Source of the DNA: Sipunculus nudus
Taxonomy: Eukaryota; Annelida; Sipuncula; Golfingiida; Sipunculidae
DNA: 64,000 nucleotides
Direction of reading: 5' to 3'
Assembly: GCA_026874595.1 (NCBI GenBank)
Contig: CM049308.1
Coordinates: 49,152,124 to 49,216,123 of the forward strand
The position numbers and the translations under genes were made by a program. Shown piece by piece: positions 1-64,000 of the stretch (the first letter of the stretch is position 1; each line of letters begins with the position of its first letter). Below the pieces are notes generated by a model. It searched no databases. It saw nothing but the letters and a program-made list of their open reading frames with translations, and was not told the DNA's origin.

Positions 1-2006
1 AGTTTTCGTTGTTTTGTGACGTTAGACATTTCTCTTTCAATGTTCGTTGTTTTGTGACGTTAGACATTTCTCTTTCAGTTTTAATTCTTTTGTAACGTTT
101 GAACTTTCTCTTTCAGTTTTCGTTGTTTTGTGACGTTAGACATTTCTCTTTCAGTTTTTGTTCTTTTGTAACGTTTGAACTTTCTCTTTCAGTTTTCGTT
201 GTTTTGTGACGTTAGACATTTCTCTTTCAGTTTTCGTTGTTTTGTAACGCTTAACCTCTCTCATTCAGTTTCCGTTGTTTTGTTACGTTAAACCTTTCTA
301 TTTCAGTTTTCGTTGTTTTGTAATGTTAGACCTTTCTATTTCAGCTTTCGTTGTTTTGTAATGTTAGACCATTCTCTCTTAGTTTTCCCTTTTAAGTACC
401 GTTTTGCGGTTCTCTCTCAGTTTTCTTAGTTTGTATTTTTTGGACCATTCTCTCCAAGTTTTCTTTGTTTTGTACCGACCGTTAGACCATTCTCTCTGAG
501 GTTTCTTTATTTTGTATCACTAGACCGTTCTCACACAGTTTCCGTTGGTTTGTACCATTAGACCTTTCTCCCTCAGTTTTCATTGTTTTGTAACGTTAGG
601 CCTTTCTCTTCCAGTTTTCGTTGTTTTGTGACGTTAGACATTTCTCTTTCAGTTTTCGTTCTTTTGTAACGTTAAACCTTTCTCATTCAGTTTTCGTTGT
701 TTTGTACTGTTAGACCATTCTCTCTTAGTTTTCGTTGTTTTGTACCGTTTGCGGTTCTCTTTCAGTTTTCTGAGTTTGTATCTTTAGACCATTCTCTCTC
801 AGTTTTCTTTGTTTTGTACCGACCGTCAGACAATCTCTGAGGTTTCTTTATTTTGTACTGCTAGACCGTTCTTACACAGTTTTCGTTGCTTTGTACCGCT
901 AGACCTTTCTCTCCCTTTTAGTTTTTATTGTTTTGTATCGTTTTGCAGTACTCTCAGTTTTCTTAGTTTTGTACCTTTAGACCATTCTATCTCAGTTTTG
1001 TTTGTTTTGTACCGTAAGAACTTTTTCTCTGAGGTTTCTTTATTTTTTCGCTAGACCGTTCTCAAACAGTTTTCTTAATTTTTTACCATCAGACCTTTCT
1101 CTCTCAGTTTTCATTGTTTTGTGACGTTAGACCTTTTTCTTTCAGTTTGCGATGTCTTGTACCATTAGACCTTTTATTCTCTTTCATTTTTCGTTGTTGT
1201 TTTGTAACTGTAGATCTTTCCCTTTTAGTTTTCGTTGTTTTGTACCGTTTTGCGGTTATCACTCAGTTTTCTTAGTTTTGTATCTTTAGACCATTCTCAC
1301 CCAGTTTTCTTTGTTTTGTACCGTAAGACCATTCTCTCTGAGGTTTCTTTATATTGTAGCTAGACCGTTCTCACACAGTTTTCTTAATTTTGTACCATTA
1401 CCTTTCTCTCTTAGTTTCGTTTGTTCCTATAGATGTTTCTATCAGATTTCCTTGTTTGTTCCTTAAGTTGTTTCTCTAATTTTTTTTCTGTTGGACCCTT
1501 AGACCGTTTTCTCTCAGTTTCTGTTGTTTTGTAACGTCAGATCTTTCTCTTTCAGTTGTTGTTGTTTTGTAACGTTAGACATTTCTCTTACAGTTGTTGT
1601 TGTTTTGTAACGTTAGACATTTCTCTTACAGTTGTTGTTGTTTTGTAACGTTAGACATTTCTCTTACAGTTGTTGTTGTTTTGTAACGTTAGACATTTCT
1701 CTTACAGTTGTTGTTGTTTTGTAACGTTAGACATTTCTCTTACAGTTGTTGTTGTTTTGTAACATTAGCCATTTCTCTTACAGTTGTTGTTGTTTTGTAA
1801 CGTTAGACATTTCTCTTACAGTTGTTGTTGTTTTGTAACGTTAGACATTTCTCTTACAGTTGTTGTTGTTTTGTAACGTTAGACATTTCTCTTACAGTTG
1901 TTGTTGTTTTGTAACGTTAGACATTTCTCTTACAGTTGTTGTTGTTTTGTAACGTTAGACATTTCTCTTACAGTTGTTGTTGTTTTGTACTTTCAGTTTT
2001 CATTGT
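1..2006. repeat. 38-bp minisatellite array
   Basis: A tandem array with a unit of about 38 bp whose core is TTTTGTAACGTTAGACATTT followed by a CTCTT and CAGTT stretch. Units from 1 to about 1,550 are diverged and vary in length (GTACCGTT, GTATCTTTAGACC and similar variants). Units from about 1,553 to 1,990 are nearly identical, roughly 12 copies with TTACAGTTGTTGTTG at the junction. The contrast suggests recent homogenisation of the right end only. The array runs off the left edge. Open frames inside it are by-products. Confidence 0.95.
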
Positions 2007-2819
2007 TTTATATCTTATATCACGTATATCACGTGTATCAGTGCAGTGTCTTTAAAAGCTTGGCATGCATGTCACTGCTTCTAGGTAAATGCAAATAAAA
2101 AACCGTATTACATGAGCTAATTAAGACTGCTGGTAATATTTAGTGAAAGTTACCACGGTTTAACCTTGATTTTTTCAATATATATATACAAATTTCTCAG
2201 CCTTTTCTTCGTTAATTTACCTGATGATTTCTTATTTGTTTGGGACCCAGCGCAAAATGCAAAATAGATTAAAAAAATAAATATGATAGACCGCCAGCTC
2301 TATGATACATTAAGAGTCATAACAATTATGTTACGTGTTTTTAATTATATGCAAATTTAGTTACAGATAAATCAGAAATAATGACATATACGTGTTTATT
2401 AGTAGAGGTATAGCACTCAGACGCATGTCCGCTTATATACAGTTGTACGACATGGCATAAAAAAATTTCATCAACGATAATATTGTCTGTTTCATCCCCT
2501 CAATATCTACGTGTTTGTTTTTGCTTTAATTATTGTTATATTACTTACATTTCAAGGGAAATAATTAAAGTGCAGAGTAGAGGATAAAAAGACCTTATTT
2601 TAAAAAGGTAAACAAATACCTACCTTACACCTTATTTAAGAAACTGAATTATCTGAAAATATGAGAAATCCAAGACCGACTTATGGCGGTCAAGGTCGTT
2701 GATCACATGCAAAAAAAAATGCCTCAGTTGACAGCTACTGATTGGATGATGTCGTGTTAACACCCTAACAAAAATGTAACCAGCTAAAACAAAGATTTTT
2801 TAAAATATTTTTTAAAAAT

Positions 2820-2821
<2 letters not shown>

Positions 2822-2881
<60 letters not shown>
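2822..2881. repeat. (TA)n microsatellite
   Basis: An almost pure TA dinucleotide run of about 60 bp with one interruption near the right end. Confidence 0.97.
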
Positions 2882-2882
<1 letters not shown>

Positions 2883-3097
2883 CAGTAATATGTACATGCA
2901 TAATTCACCATGCATCACCATGCCATATCAATACACACATATATACATACATATACATGCACAAACAAATTTCAAAATTTTTACATATTTATGTTAGAAA
3001 CTAAGGACTTAAACTGAAAAATAACCACGAACAAATCAAACAATGGAAAAGAATATAAAAAAACCCAAATAAACCAGAATACAAACCCCTGCAAATA

Positions 3098-3214
<117 letters not shown>

Positions 3215-4906
3215 GTGAAACATGAACTGGGGACTTATTGTAAAATTCCATATTAATTGCCATTAGGTTGTCACTTCCATATGTAGTTTTCTAGGAAATT
3301 ATCGAAAATGTAAACTTTTAAGAAAATTTCCTACTATAACTGGCGGACAGCAGGTGGTTAAACGGACTATAATCATGTAATAATGATAACGTTGCCTTGA
3401 GAGTATTTAATGTATATATCTTTGATGAAGGGAAAGTGTTTCATGTGCTTATGCATGTGCTAAGGGAAAGATTACATAAATGTCTATATGTAAATATCTA
3501 ATCAAGTATGTATGATAAAGAAATATAAATAATCTTAATTTATAGTAAAAATGATTACATTTTAAAACCTGAAATGACAAAATTATCATTTGGCCAATGC
3601 GTGAGACTGTGGTACAGTACAAATAGTGGCCGGTAGATGGCAGGGCGTTCTGGGTTGACATGACAACGCACGATTCAACTCTTTTATGTCAAAGAATTAA
3701 ATTTATTGTATGCAAGGAGACGTTGGCCTGGACAAGCAAACATCAGTCATCTCGGTTAATATGTTAAGCATTGATTTACTTTTTAGTTAGTAGTAGAAGT
3801 AGAAACGAATGTTTTATTAATAATTTTCCAGGATGGTAACATGTAAAAGTCTTTATGAACGCTTTTGGTGCTGTACCATATTGAAAACTGCATATTCTAT
3901 ATGCTAACCATGGACACTTAAAACATACACGAATATATACAAAGTCCCTAAAATGTGGCAGGAAGGAACTGAAATGCCGGGTTGAGCTAAGCTCTTACTT
4001 GTAGCAATATGGACTAGCAGACGACACACGGGTCATCATTTTGTTGTGGTGTTTCCCAAGGGGCAGATGACATAATTATATGTCACTGTGTTCATTGAAT
4101 TCGTTACATTTCATTGTGTGAGGACCTTAAAAGGATTGATTACCACGAGGACCGTAACCCTGTATCTATTCGTGTATGTATAAAAACTCATTCATGATTA
4201 CACAGATATGGTATATTAAGAAAAGTTTTTGCCTTTCAATTATTGAAGAATCTTGTCAACAAAGGCGTTATCATATCTCATATTCTTAGGCGAAACAACC
4301 GGGTTATTGAGTTATGTAAAAAAAAAACCCTCAGGATTTGATAATGCAGAATATTAATGAGAGTTTGGGACAAACTACCTGGTTTCCTAGCGAGAGGCAT
4401 GAAGAAAGTTCTCGCCTCCTGGTGGTGAAAGCATAAAACACTCGAACTCTTGACTTGAGACCGGATGGTCCTGGGCTTGTATTAATACTTGGTCTTGGGG
4501 GTCATGGCTCGAGAGATCAGGTCAAGTCCATCTCGAGTCATAAAAAAGTCGGAGTCGGACTCGGCCTTGGACTCGGGTTCCTGGAAGACTCGGAACAGAA
4601 GGAAGTGGACTTGGACTGGAATCTGAAGGACTCTGACATTTCCTCGTATAGTTTGAACTACACCATTCAGGATAATATTTACGCATTCCCAAACTGTTAC
4701 TGACTTTGTTGACAATAATTTTGTTATTGAATAAAAATGCATTACCAGACATCAGAAGATGGCAAGTCAACAGAATCAACACATTTAAAAATCCCTCGTT
4801 CTTTTTTTTTAATATTTTGATTTTGTACACAGACAACAAAATAGTACAAATGATGACCACCAGGTGTCAACCATTCACTTCGCAGTATCTCGATCAGCCA
4901 GATTAG

Positions 4907-4908
<2 letters not shown>

Positions 4909-4937
<29 letters not shown>
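4909..4937. repeat. poly(G) tract of 29 G
   Basis: An uninterrupted run of 29 G on the + strand, followed within a few bases by a run of about 18 T. It can form G-quadruplex or triplex structures, and its length is likely unreliable in assembly. The flanks from 4,938 to about 5,390 show nothing further. Confidence 0.95.
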
Positions 4938-4939
<2 letters not shown>

Positions 4940-5394
4940 GCGTTTTTTTTTTTTTTTTTCATTTCTATATTTTCTATATCAAGACAATTGGTGTTAATTA
5001 TTAATGTACATTAATATTGCGCAATTTACAGTGTAATACCGTTCAAATGTCGATACACAACCGATTTTAAATTATTACATAGAGTACACAAAAATTCGTT
5101 TTAACCAAAAGCTTGAAAAAGCACAGTTAGATTAAATCTAACTTTTATTGTCTACATTACATATTGCAAATATATGACAAGTATATGGTTTAAAAATTAT
5201 GGTACTATGTTTCCAGTATAGGCTAATTCTAAACCAGGTTAAGATAAAAAAAATAATTCATTGTGAACTGAGAAATGGGCACCATATTCTATAATACTAT
5301 TCTTATCAATCGACAGAATAAAATAATTTATAAGAGAGCCGCTTCGAGGAAACTAGAGTGTATAACACGTCTCGCTCTCTGAACTGTGCACAAC

Positions 5395-5545
5395 AGAGCA
5401 GAACACAACAAAACGGAGCAGAATAAAGCAGATCATAATAGAGCTGACTAGAGCAGAAGAGAACATAACAGAGCAAAAAGGAATAGGACAGAACATAACA
5501 AATAAGAGAACAGAACAGAGCAGAAGAGAACAGAACTTGGGGGCG
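5395..5545. repeat. AGAACAGAGC-type minisatellite, left block
   Basis: Degenerate tandem units of about 10-15 bp built on AACAGAGCAGAA and AGAACAGAAC. The same family resumes at 5,870-6,250. The two blocks are separated by a G-run and TA-rich segment, as though one array had been split. Confidence 0.85.
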
Positions 5546-5561
5546 GTTCAAGGATTATGCA

Positions 5562-5745
5562 GGGGGGGGGGGGGGGGGGCTAGTGGATATTTGCATAATC
5601 ATACATACATATATAATGGTGAAGGCAATATATTTATACACACATATATATATATAAACATGTATACATAAATATATATATATATTATATATACACATAT
5701 ATATATTATATATATACACACATATATATACAGCTTCTATGTATG

Positions 5746-5783
<38 letters not shown>

Positions 5784-5830
5784 TATATATATATACACAC
5801 ATATATATATATATGTATATGGGGGGGGGG
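5562..5830. repeat. TA-rich simple sequence bounded by poly(G) runs
   Basis: An 18-G run at 5,562-5,579 and a 10-G run at 5,821-5,830 bound about 240 bp of TA/CA-rich simple sequence (TATATA, ACACATATAT). Both G-runs have the same orientation. Confidence 0.85.
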
Positions 5831-5869
5831 TAACCAGCTTGAAAGTGTTCTGCTCTGTTCCGCCACTGC

Positions 5870-6250
5870 ATCAGAGCAAAACGGAATATGACAGAACGGA
5901 ATAGAACAGAACAGAGCAGAAGAGAACAGAACAGGACAGTATGGAATAGGACTGAACGGAATAGGTCAGAACCGAATAGGTCAGAACAGAACAGAGCAGA
6001 CGAGAACAGAACAGAGCAGAATGGAATAGGACTTAACGGAATAGGGCAGAACTGAACAAATGATTAGAGAACAGAACATAATAGAACAGAAAAGAACAAA
6101 ACAGAACAAAGCAGAAGAGAACACAAAAAGAGAGAGAGAGAGAGACCAGAGTTAAATGCAGCAGAACCAGTTGGAACAACACATAACATGCATGCAGTAC
6201 AGAACAGTGCAGAAGAGAACAGAATGTTGTAGAAGAAAGCAGAACAGAAT
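5870..6250. repeat. AGAACAGAGC-type minisatellite, right block
   Basis: The same unit family as at 5,395-5,545, with GGAATAGG variants and an (AG)n stretch near 6,130-6,145. Long minus-strand frames here are low-complexity by-products of the repeat. Confidence 0.85.
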
Positions 6251-6781
6251 AGCACATATATAATGCAATGTTCTCAAAAGATCTTAATAATTTTATACAT
6301 TTAGGGAGACAAATTCGTAAATATTTGTCAGATATGGTATGCGCACCGTACGCTGACGCCGTCTGTCGGGACTTTGTGTGACTATTCTGGGGATCACATG
6401 TCATGTGTGACGTAGTTACTTTTAAAGTTACATTATGTGCCAAGATGGCTTCCGCTCCGTGATTAAATTTGTTCTCGTTCATTTTGTTCTTCTTCTGTGA
6501 TTGTGAGCGAACCTAAGGACCTTACATATTAATTTTTCCAGTTCATATATAAAGAGAAAATAAATAGCAACATTTCCTAAATTACAGATATTAATCACGT
6601 GTTTATATGAATTACGTTTTAACTAATAATTGTAAAAATATGTATTGATAAAATCCAGCCTTATCTCCAAACCAATGACAGCTTAACTTTCTCTTCATTT
6701 TAATTTATACTTTAGTTAAATTAGAACAGACAGACCGCCAGAATAGACCGAGCGGGAAGTCATGGGAACTTGTTTTAAGAT

Positions 6782-6782
<1 letters not shown>
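6251..6782. other. unique sequence, no gene seen
   Basis: A slightly GC-richer patch at 6,335-6,445 contains an AAGATGGCTTCCGC stretch that resembles a YY1 site, but the ATG it contains meets a stop after five codons. The rest is AT-rich and unremarkable. Confidence 0.4.

Positions 6783-6848
<66 letters not shown>
6783..6848. repeat. (TA)n microsatellite
   Basis: About 65 bp of nearly pure TA repeats. Confidence 0.97.
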
Positions 6849-6849
<1 letters not shown>

Positions 6850-6908
6850 CAAATTTGTAATTCTGAATAGATAATAAACCTTGGGCATTATTGTTGAACC
6901 TCGAAAAC

Positions 6909-6919
6909 AAAATGGCGGC
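6909..6919 (+). promoter_or_regulatory. YY1-like motif AAAATGGCGGC
   Basis: An exact match to the animal YY1 consensus AAAATGGCGGC, which in known promoters often overlaps the start of transcription. No exon with splice signals is visible on either side, so its function is unproved. Confidence 0.35.
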
Positions 6920-6989
6920 CATATATAACCAAAGAAACCCCGATTTTTATAATTCGACTCAACTGTGTCTGTTTGATTACCTGTTTTTG

Positions 6990-7390
6990 GTAAATACATG
7001 TATAACATGACAACCGTAGACCTCATGAAAAAATTCCGGCCAAGAGGACAAACCAGTCCTGAGATATAAGCATGGATGTCTGCCATGTAAACTTGTTTAT
7101 AGGCGGCGCGCAAAATCTATCCATGATGTATGTACACATGTATGCAACATGTCAGGCGGATAGCTCAAACCACTGCCAAGATATGAGTGAATTTTACCCC
7201 AGACAGACACAATACAAAAATAGTTGCAGGCGACGCCACCACTTTTGTGGATAATAAAGAGCTATATGTAAGCTCTATATATACATGCAAAATTTTAGTC
7301 CGATACGTCAAACCATTCCAGAGATATTAGCATGGATGTCTAACTACTGCAGAGATATGAGTGATTTTAACGAACAGACGTGCATAAGGA
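6990..7390 (-). mobile_element. HINE core-repeat fragment, minus orientation
   Basis: Read on the minus strand this carries the core of the family seen at 48.9-50.4 kb: CATCCATGCTAATATCTCTG, a GTGGTTTGA phrase, AATTTTGCATG, and a 'GGTGGCG..GCC' phrase where later copies have GGTGGCGCCACCTGC. Two degenerate units are present and no terminal hairpin is visible, so it is an old truncated copy. Family membership rests on comparison within the window. Confidence 0.7.
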
Positions 7391-7890
7391 CGCTTGGCAA
7401 TAATGGTTTAGATATATTATTTTAATAATTTATAACTTTTTTTCTTATTTAAAACTGAAACAAAGATACCCAAAAGGGACTACATGGTGTCATTTGGAAT
7501 ACATTTGGGGCCATCCATACAAGATCCATACAACATCAGTAATTGCAAGGTAAATCCCTGTTACTCATTAACAACAAATTACTTTTCCTTTAATTTTAAG
7601 TTGTTATTATAAACTAATAAACAATTATTTCATTATTGTTTATAGTTATGCTGTTCGCCTAAACAACACTAGAGGAGGGGAGGGTTGGACACCAGGGGCA
7701 ATCTATGACCAGCTAAAAGCTGGCTGGCTGCCCAGTATGCATCGCTTCAAGCGTGTATAATTAGCCTGAAAAGGTCAACAAGGGTGACATACAGGTGACT
7801 GAAGAGGGCTTCAATATAAAGAAGTAAGTATGACATGCTCTCAAAAAAACTGTAATAAAAGGTATATTTTTTGGCCAATTCCTTTCAAAT
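7391..7890. other. unique sequence, no gene seen
   Basis: AT-rich except for 7,670-7,760, a GC-richer patch with AGCTAAAAGCTGGCTGGCTG that could be a short interspersed element. No splice signals or matched ends support a feature. Confidence 0.3.
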
Positions 7891-8438
7891 TTCAGAATTT
7901 ATAAGCTGAAATCCTAACATCTGAATGATATGAAAATTAAATCAACAGTACTTACGGGAAAAAAGTGCCATTGCCAAATTTTGGCAAAATTTAAGGTAGT
8001 GATTTTATGTATATATATAAATAACTTTTTTTTAAACAAAAACATTTCAAAATTCAGATCTAATTTTGGGTAAACAATTAAATCTTGATTCAGTAATTTC
8101 ACTGAAAAGTGTCTAGCATCAACATGTCTCATGTTAAGTGAGTAAATACCTTTCCTGGTGTTTTACAAAGTGCATTATGTGCATATATTCAAGAAATAAC
8201 GATGCATGATTCAGATCATTGGATATAAGGCAGTCGTGAAGTGTGACAAAGGGCTTTCAAATATAAAACGGGGGTTTTTCCTTGTTATCTCGAAGGAACT
8301 AAGTCGTATTGACCGAATTTTCGGTATGGTATAGGAGGTTTGGGGACATCTAAGTATATATGCCGAATTTCGGACAAAGGATCATTGCTATATAGCTCAG
8401 TTGAGGTATAGTCAGCTAAGCTAAAAACTGAACGATAT
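7890..8438 (-). mobile_element. HINE copy with 5' hairpin, minus orientation
   Basis: On the minus strand the right end has a hairpin-forming module (AGCTTAGCTGAC ... GAGCTATA) followed by a CCTTTGTCCG stretch, a variant of the 5' module at 30,386 and 59,678. The body matches 14,326-15,000 in opposite orientation: shared phrases include AAATTAGATCTGAATTT, AAATTTTGCCAAA and CTGTTGATTTAATTTTCA. The 3' end is not identifiable. Confidence 0.7.
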
Positions 8439-9190
8439 ACATGTATATATGTATCCTCCGAGTAATTTACACGTCAGTTGCTTGTGTCTGAGACCCTTGG
8501 ACTACTCTGTCTGAACAACGGCATACTATATGAAGGCCCGGCGGAAGCGTTTTCATAATGAACAGGCTCTTTAAGGAACAGATGAAACGCTGAATATGAA
8601 GATGATCAAGTCGACTTTGGGACCATCTCTCCCCAATCCCGATTTTATTTTCAATAAAATTTGGCTTACTTCCATCATTATTAACTATTAACGCCCGAAA
8701 ATTTACAAGAATAAAACGCCCAATAAAAAACAAACTGAGGAAATAATAACCCCAACAATAATATCTGTGCGATTGCATACAAATATTTTTTATTTGTTAT
8801 CACATTGAAAAGGTAAACGGTGTAATCAGAATTAACAGAAAAAGACCGCTATTACACAAACCAGATTGCTAAACGACGACGGTGATAATAATATGGAAAT
8901 AAAGGGAGATACGACCATGAACTACTTTGATACATAATAATAATGGTAAAATATTACTGTTGATGTTCATTTAGCAACAGCAGTAGCGGATAAGGATTTT
9001 GTTACAGGAGAAGGGGGACACAATGGCAAGAAAATTTCTAGCAACTCTATAAAGCAGAAATTTACTTGTAGTTTACTATAGTAGGTTATGGAATAGTCAG
9101 GGTTTGATTGCAAATATATATATCATCCTCTCCAAAAGTGGCACAAACATCAGATCGTGACTGACATGTCCTTGAAGTATCCTTGTGGTC
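8439..9190. other. unique AT-rich sequence
   Basis: No repeat family, exon or RNA gene is recognised. A 103-codon minus-strand frame at 8,467-8,778 has no splice context or recognisable composition. Confidence 0.4.
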
Positions 9191-9219
9191 AACGCAGAAT
9201 CGAATCCAGGGGGTTCGGA

Positions 9220-9234
9220 CCCCCCCCCCCCCCC
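9220..9234. repeat. poly(C) run, 15 C
   Basis: A pure C run within the MITE. The other copy has shorter C-runs at corresponding places. Confidence 0.9.
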
Positions 9235-9283
9235 TTCAGCCAAAGCATTTTTATACGCCCCTCATATGACTTTGAAAATTATG

Positions 9284-9285
<2 letters not shown>

Positions 9286-9340
<55 letters not shown>
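9286..9340. repeat. (TA)n microsatellite
   Basis: A pure TA run of about 55 bp inside MITE copy 1 and absent from copy 2, so it arose after insertion. Confidence 0.95.
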
Positions 9341-9343
<3 letters not shown>

Positions 9344-9529
9344 ACCGTCCGTCCGTCTGTTAATTTTAATGCACGTTTGCGATGCTCTTGTTTGTTAAGG
9401 GTTTCAGATCAAATTTTGCCGCCAGGACCCCAGTTTTCCGGACCCGCGAACAGGTTTGTAGGTTTTGTCATTGGTCCTTCTGCGTTGGACCCCTCTTTTT
9501 CCTAATTCCTGGATCCGCCCCTGCAATGT

Positions 9530-11640
9530 AACATAACTGGAAACGCAGGATGGTTTACAGGCACAAGGTGCTCTCAATGTTATACGGCCAAAGACATATA
9601 TCGCTTGAAATGAAAAGATGAACTATTATATTTCCTCTTTAAACTACCACATAACTCAAGTATATATTTGCCCCATATATTCATTCTAGTCAATGTTATA
9701 TGTGAACAATAACAAATCGAAAGGAATTAATATTTATTTATTAAAAACATTACACATTTTGAATTTCAATTAAAGCATAAAAAAGTTTTTATGACATAGA
9801 TGGTAATACAAAATAAAAATCACAGGGCAAAACCAGGTCATAGCCAAAATAAAGGCTGTGAGCACTTATATTACTGGAGGATGAAATCACAAATTGTCAA
9901 AACTAACAGGGGTGCCGGAAATAATGTTACCATTTGGTCGCTTAAACGGCCGAGAATATGTAAAGTCTTGCAAAAATAGGTGTAACATAACAGGAAAAAA
10001 ATTAATGGCCATATTTCAAGAACTCGATATATATATGTGCTCTATTTCTGTCTTTTTAATCTATAGGGGTGACTTTTTAAAATGTAGATAGTCATGTATA
10101 TATGCGATAGCACTCAATAGTCCCGGGTTGGCAAATTTCCATTCTAGAATTAAAATAATATCAATATATGGATCTGCGGCCAAACATACTATGGTTACGC
10201 AGAAGGAGAAATATTCAATATTAGGGGTATACTGAGAGAGAAACTTTAATTTAAAATGACTTTTTTCACAAATATACATGTTAAATCACCTATTATTAAG
10301 ACAAACTTTAAAATAATTATGTAGGGAGATAGACTAAAGGGTAACTTGAAGACCAAGGGGTAACTTGAAGTATTAAGTATATTATAAGTATTATAATAAT
10401 AAGTGTAAAAGTTTGTTCTTATGTTCCTACTCTTTAGCTGATGTTTAGCTTGTGAAGACTTTATTTTGTAGACATTTTTAATGCTTATTTTCTTTTCTTT
10501 GTTGAGGTATCTTCCTATTAACATTTCTGAACCTTATTTATGATAATTTAAGGCTACAATTTACAAATGATATAAGCTGGTTAAAAGCTAATATTATTAT
10601 TAATTATGGTATCGAACTGTTTTCATTTTATGTGGGGTTTCTATAAATGGTAGCTATAGCATAGTTTGGCTTCCAGTTTATATGCATGTCTTGTTTGGAT
10701 TTTGTTACCTCTATTCTTAATTTCTTTGCTATCCACACCGGGGAAGTGCATGGATATTTTCACTTTTGACTTAACACAACCCTCCGATGGATTATTGACT
10801 TTGTGTTATTTGACCGATGTTTGTTGAAGTTGTTATTGTTTAGACAGAAAAGTTTCTTATATGATATATATTAGTATTTAGATTGTTAAGACATTTGTGT
10901 CTCTGTTTATATAATGTGTATTTTTGGGTGAGATATGACTGTTTATCTGATAGTGTAATATGTACGAATACCTGCATATCACTATAACCATGTGCTGATA
11001 ACCCAGAATGTAAGGTTATATTGAGCTTCATAAAATAAAAACAAAAACTTGATGTAGATAGATTTGAAATGCATGCATGTTAAGCTACCTGTTAGACCAT
11101 ATTGCAAGAGGGAAACATTCACGTTGTCCGTCATTGAGGAGAAACTGATAGATTTGGCCAAAATTAGTGAAAATAAGCTACAGAATTTTAATATATGGCT
11201 TGAAGGATGCAATAATTATTGTAAACAGTTGAGGGAATATGATTATGCCAAAGAGATTTAGCAAAACATCATATATCTGCGACATCATATATAACTGGCC
11301 GCAACCGGATAAAAGGAACCGTATATATATAGCTTTACTATTTCTTAAGAGCGTTTTTTAAGTTGTTCGTGCAAGGATTTGATGACCCCACTCACTATAC
11401 CTCCTTTTGAAAGTGCTGTCCCATTCAGTTAGTCTTACCGGTTGCAGCATAGCAGGTATCTGGTAACATCCATGGGGCTTTTTCCAAGCAATAATACATA
11501 ATAATACTTATAAGGTATACAAAGCAGCACAAACAAAAAAAAACATGAAATTATATTGTTAACGTTATATACCTGTATAATGTAGAATTTTTTTATTAAC
11601 AATGGGGTGTTTTGAAGCTTTGTTGAGCAGCTACTTGGTA
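9530..11640. other. unique AT-rich DNA, no gene seen
   Basis: AT-rich sequence with scattered short open frames and no convincing splice sites, poly(A) signals linked to exons, or repeat-family ends. A GGGTAACTTGAAG phrase occurs twice in tandem near 10,338-10,370. Confidence 0.5.
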
Positions 11641-11649
11641 TGCGTTTGT

Positions 11650-12740
11650 TGTGCCTAAAAATTGGTGCACGAGGCTCTGGCCTGCCTGTATAGCCTGACC
11701 GCTTCTGCCGGCCCTGTTATGTCACATGTGATCTCGTGCCTGACAAAAATTTGTGGAGCCACCTGTACTCCTTTTGCGCGCAGTATCTACCTGTGCATCA
11801 ATAGTATTTATTGGCCAAATCTCAGGAATGCTTCATTGAATTGGACTGATATTGTGCATGTTCATAAACCTTGAATATCTCCATCTTGTATACTTAAGAC
11901 CAGTGGCGCAGTGTGCAGTCGTTTTCGTGTGTGCGTGCGTTTGCTTTGGGCAAAAATCCCTGTATCTCAGGAGTGGTTCAATGTATTGGTCTTTAATTTG
12001 GCATGTTTATCCACCTTGGATAGTTTTCTCGTAGACTTGACAGGTGGTGCCACGTACATTCCGATTTTTGCAGAATACATTGAACCCCCTTTGCTTAGGA
12101 GTGGTTTGCCGTACCGGTCTGAAATTTTGAATGTCCATAGATCTTGGATACCTTTACTCTGTGCACAAACCTACCGACGCCACCTACAATCGTTTTCATG
12201 TAGCGTCCATCCATGAATCTGTTTTGGTGAAAATTGCACATATCTCAAGAAAGTATGGATATAACTGCCTAAATTTAATCAGTCTTGGATAGTTTTGTTC
12301 TAGACCAGACAGGAAGTGCCATCTAGTTTTCCATATCCGTAGAGTACACTAATGGCTTTTTCTTAGGAGTGGGTTAAGGTATCCGCCTGAAAATTGCATA
12401 TCCACACGTCTTAGAAAGCTTTCTCACACTCAAGACATATGGCGCCTCCTACAATCATGTATTTGTAAATAACATTTATGCATTTATCTCAGGAGTGGTT
12501 GGATGTATCGGTCTGAAATTTTGCATGTACTTGCATAGCCTTAGGATGACATTATCATGCAGACATATCTGGTGGCGACAGCTAAATAAATCTTTACTTT
12601 CGTCCGCCTTTCGTGTGTCTTCAACTGTCTTGGGAGACTGGCATCTCTGATGCCACAAATTTCTAGGGCTGTCAAGTTTGGAGAGATTCCATGCCTCACC
12701 TTATCCATCCCTCTGTGATTAGTTGGACACCTGTACATGT
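11650..12740 (+). mobile_element. HINE core-repeat block (GGTGGCGCC family), diverged
   Basis: Four to five degenerate units of about 250 bp carry the phrases ATCTCAGGAGTGGTT, TCTGAAATTTTGCAT, CTTGGATAGTTTT and GACAGGTGGTGCCAC. The same core repeats occur at 34.4-35.5, 48.9-50.4 and 58.6-62.3 kb. The right end (CCATGCCTCACCTTATCC, then GTGATTAG) resembles the 3' region at about 50,330-50,375. The 5' hairpin is not visible. Confidence 0.75.
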
Positions 12741-13640
12741 AGTCGCTTGTATTATTTTTATTATATGTAGCACTAAATCCAGAATAAAGTCCTGCGCTAA
12801 AATATTGTTCAATGAAAAACAGAAAAGCTGCAGTATAAACCGTACAGCTACAAGTTTAAAATATCATGAAGTGTGAGACTGATAAAAATTATTGAATGTA
12901 AGTTTTAAATATATGATTTGAATGAGTGATTTTTAAAGCGGTAGAAATGTAACTAAAGAATGGGCACTATTCAATCATAGCCTTAAATACATGGATATAG
13001 ATCGTATGTTATATGTTTTCGTTGTGTTGGTATAAACAGAAGAAGAGAGTGCAATTAATGTATATTATATATACATGTATATGATTAAATCTTGCATTTT
13101 CATGGGTAATTCTTACTGTTTAATGTGTCCTGCTCACGCTGAAGCCGACCGACTGGAAGGCCGTGTATCAATATGTAACATTAAACTAGGTTGGTAGTAT
13201 ATACTGAACGCATGGATTAACTCTCCAACATGTCATTATACATGTATTTCTCACCTGTTTGTACCGGGTTGCTCTTATGGACGTACAGGGAGGCAAGTTT
13301 ACAAACTGGTGTGATTTTTATTTACAAGTTACTCGGGTGGAGTGGAAATACTCATGTTCTTATATTTCTATGTACGTGTATGTTTTTTATCCCCTAAGGT
13401 CCATAGTAATGTTTCATGAGTGATAAAATAATAAAACATGAAGACTGAAATGGGCCTGTGAACAAAATGTTATTCGAATATAAATATATATAGAATATTT
13501 AGGCCTGTGAATAATTCGTTTGAAAGAAATGCCTTTATTACAACTAAATTTGTACGATTGCTGCATGTATTATATTCGCAGATATGCATTGCACATCAAG
13601 CTAGCACTGTGTTTCGTTTGGGTCATTAGTTAGATCACAT
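12741..13640. other. unique sequence upstream of the 13.9-kb promoter
   Basis: AT-rich with no repeat family recognised. GC content rises toward 13,640, where the promoter region begins. Confidence 0.4.
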
Positions 13641-13659
13641 TACAGGTCCCGGCGGCCTT

Positions 13660-13870
13660 CAGGTGGGCCTGATGGGTGGATAGGCCTACTCAAGCATCAC
13701 GTGGCTAGTTACATTGACGTCATTACAGGACACCCAGGCTATTCTATAAATAACTTGGGCAAGCCTGAGCGGTCCTTGAGCGCGTTACCGGCTCGTTGCT
13801 ATGGAAAGCTGACGTCATTCTGGTGATTCCCTTGGATTATAAATAGGCCGAATGTTGACAGGGATTCCTC
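13660..13870 (+). promoter_or_regulatory. TATA promoter with two CRE sites and an E-box
   Basis: Going toward the gene: an E-box CACGTG (13,698-13,703), a full palindromic CRE TGACGTCA (13,715-13,722), a second TGACGTCA (13,810-13,817) and a TATA box TATAAATA (13,838-13,845). Transcription should start about 30 bases further on, near 13,867-13,873, which is 30-40 bases before the ATG at 13,905. TGACGTCA is the known binding site of CREB/ATF-type bZIP factors, and CACGTG of bHLH factors such as USF or MITF. The arrangement suggests a cAMP- or stress-responsive gene; that last point is inference. Confidence 0.7.
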
Positions 13871-13904
13871 CAGAAATACAGTATCTACCTGAGCAGAAGG
13901 CAAC

Positions 13905-13968
13905 ATGGCGACCAACTCAAAAGATGGAATGGCGCACCATAGCGGCCCAGATTTCACCGTTTCCGAAC
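13905..13968 (+). CDS. first coding exon of an unrecognised gene
   Basis: The ATG at 13,905 lies in a good context (GCAACATGG) and opens MATNSKDGMAHHSGPDFTVS followed by E. The exon stops at a strong splice donor (GAAC|GTAAGAG, GT at 13,969), giving 21 codons plus one base, phase 1. The peptide is polar and has no signal sequence. It sits about 35 bases downstream of the expected start site of a TATA/CRE promoter, which is the main reason to believe it. Reading past the donor gives a low-complexity tail and a stop. The best next exon in matching phase is at 15,040. The gene was not recognised. Confidence 0.6.
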
Positions 13969-14325
13969 GTAAGAGGATTTTTATTTTTCATCACACTCAA
14001 GTATCAGAAGTGCATTTTTCCCATATATTTTCTGCTCTTTTTCACCGTTAGTGGTGTTACGATTTTTCCCGATGGTGGCGCCAGTAGGCCACACTGCAGT
14101 AACTGCAGGTTGACAGTTTTACTGTGACCAGGGTACACACCCATCACGCTCATGGATGCTGACCTGTCACTGTTTAATTCAAATTTTTATTATTTAACTT
14201 GTACACTATACAATAACATACACATTACACTACGATTATAGAATTATAATGATTATTTGAATTAGGGCTAACCCAATTTAATTTATTTCGTCCGATACAT
14301 TATTATATTAATTACTTGTATACGA

Positions 14326-15010
14326 GGGACCGCCAACTATTTTTAGCTATAGTCGTGGTCCATTGTCTGTCGTCCATCCGTCTGTTAGACTGGCACGTTT
14401 TGAAACCAAGACCTACGAATCCAAAATTTTGCATACCGTTAGATGTCCCAAAAATCTCCTACCATACCTAAAATTGGGTCAATATGACTTTGTTCCATCG
14501 AAATATTAAGGAAAAACCTAAAATTTCAATTAAAAACCTATTATCACACTTCAGGACTGCCTAATATCAAAACCACTTATCTGTTTTTCTTAATATTGTC
14601 CAAAAATATTCTCCTATATATTTCCTATATACATGCAAGAAATTATGTCTATTAAGTGTAATTTCTTTAAGTTATAGGCCCGAACATAATGGACTTTGTA
14701 AAAAACAGGAAAAATATTTACTCACTTGACATGAAAAATTTTGAAACTAGAGACTTTTTTTCCCCCAAGTATATAACTTTTTTTAATTAGGATTCAATAG
14801 TATACCAAAAATTAGATCTGAATTTATGTAATTTTTTTAAGTTTTTAGCATAAAAATAAAATCAGTACCTCAAATTTTGCCAAATTTTGACCTTGGCACA
14901 TTTTTTTCCTGTGAGCACTGTTGATTTAATTTTCACAGCATGTAAACATATGTATTTAATCAGTTTAAATCTGAAATTTGAATATAAAAGCTTGAAAATT
15001 AGGCTAGTTA
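14326..15010 (+). mobile_element. HINE-like element with 5' hairpin
   Basis: It begins with a hairpin (GGGACCGCCAACTAT ... ATAGTCGTGGTCC, 14,326-14,361), followed by a GTCTGTCGTCCATCCGTCTG simple zone as in the other families. The body matches 7,890-8,438 in opposite orientation, and its end (14,907-15,000, CTGTTGATTTAATTTTCA) is repeated again at about 16,045-16,140. It lies in the putative first intron of the 13.9-kb gene. Confidence 0.65.
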
Positions 15011-15039
15011 TTGGGTTTTTTCTTCACGCTCTATTGCAG

Positions 15040-15148
15040 TCACCTGCTTTGTCAACATGCAGGTTTGCCACTCCTGGTCACTGGAAGTCAGCTATGCCAA
15101 GGTTCCTAATTTGTTACAGTCACTGGAGGAGATCCCCTGCTGTGACAG
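15040..15148 (+). CDS. candidate second exon of the 13.9-kb gene
   Basis: A very good acceptor (long T/C tract ending CTATTGCAG, AG at 15,038-15,039) precedes an open segment that ends at a fair donor (GACAG|GTGCAC). It continues in phase with the 13,905 exon: the leftover C plus TC gives Leu, then TCFVNMQVCHSW and SLEVSYAKVPNLLQSLEEIP, then CCD. It leaves in phase 2. It contains four cysteines and no recognisable domain. It falls between two related repeat segments (14,907-15,000 and 16,045-16,140) but is not itself repeated. The phase match and acceptor are what is seen; the linkage is inference. Confidence 0.35.
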
Positions 15149-15160
15149 GTGCACAGTTAA

Positions 15161-15225
15161 ACTCATATCACCACCCCATACCCCCATACTGTCACCCCCA
15201 CCCCCACCCCCCCCCCCACCCCCGG
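15161..15225. repeat. C-rich low-complexity tract
   Basis: A (CCCCCA)n and poly(C) tract. Similar C-runs follow related sequence at 15,842-15,855 (14 C) and 16,195-16,209 (15 C), suggesting three degenerate units of one larger repeat. Confidence 0.8.
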
Positions 15226-15974
15226 GGAACCAATCAGGTGTTATGCAGTAACTGTTATTGTTTTCACTGTATCTACTTAATTGTAATGCTGTTTCAATTC
15301 CAATATAAAAAAAAAACTTTCCTTGAAAAAGTAATTCAAGGTGAAATCCAGAAGATGCCATGTTGTGTTAATGTAGTATTTTTAAAGAAATCAATTTACT
15401 TTTAAATGATTTTAACAAATTAAGATATAATTAAACCCATCAGTATGCATAAATTTATAAAATATGAAGCAAAATATGGATAAATAAAGGCCCAATTTAA
15501 AATTGTAAAATCTGTTTTTATTTATATATTTATTGTTTGCAAATTTAAAAGATATATTTTTGTTGTAAAAAATAAATATACATTTGTAAGGATGATGTTA
15601 TCTGATTGAGATTTATTGTGATGATGCAATTTAGAATTATGAATAAACTTTTATATAAATATATAGATTATATTGGAAATGTATATAGATATAAACTTAA
15701 AATAAAAAAAAAAATTTGATAATAAAAGGAGGATCTAATACAAACATTTTTTCATTATTTTCCTGCCACAGCAGAATAGGAGATCAGTCTTTTTTTGCCC
15801 TGTGTGTATGTGCAGAAGTGTTGTTAATCCAACCACCACCACCCCCCCCCCCCCCAGCTGCCATTGTTCCTGTGCACTGGGACATTGGTTTTTAATAAAA
15901 ATGTGTAAAATCTATTGGAAAAAAAATTGGATTAAAAAAAATTAAGATGTGATTGAAACATGTTCTTTCCTCAG

Positions 15975-16032
15975 GAGAATGGAACATAAAGTGATCAACT
16001 CTGTCTGTCCATCATCTCTCTGTTATCCTTAA
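15975..16032 (+). CDS. possible terminal exon of the 13.9-kb gene (weak)
   Basis: An acceptor (GTTCTTTCCTCAG) precedes a segment open in only one frame, which accepts phase 2 and encodes MEHKVINSVCPSSLCYP then TAA. The phase matches the 15,040 exon, and an AATAAA lies downstream at about 16,399. Against it, the CTGTCTGTCCATCATCTCTC stretch looks like the simple zone of a HINE and the next bases are repeat-derived, so this may be chance. Confidence 0.18.
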
Positions 16033-16044
16033 ATATATATTATT

Positions 16045-16140
16045 TATGAAATTTTTCCTATAAGCACTGTTGAAATAACTTTCATACACTATGTGTATGG
16101 ATTTAAGCTATTAAAGTCTGAAATTTGAAAGTAACTTATA
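16045..16140 (+). repeat. second copy of the 14.9-kb repeat segment
   Basis: It matches 14,907-15,000 with the phrases CTGTTGA, ATTTAAGCTATT and TCTGAAATTTGAA, and is followed, like the first copy, by a C-rich tract (16,195-16,209). Confidence 0.6.
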
Positions 16141-16312
16141 TATTCATTTGAGTAATATTGCATATGGTAAACTTTAATCCCATCATTCCACCAACCCCCC
16201 CCCCCCCCCACAACCACAACCAAATCCTACCATCTGTGGACTGGGGATATCAGTTATATTTCAACTGTATACATTTTATAAAATATAAAAAAAACATATA
16301 TTCAATGATATA

Positions 16313-16314
16313 TG

Positions 16315-16379
<65 letters not shown>

Positions 16380-16390
16380 ATATATATATG
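16313..16390. repeat. (TA)n microsatellite
   Basis: About 78 bp of TA repeats with TTTA interruptions. Confidence 0.95.
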
Positions 16391-16671
16391 TCCAATTTAA
16401 TAAATGTGTAAACTACTGAACTGTCAACAGTTTATCAACAAGCCAACCAATGATCATGGTAAATATATTCATCTTATGGTCACAAAATGTTCACATGCTT
16501 CAATTTTGACATTATAGAATGCATGGTTTGGTCACAAAATATAATTTGAAACAATTTCCTCCTTATCAGTATACACCAATCATGTCAACCAGCCATGGCA
16601 TATATTACCTTTTCCTACTAGACTTTTATCTCCATTTGATATTATTTTAGATGTTTTACCTTCAAGGTCAA

Positions 16672-16708
16672 CTTCAGCTTAGCACAGTGACCCTTGGGTC
16701 CCTTGTTT
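16672..16708 (+). mobile_element. HINE 3'-end module
   Basis: CAGCTTAGCACAGTGACCC followed by TTGGGTCCCTTGT is a diverged form of the 3' module CAGCTGAGCGTCATGACCC / ATGGGTCACTTGT found at 32.8 and 61.9 kb. It may close the element whose 5' hairpin is at 14,326. Confidence 0.5.
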
Positions 16709-16889
16709 CAGAAAATAGGTTAAATATTACATGTTGGGTCTTAAAAGAAAGCTTGTAATGTCAGTAAGCAGAAAATTTTGTTCTTTGTTCATTACTGACG
16801 ATCACCTCAGTATTATACATCATAAAAACAAACACAGTCCGAAATTTAGCTTTCATTGAATTTATGAAAAAAAAAACTGGTCCCAGTCT

Positions 16890-17093
16890 GCAACACAGTA
16901 ATAAACATTTATTCAGACAGCTTGACAGGTGTTTTTAGTTCTTCAGACATTATCTCATAGCCACAAATAAAGGAAACTAGTAAGATGTGATGCAAACTAT
17001 CATAAATTTTGGCATAAAGTTGCCATATTTGCACATTTTTACAGTCTGCCGCAGAAATACATTACTTAGTCACTGAGCTGCTGCTTGATATAG
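16890..17093 (-). other. 3' UTR and poly(A) signal of the minus-strand gene
   Basis: Downstream of the TGA (17,094-17,096, minus strand) there are about 180 bases without repeats, then AATAAA on the minus strand at 16,908-16,913. Cleavage is expected 10-30 bases further, near 16,880-16,900. The spacing is normal for an animal gene and supports the exon beside it. Confidence 0.6.
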
Positions 17094-17201
17094 TCATATC
17101 TGAGAGGCAAAAGCCTTGACCAGAACATGAATCCTCTCTCTGGGGATATTCAGGAAGTCCACTATAGCAGGGTAACACTCCTTGATGTCACTGTTGGGCT
17201 G
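17094..17201 (-). CDS. terminal coding exon, minus strand, unrecognised gene
   Basis: On the minus strand an acceptor (TCATAG, or TAGCAG three bases on) opens a 34-36 codon segment that reads NSDIKECYPA, then IVDFLNIPRERIHVLVK, then AFASQI and a TGA. In this frame a TAG sits just upstream, so the acceptor position is tightly fixed and the exon enters in phase 0. Composition (paired charges, alternating hydrophobics) is clearly protein-like, and a 3' UTR with AATAAA follows. The ending '..NIPRERIHV..' recalls the C-terminal strand region of small tautomerase/MIF-fold proteins, but this is only a weak impression. The exon is too short to appear in an ORF scan. Confidence 0.65.
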   Translation of the reverse strand, partial: QPNSDIKECYPAIVDFLNIPRERIHVLVKAFASQI

Positions 17202-17209
17202 CTATGAGA

Positions 17210-18070
17210 ACCTGGAGTATGGTGAATAAAACTGAAATCAGTAAAAATAAATATGTGTTGCTTATATTTTGTTTCTTTATAGTCTTTGTAAGACTTTTGG
17301 TTTTCTGGAAATAATCATTAGTCTATATAAAAATATCTTGCAAGCAACAGTACCAAAATAATTGCACTTTCATACATAAATTTACAATAAAATTATTTTT
17401 TTATAAACTGTGAACTATTTACTTATTGCTACTGCAGACTTTTATCTTTCAGTTCCTACTGACATTTTACAGTAAAACATGTCATACAAATAAGTTTCAC
17501 TTGCAATTAGAGAACTGATGCAAGACCAAAATCTAAATATGTGATAAGAACCAACAGTGGAAGTGAAGATATGTTTCACATGGTAGGCAACCTAAAAATA
17601 TACATGTTGACCACTACAACAAGAACATTGGAGTGTAGCATATACATCAATAGGGAAGCAATAAAGAAGTTTCAATTTACATTTAAAAAAGTAAACTAAC
17701 TTTAATATTGAGGCATGAAATGTTGTAATTGATTATTGTAATAAAAGAATTTGACATATTCATTTAAATAAAATCAGGGGTGTGAATAAAGGGGGGATGG
17801 GGGTATATATCCCCCACCACTTTTTAGCAAAGTGGGAGATGGTAAGTGTAATTATCCCCTGCTATTCAGAGAATTATATTTAGATATTGGAAATGAAATA
17901 TAACCATAATAAGAATTATAGATTTTTGTTCTGTATAAGTATACAATGAAATATTATTTCACATTGTTTAGAACAAATCTATAATGGAAACATAATATCT
18001 TATTTTCTTAAACCATTAAATTTATTTGTAATATATTTGAAATATGTCATAAAGACACTTTAAGGGGTAT
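17210..18070. other. intron-like sequence of the minus-strand gene
   Basis: AT-rich with no convincing exon. A GGGGGTATATATCCCCC near-palindrome lies at about 17,801-17,817. A + strand donor-like GATG|GTAAGTG near 17,840 has no acceptor partner. Confidence 0.4.
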
Positions 18071-18074
18071 GTGA

Positions 18075-18090
18075 ATATATATATACACAT

Positions 18091-18141
<51 letters not shown>

Positions 18142-18205
18142 TATATATTTATATATCTATATATATTTATATATTTATATATATATGTATATATGTGTGT
18201 GTAAG
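18075..18205. repeat. (CA)n/(TA)n/(TG)n compound microsatellite
   Basis: A short ACACAC run, a long TA-rich core with TTTA interruptions, then TGTGTG, so the tract is roughly symmetrical and could fold back on itself. Confidence 0.9.
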
Positions 18206-18639
18206 GGTGTGTGTGTGTATGTGTTCATAAAAACTTTAAAAAAAAACCCTACGACTGGAGTCATCCCCCTTGATGATAAGTTGATGCCACTGAATAAAAT
18301 AAAGCATTAATAAAATAACAGGCTTAAAGCAGGTATAACACTAACTGATCACTTTTTTTTCTTTTTCAAATTAAGATTTAAGAATTCTGACAGAAAATGT
18401 CATTGCAAAAAACCCCTAACCAGACACTGCTAATTGGGTTAATATCAAATGTTTGCAATATAACAATTTTTTTTCTGATAAAAACAACTTTGTGTTACAG
18501 TGCATGGAAGTCTTAAGACCAACAGGATTCTGAAGTTTCCCCTTTTTTTTAAGTAACAGCAATATCCTTTCTATAAAAGATAGATTATATTATTTATTCC
18601 AAGGTTATAACTGAATTTTATTATTTATTTATTATTATG

Positions 18640-18718
18640 AAATAACCAGTGAAAATATTACAGTATGTACTGCCTGTACAGTATTGTACACTGATAAACA
18701 ATTCCTTGAGCTGGAGAA
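18640..18718 (-). other. possible internal exon of the minus-strand gene (weak)
   Basis: On the minus strand an excellent acceptor (CTTTTTTTTTTCTTTCTTTC then AGTTTCAG) precedes TTCTCCAGCTCAAGGAATTG. One frame stays open (LQLKELFISVQYCTGS...), but no good donor ends it and its phase does not connect cleanly to the terminal exon at 17,201. The left boundary given is arbitrary. Confidence 0.2.
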
Positions 18719-18983
18719 CTGAAACTGAAAGAAAGAAAAAAAAAAGGAGTACATATCATTGAAATAAAAAAAAACATTATTTCAGAAATAACAAATAATA
18801 CAACACGTTTTGTTTGTACAATTAATCCCATACATCATCTATTCATCAGTTTCATCCATATACAGCTCATATAACCAGTAAAATACAATTCTAAAAAAAG
18901 TTTGTTCAGCTACTTCATGTACATTGTAATAAAAACCTTTATTATCGCTCAATTTTTTCAATATCGACCATCTTGCCTTCCTG

Positions 18984-18999
18984 CCAGAAGGGGGCGCTA
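18984..18999 (+). promoter_or_regulatory. CTCF-like motif
   Basis: CCAGAAGGGGGCGCTA matches the core of the CTCF motif (CCASYAGRKGGCRS) at all but one position. It sits beside a GACCATCTTGCC stretch (minus strand GGCAAGATGGTC, YY1-like) in a small GC-rich island within AT-rich DNA. CTCF is present in molluscs. Occupancy is unknown. Confidence 0.4.
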
Positions 19000-19237
19000 C
19001 AATTGCGGGAAAGATTTAAACAACCTCTACGGCTATATTTCATATTAATTCATTTAATTAACATGTCAGTATGATACAATAATTTAGTATGAATCAAATA
19101 CAAACCATTTATGGTTGATATCATATTCCTATAGTGTTTTGTTTACTCTCTGCCAACTTAAAAAATCTCTGGGTGAGCTTCTCTTGCCTTCTCTGGAGCC
19201 AAATGGCAAAAAAACATAACCTAGACATAGTTCTTAC

Positions 19238-19274
19238 CGCAATCCATTACTCCTGGCACTCTCCATACAGTCAT
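19238..19274 (-). CDS. candidate first coding exon, minus strand
   Basis: A strong minus-strand donor (ATTGCG|GTAAGAAC) ends an exon with two possible starts: ATG at 19,274 giving MTVWRVPGVMDC plus one base (phase 1), or ATG at 19,266 giving MESARSNGL plus two bases (phase 2). Upstream in the minus direction (19,320-19,400) is a CpG-containing patch suitable as promoter or 5' UTR. Orientation and distance fit the gene that ends at 17,094, but middle exons were not found. On the other strand, 19,321 onward reads as a signal-peptide-like frame, so strand choice is not certain. Confidence 0.35.
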
Positions 19275-19439
19275 TCCTGTGTACTAAGCAATAATACAGC
19301 ATGTGTTTTGGAAACCCAAAATGATCGCTGCACGGAGAAGTTGGTCACCAGGGCCCCTAGCGGTCGTGGCGGTCCTTATGTATATCCCCTGCCACTCTGC
19401 CATGCAAGAGGCCTATTGCATATTAACATATAGGTATAG

Positions 19440-21040
19440 ATTTATATTATTCATACATCAGTTATATAGCCACACCATCCAAGTCCAAATGCAAGTCTGT
19501 TTCCCAACAAGTGACCATTCCACCTCCACATATATACAAGCTACCACCTTAGGTTACACGTTTTTACAGTTTGTCAACATTGCTGTTTTTAAAAACATGT
19601 TGTTGATAAACAAGTTCACACATCCTTCACAAAGGCCTTATAAGAACTTTTCACTACCAAAATTACCCTTAGATCATTAATATATACACAGACATCAAAT
19701 AATTTTTTTCCCAAAGGTAGGTGATTGGGCACTTTTAAGGTGTATATCAAATGGTTCTTTTTTAAAAACATATCAACAACATGAAACTAATTTCATTATC
19801 CAAAACAATCAAAATGGGTATTTCCAGAAGTAATTATGTTTGTATTACACATACATTCACTTACACAGAATTCATCTCAGACCTAAATCACTGAGTTAAA
19901 ATCTAGATTTATTAATATCTAGCATACAATAAATGTGTCAATGAGCAAAACTTTAAGATGATTTAAATATGTTTAGGATATAGCCAGTAAAATTCAGTGT
20001 TTTACATTCTCTGATCATTAATTTTTTTTAGTTAATTGGCCATTTGTCATATACAACTCTCATACTCAAAATTTAAATTAATCACCAAATTTTACAAAAT
20101 CACTGACAAAAATCATAGATAATCCAAGAAAGCCTATATTCTAAACTTTGTATGTCACAGACTGGTACAAAATGAACACTATCATCCTAACAGATTATGG
20201 AGGGGGGTTCCAAGACATTTTTCCGTCATTATGATCTTTTCAGATATTTTAGGTTCACAAGTGATACTTGTCAATTTCCAGTGTTGTTTTATTTGGTATG
20301 TACATTGATAAAATATAATGAAGATCTGCAGAATGCACATAACCACATAGCAATGATGAACATACCAGAAATGTTGAATGGGATTAACCCAGAAAACAAT
20401 TTTTTTTACAAACTAAACAGCAATGGACTGAAAGTTAATTAAAATAATTTTCTGCAGGATTCATTATTTTAGTAAATGTTATTTAGTCATGAGCCATGAA
20501 CTAAAGGATATTCAGGCTTAATATAACCTTGTAGCACATGATCATACTGAAATCAGATTTGCAAGTAAGCATATATATTAAACATTAGCTTCACATATAT
20601 ATGTTCCTTAGAAGATATGAAATTCCCAATCTCAACTCACCTTAGTAAATTCCACATATGACAAGGCCAAGTGGGGCAATACTGATAGATATATATGGAT
20701 CAATATGACAAGTCATTATGATTTGCATGCAGTCCCAAAATACCTGGGACACTGCTCAAAACATTCCCAGTAATCAGATTTAGTAGATCATTGACTGGTC
20801 TTTTTCACATGGTGGATTTTAAACTAAAACAGTAAAATTTGCAGTTATATTTTGTGATCACATCATTATCAACATGGTCATAAAGTGAAAGAGATTGATC
20901 CGAAAATATTGTAAGGGTAAATATTATTGATAAACTCTGGTATTTACTAGCTCTGTTGGAACACAAACTACAAAAAACTGGAATACTTTGATAACTGAGG
21001 AACCTGCAGGGATATCTGACATCAAGTGAGGACTGACTTT
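19440..21040. other. unique AT-rich DNA, no gene seen
   Basis: No repeat family, exon pair or RNA gene is recognised. An 81-codon + strand frame at 20,197-20,442 has no splice context. Confidence 0.4.
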
Positions 21041-21042
21041 CT

Positions 21043-21130
21043 TTAGCTCTGCTGATTGTAAGTCTTCTGAGCTATACCTATCATGGTCACCCTTGTCCAT
21101 CATCTGTCATAGGGTCTGGCCATCCACTGA
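21043..21130 (+). mobile_element. degenerate HINE 5' module
   Basis: AGCTCTGCTGATTGTAAG then TCTTCTGAGCTATA is a diverged form of the 5' hairpin AGCTCAGCTGACT...GCTGAGCTATA (30,386; 59,678), again followed by CCTTGTCCATCATCTGTC. The body to about 21,340 is too diverged to delimit. Confidence 0.5.
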
Positions 21131-21339
21131 CAGAGCACATATCATAACCATTTGACCTTGGCACTTCTAATTTTAATCCAGGGAGGTCCTTTGGATGTTC
21201 ATAGGATACCTCAAATTAGGTCACCGAGTCCCAGTTTCTCCTTTTCATGATGTGGTATTTGAAGAAAATCAGCTGAGTGAGCTCTTCACAAATATTGCAG
21301 GCACAAGGGCAAAATTAAACTGTTGTTGGCTGTCTATGT

Positions 21340-22930
21340 ATGAAATTCATGCTTAAGATACCTCAGTAATGGTTGCATGGATTTCTTTAAAATTTGTTAA
21401 GCCAAGAAACCCCTATCAGTGGCACCTTCCACATTTTCTTCATGTACACAAATTTTTGGTTGAAAAAGTTGAATGTTAAAGCCTGAAATTATTTTGGACA
21501 TGTCATATTTGGATCCAGTCAAAAAAACTCCATACTCACTTCACATGCTTTGTTAATTTTGAGCTTAACATATAAACATGGAGCCCATGCTTCCTGTGTT
21601 TTGTAGAATGCACTTTGAAGATGATTGTTCTATCACCTTTATCTGTAGATAACCTGGCGTGCTAGGTCATGTCATCTGTCATCAGATTGAACAGACAGGA
21701 TTGAAAGTACAAGATTAATCATTATAACTTATATACAATCATCTCACATGTGTCATTTACCTGATAAGTATTCTGTATAACTGAAATTTTCAATCCTGCT
21801 TTGTTTTTTTCTTGGCTGTTACCTTAAATCATTTGTGAAAGTATTTAAGTGACTTCCAAGTTATTCATATACACATGCCAGTGTGTATATTGATACAAAG
21901 GCACTAGTAACTCTGTTCTGATTTTGAACATATACTTGTATGTAATGTGTGTGAAACTTGTGGTAAATGGTACATTTAGGAGACTCCGAACAATAGTATG
22001 CTATGCTTAGCAGATAAAGAGTGGTTAGATTTTCCTGCTCCAATCTGTTAACTATTTGTGGTTGCAAATTAAGGTCTTTTGATCTTCAAACAGCCTTGGT
22101 TTAATTTAGCTTTAGAATTCATATTAAAATGAATTATTGCCTCAATGATATATACATATTTGGAATCCTTTGAATATCCTTTGATAGATGAGAAATATAT
22201 GAACATTGTCTCAAATTTTGCAAAGAAGATTTTAAACTTTAAATAATTTATTTTATTTTTTTTTTTTCAGTGCAATATATATCTAACATTTGGCAAATAG
22301 TATGTATGTAAAAATAGTATCACATTGAAGTACATACAAATATCTCAAGCCGTTTTTTTTATCGTGTGTTTATAATCTTTTTTTCCTATTGAATTTTCAA
22401 TTTTAATAAATTTTGTGAAACAAACAATGCTTATTTTTTTTTTAAATTGGTGTATAACTGCTAAACTGAAACAGATATTGAAAAAAAAGAAAAAACCCAT
22501 TTTAGTTTCCTTATCAACATACCTATAGATATGCAAAATTTGAAAAAAAAACTACATTCGGTGGTTTTTGAAAATATCACGCCAAAGACAGTGCAGTCTG
22601 TTGAATTGTTGTTTAGAAAAAATCCCCAAAAATTGTTTTGAAAGAGTAATTTCCTTTTCAACAGGAAACGGGAATATCAGAGCAAGTGACAAATAAAGAC
22701 ATATCAGACCAATAAGTGGTGTATACAGACTGTACGTTGCTTTGTACCCCATGGGGCTTTTCACGACTTGTAAACAATTCTCAGACCAGGTTTTCAATCA
22801 AATTAATAAAAATGAGAGTCAGTTATGTGGGCCATAATCTCGAACATAGAGGTCCCCATTCTGTGTTATGCTTTATATTTGTGCAGTTGATTTTATGATA
22901 TTGTATACAGCCATTTGTAAGAGTTTATTT
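21340..22930. other. unique AT-rich DNA, no gene seen
   Basis: Several short minus-strand frames occur between 21,861 and 22,797 without splice signals or recognisable composition. Several T- and A-runs are present. Confidence 0.4.
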
Positions 22931-22931
22931 T

Positions 22932-24156
22932 TATGTCTCGCCTCCCATGGGGGAGACATAGTGTTTAGTCTGTTTGTGTTAGTGTCGTCATCTTTGTCAT
23001 ATCTTGTTAATGCAATAACTTTAAATGACATGACATTTTTTCATGATATTTTAAATTTAAATTGTTTCTACCAAAATCTTGGATGAATTAAAAAACTGGT
23101 GACCCAGACCTTCACCATCAAGGTCAAATACGCCAAAATGGTGAATCCAATAACTTTTGAAGTATCACATTTTTTTTTTCCTCAGATTTGAAACACTACT
23201 TGTTAAAATCAAGTTCTTTTAAGGAGCCAGATAAACTGGTGACCTTGACCTTCATCAAATCTGCCAGAATAGAAAGTATTTGTGAACATTATTTGTGAAC
23301 ATTATAACTTTTGAACCACCCAATATATTTTCATGGAATTTGACTTGTAAAATGTCTCTACCAAAATCTCGGACAAGTTCAAAAACTGATGACCTTGATC
23401 TTCATTATCATGGTCAAATAGGCTGATACAGAATTATTTGTTGGCGATGACGAAAAAACTTGTAAACTTGCATAACTGGGAAACTGGTTAAAACGGTCCA
23501 AATGACCGAAATCGCAAGTAAAAGGGCATTGCCTCCTCGAAGTAAAGCCGCTCACAAGGATCGAGTTCGGCTCTCAATTGACATGGTTGGGTCTCCGCTG
23601 CTGGGATCGGTGGAGGGAATGCGGGTTGCTTCGGGCTTTGTCACTGTGGGTGCTGTAGCTTTCTAACAAGGACTCAACCCAGGAGAGAAGAGGGCGCCCC
23701 CTATGGCTCCTTGCTTGGCTTGGCATGGCACTGTGACTGTCGGCTCTGAGAACATGAGAACATGCTTAGGGAGCGCACAGGGCTGAGGTCTTGACCGCAG
23801 CAACCTGTAGCTGCTCGATGAGCGTATACTTCTTTTGGTTGGTTAGAATTATTTGTGAACCCCATAACTTAGAAGTAGTGCAAATTTTTCCTCAAATTTA
23901 AAAAAAACACTAATTGTTTTAATCAAGTTCATTGAGGAGCTAAAAAAAACTAGTGACCTTCACCCGGAACTTCAAGGTCAAATCAGCCAGAATAAAATCA
24001 GTTCAGTTCATAACTTGGTTACTTTGATCATCATCATACAAGGTCAGATCGTTAGAAATCCAGGATTTAAGTTAACACGAAACTTTTGAAGGGGTTCATT
24101 ATTTACTAACATATTTGGGAAAGTTAGGCTCTTAGTGAGGAGAGACATATACTTGT
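22932..24156 (+). mobile_element. HINE family with TATGTCTC hairpin
   Basis: The 5' end forms a hairpin with arms TATGTCTC (22,932-22,939) and GAGACATA (22,953-22,960). The 3' end repeats GAGACATA (24,142-24,149) and closes ACTTGT (24,151-24,156), so the 3' copy is inverted relative to the 5' end. Between them are degenerate core repeats of about 190 bp with the phrases CCAAAATCTTGGA, ACTGGTGACC and TTCAAGGTCAAAT. Similar core repeats are at 48,330-48,900. The element is interrupted by an insert at 23,442-23,844. Confidence 0.8.
23430..23856 (+). mobile_element. retroposon-like insert with 12-bp target duplication
   Basis: The host HINE core repeat is split by 403 bp (23,442-23,844) flanked by identical 12-mers AGAATTATTTGT at 23,430-23,441 and 23,845-23,856. 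The insert is markedly GC-richer than its surroundings and non-coding, contains a tandem GAGAACAT-GAGAACAT, and ends in TTTTGGTTGGTT just before the right duplication, like the short repeated tails of some SINEs. Duplication length and tail point to LINE-mediated retroposition. A GGATCGAGTTC stretch only loosely resembles a tRNA B box, so the head class is undetermined. Confidence 0.75.
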
Positions 24157-24159
24157 TTT

Positions 24160-26030
24160 TGAGTCACAAAAACCAGGTCCTCTAATCATTATCTGAATTC
24201 ACCTGGGAATAAATTATTGAGTATGAGCATATGAAATTTGTTCAGATATGGATCAAACCTATGATGCTGATTCAGAATCTTTCTGACTGAGCTTCATTAA
24301 TTCCTGAAAAAAATCTTTTATATAAATAACACAACTGTCAGGAGCTACCTGAACTAGCTGTAAACAGCTACACCTCTCTGTAGGTAAGATAAACACACCC
24401 TGGCCAGCACACAGTTATTTAATAATAAGGTTAAATCAGATTTATTTGCTTCAGGTCCACAAACTTAGTTGTTGACCAACAATTTATTAATGTGATACTT
24501 AATGGTAAATGTAAAATAATCTCATAAAAACACACTGCCAAAAAAAAAAAAAGGAACAACAAAGACTTATGAGATTAAAGTACATTATGATAATTATAAA
24601 TGTAGATAGCATTATAGATTTAACATACTGTAGTACATATTTGACTATAGATGTATGATAACCCTGCATCTGTTAAAGTAGAGCCGAAATATATGTAATA
24701 GCATCAGACACACTGGGAAGAGTCAAGAGTGATGTTTGTTGGTTCCCACAACAACTGATTGATATCTAAATCAATCAGTTACTGGTGTATTTGCTGCCAA
24801 CATTAACTCCTGAGGTTCTGATATTGACAAGTTATGAAATATTAACTGTTGCCATTACCAACAATTGAGTGAACATAATTGATTCCCATTAACTGTGCTG
24901 TCCAAACTCAACTGTCTAAAAAGGTTTGCTGTGTGGGAGGTGCAGCTGCTAATTTTGTTCCCAGTAGAAGTCAACCAGCTTGTGAACAGCCACAGGGCTT
25001 GATATTTAGATCAGAAAATGCAACCAACAGTCAAATTTTACTTGCTTGCTTGGACAAGTTGGTCAAACATAAACCTTTAATGATCTACCAGTAATATCAA
25101 CTTAAAGTTAACCATTTTTTTTAAAGTAATAAAATAAAATTGATAATACCTCTTTATATACCTCTTTATTACCTGTATGTTTATCTGTACCAAAACTGAA
25201 GAGAAATATAATTAACAACCAAACATTTGGAGATTTTTTTGGGTCTCACGAACAATAAAACAAGCAATATAATCAGGTGGATCACACTTTGCTTAAGTGG
25301 CTGCTATCAAGCGCAAGTTAAAATTCATGTCAGGCAAGAAAAAGCTTGATGTTACTTGCCTGACTTGGCATGCAATTTTATAAAAGTTAATGTTTAGTCC
25401 TTAGCAGTAGCCAAGTTTTAGTTTTTTTCTGGGAGGGGGTGGAGAGGGGATGACGGGATTCAGTTATGTTTAATATTTTTAGATATATCAACCAGGTGTT
25501 ATGTTATTGTGATAAAATGGAACATGCTTTTATGAATGCTGTGACATGAAATTGACAAATTCTACAATAATACCTCATGTAAAATCATAAAAAAAGGCAG
25601 GTTGACCACAAAAAAGAACATGCAACTCAAAAAGATTGTGAGGAAATGCAATATATTCATGAAGGAACATGAACAAATTTGAGGGAATGTGATATTTACC
25701 CAAAAATAATACAGCACCCTTGTTGTTATAGGGTCTGCGTAGCTATCAGTTTACATTTTTCAGTCACTACATGGAATCCTGAGTGGTTTTACATTCTACC
25801 AGAACAAACATAATGTAAGCCCCTCCCATGAAGTCATCAGCAGACTTTTACAGCAAGTTAACAGCTCAGGTATTTTGAATTGTAACCTCCACCGGAGGAT
25901 CATAAATTATTCTAGAAGATGTACAAGCTGCAAATCATACATCTTTTTTTCTCTGCCCATTGAATTTTCACAACAGCCTACAAATGGCAAAGGGAGATTA
26001 TTAAAACCCAATTCTTTCATTTTCTCCTGG
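24160..26030. other. unique AT-rich DNA, no gene seen
   Basis: No exon pair or repeat family is recognised. A 71-codon + frame at 24,879-25,094 has fairly protein-like composition (CCVGGAAANFVPSRSQPACE) but no splice context. Confidence 0.4.
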
Positions 26031-26725
26031 TTTATACAGGTTGCTCATGGACAGGACCACAGGTACACCTGGTTTATACAGGATCCTCATAGACAGGACC
26101 ACACATACACCTGGTTTATGCAGGGTCCTCATAGACAGGACTAAAGGCCCACCTAGTTTATACAGGGTATTAATACACAGGATCACAGGTACACCTGGTT
26201 TATAGAGGGTTTTCATACACAGGATAATAGGTACCTCTGGTTTATACAGGGTCCTCATACACAGGTACACCTGGTTTATACAGGGTCCTCATAGACAGGA
26301 CCACAGGTACACCTGGTTTATACAGGATCCTCATACATAGGACCACAGATACCCAGGTCTGGTTTATGCAGGGTCCTCATAGACAGGACCACACATGCAC
26401 CTGGTTTATGCAGGGTCCTCATACAAACCAGGTGTACCTGTGGTCCTTTCTAAGAGGACCCTGCATAAACAAGGTGTACCTGTGATCCTGAGTATTAAGA
26501 CCCTGTATAAACAAGGTGTATGTATGGTCCTGTCTATGAGGACCCTGCATAAACCAGGTGTATGTATGGTCCACAGGTATACCTGGTTAAGAGGGTCCCC
26601 ATAGACAGGACCACACATACACCTAGTTTAAATGCAGGGTCCTCATGGACAGGACCACAGCTACACCTAGTTGATGCAGGGTCCTCATTGATAGGACCAC
26701 AGGTACACCTGGTTAATCAGTTATG
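26029..26725. repeat. 42-bp minisatellite with an inverted block
   Basis: The unit is about 42 bp (phrases GGTTTATACAGGGTCCTCAT and AGACAGGACCACAGGTACAC). Units read in one direction from 26,029 to about 26,420, are inverted from about 26,421 to 26,570 (three to four units), then return to the first direction up to 26,725. The array can form long hairpins. Open frames on both strands are by-products. Confidence 0.93.
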
Positions 26726-26854
26726 AGGACACACAAACATAGCAAATGTTTAAGGTTAAATGATACATCAATCTGTCTTAACTAATTACAGAACAAAACC
26801 TGTCAACTCTTCTAAATTTTATTATATGAAAACAAGCATACATTAGCCAAAAAT

Positions 26855-27035
26855 AAACTTGTTTCTCCTCTACATATAATCCTACAAAATAAACTTGTTT
26901 CTCCTCTACACATAATCCTACCAAATAAACTTGTTTCTCCTCTACACATAATCCTACCAAATAAACTTGTTTCTCCTCTACACATAATCGTACCAAAAAA
27001 ACTTGTTTCTCCTCTTCACATAATCCTACCAAATC
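26855..27035. repeat. 36-bp minisatellite
   Basis: About five units of 36 bp with the phrase AAATAAACTTGTTTCTCCTC and ACATAATCCTACC. The 84-codon minus frame over it is a by-product. Confidence 0.92.
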
Positions 27036-27595
27036 CTTTGTGGATTGAGACTTACATCACATCCACTAAGCTGGCAGACTTGCTAGTCAACTGGATTTGC
27101 CGTATCATCAAGTGACCATTTATAGACCCTATATTAGCTTTTCATCTCTGTCTCTCTGAATTTCTCATATCTTTGTGCCTATAGTTAGACATTCACTTAG
27201 CTGTCACCTGTATTGTTGTTAGAGCACCTAGGGCTGTGGTCCCTGACTTCTTGCAGGACTGTCTTTTCCTTGTTTAGTTCAGCTCTCTCCGGAGAGGCCT
27301 TGTCTGGCTGTGGGGTTCAGCTGATGGACCAGTCTTCAGTTTTTAACACAACTACCAGTCGTTAGTATCGATCACCTTACCTACCATACAGGAGAGGACG
27401 GGGAAATGACCGCACCATAATAAAGGCTGTCAAGTAATCTTTGATGCAGTTCTTGTAAATACAATCTATAATGAAACAGGAATTCTACCAGACTAGATAG
27501 AAATGTGCCAGTCTGAGATTTGCTCACATCTAAAGAGAGCAGAAATCTCAGTATTGTTACGCATCTGTTGAAATGTGATTTAAATTGATTGTTGT
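27036..27595. other. spacer between minisatellites
   Basis: Unique sequence. A good acceptor-like TGTCTTTTCCTTGTTTAG near 27,283 precedes a 22-codon frame that ends in a stop, with no other support. Confidence 0.3.
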
Positions 27596-28030
27596 TGAAC
27601 TTGATGTATGTTACCAAAACTTTCTCAGGATTGAACTTGATGTATGTTACCAAAACTTTCTCAGGATTGAACTTGATGTATGTTACCAAAACTTTCTCAG
27701 GATTGAACTTGATGTATGTTCCCAAAAATTTCTCAGGATTGAACTTAATGTATGTTACCAAAACTTTCTCAGGATTGAACTTGATGTATGTTACCAAAAC
27801 TTTCTCAGGATTGAACTTGATGTATGTTACCAAAACTTTCTCAGGATTGAACTTGATGTATGTTACCAAAACTTTCTCAGGATTGAACTTGATGTATGTT
27901 ACCAAAACTTTCTCAGGATTGAACTTGATGTATGTTACCAAAACTTTCTCAGGATTGAACTTGATGTATGTTACCAAAACTTTCTCAGGATTGAACTTGA
28001 TGTATGTTCCCAAAACTTTCTCAGGATTTA
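27596..28030. repeat. 36-bp minisatellite, 12 copies
   Basis: Twelve very similar 36-bp units (phrases TTGAACTTGATGTATGTTAC and CAAAACTTTCTCAGGA). Because 36 is a multiple of three, several frames stay open on both strands. Confidence 0.97.
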
Positions 28031-28079
28031 CCTTATTATAATTATGTTTTATTTGCCGGTGACATGGAATTAGACAGTC

Positions 28080-28520
28080 AAGGTGAGCTTGTTGCAACCT
28101 TGTGGTAAGGTCTTTTGTTCTGGGTATCAGATAATACAAAGGTACACTCACCAGGTGAGCTTGTTGCAACCTTGTGGTAAGGTCTTTTGTTCTGGGTATC
28201 AGATAACACAAAGGTACACTCACCAGGTGAGGTTGTTGCCACCTTGTGGTAAGGTCTTTTGTTCTGGGTATCAGATAACACAAAGGTACACTCACCAGGT
28301 GAGGTTGTTGCCACCTTGTGGTAAGGTCTTTTGTTCTGGGTATCAGATAACACAAAGGTACACTCACCAGGTGAGGTTGTTGCCACCTTGTGGTAAGGTC
28401 TTTTGTTCTGGGTATCAGATAACACAAAGGTACACTCACCAGGTGAGGTTGTTGCCACCTTGTGGTAAGGTCTTTTGTTCTGGGTATCAGATAACACAAA
28501 GGTACACTCACCAGGTAAGG
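28080..28520. repeat. 72-bp minisatellite, 6 copies
   Basis: Six near-identical 72-bp units (phrases GGTAAGGTCTTTTGTTCTGG and AAAGGTACACTCACCAGGTG). With the neighbouring 36-bp array it sustains a 376-codon minus-strand frame (27,381-28,511). No promoter, splice site or recognisable domain supports a protein. Confidence 0.97.
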
Positions 28521-28960
28521 TTGTTTGCCACTTTGTGAGGTAGACCAGATGGGTTTATTACCACTTTATTAGATAAACAGGTCTGATTTTGCCACTAGAT
28601 GGTAAGGTCTTTTGTGTTATATTTTATAATAGCCTCTGTGTATCACATTAACACATACACAGAACTGATGAGGTTTTTGCTACTTGGTGATAGGTTCTTC
28701 TGTTGTATTTTAGCTCTGTGTATTAGATAACTCGGAGTCAAACAGACCATGTCACGTTGTTGCGACTTTCAGTTAGGGTCATCAGTGTTTTTTTACTTCT
28801 GTGTATCAGATAACATACAGGCAGATAGACCGGTGAGGTTTTTGCCACATTGTGAGAGTGACTTTTTTTATAAGGGTTTTGCCACTTCTTGTTGGGTTCT
28901 TCTGTGTTGTAGTTTATCTCTATGTATCAGATAACACACATGATGACAGACCTGGTAGGT
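28521..28960. repeat. degenerate continuation of the 72-bp array
   Basis: Decayed units with GGTTTTTGCCAC, GTATCAGATAACA and GGTCTTTTGT phrases at irregular spacing, apparently the old edge of the homogenised array. Confidence 0.75.
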
Positions 28961-28974
28961 TTTCATACGCTGTC

Positions 28975-29460
28975 TAGGACATGACGTATTATGGTATACC
29001 CACTGTCCATCCATTAATTTTCAGTGTTGCCACAATAACTTACTGGGCCTTGGTTAGATTTTCACAAAACTCACTATAATTATTAACCAAAACATTATCT
29101 CACCTGAATTCAAATATGGGCAAAATCCTCACATATTTAATGAGGTCAGAGTTTACCTTGCTTCTTTGTGGTGTCAATCCAATAACTTTCCAGAAGTATG
29201 ATAGCTTTTGATGAAACTCTACAAAAATATTATATAATATGATATCTCACTAAGTTTGATTCCTGGCAAAACCATGCAAAGTAAATGAGGTCAGAGGCAC
29301 CACACTTTAGGGGCAGCTGTAATGACTTAACAAATATCTGATGGATTTTCAAGAAACTCTTAGTAAATATTTATCAATCAATTTTTCACCAGATTAAATT
29401 CTCAACAAAATCCATGCATATGTAATGAGGTCATAGGTCACAAGACCTACAACAGCATTT
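28975..29460 (+). repeat. degenerate repeats of about 140-170 bp
   Basis: Three diverged units share a 'TTTCAAGAAACTC'-like phrase, TAATGAGGTCAGAG and a TATTTATCA-like phrase. They resemble core repeats of a HINE family, but no matched ends were found. Confidence 0.5.
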
Positions 29461-29490
29461 TTGCACCCTGGTGGTGTTTGTTGCCTGAAT

Positions 29491-30222
29491 GTAGGACGTT
29501 TGGACACGGACGGTCCGAACAAGGACGGTCGGGACGAGGACGTTTCGGATAGGCTTTTTTGCAAGGGAGGACGTTTAGGACAGATCAATATTATTGAGAG
29601 GTAGTCACCATAACATATAAATTAAAGATTTGGATAATGAATACTGCTTATGTGAACAGAACTTTCCATGAAATTGATTAAAACACCATGTCAGAACTTA
29701 TTAACCTTTTATGGTGATTTTCAGGGAATGAGCAAAAATATTGGTTTCAAGGTGTTGATAATTCTAATGTGCTTATGTTGAATAATGAAAACTATGTGAA
29801 ATCACAGATTGAGCAATAATATTTGTTTTTCATTCTATATTTTGTATATATTTATAAAAGTGCATGATTATTAATTCAATTTTGTATATATTAATATAAG
29901 TACTTGAATATTGTATTTTTGTAGTTGTCATAGTTTTATTAAACAAAATGTTCTCCTGTCACTGGTTCACTCTATTCTGTTTAATACTGTATCTTTTTTT
30001 TTTACAAATAACATAAAAAGAACCCTCTATTAATCCCCATATTTTGGAGGCAAATGAATATTAAATCATTAAACATATTGGTACATTTAGACACTAAAAA
30101 TTATAACAACAAAAGGTCATTTTTTTGCAGTATTATTGATCTGTCCAAAAAGTCCTCCTTGGCAAAAAAGCCTGTCCAAAACGTCCTAGTCCAGACCATC
30201 CACGTCCGAAACATCTGTCCAC
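29491..30222. mobile_element. foldback element with about 100-bp inverted arms
   Basis: Left arm 29,491-29,598 and right arm 30,131-30,222 are imperfect inverted repeats. At their inner ends the left arm reads GGACAGATCAATATTATTGA and the right arm TATTATTGATCTGTCC; both also share AGGCTTTTTTGC / GCAAAAAAGCCT. The arms contain short tandem GGACGTTTCGGA / GGACGGTCCG units. The 530-bp centre is AT-rich and non-coding. This is the architecture of foldback or long-TIR MITE elements; no target duplication could be fixed. Confidence 0.75.
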
Positions 30223-30385
30223 CTTTGTTGCCACTTAGGGGTGGGGGTCCCCTGTGTCATAATCTAACTTTCGACAGATTGATTTAAATTTCAAAGTGAA
30301 ATTCAAATAGAGAAATTTCAGTGGCTCATCTGGGGAATACCTTCAATTCTTTATAGAATTCCATAAACATTGTCTTGTTTTTATT

Positions 30386-32804
30386 AGCTCAGCTGACTTT
30401 CAGTCATGCTGGGCTATAGCGATGGGTCTTTGTCTGTCGTCTGTCCGGCCGGCCGCCCGGCCGTAAGCAGGGCACAAATCTTAACCGTAGGGGCTAGGGC
30501 CATGAACCCTATGCAGTCTTAGAGGTTATAAAAAGATCTCCTTGCAAACCTGAAATTAGGTCACTGCGACCTATATTCTCGAAGTTATGGGGTGTGTTTG
30601 CACCCCCCAGAAATAACTCTTTGAGACAAAATTTTCATCCCACACTTTCCATCTTTCACATACAGCTCACCCACCAACAGGGGAAGAACCATAATTTTTT
30701 TAGGTCAAAAGGTCAAAGGTCAAGGTCACAGGAGCCTCTTCTTTGAAAAGCCTGTGGATGCATTTTTAGCCAAACCTTTCATCCCAATTCTTTGATCTTT
30801 CACATATAGCTCACCTACTAAGTTGGAGAAGAATCCTATAGATTTTGAGGTCACAAGGTCAAAGGTCAGGGTCACAGGATCCACTTCTTTGAAAAGGTTG
30901 TGGACACATTTCAAGCTAGACTTTTCATTCCAAACCTTCCAGCACTGATATCGCTTCTCTGCCAACAGGGGAAAAGACCTGTTGATTTTGAGGTCAAAGG
31001 TCAAGTTCACAGCACCCACTTCTTGCGTGGAGTCTTTTTCAGGCAAACTTTTCAATCTGTACCTTCCATCTGTCATATATGGCTTACCTACCAATAAAGG
31101 AAGAAGCCTATTGATGTTGAGGTCAAAAGTCAAAGGTCAAGGTCACAATATTTAATTGTTCTAAATGCTTGTGAGCATATTTCAAGTGTAACTGTTCAAC
31201 CCAAACCTTCAGTCTTTCACATATGCCACATCTATGCATCACTCAGTTTGACGCAAACTTCATATTTATGGGTCTTTTTGCTTGAATAAATAACTTATTG
31301 ATTTTGGGGTCAGCTGGTCAGCAGGTTAAAGGTTGCAGGTCAAAGTTATTCACCCATTGGTTGCCAAGTAATTACACCAGATTTAAGTGGTTAGTAGTTA
31401 CCCATCATTTAGAAAGAATCCAGTTGATATATGGGCAAAAGGCCAAGGTCATAGGTCAGGGATGTTCACAATTACCTATTTTATAGACCATCTCTATTTT
31501 TCTTGTATATATTACCATCCCACTCCAGCTGGTACATCTCCCTGTGTGGCTGTAATTGTGAGTGACACTGGTGACATATGACTCCCTTTTGTATCAGCCT
31601 ATTAAGTGATAAGGCTCAGTGATAAGTACCTCCTTACTTCATAACAAAAACACTGTTGTCAGAATGCTTCAGCCAGGCATTAAGACTATGAGAGTATAGT
31701 ATTAAGGTTTAGCTACTGATTTATAATATGATGGGAACATTTTGCAGTTTATTTTATGGAATCCTAGCAATAAACTTAGTTTCCTAGATATCTGAATATT
31801 TTAATATATATCACCACATATAAAAGCAAGTGTTTGTTCTCATAATATGTGGATGTGTACCTTGATTTAGGATGGCTTTTTGTTTTATTTCAAGACTCTT
31901 AGTCATGCTTTCTGCATTTCTTTTCTTTCAGGTTTGGCAGTTTACCTACCCTGCTGACCCAATTGAAAAGCAGAGTGATAATAAAAAATATTGGACTTAC
32001 ACTTTTTACAATTGCATATCTATAAATCTGATATGAGGGCCTGGACATGCCTTTTGAATTATTTTGGGCATCCATTACTGGATAATTTGCCCCAAGTTTG
32101 GTCTCTTATTGGAGAATGTGGGATATCAAATGTCATACTTGTCAGAAATCCATTATATCTGCCAGTTAGCCACCTTAGAAATTCTTTCTTCAGTGCAGTT
32201 TCAGTAATTTTTCTTTAATGTTTGGTCCGATTTAGAGAATGTTTGTTGTCTGATTTCAGACTTGTCAGAAGTCCAATATGGACACCAGGCAACCATCTTT
32301 TAATTCCTTTTGATCATTTTATCTCAAGAACAGTTAAAGTGAATGCAGTTGGATGTATATTTATGTAATCTTGTAAAGGATTGGGTCAAATATTTCTGAA
32401 TAAATATTACCATCATTTATAAAAGTGCAGTACAGTTGGCTTGTATTGAATAAAAATTCACACAGAAGCACCTGTTTCTCAATAATTCTTGCATGTATTT
32501 CCTTGATTTTTGCTATATATTTTGATCTTATATTTGCCCTTTGTGGTGTTCCTTTTGAGACTGACAGGTTTCAAGCAAGCTGTTGGAATAGTTCCTGATA
32601 GCTTAACAATCATGCATTTTCCTCAGACCATCAATTCACTGTGTTTTAACCAGACATAGGTGAGATATATTTCTGTTGTCAAAGAAAATTTTCAACAAAT
32701 TGGCAAATTGGTTCTTCAAAATTTGACTGGAAGTTGTGAATCTCAGTCCATGATGTCACAGGTCATGCTTGGCAGCTGAGCGTCATGACCCATGGGTCAC
32801 TTGT
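30386..32804 (+). mobile_element. HINE, AGCTCAGCTGACT family, copy 1
   Basis: The 5' hairpin AGCTCAGCTGACT...GCTGGGCT is at 30,386-30,415, followed by a GTCTGTCGTCTGTCC simple zone. The 3' end has CAGCTGAGC (inverse of the 5' end), the hairpin GACCCATGGGTC (32,787-32,798) and a terminal CTTGT (32,800-32,804). Core repeats of about 125 bp at 30,630-31,470 carry repeated AGGTCA half-sites; a second type at 32,100-32,310 has GACTTGTCAGAAGTCC. It matches 59,678-61,913 in both ends but differs in the core. Confidence 0.85.
30702..30728 (+). promoter_or_regulatory. AGGTCA direct-repeat cluster (DR2, DR1, DR0)
   Basis: Four AGGTCA half-sites lie in a row at 30,702, 30,710, 30,717 and 30,723 with spacers of 2, 1 and 0 bases. 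AGGTCA direct repeats are the known sites of nuclear receptors (RXR partners, HNF4). Similar clusters recur in the core repeats near 30,849, 30,990 and 31,121. Function is inference. Confidence 0.45.
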
Positions 32805-34400
32805 TATTTTTCTTGCCAGTGTTAATTCAGATGTCAAAATATTGATATATTTCTGCTTGGAGTAAACTAGTTATACAGCTGTGTTTTACACCCCTTTCTG
32901 TGTAAACTAGAAGCTTCTTGTTCCAGTTACAGCTTTGAAAGGAAATTAGAGTAAAACTGAAGAAACATGGATCGGGATGATGCACATTCATTAATGGTGC
33001 TGCCTAATGTAATGAGAAATTTTATTTATGTGTGACAGTAGGATTATTTGGCGTCCCTCAGACATGGCAACATGAGATTTTGTTGCTACCTTTCAAAACA
33101 TAACAGACTCCTGACAGAAAATCAATACCTAGCACTGAGTAGACCAGGCAGTGCTGGGCCTAGAGCTGACACAACTGTAGTCCAGAATGGATATAAATAT
33201 GAATGTTGGGACAAAAAATCTTTTTTCTTAAAGTGCAGTTGAAATAAGTCTGAAAATCCAAATCATTTAAATAGGTTTTTCATTTGGCAAAAAGCAGGTT
33301 TTTAATTTTTTCACGCTTTAAATTCTGGCTTCAAAATATGATAGGTTTTAGATGACATTCTGAATCCATTTTTTTCTATTTTCCAGGGCTTATACCTGTT
33401 AAAATCAGTGTTTTCTGTAGAACTTGGAGTTTCCAACCCATATGTTAGCGTTTTGAGATGACTACGTTCTACAGTCTGGCATATTAATATGGCATCACTG
33501 TTTTTGAATGTTAAATCTACACCTGCATTCCATCTTATTTTCTTTGAATTTGTGAAATGTCCAACAAATTCTTTCAGTCAGAATAAAAAAAAAAATACCA
33601 AAAATTAAAGTTAAAACTCACTTTTGAAGTTTCATTAAATATAGTGGATAATTGGTTTCAACAATATTTATATCAACAATATGAATAGCCATATTATCTA
33701 TGTGAGTGTGGAGTAATATCATTTTGTATATCTGTCATGCTGTTTGTATATTATCAGGGCATAACATGTTACCTTATAGTTTAAGACAAGAAGGTCTAAC
33801 TTGTGAAGTCTCTTTGGAAAGTGGACTTTATGTGAAGCTGACTCATAATATACTCACAAAATAGATAATTGCATTAAATCTGAAGATCATTTAGTTTATG
33901 TATCTCATATACACTGATAACCATGTCCATATGAAGCCGTATCATGCAGCACCATATCCCTGAGAGTATGCAGATCACTTACAACCAAGCACTTTATCAA
34001 ACAAAAAATAAAATCTCTTGACATTAACTGGATAAAAGCTCTGTTTAGCTCTGATGACTGAGAATCAGGGCACAATTTAATCATAAATGCTTAATCTAGT
34101 GTTGGGAATCAGTTGTAAATTTATAATGGATCACCAGTAAAAATCAGTTGACGTGTACTAAGTGATAATCAGAATTTATCTGTTGTCTAGAAGTGTGAAA
34201 TTTCTTAACATATGTAGACCTGTGCATCATCTGAACTGAAATCTAGGCCTACATGTTGGCTAATATTGTAATGATTCTGTTGTGTTTTTGTGTGCCAAGG
34301 CAGTAACTGAAGGTATGAAGTTATCAGTAAACACACACTTCTCCAGAGTTTGCTCATCACAAAGTGTACTGGTAATTCAGTTATTACCATATTTAATAAT
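32805..34400. other. unique sequence, no supported gene
   Basis: A + frame at 33,048-33,242 has a stretch of protein-like composition (ENQYLALSRPGSAGPRADTT) but no clear acceptor/donor pair. Otherwise AT-rich and featureless. Confidence 0.35.
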
Positions 34401-34402
34401 TG

Positions 34403-35476
34403 TATCCCCAGACAAAGTCGAGATACTATAGTTTAGACATGGTCACACCACCTCCACCACTGCCGCCACCACAGAGATTTCTTTCAGGCAAGATAACTAA
34501 GAAAATATTTCCAAATCTTTACAAAACTTGACTTGTGCATAGATACATATGGATGAGAGGACTAAGCCTATTTAAAATTTGGTCATGACCGATACTAGAA
34601 GAGTGACCATAACTTTGAAAAGGTCCATTTTAGGTGAAATTCACACAAATTCTTAAAAGTCTTAAGAATTATTGCATGGATTGATCCAAAAATCAAGTTG
34701 ACCAAAGATTGGTGATAGTGTTGTGATGTACCAGAAAAGGATTGGCTCTATCTGTTATCCTTTTCTTCTTTTCGTGCCATTTTGGAATGATGAATATTAA
34801 AGTGGGGGTCATGACCTTTCCTATGAGAGTGACCTTTACCTTGACTAATGCCATATGTGGTGAAAATTACACAAAATCATAAATATCTCAATGGAGGATG
34901 TATTGATTGGTCCAAAAACCAACAGCAAAAAAACTGACTGAAGGTCCTGGATAGCTTTGTCTTCTGCAGAAGACAGGTGGCACCACCTTCTGTCCTTTTT
35001 CTTGTTTTCGCGCCTTCTAATACCCATAATTGCCACTTGACAGTCCTGTGAGTATTATAACTCAAAAACTGATGGACAGATAGGGCTAAAAGTATGCATG
35101 GCTTAATCATGGATACCATCATCTTGTTATCAAGACTGGTAGTGCCATCTGCAATTGTTTTTGTTTTGCGTCCATTGATACATTAATTTGCTTTAGGCGA
35201 AATTGCTCATATCTCAGGAGTTGTTCAATGTATTGGTCTGATATTTGGCATGTACATCCATCCTGGAGAGTTTTCTTTTGAAGCTGACAGGTGGTGCCTT
35301 CTACCTAACTGTTTTCATAGTATTAATTAATGCCCTGTTCCCAGGAAAGATTGGCTGCTTTGGCCTGAAATTAAGCTTGTCCATAGATCTTGGATACCTC
35401 CAAGGAAGATGGGTTCCTATTCTTAAAGGGTGGGGAGATTAATAGTCTGGGGATAAGTGCAAGAAAACATCTAGTT
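34403..35476 (+). mobile_element. HINE, TATCCCCAGAC family
   Basis: The 5' end TATCCCCAGAC (34,403-34,413) is matched by its exact inverse GTCTGGGGATA at 35,445-35,455, and the element closes ACATCTAGTT (35,467-35,476), the same last bases as the 54.6-kb element. The core contains units with CATATCTCAGGAG, TGGTCTGATATTTGGCATG and GACAGGTGGTGCC, shared with the 11.7, 48.9 and 58.6-kb copies. Confidence 0.82.
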
Positions 35477-35479
35477 GAT

Positions 35480-36176
35480 TATTGCACTGCAAGATCCATG
35501 ATCAGATTTTGCACCAACTGACTCATCATTGATTATAATCAAGCATCATAAGTTAGATCTATTAAGTTGAAAGCTGACATCTTTAAAAATGTTTCAGGCT
35601 TTCCCTGAAATAAAGTCATAGTGACCTTAATTGTGTAAGACACACATGTAAACATGCTAAAAAGCATCTTTTAATTCAGAAATGTTTACATCCAACTGTT
35701 CTTGACAATAGACAAATTTTCTGTCCTCTCAAAGTATACAGTACATCCTACAATCGACTAAAAAAAAAACAGTCTAAGAATTGATATGTTACATCATACT
35801 GGTAGTGATAATGTAGATACATGATTTAGGGGTCTGCTAAAATGTTTATGAGATCAAACTGGTACCTCCTGAAAACAGGAGGGTCTCTTGTTTGTTCAAA
35901 AATTTTAAATATGTTTTTTGTAACAAAAGGGGAATTTTTCATTAACCTTATCGGTGCCTGCTCCAGTCCGTCATTATGGATTAAACAAATGTTGCTCAAT
36001 ATTTTAGACAAGTGTGTATTCACAACAGGATTTGTGGCAGATGACTTCTATCTTGAGTGTAAGAATGAACGTATTCCATTTTTTGTATTTAAAGTTTTAG
36101 GACAAATGTAACATTTAAATGCTCTACAGAAATGTGGTCCTGTTATGAACCTTTCAACAATAATCAGTCCTCATGT
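35480..36176. other. unique sequence with a possible decayed frame
   Basis: An 89-codon + frame (35,842-36,111) and a 65-codon minus frame (35,826-36,023) overlap. A perfect hairpin CCTCCTGAAAACAGGAGG lies at about 35,866-35,883. Nothing decides whether any of this is coding. Confidence 0.3.
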
Positions 36177-37785
36177 CGTTCATTATCACTAGCCATTCAA
36201 ATATCCCTTGGCCTGTTCATCCCAGTGTTAGTCTCCGATACAGACACACGCTAGTGCTACCTCAGCTATGTGTTAATCATCACTAGCCATTCATATCTTT
36301 TGGCCTGTTCACCCGTGTTAGTCTCCAATACAGACACATGCTGGCGCAACCTCAGCTATGTGTTCATCATCACTAGCCATTCAAATATCCCTTGGCCTGT
36401 TCACCCCAGTGTTAGTCCCCAATACGACACACGCTGGCGCTTCCTCAGCTTTGTGTTCATCATCACTAGCTATTCAAATATCTCTTGGCCTGTTTACCCC
36501 AGTGTTAGTCTCCAATACAGACACATGCTGGTGCTACCTCAGCTATGTGTTCATTATCACTAGCCATTCAAATATCTCTTGGCCTGTTCAACCCAGTGTA
36601 AGTCTCCAATACAGACACATGCTGGTGCTACCTCAGCTATGTGTTCATCATCACTAGCCATTCAAATATCTCTTGGCCTGTTTAACCCAGTGTAAGTCTC
36701 CAATACAGACACATGCTGGTGCTACCTCAGCTATGTGTTCATCATCACTAGCCATTCAAATATCTCTTGGCCTGTTCAACCCAGTGTAAGTCTCCAATAC
36801 AGATACACGCTGGCGCTTCCTTTGCTTTGTGTTCATCATCACTAGCCATTCAAATATCTCTTGGCCTGTTCACCCCAGTGTTAGTCTCCAAAACAGACAC
36901 ATGCTGGCGCTACCTCAGCTATGTGTTCATCATCACTAGCCATTCAAATATCTCTTGGCCTGTTCACCCCAGTGTTAGTCCCCAATACAGACACACGCTG
37001 GCGCTTCCTCAGCTTTGTGTTCATCATCACTAGCCATTCAAATATCTCTTGGCCTGTTCAACCCAGTGTAAGTCTCCAATACAGACACATGCTGGTGCTA
37101 CCTCAGCTATGTGTTCATCATCACTAGCCATTCAAATATCCCTTGGCCTGTTCACCCCAGTGTTAGTCTCCAATACAGACACATGCTGGTGCTACCTCAG
37201 CTATGTGTTCATCATCACTAGCCATTCAAATATCTCTTGGCCTGTTCACCCCAGTGTTAGTCTCCAATACGACACACGCTGGCGCTTCCTCAGCTTTGTG
37301 TTCATCATCACTAGCCATTCAAATATCTCTTGGCCTGTTCACCCCAGTGTTAGTCTCCAATACAGACACATGCTGGTGCTACCTCAGCTATGTGTTCATC
37401 ATCACTAGCCATTCAAATATCTCTTGGCCTGTTCACCCCAGTGTTAGTCTCCAATACAGACACATGCTGGTGCTACCTTAGCTATGTGTTCATCATCACT
37501 AGCCATTCAAATATCTCTTGGCCTGTTCAACCCAGTGTAAGTCTCCAATACAGACACATGCTGGTGCTACCTCAGCTATGTGTTCATCATCAATAGCAAT
37601 TCAAATATCCCTTGGCCTGTTCACCCCAGTGTTAGTCTCCAATACAGACACATGCTGGCACTACCTCAGCTATGTGCTCATCATCACTAGCCAGTTAAAT
37701 ATTTCTTGGCCTGTTCACGTCAGTGTTAGTGTCCAATACAGACACACACTGGCGCTAACACAGCTGTGTATTCACTTTTTTCGGT
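36177..37785. repeat. 94-bp satellite array, about 17 copies
   Basis: A head-to-tail array with a 94-bp unit (phrases ATCACTAGCCATTCAAATAT, CTTGGCCTGTTCACCCCAGT, GCTACCTCAGCTATGTGTTC). Units fall into sub-variants (CACC/CAACC; CATGCTGGTGC/CACGCTGGCGC) that alternate in blocks. Because 94 is not a multiple of three, the reading frame shifts each unit, giving a ladder of overlapping false frames. Confidence 0.97.
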
Positions 37786-38520
37786 AGCAATTTTTCATTG
37801 AACCAACTAAATATGGAACATTATGAGTATATCCTGTTAAAGATTCATTTTCAATGGGACTGAATGTCTCATGTTTGGCACACATACCCTTCATATGGTA
37901 GGGGTCACATTAACCAATACAATTCTATATTAAGAGCCATATGCACATGCATGTATTTTTTTCATGGTTTAAATTAATTACTGCCAGTCTTATGCCCGGG
38001 GGGGAGGGGGGGGGGGGGTGAGAAAAAACTGCCAGGCTCCACCCTCATTGGGCACATCCCTGCAAATGGAAATTAGCTTGAACCAAGTGCAATGAATAGC
38101 TCAAAACATAAACCGACATAGCGCACATGCCATGTCTAACACTGTGCAACTTCACAAATCCAGATTTCCCAAGCTTTGAACTGGTGTTTCTTCTTTTCTT
38201 ATTGATTGTGAGTTGTTGTACATGTGCAGGGTCAGACCTCTTGTCACACACTTGCTATGGTTAAGAGACACGTGAACTGTGTTTACTCATTTAAATACAG
38301 AACTATTACAACATGAACTAATACTGTGAGATAATTTGAATATCAATGGTATTGAAAATGTTATTGTGTGTTCAAAAAGTCCTTGTTGAATGTCATGGTT
38401 CATGCTTCACAAACATTATACTTGGTGGACAGGCAGTGTACATAGAGAACATATATTTGTCAAACAAACTGTTCTTGTCAGGCGAGTCTTTAAGAAAGGT
38501 GTAAAGCCCGCGGTAAATTT
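37786..38520. other. unique sequence with a poly(G) tract
   Basis: A G-rich run with a single A lies at about 37,998-38,018. No gene is seen. Confidence 0.5.
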
Positions 38521-38572
38521 TATTGGGTTTTGCTCAAGCTAGTGAACATATGTGATTGGAAACTGGGTAACC

Positions 38573-38603
38573 ATGGCACAGAGTGGAGAGGCGAATATTA
38601 AAG
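38573..38603 (+). CDS. candidate short first coding exon
   Basis: ATG in a good context (ACCATGG) opens MAQSGEANIK plus one base and ends at a strong donor (TTAAAG|GTATGTT, GT at 38,604), phase 1. A GC-richer stretch (GCCCGCGG) and two ATTGG (inverted CCAAT) boxes lie within 65 bases upstream; no clear TATA box. Phase and length resemble the first exons at 13,905 and 57,154, so it could be an alternative start of the same gene or a separate gene. Short, so chance is possible. Confidence 0.4.
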
Positions 38604-38609
38604 GTATGT

Positions 38610-40160
38610 TGATTGATATTCAGTTGTGAGGTAATCAACAAAATTTAATTAGTTCAGATTTATCCAGCCAAACCAAAGGTTTTTTTAAATATGTAGAAAT
38701 GTTAGTATGAGACTGACTTCTTTCAAAGCCACAGTAAAATTTTAATGAAATTTTACTAGTTTGATTATAATATAACATTTCCCTTAAAGAAAAATAGTTT
38801 AATAATAAGACACAGCATATCATTTTGATTTCAGATGGAGCCTTCATAAATGAATGCAGACATCATGTAGCACACGTCATAGCTGGCTTTGTATTTCTTA
38901 AAATAAAACACTGCACTGTCAGGAATTGGCAAGCAACCACTGATGTGTGACATGTATGATTTTCTTGTTTATATGTGGACATATTGAAAAAAAAGGAAAT
39001 GTTTCCCAAATATGTTTCAATACCTGATATAAATGTAAGATGTTTCATGGTTGATGAACATGAGCACACCTGGGAATGAAACTCTTTGGTGTACTAACAC
39101 CTAGCTGGAAAGTATTCTGTTTTATGATACGTGTTAAGACTCTGAGGGAAGTTCCTTGTTGTTGAGTGTCATGGTTTATTCACTTTCACTTAATGTACAT
39201 GCGCTGAGCTTTATAGGACACACCAGCTGATGAATACAGTAAAACCTGGATATTATGACCACTAAAGGGACCTTGATAAAATGTGCACATTACTGAGGTG
39301 GTCATCTGAGGATTGATTAGCAAGGGTCTTAAAGCAACCTGTCTAGCTTACTTTGTAAACTTGAAGTGCTCGGTGATGATGTTAACCTATATAGTCAGGC
39401 ATGACTGATTAAGTTTTCCACCTAACTTAACTTGATAAGGCTGGAAATTAAGATAAAGAATTTTATTTTATTTTATTAATACTGAAAAAATAGTAAAAAA
39501 ATCATCTGAAAAAGTTATAAATTCTTATCCAGGCACATCTCAACAATATTTCAATATGTAAATTTCATGCTTGTCTGATATTTACTCTTGGTATATCCTA
39601 AACATTGACCACAGATGAATTCATGAATACAGATGCAGTATTAAACAGATCCATTCTAAATAACCACAACATGAAACATCCATGATTAAGTCTATTTTCT
39701 CAAAGAATTGTCCATGCAAAGTTCAGACTTTGACATTTGGCATGCACAGCCTGCTACAGTACCCACTATAAGAGGTAACAAGTATCTGTCCCTAATTAAT
39801 CTAAATGTAAAATTAAATCTGTCTATAGAAGTTTGTGATCAATTTGATATGATCAAGAATCTCCCTTGGTTCTATTGTACATGGCTGAGTTAATAAAGGC
39901 ATATTTTATAGTTTCTTTCCTCGTGCAGTAATAGTTTCTAAACAGTTGGCCAAACAAGGAGTTAAATATGTACCAGCCATCAATCTTTATATTGACTGTG
40001 AGTTCACAAAGCTAAGGGCTAAAGCAAAGCACATATTATTAATGGAAAGTCTAATAAACAGTTATAAAAACCATGATGGGACATTCCTGGCCCAGTCTGA
40101 TCATATGTGAACATGCTCTGACCTGTGCCCTGTACTTGTTTCATCTGCAATTATCCCTAC
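38610..40160. other. unique DNA with one short repeat fragment
   Basis: At 39,235-39,320 a stretch reads TTATGACCACTAAAGGGACC and GAGGTGGTCATCTGAGGATTG, resembling a widespread interspersed repeat of marine invertebrates (from memory, unchecked). The remainder is AT-rich without features. Confidence 0.4.
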
Positions 40161-40164
40161 ACTC

Positions 40165-40640
40165 GTAATTTTGTTCTTTACCATAAATAAATACTCTGAT
40201 GATATTGTTCTTTACCATAGGAGAATACTCTGATGATATTGTTCTTTACCATAGGAGAATACTCTGATGATATTGTTCTTTACCATAGGAGAATACTCTG
40301 ATGATATTGTTCTTTACTATAAGAGAATACTTCAATGATATTGTTCTTTACCATAAGAGAATACTTCAATGATAATGTTCTTTACCATAAGAGCATACAC
40401 TGATGATATTGTTCTTTACCATAAGAGAATACTCTGATGATATTTTCTTAACCATATGAGAATACTCCTATGATATTGTTCTTTACCATAAGAGAATACT
40501 CCAATGATATTGTTCTTTACCATAAGAGCTCCAATGATATTGTTCTTTGTCATAAAAGAATACTCTGATGATATTGTTCTTTATCATAAAAGAATACTCT
40601 GATGATATTGTTCTGTATCACAAGAGAATACTCTGTTATT
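40165..40640. repeat. 34-bp minisatellite
   Basis: About 14 units of 34 bp (phrase GATATTGTTCTTTACCATAA plus GAGAATACTCT), most diverged at the right edge. Confidence 0.95.
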
Positions 40641-41155
40641 TCTCTTCACTAATACTTGCTACACATCTATTTGACACAGGGGTGTAACAATGCACTGAAG
40701 AATAGATGCAGGCCCTCCATTATTGTATGATTAAATTCTGAATCAATTAATTGCAATTTTTATTTAATGGCATTCACCAAAAAATCCTCTATGAGCTTTC
40801 AACTTTGCAGAGCATTTTGCGATGTTGAAGCTCTTTATCATGCATGTGCCCTAAATCTACTATAGAGTTTCCTGTTGGACCATTTCACTTGCATAGAAAC
40901 ATAAATGGGAATGATAAACAGAGGGAAAGCTATATTTTCCTTTTATTTGTTCAATTTACTAACATCCATTTTGGTAAATTTGCTTTTATTTTTCAAACTG
41001 TGAAATATATCCTTAAGAAAGAATTGAATCAAGAATTGACTTGAAGGAAAAGAATTGATAATTGAATCGAGTCTAATGCTCTCACAATCCACACACCTAT
41101 TGTACACCTGTCTATCTTTGATTGAGCACTCAGCCTTCATGGTCAAGTTAAAGAT
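40641..41155. other. spacer between two minisatellites
   Basis: Unique AT-rich sequence with no supported feature. Confidence 0.4.
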
Positions 41156-41160
41156 TCTGA

Positions 41161-41692
41161 GGGAACACAGACTGTCCTGTATTTAACCAGCAGTTAACAC
41201 AGACTGTCCTGTATTTAACCAGCAGTTAACACAGACTGTCCTGTATGTAACCAGCAGTTAACACAGACTGTCCTGTATGTAACCAGCAGTAAACACAGAC
41301 TGTCCTGTATTTAACTAGCAGTTAACACAGATTGTCTTGTATGTAACCAGCAGTTAACACAGACTGTCCTGTATTTAACCAGCAGTTAACACAGATTGTC
41401 TTGTATGTACCAGCAGTTAACACAGACTGTCCTGTATTTAACCAGCAGTTAACACATACTGTCCTGTATTTTACCAGCTGTTAGCACAGACTGTCCTGTA
41501 TTTTACCAGCAGTTAACACATACCGTCTTGTATTTCACCAGCAGTTAACAGACTGTCCTGTATTTTACTAGCTGTTAACACAGACTGTCCTGTATTTTAC
41601 CAGTTGTTAACACAGACTGTCCTGTATTTTACCAGAAGTTAACACAGACTGTCCTGTATTTTACCAGCTGTTAGCACTGTCTGTCAGTAGAA
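41161..41692. repeat. 32-bp minisatellite
   Basis: About 16 units of 32 bp (phrases ACAGACTGTCCTGTATTT and ACCAGCAGTTAAC), with TTTAACC units on the left and TTTTACC units on the right. Confidence 0.95.
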
Positions 41693-42029
41693 GTTTTGCC
41701 AGAGCCATAAACATATCGGTTATCTTGAAGAAAAGTGGGTTATTCAACTAGAAAATGCAATATCAGATCTAGTTGAAAGACATGTAATTGATCTGCGGTG
41801 AAAATTCTGCATAATTGATCATTTTTACACACTGGATAAAGTTCTGCTATTACTTAAGAGACCACAATGTTAAATTTGTCATGGGGAATAAATGGGAACC
41901 CCACAAAGCCATCAACTGTTTATACATCTGATGAATACTCAGTGACTAAATGGGTAAGGTTTACTTTTTATCAGTTAACATGGCTTATGAGGTTAGGTGT
42001 TCTTGGTTAATAATGTGGTATTAGCATAA
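41693..42029. other. unique spacer
   Basis: Nothing recognised between the minisatellite and the transposon end. Confidence 0.4.
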
Positions 42030-42421
42030 GGGCACTTTCACACTAAAGGTTGGATATGAAAAATTGTTAAACAATGGTTCACAGGTAAGTTTTGTGGCTG
42101 AAAATATGATACATATTATCATATTTGTAAAGGCCACACCAGCCTCTATAAACACAGAAAATTTTATAACTCTAAGCCAATTTTTTAAGAAGTTCTGGCC
42201 ATTTAAGTGTAATTTTCATCAAATTTTGGAGTCTCACTCACAAAAATGGGAAAATTTAATGTAAATATGACTGAAATTTGTTTACCAGAACAGAAATATT
42301 CTAATCACAGCACATGCTGTAACATGTAAACTACAAGTGCTCTAAGTTTCATGACTTTCATAGTGGTGGTTAAAATTATCCAATCAATATCCTTCAGTAT
42401 AATAATTGGTTAAAATATTTT

Positions 42422-44097
42422 GCTGGGACCTGTCCTCTCCAGTACATTGCATCCTCACAAGAAATGTAATTCTCATGTTGCAAAACAAAATCCTGCTTTA
42501 AACAGCCAGTATTATATCTAATCATGCTTTGGTAACTAAGGGCTGGGTATGTGTGTCCTGACCGGGATGATTTGGCACTTGTTTACATGGTATATGCCTG
42601 TTAAAAAAATTGTCCTCTCCAGTACATACAGATAAAATTCACTTTAATGTAGAAATTAAAAGCCTATTTTAGTTTATATGTAACAGGTAGCTAGGAAGAT
42701 AAATTCCCTGGTGTTTGCATTGCATACCATCTAATATTCTGTGGCCAGTTTAGCAATGAGTGTATCTGTTAAAATGTCCTCTCCAGTACAATCATTTTTA
42801 ACATGAGGCAGGCTAGAGGAATACTTCTCCAAGTAAGCTTAATATTTACTTCAAGTTTGTCCTAGTGATAAATATAAATAGACTGACTGGTTTAGGGAAG
42901 TAGTTTGGCTCATTATATATATAAATTAGCATGTAACTCCATTCATTGTCATACCAATATTTAGAGTGATGAATCTTCATTGATGAATTCATGATAAAGC
43001 CTTTCTTTTACATGTACCTTCTTTGCACAGAAGTGAAAAGCAGACAAAAAGCATACCTGCAATAACTGCATGTAAATTGTGACAGTAGCAGACTTTAATT
43101 TTGTGTTACTTAAATGTACTGGAGAGGACATTTTTTTAACACAGGATAAAAGTGTCAAATGTACAACCCTACAGTCTTTCAGATTTGCACGGTAGTTCTT
43201 GAAGCTTTCAATCACTGTGGATACCTAACCTGCTTACTTTTAATTTTAATAAATACCATGCAGTTTACTACATAGACCCCTTCATCTAATTCTTTGGGTA
43301 TTATAAAAAATGTGTAATTGTATCTGTTCTTAACTAGAACCACATACATGTTAAGATTCCTTACCAAATTAGACCAGTAGAAATAGTCAAACAGCCCGAA
43401 TTTTCATTTTTACCAAAATCTAACATTTCATTATCTGGATCATTAACTCTCTTCATGTCTCATATTTTATGTAACTGTGTCATATTGATGATTGCTAACG
43501 AATCAACCCAAATTGTTTTGGCCAAAGATAATTCTTATGAAAATACCAGTGCTTTCTGTTCCCTTGCCATCTCACCAGCTATGAATCATTACTTCATGAG
43601 AGCAACTACAGTCAAATTTGCCAATACTTTGCCTCAAGAAAAAGTCAACAACTTGTGAAACCAAAGAGTTTGGTAAAACAGCTTTTGAAACTGTGGTCTC
43701 CCAAATTGCTGGTACACATTTTAAATGACACAGTTATCAGTGTTGGGGCTGGGGGTGGTTAGGGTGAAGGCATCATGTGAACTTGGTCTTTGACAACGTG
43801 CTTTTATTTTCCCATCCATTTTACCAAGTCTCATAGCAAAGTCTATGAAAACAATGATATCAACATTGTCTTCTTGCAAAAGCTTAATTTTCTGGTTCCA
43901 GTTTATCTCAGTCTCAGAAAAGTTGTTTTTATATTTTAAATTCAACTTTAACGGTAAAATCCTCACAAGTAAAAAGTCAAAAGCAACTGAAATGTTCATT
44001 TCGACAACTGTTGTGTAACAATGTAAAATACTACTAGCAGGACCCATATCTGTAGTTATCAAATGATACGAAAATGTATGTCTCAAATTTTGAATAA

Positions 44098-44149
<52 letters not shown>

Positions 44150-44727
44150 ATATTTTCCCCAGGTCTACAATAAACATTTTGTTTATATTACATTCAGGTG
44201 AGCTATGTTGTCTATGAACCAATTGTTTAATGTATGTTGTAAAATAAGTTGATAGATGTTGATATTCAAAGTAAATGTGTTGGAAATAAAGCATGAGTGC
44301 AAAAAAACAAATTATATTTGCATTACGGATTGTGAACAAAACTGCTTCTGAATAAAATTCTGTGAAATATTTCATTTTCAAGATGACCATTTCTCCAAAT
44401 TATTGTTAAAAATATATTTTTTTTCAACAAAACAAAAGGTACAAGCCATTCAATATTTATAATCTCGCTTTAAGTGTCATTTAATATCATGAAGTCATAA
44501 TTGACTTACATTATACTTAATAACTGATACTTTGGTATGTCTATTTTGTGCTCCTTTAACCACAAGGTCCAAATAGTTGCAGATGAACTTGCCTCTGGAA
44601 AATGAGGTGGACTCTGATTCACTTTATGTTCAAGAGGTCCATGAACAATACAAGAGAGAGAGGGAACAAAAATATTCCTTTTGAATTCTTCCACAGTGCA
44701 TGTTAAAATAATGTCCTCTCCAGTACA
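42422..44727. repeat. dispersed 16-bp motif TGTCCTCTCCAGTACA, five copies
   Basis: Exact copies lie near 42,433, 42,613, 42,775 and 44,712 on the + strand and at about 43,117 on the minus strand. In four of the five the motif is preceded by TGTTAAAA and 0-6 A/T bases, giving a conserved block of about 27 bp; in the first a GTTAAAA lies about 17 bases upstream. The rest of the flanks do not match. Confidence 0.85.
44100..44148. repeat. (TA)n microsatellite
   Basis: A pure TA run of about 48 bp inside the DNA transposon. Confidence 0.96.
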
Positions 44728-45274
44728 AATGTTGATAAAAACCGTTATCCTATAAATCAAGTGACCACAGACTAAGGCATGAACATATTTCCTGATTTCT
44801 TGAACTCTGTACAGCTGAACAACTTCTCTCACCATTTCTGTTATAAATTGACCAGAGTAGTGTCAGAATAAAGACTGAGAGCATACTTCCTTTAATCATA
44901 ATTAAAATGCATTGTTAAATTTTTATAAAAATATGAAAATTGCATAAAACAAACAAATGTGATTGCAGATTTTTTTACCATGCACTTAGGGCATGATCAA
45001 ATACATCAGATAAAGACATTAGAACAAACCAATGAGCGAAAATTTAAATTATGTAGAGCTGTGAAGAGAAAAAGATTATTGTAAAAATATGGGATGTTTG
45101 AATTTCTGAATTCAATGTAACTTTTATTAGTTCACAGGTAAAATGGTATACTAAACAGTTTCCTTTAGCTAAGATATATACCTTTTCAGGGGTAACCTTA
45201 ATATTGCTCTGTTAGGTATTCAGTTTTTACTCCCCAGTGAGACTAATCACTCAACCTTTTGTGTGAAAGTGCCC

Positions 45275-48200
45275 ATATATATTGGGTATTGCCTTTATGA
45301 TCAGAGTGAAATAATGAATGCATGAGGAGACTGCAGTGACAAAGAGAGTCTGTCAGGCATGGGCTGATGGAGCTTGCAACACGCAACAATGGATGATTGT
45401 TTCATTAAGGGACATGGATCTTTGATCAAGTCATCAGGCAGCTTGTCATTAACAGATCTTCAGAATGACTTTTAATTAACCTTGATGATTCATTTCATCT
45501 CAACCATTTTTTTTCATGTTGTTGAATTAAAGAGGGACCAGCAAGTAAATAAATTCTTCATGGATGTCTGAAAGAGTAGTGTACCAATTTTACAAAGTGT
45601 GTGCCTTCAGTTAAACCAAGCAATCAACAAATATTCCCAGTAGCATCATAGCGGGGCAGTGGCAGTCTTCTTGGTTGAATAATTTTTTTTTTCAATAAAA
45701 AGCTTCTGTGATTTCAAAGAATTCAAAATAAGTGTACTAGTGAATATTATACAAGCAGGTTGTAGATCATGGCTTTCATTAAGGGACTTAAAGTCTTCAG
45801 TTAATTCAAACAGATGGTGCTAAAATGTTCTTGGTGCTCATGAGGTTTTAAAAATTTGGATGAAGAACTTGCAAGAGTTCAACAAACATTCAATTATAAA
45901 CTTTTCAGGAAAAACACAAAACTGTCTTTGGAGAGAGTTTGGTGGCAAGGGTACGTGTAGCAGACTGATGTGTTTTTTTTTACACTCCCAAATCCTCAAA
46001 ATATACAAGGATACAGGGTTGCTGATGTATCAGATCTACAAACACAAGAACGATGGAGACCATACTTTAGAGGAACCATCATTTGTAGGATGTCCTTTCC
46101 CACCAAGATAAGAGAGTTGAATATTCTTGTCATCCAGTGTGAGCTTATGTAACCCAGTGTTCTGCCTTAGGCCGGGCTGTCTGCTACAGCAGGAGAACCA
46201 GAAATGAATCTTAATCCACCAGGACAGTAGCTGATAGAACTGTGTCAATTGGTCCATTCCATGGGTCAAGCTGCTGTTGTGGAGTGTTGCTCTGGTACTA
46301 TATTTAGCTGCTTCTTCAGCTGACCTTGAATACACATCATTACAATGTCCAAGCACAGTCGCTCAGGTCACTATTTGTGGTTGTGTTTTTATTGAGAATT
46401 GGACGAAACTGTGCACTATATATGAGTATATAGTAGTGTGCCATATATACTTGGTACAGAGACAGCATGTATCACTATAGAGGTATATTATGCACTTTTT
46501 CTTCCCATTTCCCCCTGAAATAGGGCTTCAAGTGACTGTAGTCTAAGTGTGAGCCCTCAGCTACAAAGATGGTCTATCATATCCTGCCATATGTGGTGCA
46601 TTCTGACTCAACCTTGTCCATCTTGTATGGTTCTATCGCATCTGATGTTTTTATCTTCCAGTTGTAGCCTGTTGGTAAGATGGTCAACCTGACACTCAGC
46701 AAATCTCGTCTCTCTCACAGCATCAGAAATTTTTAAGCATGACCTCCAGGACCTCTAGAATCTACAGCTTTCATCTTTTTTTCCCACCAGTTTTCTTACT
46801 ACTAAACCCATGTAAATTGGTGATTTTAATCTACAGTTTATTGTATCATCAGGCTGAGAAGTCGAAAGGGGGGGGGATAATATGACTAATGGTTAATATG
46901 TCTGCTTTTTTTTACAATGTCTCTTTACAATGTTAGTCTACTGTTTTCTGACGTTTCATGATAGACTAGCTGTGATGTTTGTATTCTTGGGATACCAGCT
47001 CCTATAACTAGTTTCTCACTGGATTGAACAAAAAACTTCGCGTCTTTGATCTTTATGATGAGAGCATTTTGTTGTGCACCCTTCAGGAGGGGAGCTCCCT
47101 CTCAAAGCCCTGGGTTTGTGTGTGGTGTCGTTACCTGTACAACCACTGTCAGAGAAACACCAGGGGAGTAGAATGGGATCACGGTCAATTCATGTTTTTG
47201 CCAGGTGTTGTTGAACATAAAAGGCTTGGTTTCTTGACTCATATCTTCCATGTCATTTTAGAGTCACAAGTAAACAGGGGTTTTACCTTTGCTGTTTTGC
47301 AATCCCTGGTGTTTTTTTATCTGTGTTATTTTGTGACCTCTTGTGTTTTGTGACTTGTGATGCAAATTTTTGTGACCCGTAGTACTTAGTGAATCTTTAT
47401 GATTTGAGATGTGTTAGTTTGTGATATGTGTGGCTTTGTTACCTGTGTTGTTTTGGATGTACCGTAAAATCTGTGAAATTCCGTACCTCGATGAATTTCG
47501 TACACGACCTTCAGTATCCATAATTATGTTAAATTTCGAACTGCCGATGCTCTGTTACGTCGTATTTGACGTTAGCAGGGTTGCCGTGATTGTAACACTG
47601 ACGTTACCCCACCCTATCACCTGGTTTTGAACAAGCCTACTGGTCCAATCGATGTGAATGCCTGCTGTTGATAATTAATTTGAATTCTATCTACGTCATA
47701 TGGAATGTAATTTGATTAAAAACTTAGTTTTTTTCAGTGACAATAAAAAAAAAAATCATGAATGTTGCTTTATCGTCCGGGATTCGAGCGACACGCCGTG
47801 AATTACTGGCAGACGTCCATGAAGTTTAATTGAGGTTGGAGGTTGGACATGGGATATTCTAATTTCAGGATTGATTGACTCCATAAGTGGTCTATAGAGA
47901 CCTAGCCAATGTGTATGCAATGCCAATGTTAATCAATTTGAAAATTAATGCTAATTTCTGTTAAAAAACTTGAATAAATATCTTGAATGCGAGTTATTTT
48001 ATTTAACCTACCTCGAACTGCACCATAAAACAGGAAAACTTTTTTAGACTTCCTCAGATATCAAACTAACATTCTTTGTGCTCAATTTAACCCAAGTGTA
48101 CCCTTCGCATGCAAAACGACGGCGCTTAACCGCGTATTTGCGATAACCTATTCATAGCTTTGCCATCAGATGTCAGGCCTCCGTGCCATGATTTGCTTCA
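45275..48200. other. unique sequence, no supported gene
   Basis: Several 60-109 codon frames occur (46,036-46,356 minus; 47,024-47,353 plus), none with a matched acceptor and donor. A degenerate TTTGTGACCTGTG-type simple repeat lies at about 47,300-47,460. GC content rises from 47,500 toward the promoter at 48.2 kb. Confidence 0.4.
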
Positions 48201-48221
48201 ACCCCCGGTATTATGATGATA

Positions 48222-48254
48222 TATAAAGACCGCCGTAAGAATGTTTGGTCAGTC
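48222..48254 (+). promoter_or_regulatory. TATA box plus initiator
   Basis: TATAAA at 48,222-48,227 lies in a locally GC-rich patch, and an initiator TCAGTC at 48,249-48,254 puts its central A 29 bases after the first T of the TATA box, the ideal spacing for animal core promoters. No coding first exon with a good donor is seen downstream, so any transcript would begin with untranslated sequence. Confidence 0.45.
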
Positions 48255-48329
48255 GGCAGAGGTCGGGGTCTGTTGTTGTTATCTGTGTCATTTCCTGTGA
48301 AGGCAATAATTTTTTGAACAGCTGAAACT

Positions 48330-48900
48330 TGACATTTTTGTGCTTACTACAAGTATCTAAGGGAAGTCAGAAAATCAGTAACCTTGACTTTCATTTTCAT
48401 GGTCAACTTAAAATTTTGTTTGGGCCCCATAACTATTCAAGGATTGTTTATTTGTTCCTAAAATCTGACGTGCATGTTGGTTCAACCAAGTGCTTTGAAG
48501 AGTTTAAAAGCTGATGACCTTTGCCTGGATCTTCAAGGTTTAATGTACGAAACTTTTGCTCATTGTTTCTTGGATTTCTTGTAAATGTGATGGTGTATAT
48601 TTACCCCAAGTTTGACACAAATTGTTTTAACCAAGTTCTCGAATCAGTTTGAAAACTGGTGACGACCATGAACTTCATGGTGAAATCAGCCAAAATCAGA
48701 ATTGTTTTTAATTTGATAACTTTTAAACCACTCAATATTTTAAAAATAAAATTTTATATTTTGTTGATAGCAAAATCTCAGATAAAAATGGGTGACCTTG
48801 ACCTTCAAACAAAACCTTGGACGAGTTTGAGTCTGGTGGCCTTGATGTTTTTCTCAGTAAAATTTGCAGAAATCTTAGATTGTTATGGACCCCATAAATT
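48330..48900 (+). mobile_element. HINE core repeats (TATGTCTC family), fragment
   Basis: About three units share GGTGACCTTGACCTTCA, CATGGTGAAATCAGCCA and ATGGACCCCATAA with the element at 22,932-24,156. No ends are visible. Confidence 0.65.
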
Positions 48901-48948
48901 TTGAAGTACTGCATATTACTTTCTCCATTTTGATACACCAATTAATTG

Positions 48949-50375
48949 TATCCGCCAAAACAGAGTTTTGCGGATAATATGTTTTCAGCCCACCGCCGCC
49001 GCCGCCGCCGCCGCGTAGGTGTCAGGAGAACTCCTCCTTAACCGCTGGGCGGAATTTTACGAAACCCGGGATTATGTTCGGGTCATATGTGAACTGCTGC
49101 GCCCCGATTTTGTTTTGACCTCTGACCTTTCCTCTGCACTCTGCATCCGTTTGTGCGTCTGTTTCCACACATAAACCCACATATCTCGGGAACCGTTTGA
49201 CCGATCAGGAAAATATTTTTGCACAAATGTAGCCCTTGGAGAGCTTTATAACATACAAAAAAATGGTGGCGCCACCTGCAACCATGTTTGCACAGTGTCC
49301 ATCTGTTTGTCTGCCTTGGGTTGAAATCACTCATATCTCTGCAGTGGTTTGACTAATTCACCTGAAATTCGGCATGCGTATATATCCTGGATAGCTTTTC
49401 TGTTTTTATGACAGGTGGCGCCACCTACTTTCACGTTTTCACTGCAGTCATCCAAGCTCATATCTTGGGGACAGTTTGACCGATTGGGCCAAAATTTTGC
49501 ATGTGTATAGATCTCACATTGCTCTTTATCATACGAAAAACTGGTGGCGCCACCTGCAGCCATTTTTGCACAGCTCCCGTCTATTTGTCTGCCATTGGTA
49601 AAAATCACTCATATCTCGGCAGTGGTTTGACATATCTGTCTAAAATTTTGCAGATTAATACATCCCCGACATCTCTCTTGATTTTATGACAGGTGGCGCC
49701 ACCTACTTTCACGTTTTCACTGCAGTCATCCAAGCTCATATCTTGGGGACAGTTTGACCGATTGGGCCAAAATTTTGCATGTGTATAGATCTCACATTGC
49801 TCTTTATCATACGAAAAACTGGTGGCGCCACCTGCAGCCATTTTTGCACAGCTCCCATCTATTTGTCTGCCATGGGTTAAAATCACTCATATCTCGGCAG
49901 TGGTTTGACATATCTGTCTAAAATTTTGCAGATTAATACATCCCCGACATCTCTCTTGATTTTATGACAGGTGGTGCCACCTACATTCTAGTTTATGCAG
50001 CAGACATCCAAGCTCATATCTCGGGAACCGTTTGACCGATTGGGCCACAGTTTTGCATGTGTATAGTTCTCACATAGCTCTTTATCATACACAAAACTGG
50101 TGGCGCCACCTGCAACCATTTTTGCACAGCGTCCATCTGTTTGTCTGCCAAGGGCTAAAATCACTCATATACATGTAGTGGTTTGACTTGTCTGCATTAA
50201 ATTTTGCATATGTATACATCTTGGACGGCTTTCTGGATTTTGTGGTAGGTGGCGCAACCTACATACACAATTTGGATGCAGACATCCATGCTAATATGCA
50301 ACACTTCCCTCTATTTCCCCTTGCCACTCAATCCATGCCTCACTTTACCCGTTCCACTCTGATTTGAGTCGCTTG
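48949..50375 (+). mobile_element. HINE with TATCCGCC hairpin and GGTGGCGCC core repeats
   Basis: The 5' hairpin has arms TATCCGCCAAAAC (48,949-48,961) and GTTTTGCGGATA (48,965-48,976), followed by a (CCG)n simple zone (48,989-49,015). Core repeats of about 270 bp follow; two adjacent units (about 49,400-49,660 and 49,680-49,950) are nearly identical. Each carries GGTGGCGCCACCT twice, ATCTCGGCAGTGGTTTGAC and AAATTTTGCATGTGTATAG. It closes near GAGTCGCTTGT (about 50,367-50,377). Confidence 0.82.
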
Positions 50376-50566
50376 TTGACTACCCGTATTCTAGTGTAAT
50401 TAAGTGCTCGTAGGAGCTTGAAAATGTGTGACCTTAGTTTTGTGCCTCATTTTAGTTGCAGTTGTAACTGCCCGCCTGTCTTCACCCTGGGTTGAGTATC
50501 ACCTTATCTGGGTGATCATTAACCTGGGTACTGTATAGCGATCCAGTGACCTTTCCCCCTGTTCAG

Positions 50567-50696
50567 CTCACACGTAGTGAAGTCCAGAGAGATCTGGAGC
50601 CAATCGGGTTTGGACTTCCAGCTGATGCAGAAGAGTTGGTTTGCTGCTTCAAAGCGCCATCTTCTGTACTTCCAGGAGTCAGCCTTAACAACCTTG
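50567..50696 (+). CDS. internal coding exon of an unrecognised gene
   Basis: A good acceptor (CTTTCCCCCTGTTCAG) and a good donor (CCTTG|GTATGTG) bound 130 bp. Of the open frames the more protein-like starts in phase 0 and reads LTRSEVQRD, LEPIGFGLPADAEELVCCF, KAPSSVLPGVSLNNL, leaving in phase 1. A second frame is also open (KSREIWSQSGLDFQLMQKSW...) but has weaker codon bias. No transmembrane segment or known motif was recognised. Neighbouring exons were not found: upstream lies the 48.9-kb HINE. Confidence 0.6.
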
Positions 50697-50699
50697 GTA

Positions 50700-52160
50700 T
50701 GTGCTTTATCCCTTTATAATATTACCACAATAGTCGGCACACACATATACTTACCGATACATGTATACATGACCCATTCTTTATTCAGCATACCTGATTC
50801 ACATATGTAAGACCACATACATTTTGAAAAATAACCTTTTTCTTTGAGTTAATATTTATACAACTTTTTTTGTGATGATGTAAATCATTTTGGGTTTGTA
50901 TTAAGCCTATCTTAAACTATGAATCTGATTAATACAGATCCTTATGAGATTGGTCAAATATGAAATGTTGTTTAAATTCTGAGGCTGCAAATTCATTTAT
51001 TAATCATCAGATGTACAGTCTCCATGGCGTGAAATTGTTGAATTATCCTTGTTGTGAAATCAACTGATAGGTTACCCGATCCTGACAGCTGGGAAAAATA
51101 AACCAATAGCATTCTTCACATGATTGGTATAAGGCGAGGGACTAGAAAATTAATTCACTGAACATGTCTAGTGTCCATTTTTTAATGACCATGTGGACGC
51201 CATACACTATATAGCCTAACAGAGAAAAGTTGAGATAACTATTTAGAATAAGTTATTTATTATTTTTAATAATATATTTCATGATTGTTTTTGATGAAAT
51301 ACTAAATAAAAATATTTCCATGCTACCATCTTTAGATGTTCATTATTCGTCCTTCAGTTGAATTTATAATTAAACAGATATATGACCTAGGTGTTTCATG
51401 AGTAGAAAAAATTCGGTTCAGTGGAAGAAGAGGTTGAATGTAACGACACTGATTCCACTATGTTTTGTGGAGGCAAAAGACCAGGCAACGCCCACTAAAA
51501 CACGTGCAGTCTGTTATTGTTTACATTGGGGTGTCATGTCACGTGACCCCCCCCCCCCCCCCCCCAACTGCCATTTCAAACCTATGCAATCTGACAGTCC
51601 GCCTCGGCACTAGAACTGGGAATATCTAAAAAAATACTTGATTTTATCACTTTAAAAATGAGAACAATAATATATTTGATGCATCAATAAGGCATACGTT
51701 TTGTCTGAGAGAGAAACTCGCTCGACTAAACTAAAATTATCCAGTCTTTCCCAGCCGGGGGCGATCGGTGATCGGCACTGACAGCTGGCCGGCTGGTGAG
51801 CAACATCGTCAGATATTGGAGAAAATATATAACGTATGATCATTTTAATGGTCACATTAGATTCATTGAGTTAAAATGCGTATGTCAGACAAATATTATA
51901 CTGAATAATGGCCTAGAATTCAAGCATGATGATTTTTTTCATGATTTCGGGCGATGCGTCTCGACAAGTATTTCAATGACTGACAGCTACGCCATCTTGC
52001 GGCCCCTTTTATACTCCATATGCAGTTTGATAATTGTTAAAGTTTTTAGTTGTGTTTATAACCCTATATATTTGTTGTGGTTCTTTGAATTACCCAGCCA
52101 GATAGAAATAACGAAAGTCCTGTCCTCAGAATTAGAAATCCCCTACACAGTAACTTGATT
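50700..52160. other. intron-like sequence with a poly(C) run
   Basis: AT-rich with a 19-C run at 51,547-51,565. A frame at 51,796-52,158 (120 codons) lacks splice support. A short GC-rich patch is at 51,745-51,800. Confidence 0.4.
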
Positions 52161-52166
52161 ACGACT

Positions 52167-52251
52167 TATATATATACACGCGGCTAAAAATTTGGCATGA
52201 TCTGCCTGGAAACACAGACGGACCGGTGACTAATCGCCTGTACACAGAGGT
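52167..52251 (+). promoter_or_regulatory. possible TATA promoter and first-exon donor
   Basis: A TATATATATA element (52,167-52,178) is followed about 70 bases later by a strong donor (ACACAGAG|GTGAGCG, GT at 52,250). The stretch between would be a short first exon. Its only ATG frame closes quickly, so it would be non-coding. Weak. Confidence 0.25.
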
Positions 52252-53690
52252 GAGCGACGACCGCTCGAGTGTCACCTGAGTATTGTCAGCATATAAACAC
52301 AATATATATAATTAATTTAGAAAGTTTAAGCCAATCTTGTAGCTTATTATAAAATTGGGCATCCCGTTTTGGAACAAGTTCAAACTACAAATAGAACGTG
52401 TAAGATTTTAACGAACCGCTGCCATTTACCGAGTTGTATTTCCCCGACCAGCGCTGAGAATAGTAAATTACAAGAATCGTAGACATAAATGGACGACGTG
52501 TATCATTACAAATACGGCGAAGCAGTTCATTAATTTAGAATTAGCGTTCTTTTCAATATTGTGGTGCTGATCCTTTGGTTTCGTCGGTTTATCCTTTCGT
52601 TACTATAATCAAAACACCATGTTTCCTAATATCATTCAAACTTTACAAATAGGATATTAAAAAAAAAAGATATTTAATGTGCCATCAAGTAAACAAATTG
52701 GAAGACATGCAGTTTAAAACCCGGACCCCACGGACCCGTAATCCAGGACTCCAAGGAAAATCTATAATTCTTAAAACTCTCGTGGTAATTTGTCGAGATA
52801 TTTTAGCAGAAATATATCTATAGACGTATTTTATATTATGTTTGGTCAAAAACAAAAATAGTCTGTTTTGGAACAAAATTTGGCAATTAACACTTTCATT
52901 CGTTGTATTACTTTTCCTTAGTACCGGTACATATTTTAAAATCACGTTCAGGCATAGCCACCAAGAATGACTATAAAATGTCAAATATATCTGAGAGTAA
53001 ATTTTAAATAGTCCGTTAACGGGGCAAGACGTTTCGTTGCTGCAGGCGGCTGGTTCAGGCATAACACAATGTGACTGAGTTATTGAGTTTTTGTACCTAT
53101 ATTTTTACATTTTGTCATCCTTCATATTATTCGTATTTATATATTTGATATTTATTCCATGTCTATATATCGTTTTTAAATTTATGATAAGAACGTTTAT
53201 AAAATCATGTTTACACATGGCTTTGCTTGAATTGCAGGTAATCAACATAACCCATGTGTAATTATATTATTGCGAACATTCAATCACATGACTGTCACAT
53301 GGAACACGAAACCTGTGTCATGTGGAAGTGCTCTGATATCGGTCTTACGTCCGCATTGACCGGTGGTGCACTTCAAATAAATCTCCCCCAGTGTGCCTGC
53401 ACTAATTAATTTTCACTTAAAATAACAAATAATCATATTTAATATGTTACATGAGTGTCAATTCAATTTTCATTGAGTTATAAATAAAAAAATACGGTGG
53501 TTACTGGGATCAGTCATCAAATTAAACTGCAGCAGTCGGGGTCCGTCTTCACGAACATATTTGGTATATTTAAATCTTTCTTAGAATCGGTCGTTAACAA
53601 TGCTGCGACTTTTAGGGACTTTGCTCATATATCAGTAACAGGGGTGTATTTATATTTATAAATGATGGAAGATGAAGAAACTGGTTTTTG
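52252..53690. other. unique sequence, no supported gene
   Basis: A 125-codon minus-strand frame (52,685-53,062) has no splice context or recognisable motif. AT-rich otherwise. Confidence 0.35.
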
Positions 53691-53695
53691 GGGTC

Positions 53696-53720
53696 GGGGG
53701 GGGGGGGGGGGGGGGGGGGG
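53696..53720. repeat. poly(G) tract of 25 G
   Basis: An uninterrupted G run on the + strand. Fifty bases on lies the perfect hairpin AGGTTTCGCGGAAACCT (53,771-53,787). Confidence 0.95.
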
Positions 53721-54580
53721 TTTCCAGGTTTTACATCCGCCAGGTGGCGATACCAATAACATCGTTTCACAGGTTTCGCGGAAACCTGACGTTGGTGGGA
53801 AGTATCGATAACATGAAAAGTGCAAATCTCCTGCTTTTTAATGGAAAACATGGTAATAGTTTCCATTAAGTGTTTCTATACCCGTGGTAACACGTTCATG
53901 GTCCTCCTTGACGATTCTTCTTGACTAACCTTCTTCAGATGCCGTGGTTGGCAAAGTGACCCATAAAAAGGACTTAGTTTCAGGGTCACGCCGATCACGT
54001 GTTTTGCCATAGTTTCCAAGACCACGAAAGACCGTAATTAGTTCTGTGATAGCCCGGGTTACCCCAATAAAAAATAACATCTGATTAAATTCTGGCAGTA
54101 CTGCATGGGCGGAAGTTACAAAAAAAAAATCTGCTCTGTGCGGTAATCCAGTCCCTTTTATCGGCGTGGAACACAAAATATGACGGGTATATTAGTCAGA
54201 TATTTTTAATTTGTCATCTTTTTATGAAAAATACTAATCCCGATTTCTGATAACTCTCTCCTTGTAATACACTGATTGATACAAACCAGTTTGCATTCAA
54301 ATGCACACGGATATGGCGATCGTCATTTGCACGTCTTTTGTGAGTTTTGAACTCTTTTTTGTTTTATACGTCTACATATTTTCCCTTGCCCCCCCCCCCA
54401 AAAAAAATAAATAAATAAATTGGCACATTGTTTTATTGAACATACGTAGTTTTATACTTTCTACCTGCAAAGATAAGAGCCTTTTTCAGCCTCCATTCAG
54501 GAATGGAAAGAACAAGTAAATAAGTATTGTTTGCGTTACAGGCCTGTAGTTACTCTCGATCCTGAGGGACAATCATTTTT
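53721..54580. other. unique sequence, no supported gene
   Basis: An 83-codon minus-strand frame (53,925-54,176) lies in moderately GC-rich sequence but has no acceptor or donor. A (AAAT)n-like stretch and a 10-C run lie near 54,390-54,420. Confidence 0.35.
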
Positions 54581-55958
54581 ATGCCCCCGCCACAAAGTGG
54601 CCGGGGCATATAGTTTTACCCATGTCCGTCATTCCGTCATTCCGTCCTTCCGTCCTTCCGTCATTCCGAAATGAAACAGTTGTACGGACTTTTTTTCGCA
54701 ATGCCTGCAGATATTGGCCTGATTTTTGGTGTGTGGGCAGATATAGACCAGTTACAGATCGAGTTCGCGTTTCGTCCCGGTTGACCTACTTTTGACCGTT
54801 TTACGGCTCCTGCACTTAGAAAATTTCATGAAAAATAGAAATATTCATGACAGATACACATGTACGGACTTTTTTTCGCAATGCCTGCAGATATTGGCCT
54901 GATTTTTGGTGTGTAAGCAGATATAGACCAGTTACAGATGGAGTTCGCGTTTCGTCCTGGTTGACCTACTTTTGACCGTTTTACGGCTCCTAAACTTAGA
55001 AATTTTCATGAAAAATATAAATATTCATGACAGACACACATGTACGGACTTTTTTTCGCAATGCCTGCAGATATTGGCCTAATTTTTGGTGTGTGGGCAG
55101 ATATAGACCAGTTACAGATCGAGTTCGCGTTTTGTCCCGATTGACTCACTTTTGACTGTTTTACGGCTCCTGAACATAGAAAATTTCATGAAAAATATGA
55201 AATTTCATGACAAATACACATGTACAGACGTTTTTTCGCAATGCCTGCAGATATTGGCCTGATTTTTGGTGTGTCGGCAGATATTGACCAGTTACAGATG
55301 GAGTTCTTGTTTTGTCCCAGTTGACCTATTTTTGACCGTTTGACGGTGCTCTAACATAGAAAATTTCATAAAAAAGGTGCACATGTATGGACTTTTTTCG
55401 CATTACCTGCAGATATGGCCTGATTTTTGGTGTGTAGGCAGATAATGACCAGTTACAGATCGAGTTCTTGTTTTGTCTCGGTTGACCTACTTTTGACCAT
55501 TTGACTGCTCCTGAACATAGAAAGTTTCATGAAAAATATAAATTTTCATAACAAATGCATATGTACTGACTTTTTTTCCTCAATGCCTGCAGATACCACC
55601 CTGATTTTTTTTTTTGTGTGGGCAGATAATGACAGTTACAGATCGAGTTTGCGTTTCATCCTGGTTGACCTACTTTTGATTGTTTAACGGATCCTAAACA
55701 TAGAAAATTTCATGAAAGACAGAAATTTTTATGGAAAATGCACATGTATGGACTTTTTTTCACAATGCCTGCATATACTGGCATGATTTTTGGTGTGTTG
55801 CTTGATAATGACCCATTACAGATCGAGTTTGCATTTTGCCCTTGTTGACCTACTTTTGACCATACGACACCTCCTGAACTTAAAAAATTTTCCAAATTTT
55901 ACAAATGTTTCTAATTTGCCCAAGGCGGGGGCATTCGTGTCGTTCCGACACATCTAGT
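54581..55958 (+). mobile_element. pearl/Helentron-type element with seven 180-bp core repeats
   Basis: The 5' hairpin has arms ATGCCCCCGCCAC (54,581-54,593) and GTGGCCGGGGCAT (54,597-54,609). A microsatellite of CCGTCATT/CCGTCCTT units follows (about 54,625-54,668). Then come about seven tandem core units of 163-184 bp (starts near 54,683, 54,862, 55,042, 55,222, 55,385, 55,562, 55,745), each with CAATGCCTGCAGATATTGGC, GATTTTTGGTGTGT and GGTTGACCTACTTTTGACC. The 3' end has the inverse of the 5' end, GGCGGGGGCAT (55,924-55,934), the hairpin GTGTCG-TTC-CGACAC (55,937-55,951) and CTAG then T (55,954-55,958). Helitrons typically end in a hairpin followed by CTRR. No coding capacity. Confidence 0.9.
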
Positions 55959-55959
55959 T

Positions 55960-57060
55960 TTTTCTGATTTTCTTCCAAAAAAAAAATCCAAACTCTCTTA
56001 TAAAGGGACATAATCAGGAGCACTAATCCACTAATATGCCTATTCTTTCATACTATCTGTTCAGTTTTGCTTTATACAAAAGCTTCCCAACAAACCCATC
56101 CCAGCACACAGTCTAAGTCCCTTGCATACGTCTGTTTAACACCTTTTTATGGCTCTGCGTGTTTGTTAACACAGTCCACGTGTGTCTGTTTACTATTACA
56201 ACCTGTGTGACCTGAGGTCCGTTTGTGTGCCGCAACACGCGATATTTCAGCCAGCGGGAACATGTATAGTTTCATTTTGGACCGAGTAAGTCAAGGCATC
56301 GCCTGATTGACACGTGTTGTGCCCATTGTGTTTATGTTGACACCTGTGATTGTGCCCGGTCCACTGTTTTTAACACTCGTTTACAGGAGTAAGCAACGGT
56401 TAGAGGGGAATAATTTGGCAGGTAGAAATTTATTTTAAAGGGAAGAAGCTATTTTTTCATGTTAACTCAACGTGCTTTTTACAGTGATTGGGCTCCATTA
56501 ATATGCGGGTGCGGCTAATATTTGATTATTTGCGGTAGATTATTAAGATGAAAGTTAAACTTGATACACCACATCACACCAGGAACAGTTCAGTGTTTAC
56601 GTTACGAGCAGGTTAGACCATTTTGAAACACCAATGCCATGGTTTTGTTTCCTAGCTCCCCACAGCAGGTAGGCCTAGATCTATTAATAGACGCCATCAA
56701 TAGTTCCCTGCTTATAGGCACTTATCCCGGCCTCACTTCCACAAGTAAATCAGCAAACGGGAGTGAGGCTGGCATAGGAGGTAGGCGCGGTGGGGTAGTT
56801 GGATTACTGTGGCATCATATAATGCTCATCTGCCGGCCTGCATGTACTGTAGGAAATTTAACCAAGTTGACACCCTCACCGGTCGTGTAGACTGGGCATT
56901 GCACCTGCACGTCATTTTGTTTGTGTGTGGTAAATAGGTCAATGAGTAGTGAGCTAAAGCGAGGTTCAACGATAAACTCACGTGAAGATTGCTCAGGATT
57001 CAGTAGGACTACATAGCTTGGATCTGTCATACACTGCCTTATCAAACCTTATAGTCAGGA
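55960..57060. other. upstream region of the 57.15-kb exon
   Basis: Unique and GC-richer toward the right. It holds two E-boxes CACGTG (56,177-56,182 and 56,311-56,316). A 9-codon frame at 56,639 ends at a weak donor-like CAG|GTAGGC. Confidence 0.4.
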
Positions 57061-57085
57061 GAAGTGCGTCACCTCGTGCCCGTTG

Positions 57086-57116
57086 TATAAAATCAACTAA
57101 GCTCTCACATTGAGGA
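57086..57116 (+). promoter_or_regulatory. TATA box and start region of the 57.15-kb gene
   Basis: TATAAAAT at 57,086-57,093, with a pyrimidine-flanked CTCACATTG at 57,104-57,112 as likely start site, about 45 bases before the ATG. Two E-boxes lie further upstream. Confidence 0.55.
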
Positions 57117-57153
57117 ATACGTCTTGTGAAATCAGTTGACCAGCCACATCAAA

Positions 57154-57214
57154 ATGTCAGCCGGTTCAGAGCCTGCGGCTGCTAAATTTGGAGTGGACTA
57201 TGGAGATAACGCTC
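57154..57214 (+). CDS. first coding exon of an unrecognised gene
   Basis: ATG in a favourable context (AAAATGT, A at -3) encodes MSAGSEPAAAKFGVDYGDNA plus one base and ends at a strong donor (CGCTC|GTATGTAC, GT at 57,215), phase 1. A TATA box lies 68 bases upstream of the ATG. Codon third positions and GC content differ from the AT-rich surroundings. The peptide starts Ser/Ala-rich, as in many cytosolic proteins, and has no signal peptide. The next exon is not certain; one candidate is the segment ending at 62,719. Product not recognised. Confidence 0.6.
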
Positions 57215-57219
57215 GTATG

Positions 57220-58545
57220 TACAACCAAACTTTCATATTGTTTATACAATTAAATCCAAAATAAAACTCAAAGTACAGTTGTTGAAAGGCTAGTTTTGTA
57301 CAGTTGTCATAAATCAATATATATGATAATTAAACTTGGTACAGTGTTACCAATCCATAAATGTTAACAGTCAGTAAATACATGGTTCTATGTTACAAGA
57401 ATGTTACCATCAATATAGTTTCAGTTTTGTGGTTGCCATGGCTGCATACTGCTTTGTACCAGGTCAAACTATAAATGTCACTGGGTTTCTAGAGAAATTT
57501 CTCTCATGCGTGTTCCCCTAATCCTATCAGCACTTACAATTGTAAATAAGCTGATATTTTTTGTTGTTAAGAGATGACTATATACACCTTTACATTCCTG
57601 ATAACCTACAGTAGTGGTAATTATCAATCATTAATCACTCAGAGCCTTGTGGTATACAGGTGTACAGCTGATCATGTTGAATACATCTGTGTTATGTCTT
57701 ATGATAATGAGGTATTAACAGCAGGTGTCAATCAGGGTGTGGCTGCATGCAGTGTGTTTCAGTCACGGGGTATGGTACCTCCAGGACATTCAGACAATAT
57801 TTTTAGCAGTGCAGTGACAATTTATTTAAATCCAGGACACATTATATACCAGTATTTATAATGACTTGACCATATTGTGTCATATATTGCCTGTTGTAAG
57901 TGTATTTTATTGGGCAAACTGTATGTGTACAAATTTCACAGTGGCATAAATCAGTACATATTATAATGGGGCTTGTAATTTTAAGAACATGATCTGAGTA
58001 AATTACTGAAGTTTTAATGTTATATCAGTATGAATTATTCACATCCTGTAAACATGCAGTGCATGACCTTGTACAGCAGATCAGACTGTCTGATCATACA
58101 TTAATGCTCATGAACATTCTGCCTGTGTGCAGCAGAATTATTCTTTCTTGCATACTCATCCTATAGAATGGACCCTGTGTTGCATAAATTTGATTCCTAC
58201 AGAACATGTCCCTGCAAAGACAATATTATATAGGCAGAATATATTTAAAATCTTTAATATTTAACAGCCTTAACATTTTTATATTGATCTGTACTTGGTG
58301 TATTTACCTTTATAATATGTAGGTATTTATTTGATCTGCTTTATGTGCCCATTCAGACATATCCTGTCACCATTTTGAGGATGAAGAATATTTATTCAGT
58401 CACCCAATTTTTTCAGATGTGACTATAAAGTTTGAAACTGACTAGTCCCTTTTTAGTAAAGAGGTATTACTTATTTGCAGTTTCTTGCTGATTCCTGCAG
58501 CAGTTTGTCAGATGGATAACACTTATGGTATCAGCTCCTTTTCCA
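57220..58545. other. intron-like unique sequence
   Basis: AT-rich, no repeat family. A 95-codon + frame at 57,574-57,861 has no splice support. Confidence 0.4.
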
Positions 58546-59677
58546 TCATTGTATCCCTAGACAAAGTCGGTCTCGCCGCTACAGAGATTTCATTTGGACG
58601 CAATAACTCAAAAAAAAATCTTTACCAAACATGACATGTGCATAGATATTGGTGAGAGAACGAAGCCTATTAAAAAAGGGGTCATGACTTTTAGTAGGAG
58701 AGTAACCTTGACCTTGAATAGTTCCGTTTTAGGGGAAAATGGCACAAATTCTTTAATATCTCAAGAAATATTGCATGGATTGATCCAAAATTCAACTTAA
58801 CCGAAGATCTTGGATAGTGTTGTCCCGTACCGGAAACTGGTTGTGCCTTCTGTTATGAGTACTATGAGTATTATAAGTAAAAACTAATGGACAGATTTCT
58901 TTCATATTATGCATATACATAGCTATGGGTTATGGGATGTTGTATATTTTAGTTGGGGTCATGACCTTTCCTATGAGATTGGCCTTGACCTTGAATATTG
59001 CCATATATGGTGAAAAATCACACAAAATCATAAATATCTGAAAAAGGGATCCATGGATTGGTCCAAAAATCAAATTGACTGAAGATCTTGGATAGATTTG
59101 TCTTCTGCAGAAGACAGGTGGCACACCTTCTGTCCTTTTCTTGTTTTTGCACCATTTAATACCCCATCATTGTCACTTGACAGTACTGTGAGCATTAAAT
59201 CTAAACTAATGGACAGATTGGGCTGAAATTGTGCATGTCCATTGATTTTGGATACCTCCATTTTGGTGGCACTATCTTCAATTGTAATTGTGTGACTTCT
59301 ATCCAAATGTTTGCTTTCAGTGAAAATTACTCGTATCTCCGGAGTGGTTCAATATATTGGTCTGAAATATGGCATGTCGATCCATCTTGTAAAGTTTTCT
59401 CGTAAACCAGACAGTTGGCACCACCTTCCTTCCCATTTTTGTGGAATAAATTAATGCCTTTTTCTGAGGAGTGATTTCCCCTATTGGCCTGAAATTGTGC
59501 ACATCCATAGATCTTGGACTCCTCCATCTTGTACTCAAGACTGGTGGCGCCATCTGCAATTGTATTGGCATGGTGTACATCTGTACATGTGCTTTGGGTG
59601 AAAATTGCTCATATCTCTGGAGTGGTTCAAGGTATTGGTCTGGAATTGGGCATGTCCATCCATCTTTGAAAGTTTTT

Positions 59678-61913
59678 AGCTCAGCTGACTTTCAGTCATG
59701 CTGAGCTATAACGATCACTCTTTGTCCGTCATCCATCTGTCCGTCTGTCTGTCTCTCCGTCTGTCCGTTAACCTGGCACAAATCGTAACCGCCAGACTTG
59801 CAATCTTGTAACTTGACTTTCTGAGAGGTCGATGAAAAATCTCCTTGGAAACCAGAAATTAGGTATCTGTTACCCATATCCTTCGAGCTATTGGGCCCCA
59901 AACTACCCCCCAGAATAGTAAAAAATTTCATACAAAAACTTCAATATCTCGTTAACTACATCACTGATGGTCATGATTTTTTGGCATACATATTGATCAT
60001 GAGATGTTCCATCAGTTCCTGCAGACTGGTGATGCCACCTGTATTTTTTGATTTTTTACAAATTTTTATCTCTATTTTTGAGATCTTTAAAGATGTGAAC
60101 ATCTGTTAACAGGGCACAAATCTTAAAGACTGGACCTAGAATCTTCATTTGTTGACACAGTGAGAGACACAGTGACACAAAAGTCTCCATGGAAACAAGA
60201 AATTAGGTCTCCGTTACCCAAATCCTTTGAGCTATGGGGCCCCAAAGTACCCCCCAGAATTGTCAAAAATTTCATAAAAAACTTCAAAATCTCATTAACT
60301 ACATCACTGATGGTCATAATTTTTGGCATACATATTGATCATTAGATGTTTCATCAGTTTCTGCAGACTGGTGGCGCCACCTATATTTTTTAATATTTGA
60401 AGAATTTTCTCTATTTTTAGACCTTTAAAAATGTGATCATCTATTAACAGGGCACAAATCGTAAAGACTGGACCTAGAATCTTCATTCTTGACACACAGG
60501 GAGACCCATGAAAAGTCTCCATGGAAACCTGAAATTAGGTCTCTGTTACCCATATCCTCCCAATTACCCCCCCCCCCCAGAATAATGGAAAATTTGATAA
60601 AAAAAAACTGCAACATCTCAATAACTACAACACTGAGGGTCATGATTTTTGGCATACATATTGATCAAGAGGTGTTCCATCAGTTCCTGCAGTCTGGTGG
60701 CGCCACCTGTATTTTTTCAAATTTTTATAATTTTTTTTGTCTATTTTTGAGACCTTTAAAGATGTGGTTATCTGTCAACAGGGTACAAATCATAACAACT
60801 GGACCTAGAATCTGCATTCTTGACACACGGGGAGACCCATGAAATTAGGTCTCTGTTACCCATATCCTTTGAGCAATGGCACTCCAAAGTACAGCTCAGA
60901 ATAATGGAAAATTAGATACAAAAGCTGAAGTATCTGAACAACTAATGCAGAGATCACCATAATTGTTTGCATGGATATTGATCATGGAATGTTTCATCAG
61001 TTTCTGCAGACTGATGGCACCACGTATATTTGTTCGGATTTTTTTACGAATTTTTTTCTCTACTTTTGCGACCTTAAAAGATATGAACATCTGTTAACAG
61101 GGCACAAATTGTATAGAAACTTCAGTATCTCAATAACTACAACACTGATGGTCATGATTTTTGGCATACATATTGATCATGAGGTGTTCCATCAGTTTCT
61201 GCAGACTGGGTGTGCCACCTCTATTTTTTCAAATTTTTACAATTTTTTTTGTCTATTTTTGAGACCTTTAAAGATGTGGTTATCTGTCAACAGGGTACAA
61301 ATCATAACAACTGGACCTAGAATCTGCATTCTTGTCATGCAAGGAGGCCCATGAAAAGTGTCTGTGGAAACCTGAAATTAGGTCTCTGTTTCCCATATCC
61401 TTCAAGCTATAGGACTCCGAAGTATCCCTCAGAATAATGAACAATTTGATACAAAAGCTGAAGTATCTGAACAACTAATGCAGAGATCACCATGATTCTT
61501 TGGATGGATATTGTTTATGGAGTGTTTTATCAGTTTCTGCAGACAGGTGGTTCAACCTATATTTTATTCAATTTTTCGATTTTTTTTCTCTATTTTTAAG
61601 ACCTTTAAGGATGCTGTCATCTGTTTACATGGCACAAGTTGTAACAACTAATGCAGAGATCACCATGATTCTTTGCATGCATATTGACCATTAAGTCTTT
61701 TTATTAGTTTCTGCAGACTGGTGGAGCCACTTGTATTTTTTACGCATTTTTTCTCTATTTTTGAGATATATAAATACAGACACAATTTTGGCCTGTTGGT
61801 AAATCTGTTTGATGCTTCAGTTGAATGGGTATATACTACCATTCAGATGATAAAATTTCCTTTTGCGAATCTCTTCCCAGTCAGCTGAGCGTCATGACCC
61901 ATGGGTCACTTGT
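59678..61913 (+). mobile_element. HINE, AGCTCAGCTGACT family, copy 2 (nested)
   Basis: The 5' hairpin AGCTCAGCTGACT...GCTGAGCT is at 59,678-59,707, followed by a (GTCC/GTCT)n simple zone (about 59,722-59,769). Core repeats of about 310-330 bp follow (phrases AGGGCACAAATC, TTAGGTCTCTGTTACCCATA, TCATGATTTTTGGCATACAT, GTTTCTGCAGACTGGTGGCG). The 3' end has AGTCAGCTGAGC (61,879-61,890), the exact inverse of 12 of the 13 bases at the 5' end, then the hairpin GACCCATGGGTC (61,896-61,907) and CTTGT (61,909-61,913). It is cleanly inserted into the host HINE. Confidence 0.88.
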
Positions 61914-61983
61914 CTTGTTAACAAGACAGGTGGCACCACCTACCTTCAGCTTTCTGTAAAATAAATTAATGCTCTTTATTCAG

Positions 61984-62200
61984 GAGTGCAGAAGCAGATC
62001 CAGGGGGGGGTCTAGGGGGTCCAGACCCCCCCCTTTTTCATCAGAAACAACATTTTTTTAGGGCTTCAGACAAAATTTTGCAGCTGTCCATGGACCCCCC
62101 CCCCCTTTTCCAGACCTGAGGACCTATTTTTTAGGGTTTTCTTTAGTCCTTCTGGGTTGGCTCCCCCCTTTTCCTAAATCCTGGATGCGCCCCTTGAGTG
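61984..62200. mobile_element. MITE copy 2 with 5-bp target duplication
   Basis: A 207-bp element (61,989-62,195) starts CAGAAGCAGATCCAGG and ends CCTGGATGCGCCCCTT. It is flanked by identical GAGTG (61,984-61,988 and 62,196-62,200). Removing it restores the host phrase 'CAGGAGTG-ATTTGCCC' seen in other copies of the host repeat. It shares ends and C-run phrases with 9,194-9,523. Non-coding. Confidence 0.82.
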
Positions 62201-62491
62201 ATTTGCCCTATCAGCCTTAAAATGTCCATATCCATAGATCTTGGACTCCTTCATCTTGTACTCAAGACTGGTTGTGCCATCTGCAATTGTTTTGCTGTGG
62301 CATCCATCTTTATATGTGCTTTGGTTTAAGATCTATTGGTTTGATCTGATGAGTACATATTTTACTGATGATTAGTTAATGATACCACGAAGGTTGGGAA
62401 GTATCTGACATTGTTGATTGGAAATCATGGTCGATCAGTCAGGTGCTGTAATATCCAGGTGTGAGCTGGTACCTGTCTGTGGTCTGTGAAG

Positions 62492-62719
62492 TACCTGTCT
62501 GCCGTGCACGAACACAAACATGTGGTTCTGATTCTGTGGTCTGTGGAGAACAGAAAGCTTCAGGGGGTGTGTTTCTATGAGATGTACCCTGACAATCAAA
62601 AGCCCCACGAACATGCTACTGCTGTTGATGTATGGAGAGTGAAACCACAGTACAGCAAAGCACAGCTGCAGCAGATCCAGAAACTGGCAGGAAGAAACAA
62701 GCATGGTGTGTTGACATGA
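62492..62719 (+). CDS. possible terminal coding exon, unrecognised
   Basis: A 76-codon open segment in balanced, GC-richer sequence reads YLSAVHEHKHVVLILWSV, ENRKLQGVCF, YEMYPDNQKPHEHATAVDVW, then RVKPQYSKAQLQQIQKLAGR and a TGA at 62,717. It has a beta-strand-like middle and a basic, Gln-rich C-terminal helix. The left boundary is uncertain: an acceptor at GAAG|TAC (62,491, phase 0) or GTGAG|CTGG (62,465, phase 1, which would suit the 57,154 exon). Neither has a strong pyrimidine tract. An in-frame TGA at 62,462 limits it upstream. No AATAAA was seen nearby. It could also be a decayed gene piece. Confidence 0.45.
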   Translation, partial: YLSAVHEHKHVVLILWSVENRKLQGVCFYEMYPDNQKPHEHATAVDVWRVKPQYSKAQLQQIQKLAGRNKHGVLT

Positions 62720-62949
62720 CATGGCTCTCAAAGGTCCCATCCAACCATTAAATGATCTGTTAGTGTTATAGCTTCTGTTTAATAACACCAGTTGACTTCT
62801 GTTACCCTGATCACAGATAAAGGTAGTAATTTTAATGTTTACCACAGATGCCAAGTGGTGTCCTGTTGCCTTTTTTTCAACTTCCCAAAGGACCCAGTTG
62901 ATACCAGTACCCAATAACCTGGAAGATACCAGCTGTACATACAGTACAT

Positions 62950-64000
62950 GGTGAGATACCTCACAGATTTAACTGCAGGGCAACCCAAAGCACCAGGTGA
63001 GATACCTGACTGATTTACCTGCAAGGCAGCCTGAAAAACCAGGTGAAACATCTGACAAATTTACCTGCAGGGCAGCCTGAAAAACCAGGTGAGATACCTG
63101 ACAAATTTAACTGTAGGGCAGCCTGCAAAACCAGGTGAGATACCTGACAAATTTAACTGTAGGGCAGCCTGCAAAACAAGGTGAGATACCTGACAAATTT
63201 AACTGTAGGGCAGCCTGCAAAACCAGGTGAGATACCTGACAAATTTAACTGTAGGGCAGCCTGAAAAACCAGGTGAAATATCTGACAAATTTAACTGCAG
63301 AGCAGCCTGCAATAACAGGTGAGATACCTGACAGATTTACCTGCAAGGCAGCCTGCAATACCAGGTGAGATACCTGACTGATTTACCTGCAAGGCAGCCT
63401 GCAATACCAGGTGAAATACCTGACAGATTTAACTGCAGGGCAGCCTGAAAAACCAGGTGAGATACCTGACAAATTTAACTGTAGGGCAGCCTGCAAAACC
63501 AGGTGAGATACCTGACAAATTTAACTGTAGGGCAGCCTGCAAAACAAGGTGAGATACCTGACAAATTTAACTGTAGGGCAGCCTGCAAAACCAGGTGAGA
63601 TACCTGACAAATTTAACTGTAGGGCAGCCTGAAAAACCAGGTGAAATATCTGACAAATTTAACTGCAGAGCATCCTGCAATAACAGGTGAGATACCTGAC
63701 TGATTTACCTGCAAGGCAGCCTGCAATACCAGGTGAAATACCTGACAGACTTAACTGCAGGGCAGCCTGAAAAACCAGGTGAGATACCTGACAAATTTAA
63801 CTGTAGGGCAGCCTGCAAAACAAGGTGAGATACCTGACAAATTTAACTGTAGGGCAGCCTGAAAAACCAGGTGAAATATCTGACAAATTTAACTGCAGAG
63901 CAGCCTGCAAAACAAGGTGAGATACCTGACAGATTTAACTGTAGGGCAGCCTGCAAAACCAGGTGAGATACCTGACAAATTTAACTGTAGGGCAGCCTGC
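62950..64000. repeat. 46-bp satellite with higher-order units
   Basis: About 22 units of 46 bp (phrases CCAGGTGAGATACCTGAC, AAATTTAACTGTAGGGCAGC, CTGCAAAA), running off the right edge. Distinct unit variants recur in the same order: the block starting GGCAGCCTGAAAAACC occurs at 63,071, 63,439 and 63,761, that is, 368 bp (8 units) and 322 bp (7 units) apart. Confidence 0.96.

Follow-up and report, generated by a model that had tools for sequence, protein, structure and literature searches.

Two short sequences face each other across 3.2 kb of DNA from the peanut worm Sipunculus nudus and match in inverted orientation at all but one position. Is what lies between them a unit that once moved and, if so, whose enzyme moved it? 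In the 64-kb window analyzed here (64,000 nucleotides of contig CM049308.1), an initial annotation made from the letters alone had proposed a DNA transposon bounded by terminal inverted repeats (TIRs), with a coding core that would suit a decayed autonomous element. We argue for the transposon and against the coding core: with a probability of roughly 0.9, the stretch is one copy of a family of non-autonomous cut-and-paste DNA transposons (Table 1). Such transposons are common, and the element is otherwise ordinary biology. What matters is that a structural call made from raw sequence was correct, that it led to a clean family with exact boundaries, a 4-bp duplication and a palindromic target and that this family points to recent activity in a large genome.

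Table 1. Features of the element and its immediate flanks, in positions of the 64-kb window; fractions over 33 refer to the aligned family copies
Feature	Position	Strand	Basis or remark
Whole element, DNA transposon, very probably non-autonomous, 3245 bp	42030..45274	+	TIRs and genome copies
Left target-site duplication copy, ATAA	42026..42029		Against right ATAT, 3/4
Right target-site duplication copy, ATAT	45275..45278		Pairs with left ATAA
Left TIR, 23 bp	42030..42052	+	End pattern in genome against reversed control
Right TIR, 23 bp	45252..45274	-	22/23 to left TIR
Internal 16-bp repeat copy 1, without TGTTAAAA block	42431..42446	+	Intact in 31/33
Internal 16-bp repeat copy 2	42611..42626	+	Intact in 33/33
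Internal 16-bp repeat copy 3	42775..42790	+	Intact in 31/33
Internal 16-bp repeat copy 4	43115..43130	-	Intact in 28/33; one variant common to 4
Internal 16-bp repeat copy 5	44712..44727	+	Intact in 23/33; one variant common to 5
106-codon open frame, judged non-coding	43338..43655	+	Overlaps 120-codon majority frame
147-codon open frame, about 16 codons microsatellite	43724..44164	-	Majority has no frame this long here
(TA)n microsatellite, 47 bp	44101..44147		Lengthens two open frames
118-codon open frame, judged non-coding	44509..44862	-	Substitutions by codon position 77/50/54; stop or frameshift in 14/33

Ends, copies and target

The inverted ends are where the initial annotation placed them. 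Their single difference, T against A at position 15, distinguishes left from right in the copies examined, and the element begins with GG and finishes with CC. A repeat finder extended the pair to 25 of 27 bases, because an AT-rich and nearly palindromic target duplication sits just outside the ends. How much should one make of such a pair? The annotation held that chance will not produce it, and we counted inverted pairs of 23-base words with at least 21 matches and at least eight G+C, lying at most 8 kb apart, in local dinucleotide shuffles of the window. No such pair occurred in 29 of 30 shuffles, and one occurred in the other, so the claim stands as far as base composition goes: the inverted pair exceeds what composition would lead one to expect. 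The real window, however, holds such pairs in 12 groups of places, of which three belong to the element (its ends and its internal words), four to a tandem array near 26 kb and five to neither, these last matching at 21 of 23 bases outside the tandem arrays. In a window so rich in repeats, the pair alone is not decisive, and it is the copies elsewhere in the genome that decide. Within the window itself, no further TIR copy turned up at five or fewer mismatches, and the element's flanks, searched singly and joined for an empty site, matched only themselves. Close to both ends of the element lies a 12-bp direct repeat, GTTCACAGGTAA.

The genome searched comprises 1,426,538,692 bases in 153 contigs. 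With the element as query, and with 40 of 128 candidates scored, there were at least 34 whole-element alignments at 94-100% identity, the window copy included; 33 of them span element positions 1-3245 and one spans 6-3245, and they are spread over 16 large contigs. The TIR pattern, allowed two mismatches at most, occurs 173 times (85 forward and 88 reverse), against none for a reversed control. We examined 40 copies, namely the 39 best-scoring places in the genome and the window copy, and 37 of them carry both ends at two or fewer mismatches; in the remaining three, the left end is damaged (L012), the right end is missing from the stretch (L042) or the stretch is too short to hold the other end (L044). 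Many genome copies with common breakpoints were just what the initial annotation had said would support it, and what it had said would tell against it (ends occurring without the interior, or copies that share no boundaries) did not appear in the genome copies.

Thirty-three near-full-length copies went into a family alignment, which leaves out L034 and L042-L047 for their length or a missing end and keeps L012 despite its damaged left end. These copies stand 1.2-3.5% from the family majority (mean 1.9%) and 0.4-5.5% from one another (mean 3.4%). Five of them, L035 and L038-L041, are set apart at 3.1-3.5% from the majority and may form an older subfamily, older copies being under-sampled here because the copies were chosen by score. 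The five closest pairs (0.4-0.8% apart) have no similarity in their flanks over about 400 bp on each side, so they look like separate insertions rather than duplicated segments. On these distances, the family was active fairly recently. The element belongs to a genuine DNA transposon family that is not strongly decayed, and the suggestion that it might be highly decayed must be dropped.

Beyond the ends lies a further trace of movement, a target-site duplication of fixed length. An exact 4-bp duplication flanks 34 of the 37 copies that have both ends, most often ATAT (16 copies), then TTAT (four), ATAA (three) and CTAT (two), with nine others seen once each. When flanks were re-paired at random 2000 times, exact duplications averaged 8.9 and never exceeded 16. 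The three inexact cases are the window copy itself (ATAA/ATAT), L041 (ACAT/ATAT) and L047 (GACC/CAAA). The duplicated bases are 96% A+T, compared with 67% in the flanks, and the target consensus is palindromic, T-R-T-ATAT-A-Y-A. Half of the exact duplications (17 of 34) fit a strict AWWT, 16 of these being ATAT and one ATTT; the other 17 are mostly TTAT, ATAA and CTAT. TTAA is duplicated in one of the 34.

Inverted ends shared by the copies, together with a duplication of fixed length, place the element among the cut-and-paste (class II) transposons, and the initial annotation was right to call it one. In the mechanism that we envisage, a transposase made elsewhere would bind the inverted ends, possibly together with the internal words; it would excise the element and join it to a staggered AT-rich target, where gap filling would leave the 4-bp duplication.

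Open frames and the missing gene

Does the element make that transposase itself? Open frames there are, as the initial annotation had said (Table 1), yet they make a poor case for a gene. In the majority sequence of the 33 copies, no frame exceeds 120 codons. A gene under constraint should show an excess of substitutions at codon position 3. In the 118-codon frame, the substitutions fall 77, 50 and 54 on the three positions; in a third frame, they fall 58, 48 and 43, with a stop or frameshift in nine of the 33 copies; and in the 120-codon majority frame that lies over the 106-codon one, they fall 75, 77 and 80, with a stop or frameshift in 14 of the 33. That is, one of the three frames is even over its codon positions and two are highest at position 1, and across the 33 copies no frame of the three has a third-position excess of more than a few counts.

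Database searches gave the same picture. Six read-through frames matched nothing in Pfam up to an E value of 5 and nothing in NCBIfam up to an E value of 1. Single frames gave weak Pfam matches (E 0.032 and 14.2 bits against a cut-off of 27 for the 118-codon frame; E 0.093 and 13 bits against a cut-off of 22 for the 106-codon frame), and these we take as chance, as we do the similarity of the 118-codon frame to FliM and a Pol protein (E 0.15-1.6). Against solved structures, the frames found nothing better than E 0.15, and in a set of viral contigs there were no relatives of two of the three longest frames, one of which was searched without its microsatellite. We also discarded a match to mir-1277, which sits on the TA microsatellite and, at E 0.0054, scores 30.7 bits where the gathering score is 81. 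The initial annotation had advised building a consensus and looking in it for a DDE/D triad; the majority of the 33 copies offers no long frame in which to look, and its read-through frames match no family. Without a DDE/D transposase, a long majority frame or a third-position excess, the element cannot be counted as autonomous, and it appears to encode no protein itself.

Two other accounts of the locus deserve a hearing at this point. One holds that the ends are unrelated and paired by chance, or that they are the outer ends of two separate elements that happen to face each other, and the five other pairs with 21 of 23 matches in the window lend it some color; whole-length copies that carry both ends and have duplications of their own refute it, and we give it next to no credence. 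The other takes the element for an autonomous transposon in decay and the open frames for what is left of its transposase gene, and here the frames do have something to say. Of 500 dinucleotide shuffles made from the element, 1.2% hold a frame as long as its longest (139 codons once the microsatellite is removed), and none attains the summed length of its five longest, 539. The same sum has a median of 437.5 over 60 overlapping masked stretches of the window, and among stretches that do not overlap the element, only one goes above 539 (575, at 58501), the next reaching 526. (The three highest sums, 590-632, come from stretches that overlap the element and are artefacts of the microsatellite's removal.) On the question of coding, however, the family alignment outweighs the length of the frames. 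The aligned copies are young and their majority is itself without a frame of more than 120 codons; the founder from which today's copies descend already lacked a long frame; the substitutions spread over codon positions as just described, stops and frameshifts interrupt each of the three frames in some copies, and nothing in the searches rose above a cut-off. A coding core, as the initial annotation had it, finds no support here, and we consider a decayed autonomous element very improbable.

If the enzyme came from elsewhere, one would like to find its source among elements with the same ends. No autonomous partner with these ends was found in the roughly one-half of the 173 end sites that were read, and all 30 end sites with loci lead into the same interior. 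Three longer candidates are on hand. An end-bounded pair 4.8 kb apart on contig C4 is of the family at two probed points and holds unrelated DNA in its middle; one 4.7 kb apart on C6, probed in its middle only, resembles repeats found elsewhere and had no family match there; and the third, 4.5 kb long and on C2, belongs to the family but contains some 1.2 kb of inserted DNA, which also resembles repeats elsewhere. The TIR pattern had no occurrence in the viral contigs or in a set of genome contigs from bacteria and archaea.

The dinucleotide CpG says a little more about the founder. The element's observed/expected ratio is 0.14, similar to that of its flanks, in a window that is a mosaic: the ratio is 0.5-1.06 at 1-14 kb and again at 48-58 kb, and between 16 and 46 kb it is 0.07-0.31, apart from a value of 0.53 at 22-24 kb. 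Among the family copies, departures from the majority amount to 15% at CpG sites and to about 2% at other sites, a contrast that one expects methylated DNA to produce. For the founder, the alignment suggests CpG in only some 15 dinucleotide columns (observed/expected about 0.18). The founder, then, was probably CpG-poor already when its spread began, as if it had long resided in methylated DNA or had taken its interior from such DNA. The family spread in its non-autonomous form, probably borrowing the enzyme of another element.

Five internal words

What the interior does contain is a 16-bp word in five exact copies, four forward and one reverse, which occurs nowhere else in the window at three or fewer mismatches. 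In four of the five copies, TGTTAAAA and zero to four further bases precede it. Measured from the left end, the copies start at 402-1086 bp; on the other side, the last copy stops about 550 bp short of the right end. In the loci L009-L081, it was met 245 times inside family DNA (overlapping loci being counted repeatedly) and not once in 78,773 bases outside.

Over the 33 aligned copies, the five words together have 18 substitutions where about 50 would be expected from their context, so that as a set they mutate at about one-third of the rate of the rest of the element. As few substitutions were found in 0.7% of 5000 random draws of five windows, and as few variable sites (10 of 80 positions, 20.7 being expected) in 0.5%; both percentages are to be read knowing that the cells share ancestry, that the words were chosen for being exact in one copy and that some of the changes are single variants common to several copies. 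The signal comes from copies 1-4, which have two, zero, two and five substitutions (nine in 2112 cells), because copy 5, with nine in 527 cells (1.7%), mutates at about the background of 1.9%. For comparison, the right TIR is quiet as well (five substitutions against 14 expected), and the left TIR is less so (nine against 14); the rates are 0.68% for the set of words and 0.66% for the right TIR.

Some other readings of the word were tried and set aside. Copies 4 and 5 (at 43115 and 44712) match in inverted orientation at 26 of 27 bases and might be taken for the ends of a nested inner element of 1.6 kb; we reject this because the word's other three copies are unpaired and because the family majority has the same arrangement. 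Kinship of the 16-mer with a minisatellite at 41164-41685 was likewise rejected, since 37% of shuffles score equally well. An 18-mer containing the word is absent from the viral contigs, and within the literature text that could be searched for pieces of the TIRs and the word as letters, the one match was a 13-mer in an unrelated mouse paper.

Most likely the words are a protein site tied to mobility, be it the transposase's own or that of a host helper. Would the transposase itself be the protein? The subterminal transposase sites of well-studied transposons lie less deep than these words do. That depth, and the near-background rate of copy 5, speak for a host-protein site or for a mere by-product of the way in which the founder was put together; the confinement of the word to the family (in the window and in loci L009-L081), a quietness of the set close to that of the right TIR and the arrays of transposase sites known to lie inside the ends of other elements (PMC11707139) speak for the transposase. 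We put the chances of a role outside transposase binding at one in two. A bolder version, in which the words are kept because the transposase assembles on the interior and the ends at once, and in which the group that the transposase comes from has so far not been connected with ends of this kind, we regard as improbable. In other transposons, according to the same source, extra transposase sites inside the ends may be either needed or inhibitory. The family also lends itself to asking whether words that mutate too rarely, in an element that codes for nothing, mark sites needed by a transposase.

The borrowed transposase and its relatives

To which superfamily would the borrowed enzyme belong? 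Any filing is provisional because no transposase was found, and on the analysis of ends and duplications, we put it at about even odds that the family is moved by a transposase of the Sola superfamily, and one like Sola2. Repbase's rule for comparing elements requires duplications of equal length and an alignment of terminal positions 1-11 with no more than one mismatch (PMC4455052). Sola elements in general have 4-bp duplications and ends of 11-1124 bp, most of them being 2-9 kb long (PMC10741241). Within Sola2, those described from Dictyostelium fasciculatum have ends of 12-13 bp and an AWWT duplication, and those described from Polysphondylium have 21-bp ends and duplicate ATAT, AAAT or ATTT (PMC3627910). 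Both Sola1 and Sola2 have been reported from bivalve molluscs (PMC10294476). The AT-rich 4-bp duplication is present in our family, as the counts above attest; a DDD transposase of the Sola2 type was seen neither in the element nor in a partner among the end sites read.

Several superfamilies can be struck from the list of candidates on their signatures. Kolobok and piggyBac call for TTAA, which is duplicated here once in 34, and piggyBac also calls for CC..GG termini, where ours are GG..CC. KolobokP has long terminal direct repeats, and the longest direct repeat found in the element is 23 nt. IS481EU needs TG..CA termini (PMC10045372). What is left is the proposition that the element is a non-autonomous member of some superfamily other than Sola2, be it PIF/Harbinger-ISL2EU, Ginger, a MuDR relative or one not yet described. 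Duplication lengths allow it, being given as 0-4 bp for PHIS, 4-10 for IS256/MuDR, 4 for Ginger1 and 4 or 5 for Ginger2 (PMC10045372); half of the exact duplications lie outside AWWT, and there is no transposase on hand to decide. Against it, an AT-rich 4-bp duplication centered on ATAT and combined with short ends is the description of Sola2 (PMC3627910), and the termini and the scarcity of TTAA remove the candidates just named. It also tells against Ginger that its ends begin with TGT. We hold the chances of a superfamily other than Sola2 to be only just short of even.

Among the systems that it most resembles, the family is like Sola2 in its AT-rich 4-bp duplications, with ATAT the commonest, and in its short inverted ends (PMC3627910), a likeness of ends and duplication; it is unlike Sola2 in having neither a transposase nor any other protein and in that a strict AWWT accounts for only 17 of its 34 exact duplications. 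With Kolobok and KolobokP, it shares purine-purine and pyrimidine-pyrimidine termini (GG..CC) and the 4-bp length of the duplication, and it parts from them in that Kolobok duplicates TTAA and KolobokP carries those long terminal direct repeats (PMC9587614). MITEs (miniature inverted-repeat elements) are likewise non-coding, AT-rich, bounded by inverted ends and moved in trans, but their length is put at under 800 bp (PMC5199201), against 3.2 kb here. Finally, piggyBat and other transposons with extra internal sites have, as our element may have with its candidate words, more than one site per end; their sites appear to fall within roughly the last 160 bp, whereas the words described here lie at least 400 bp inside (PMC11707139).

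Divergent copies and a short end-bounded pair

Five of the genomic loci carrying copies of the transposon's family (L035, L038, L039, L040 and L041) lie 3.1-3.5% from the family majority, and four of them lack the exact reverse-strand copy of the 16-bp internal word; together, these loci possibly represent an older subfamily. At G000:C8:59264013-59265219 in the host genome, two end-pattern sites bound a stretch of only 1.2 kb, which is possibly an internally deleted derivative.

Repeats in the window

The direct repeat close to the element's ends could be of chance origin, and the inverted repeat elsewhere is possibly another, older element. Long open frames within the 36-, 72- and 94-bp arrays are spurious products of those arrays, and the repeated 93-codon frames arise from the array at 49252-50297.

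Repeated features in the window
Feature	Position	Unit or length	Other
Direct repeat, GTTCACAGGTAA	42077-42088, 45130-45141	12 bp	close to each element end
Inverted repeat arms	7884-8353, 14439-14982		73-79% identity; spacing ~6.1 kb
Highly regular tandem arrays	26851-28537, 36173-37774	36, 72, 94 bp	matches 92-98%
Long-unit tandem arrays	49252-50297, 54681-55890, 59832-60844	278, 180, 326 bp	

Domain matches and CpG content

Pfam scans of four parts of the window (15000-24750, 28560-36200, 37700-42029 and 45275-49200) gave no match reaching the curated cut-offs; the best below them were Vps27_GAT-like, near 21250 (E 0.0056), and then one at E 0.0067. CpG depletion is a mosaic along the window, with observed/expected ratios of 0.07-0.31 across 16000-46000 (except for 0.53 at 22-24 kb), as against 0.5-1.06 in 1-14000 and 48000-58000, a pattern that, we infer, fits what is expected of mosaic germline methylation in an invertebrate.
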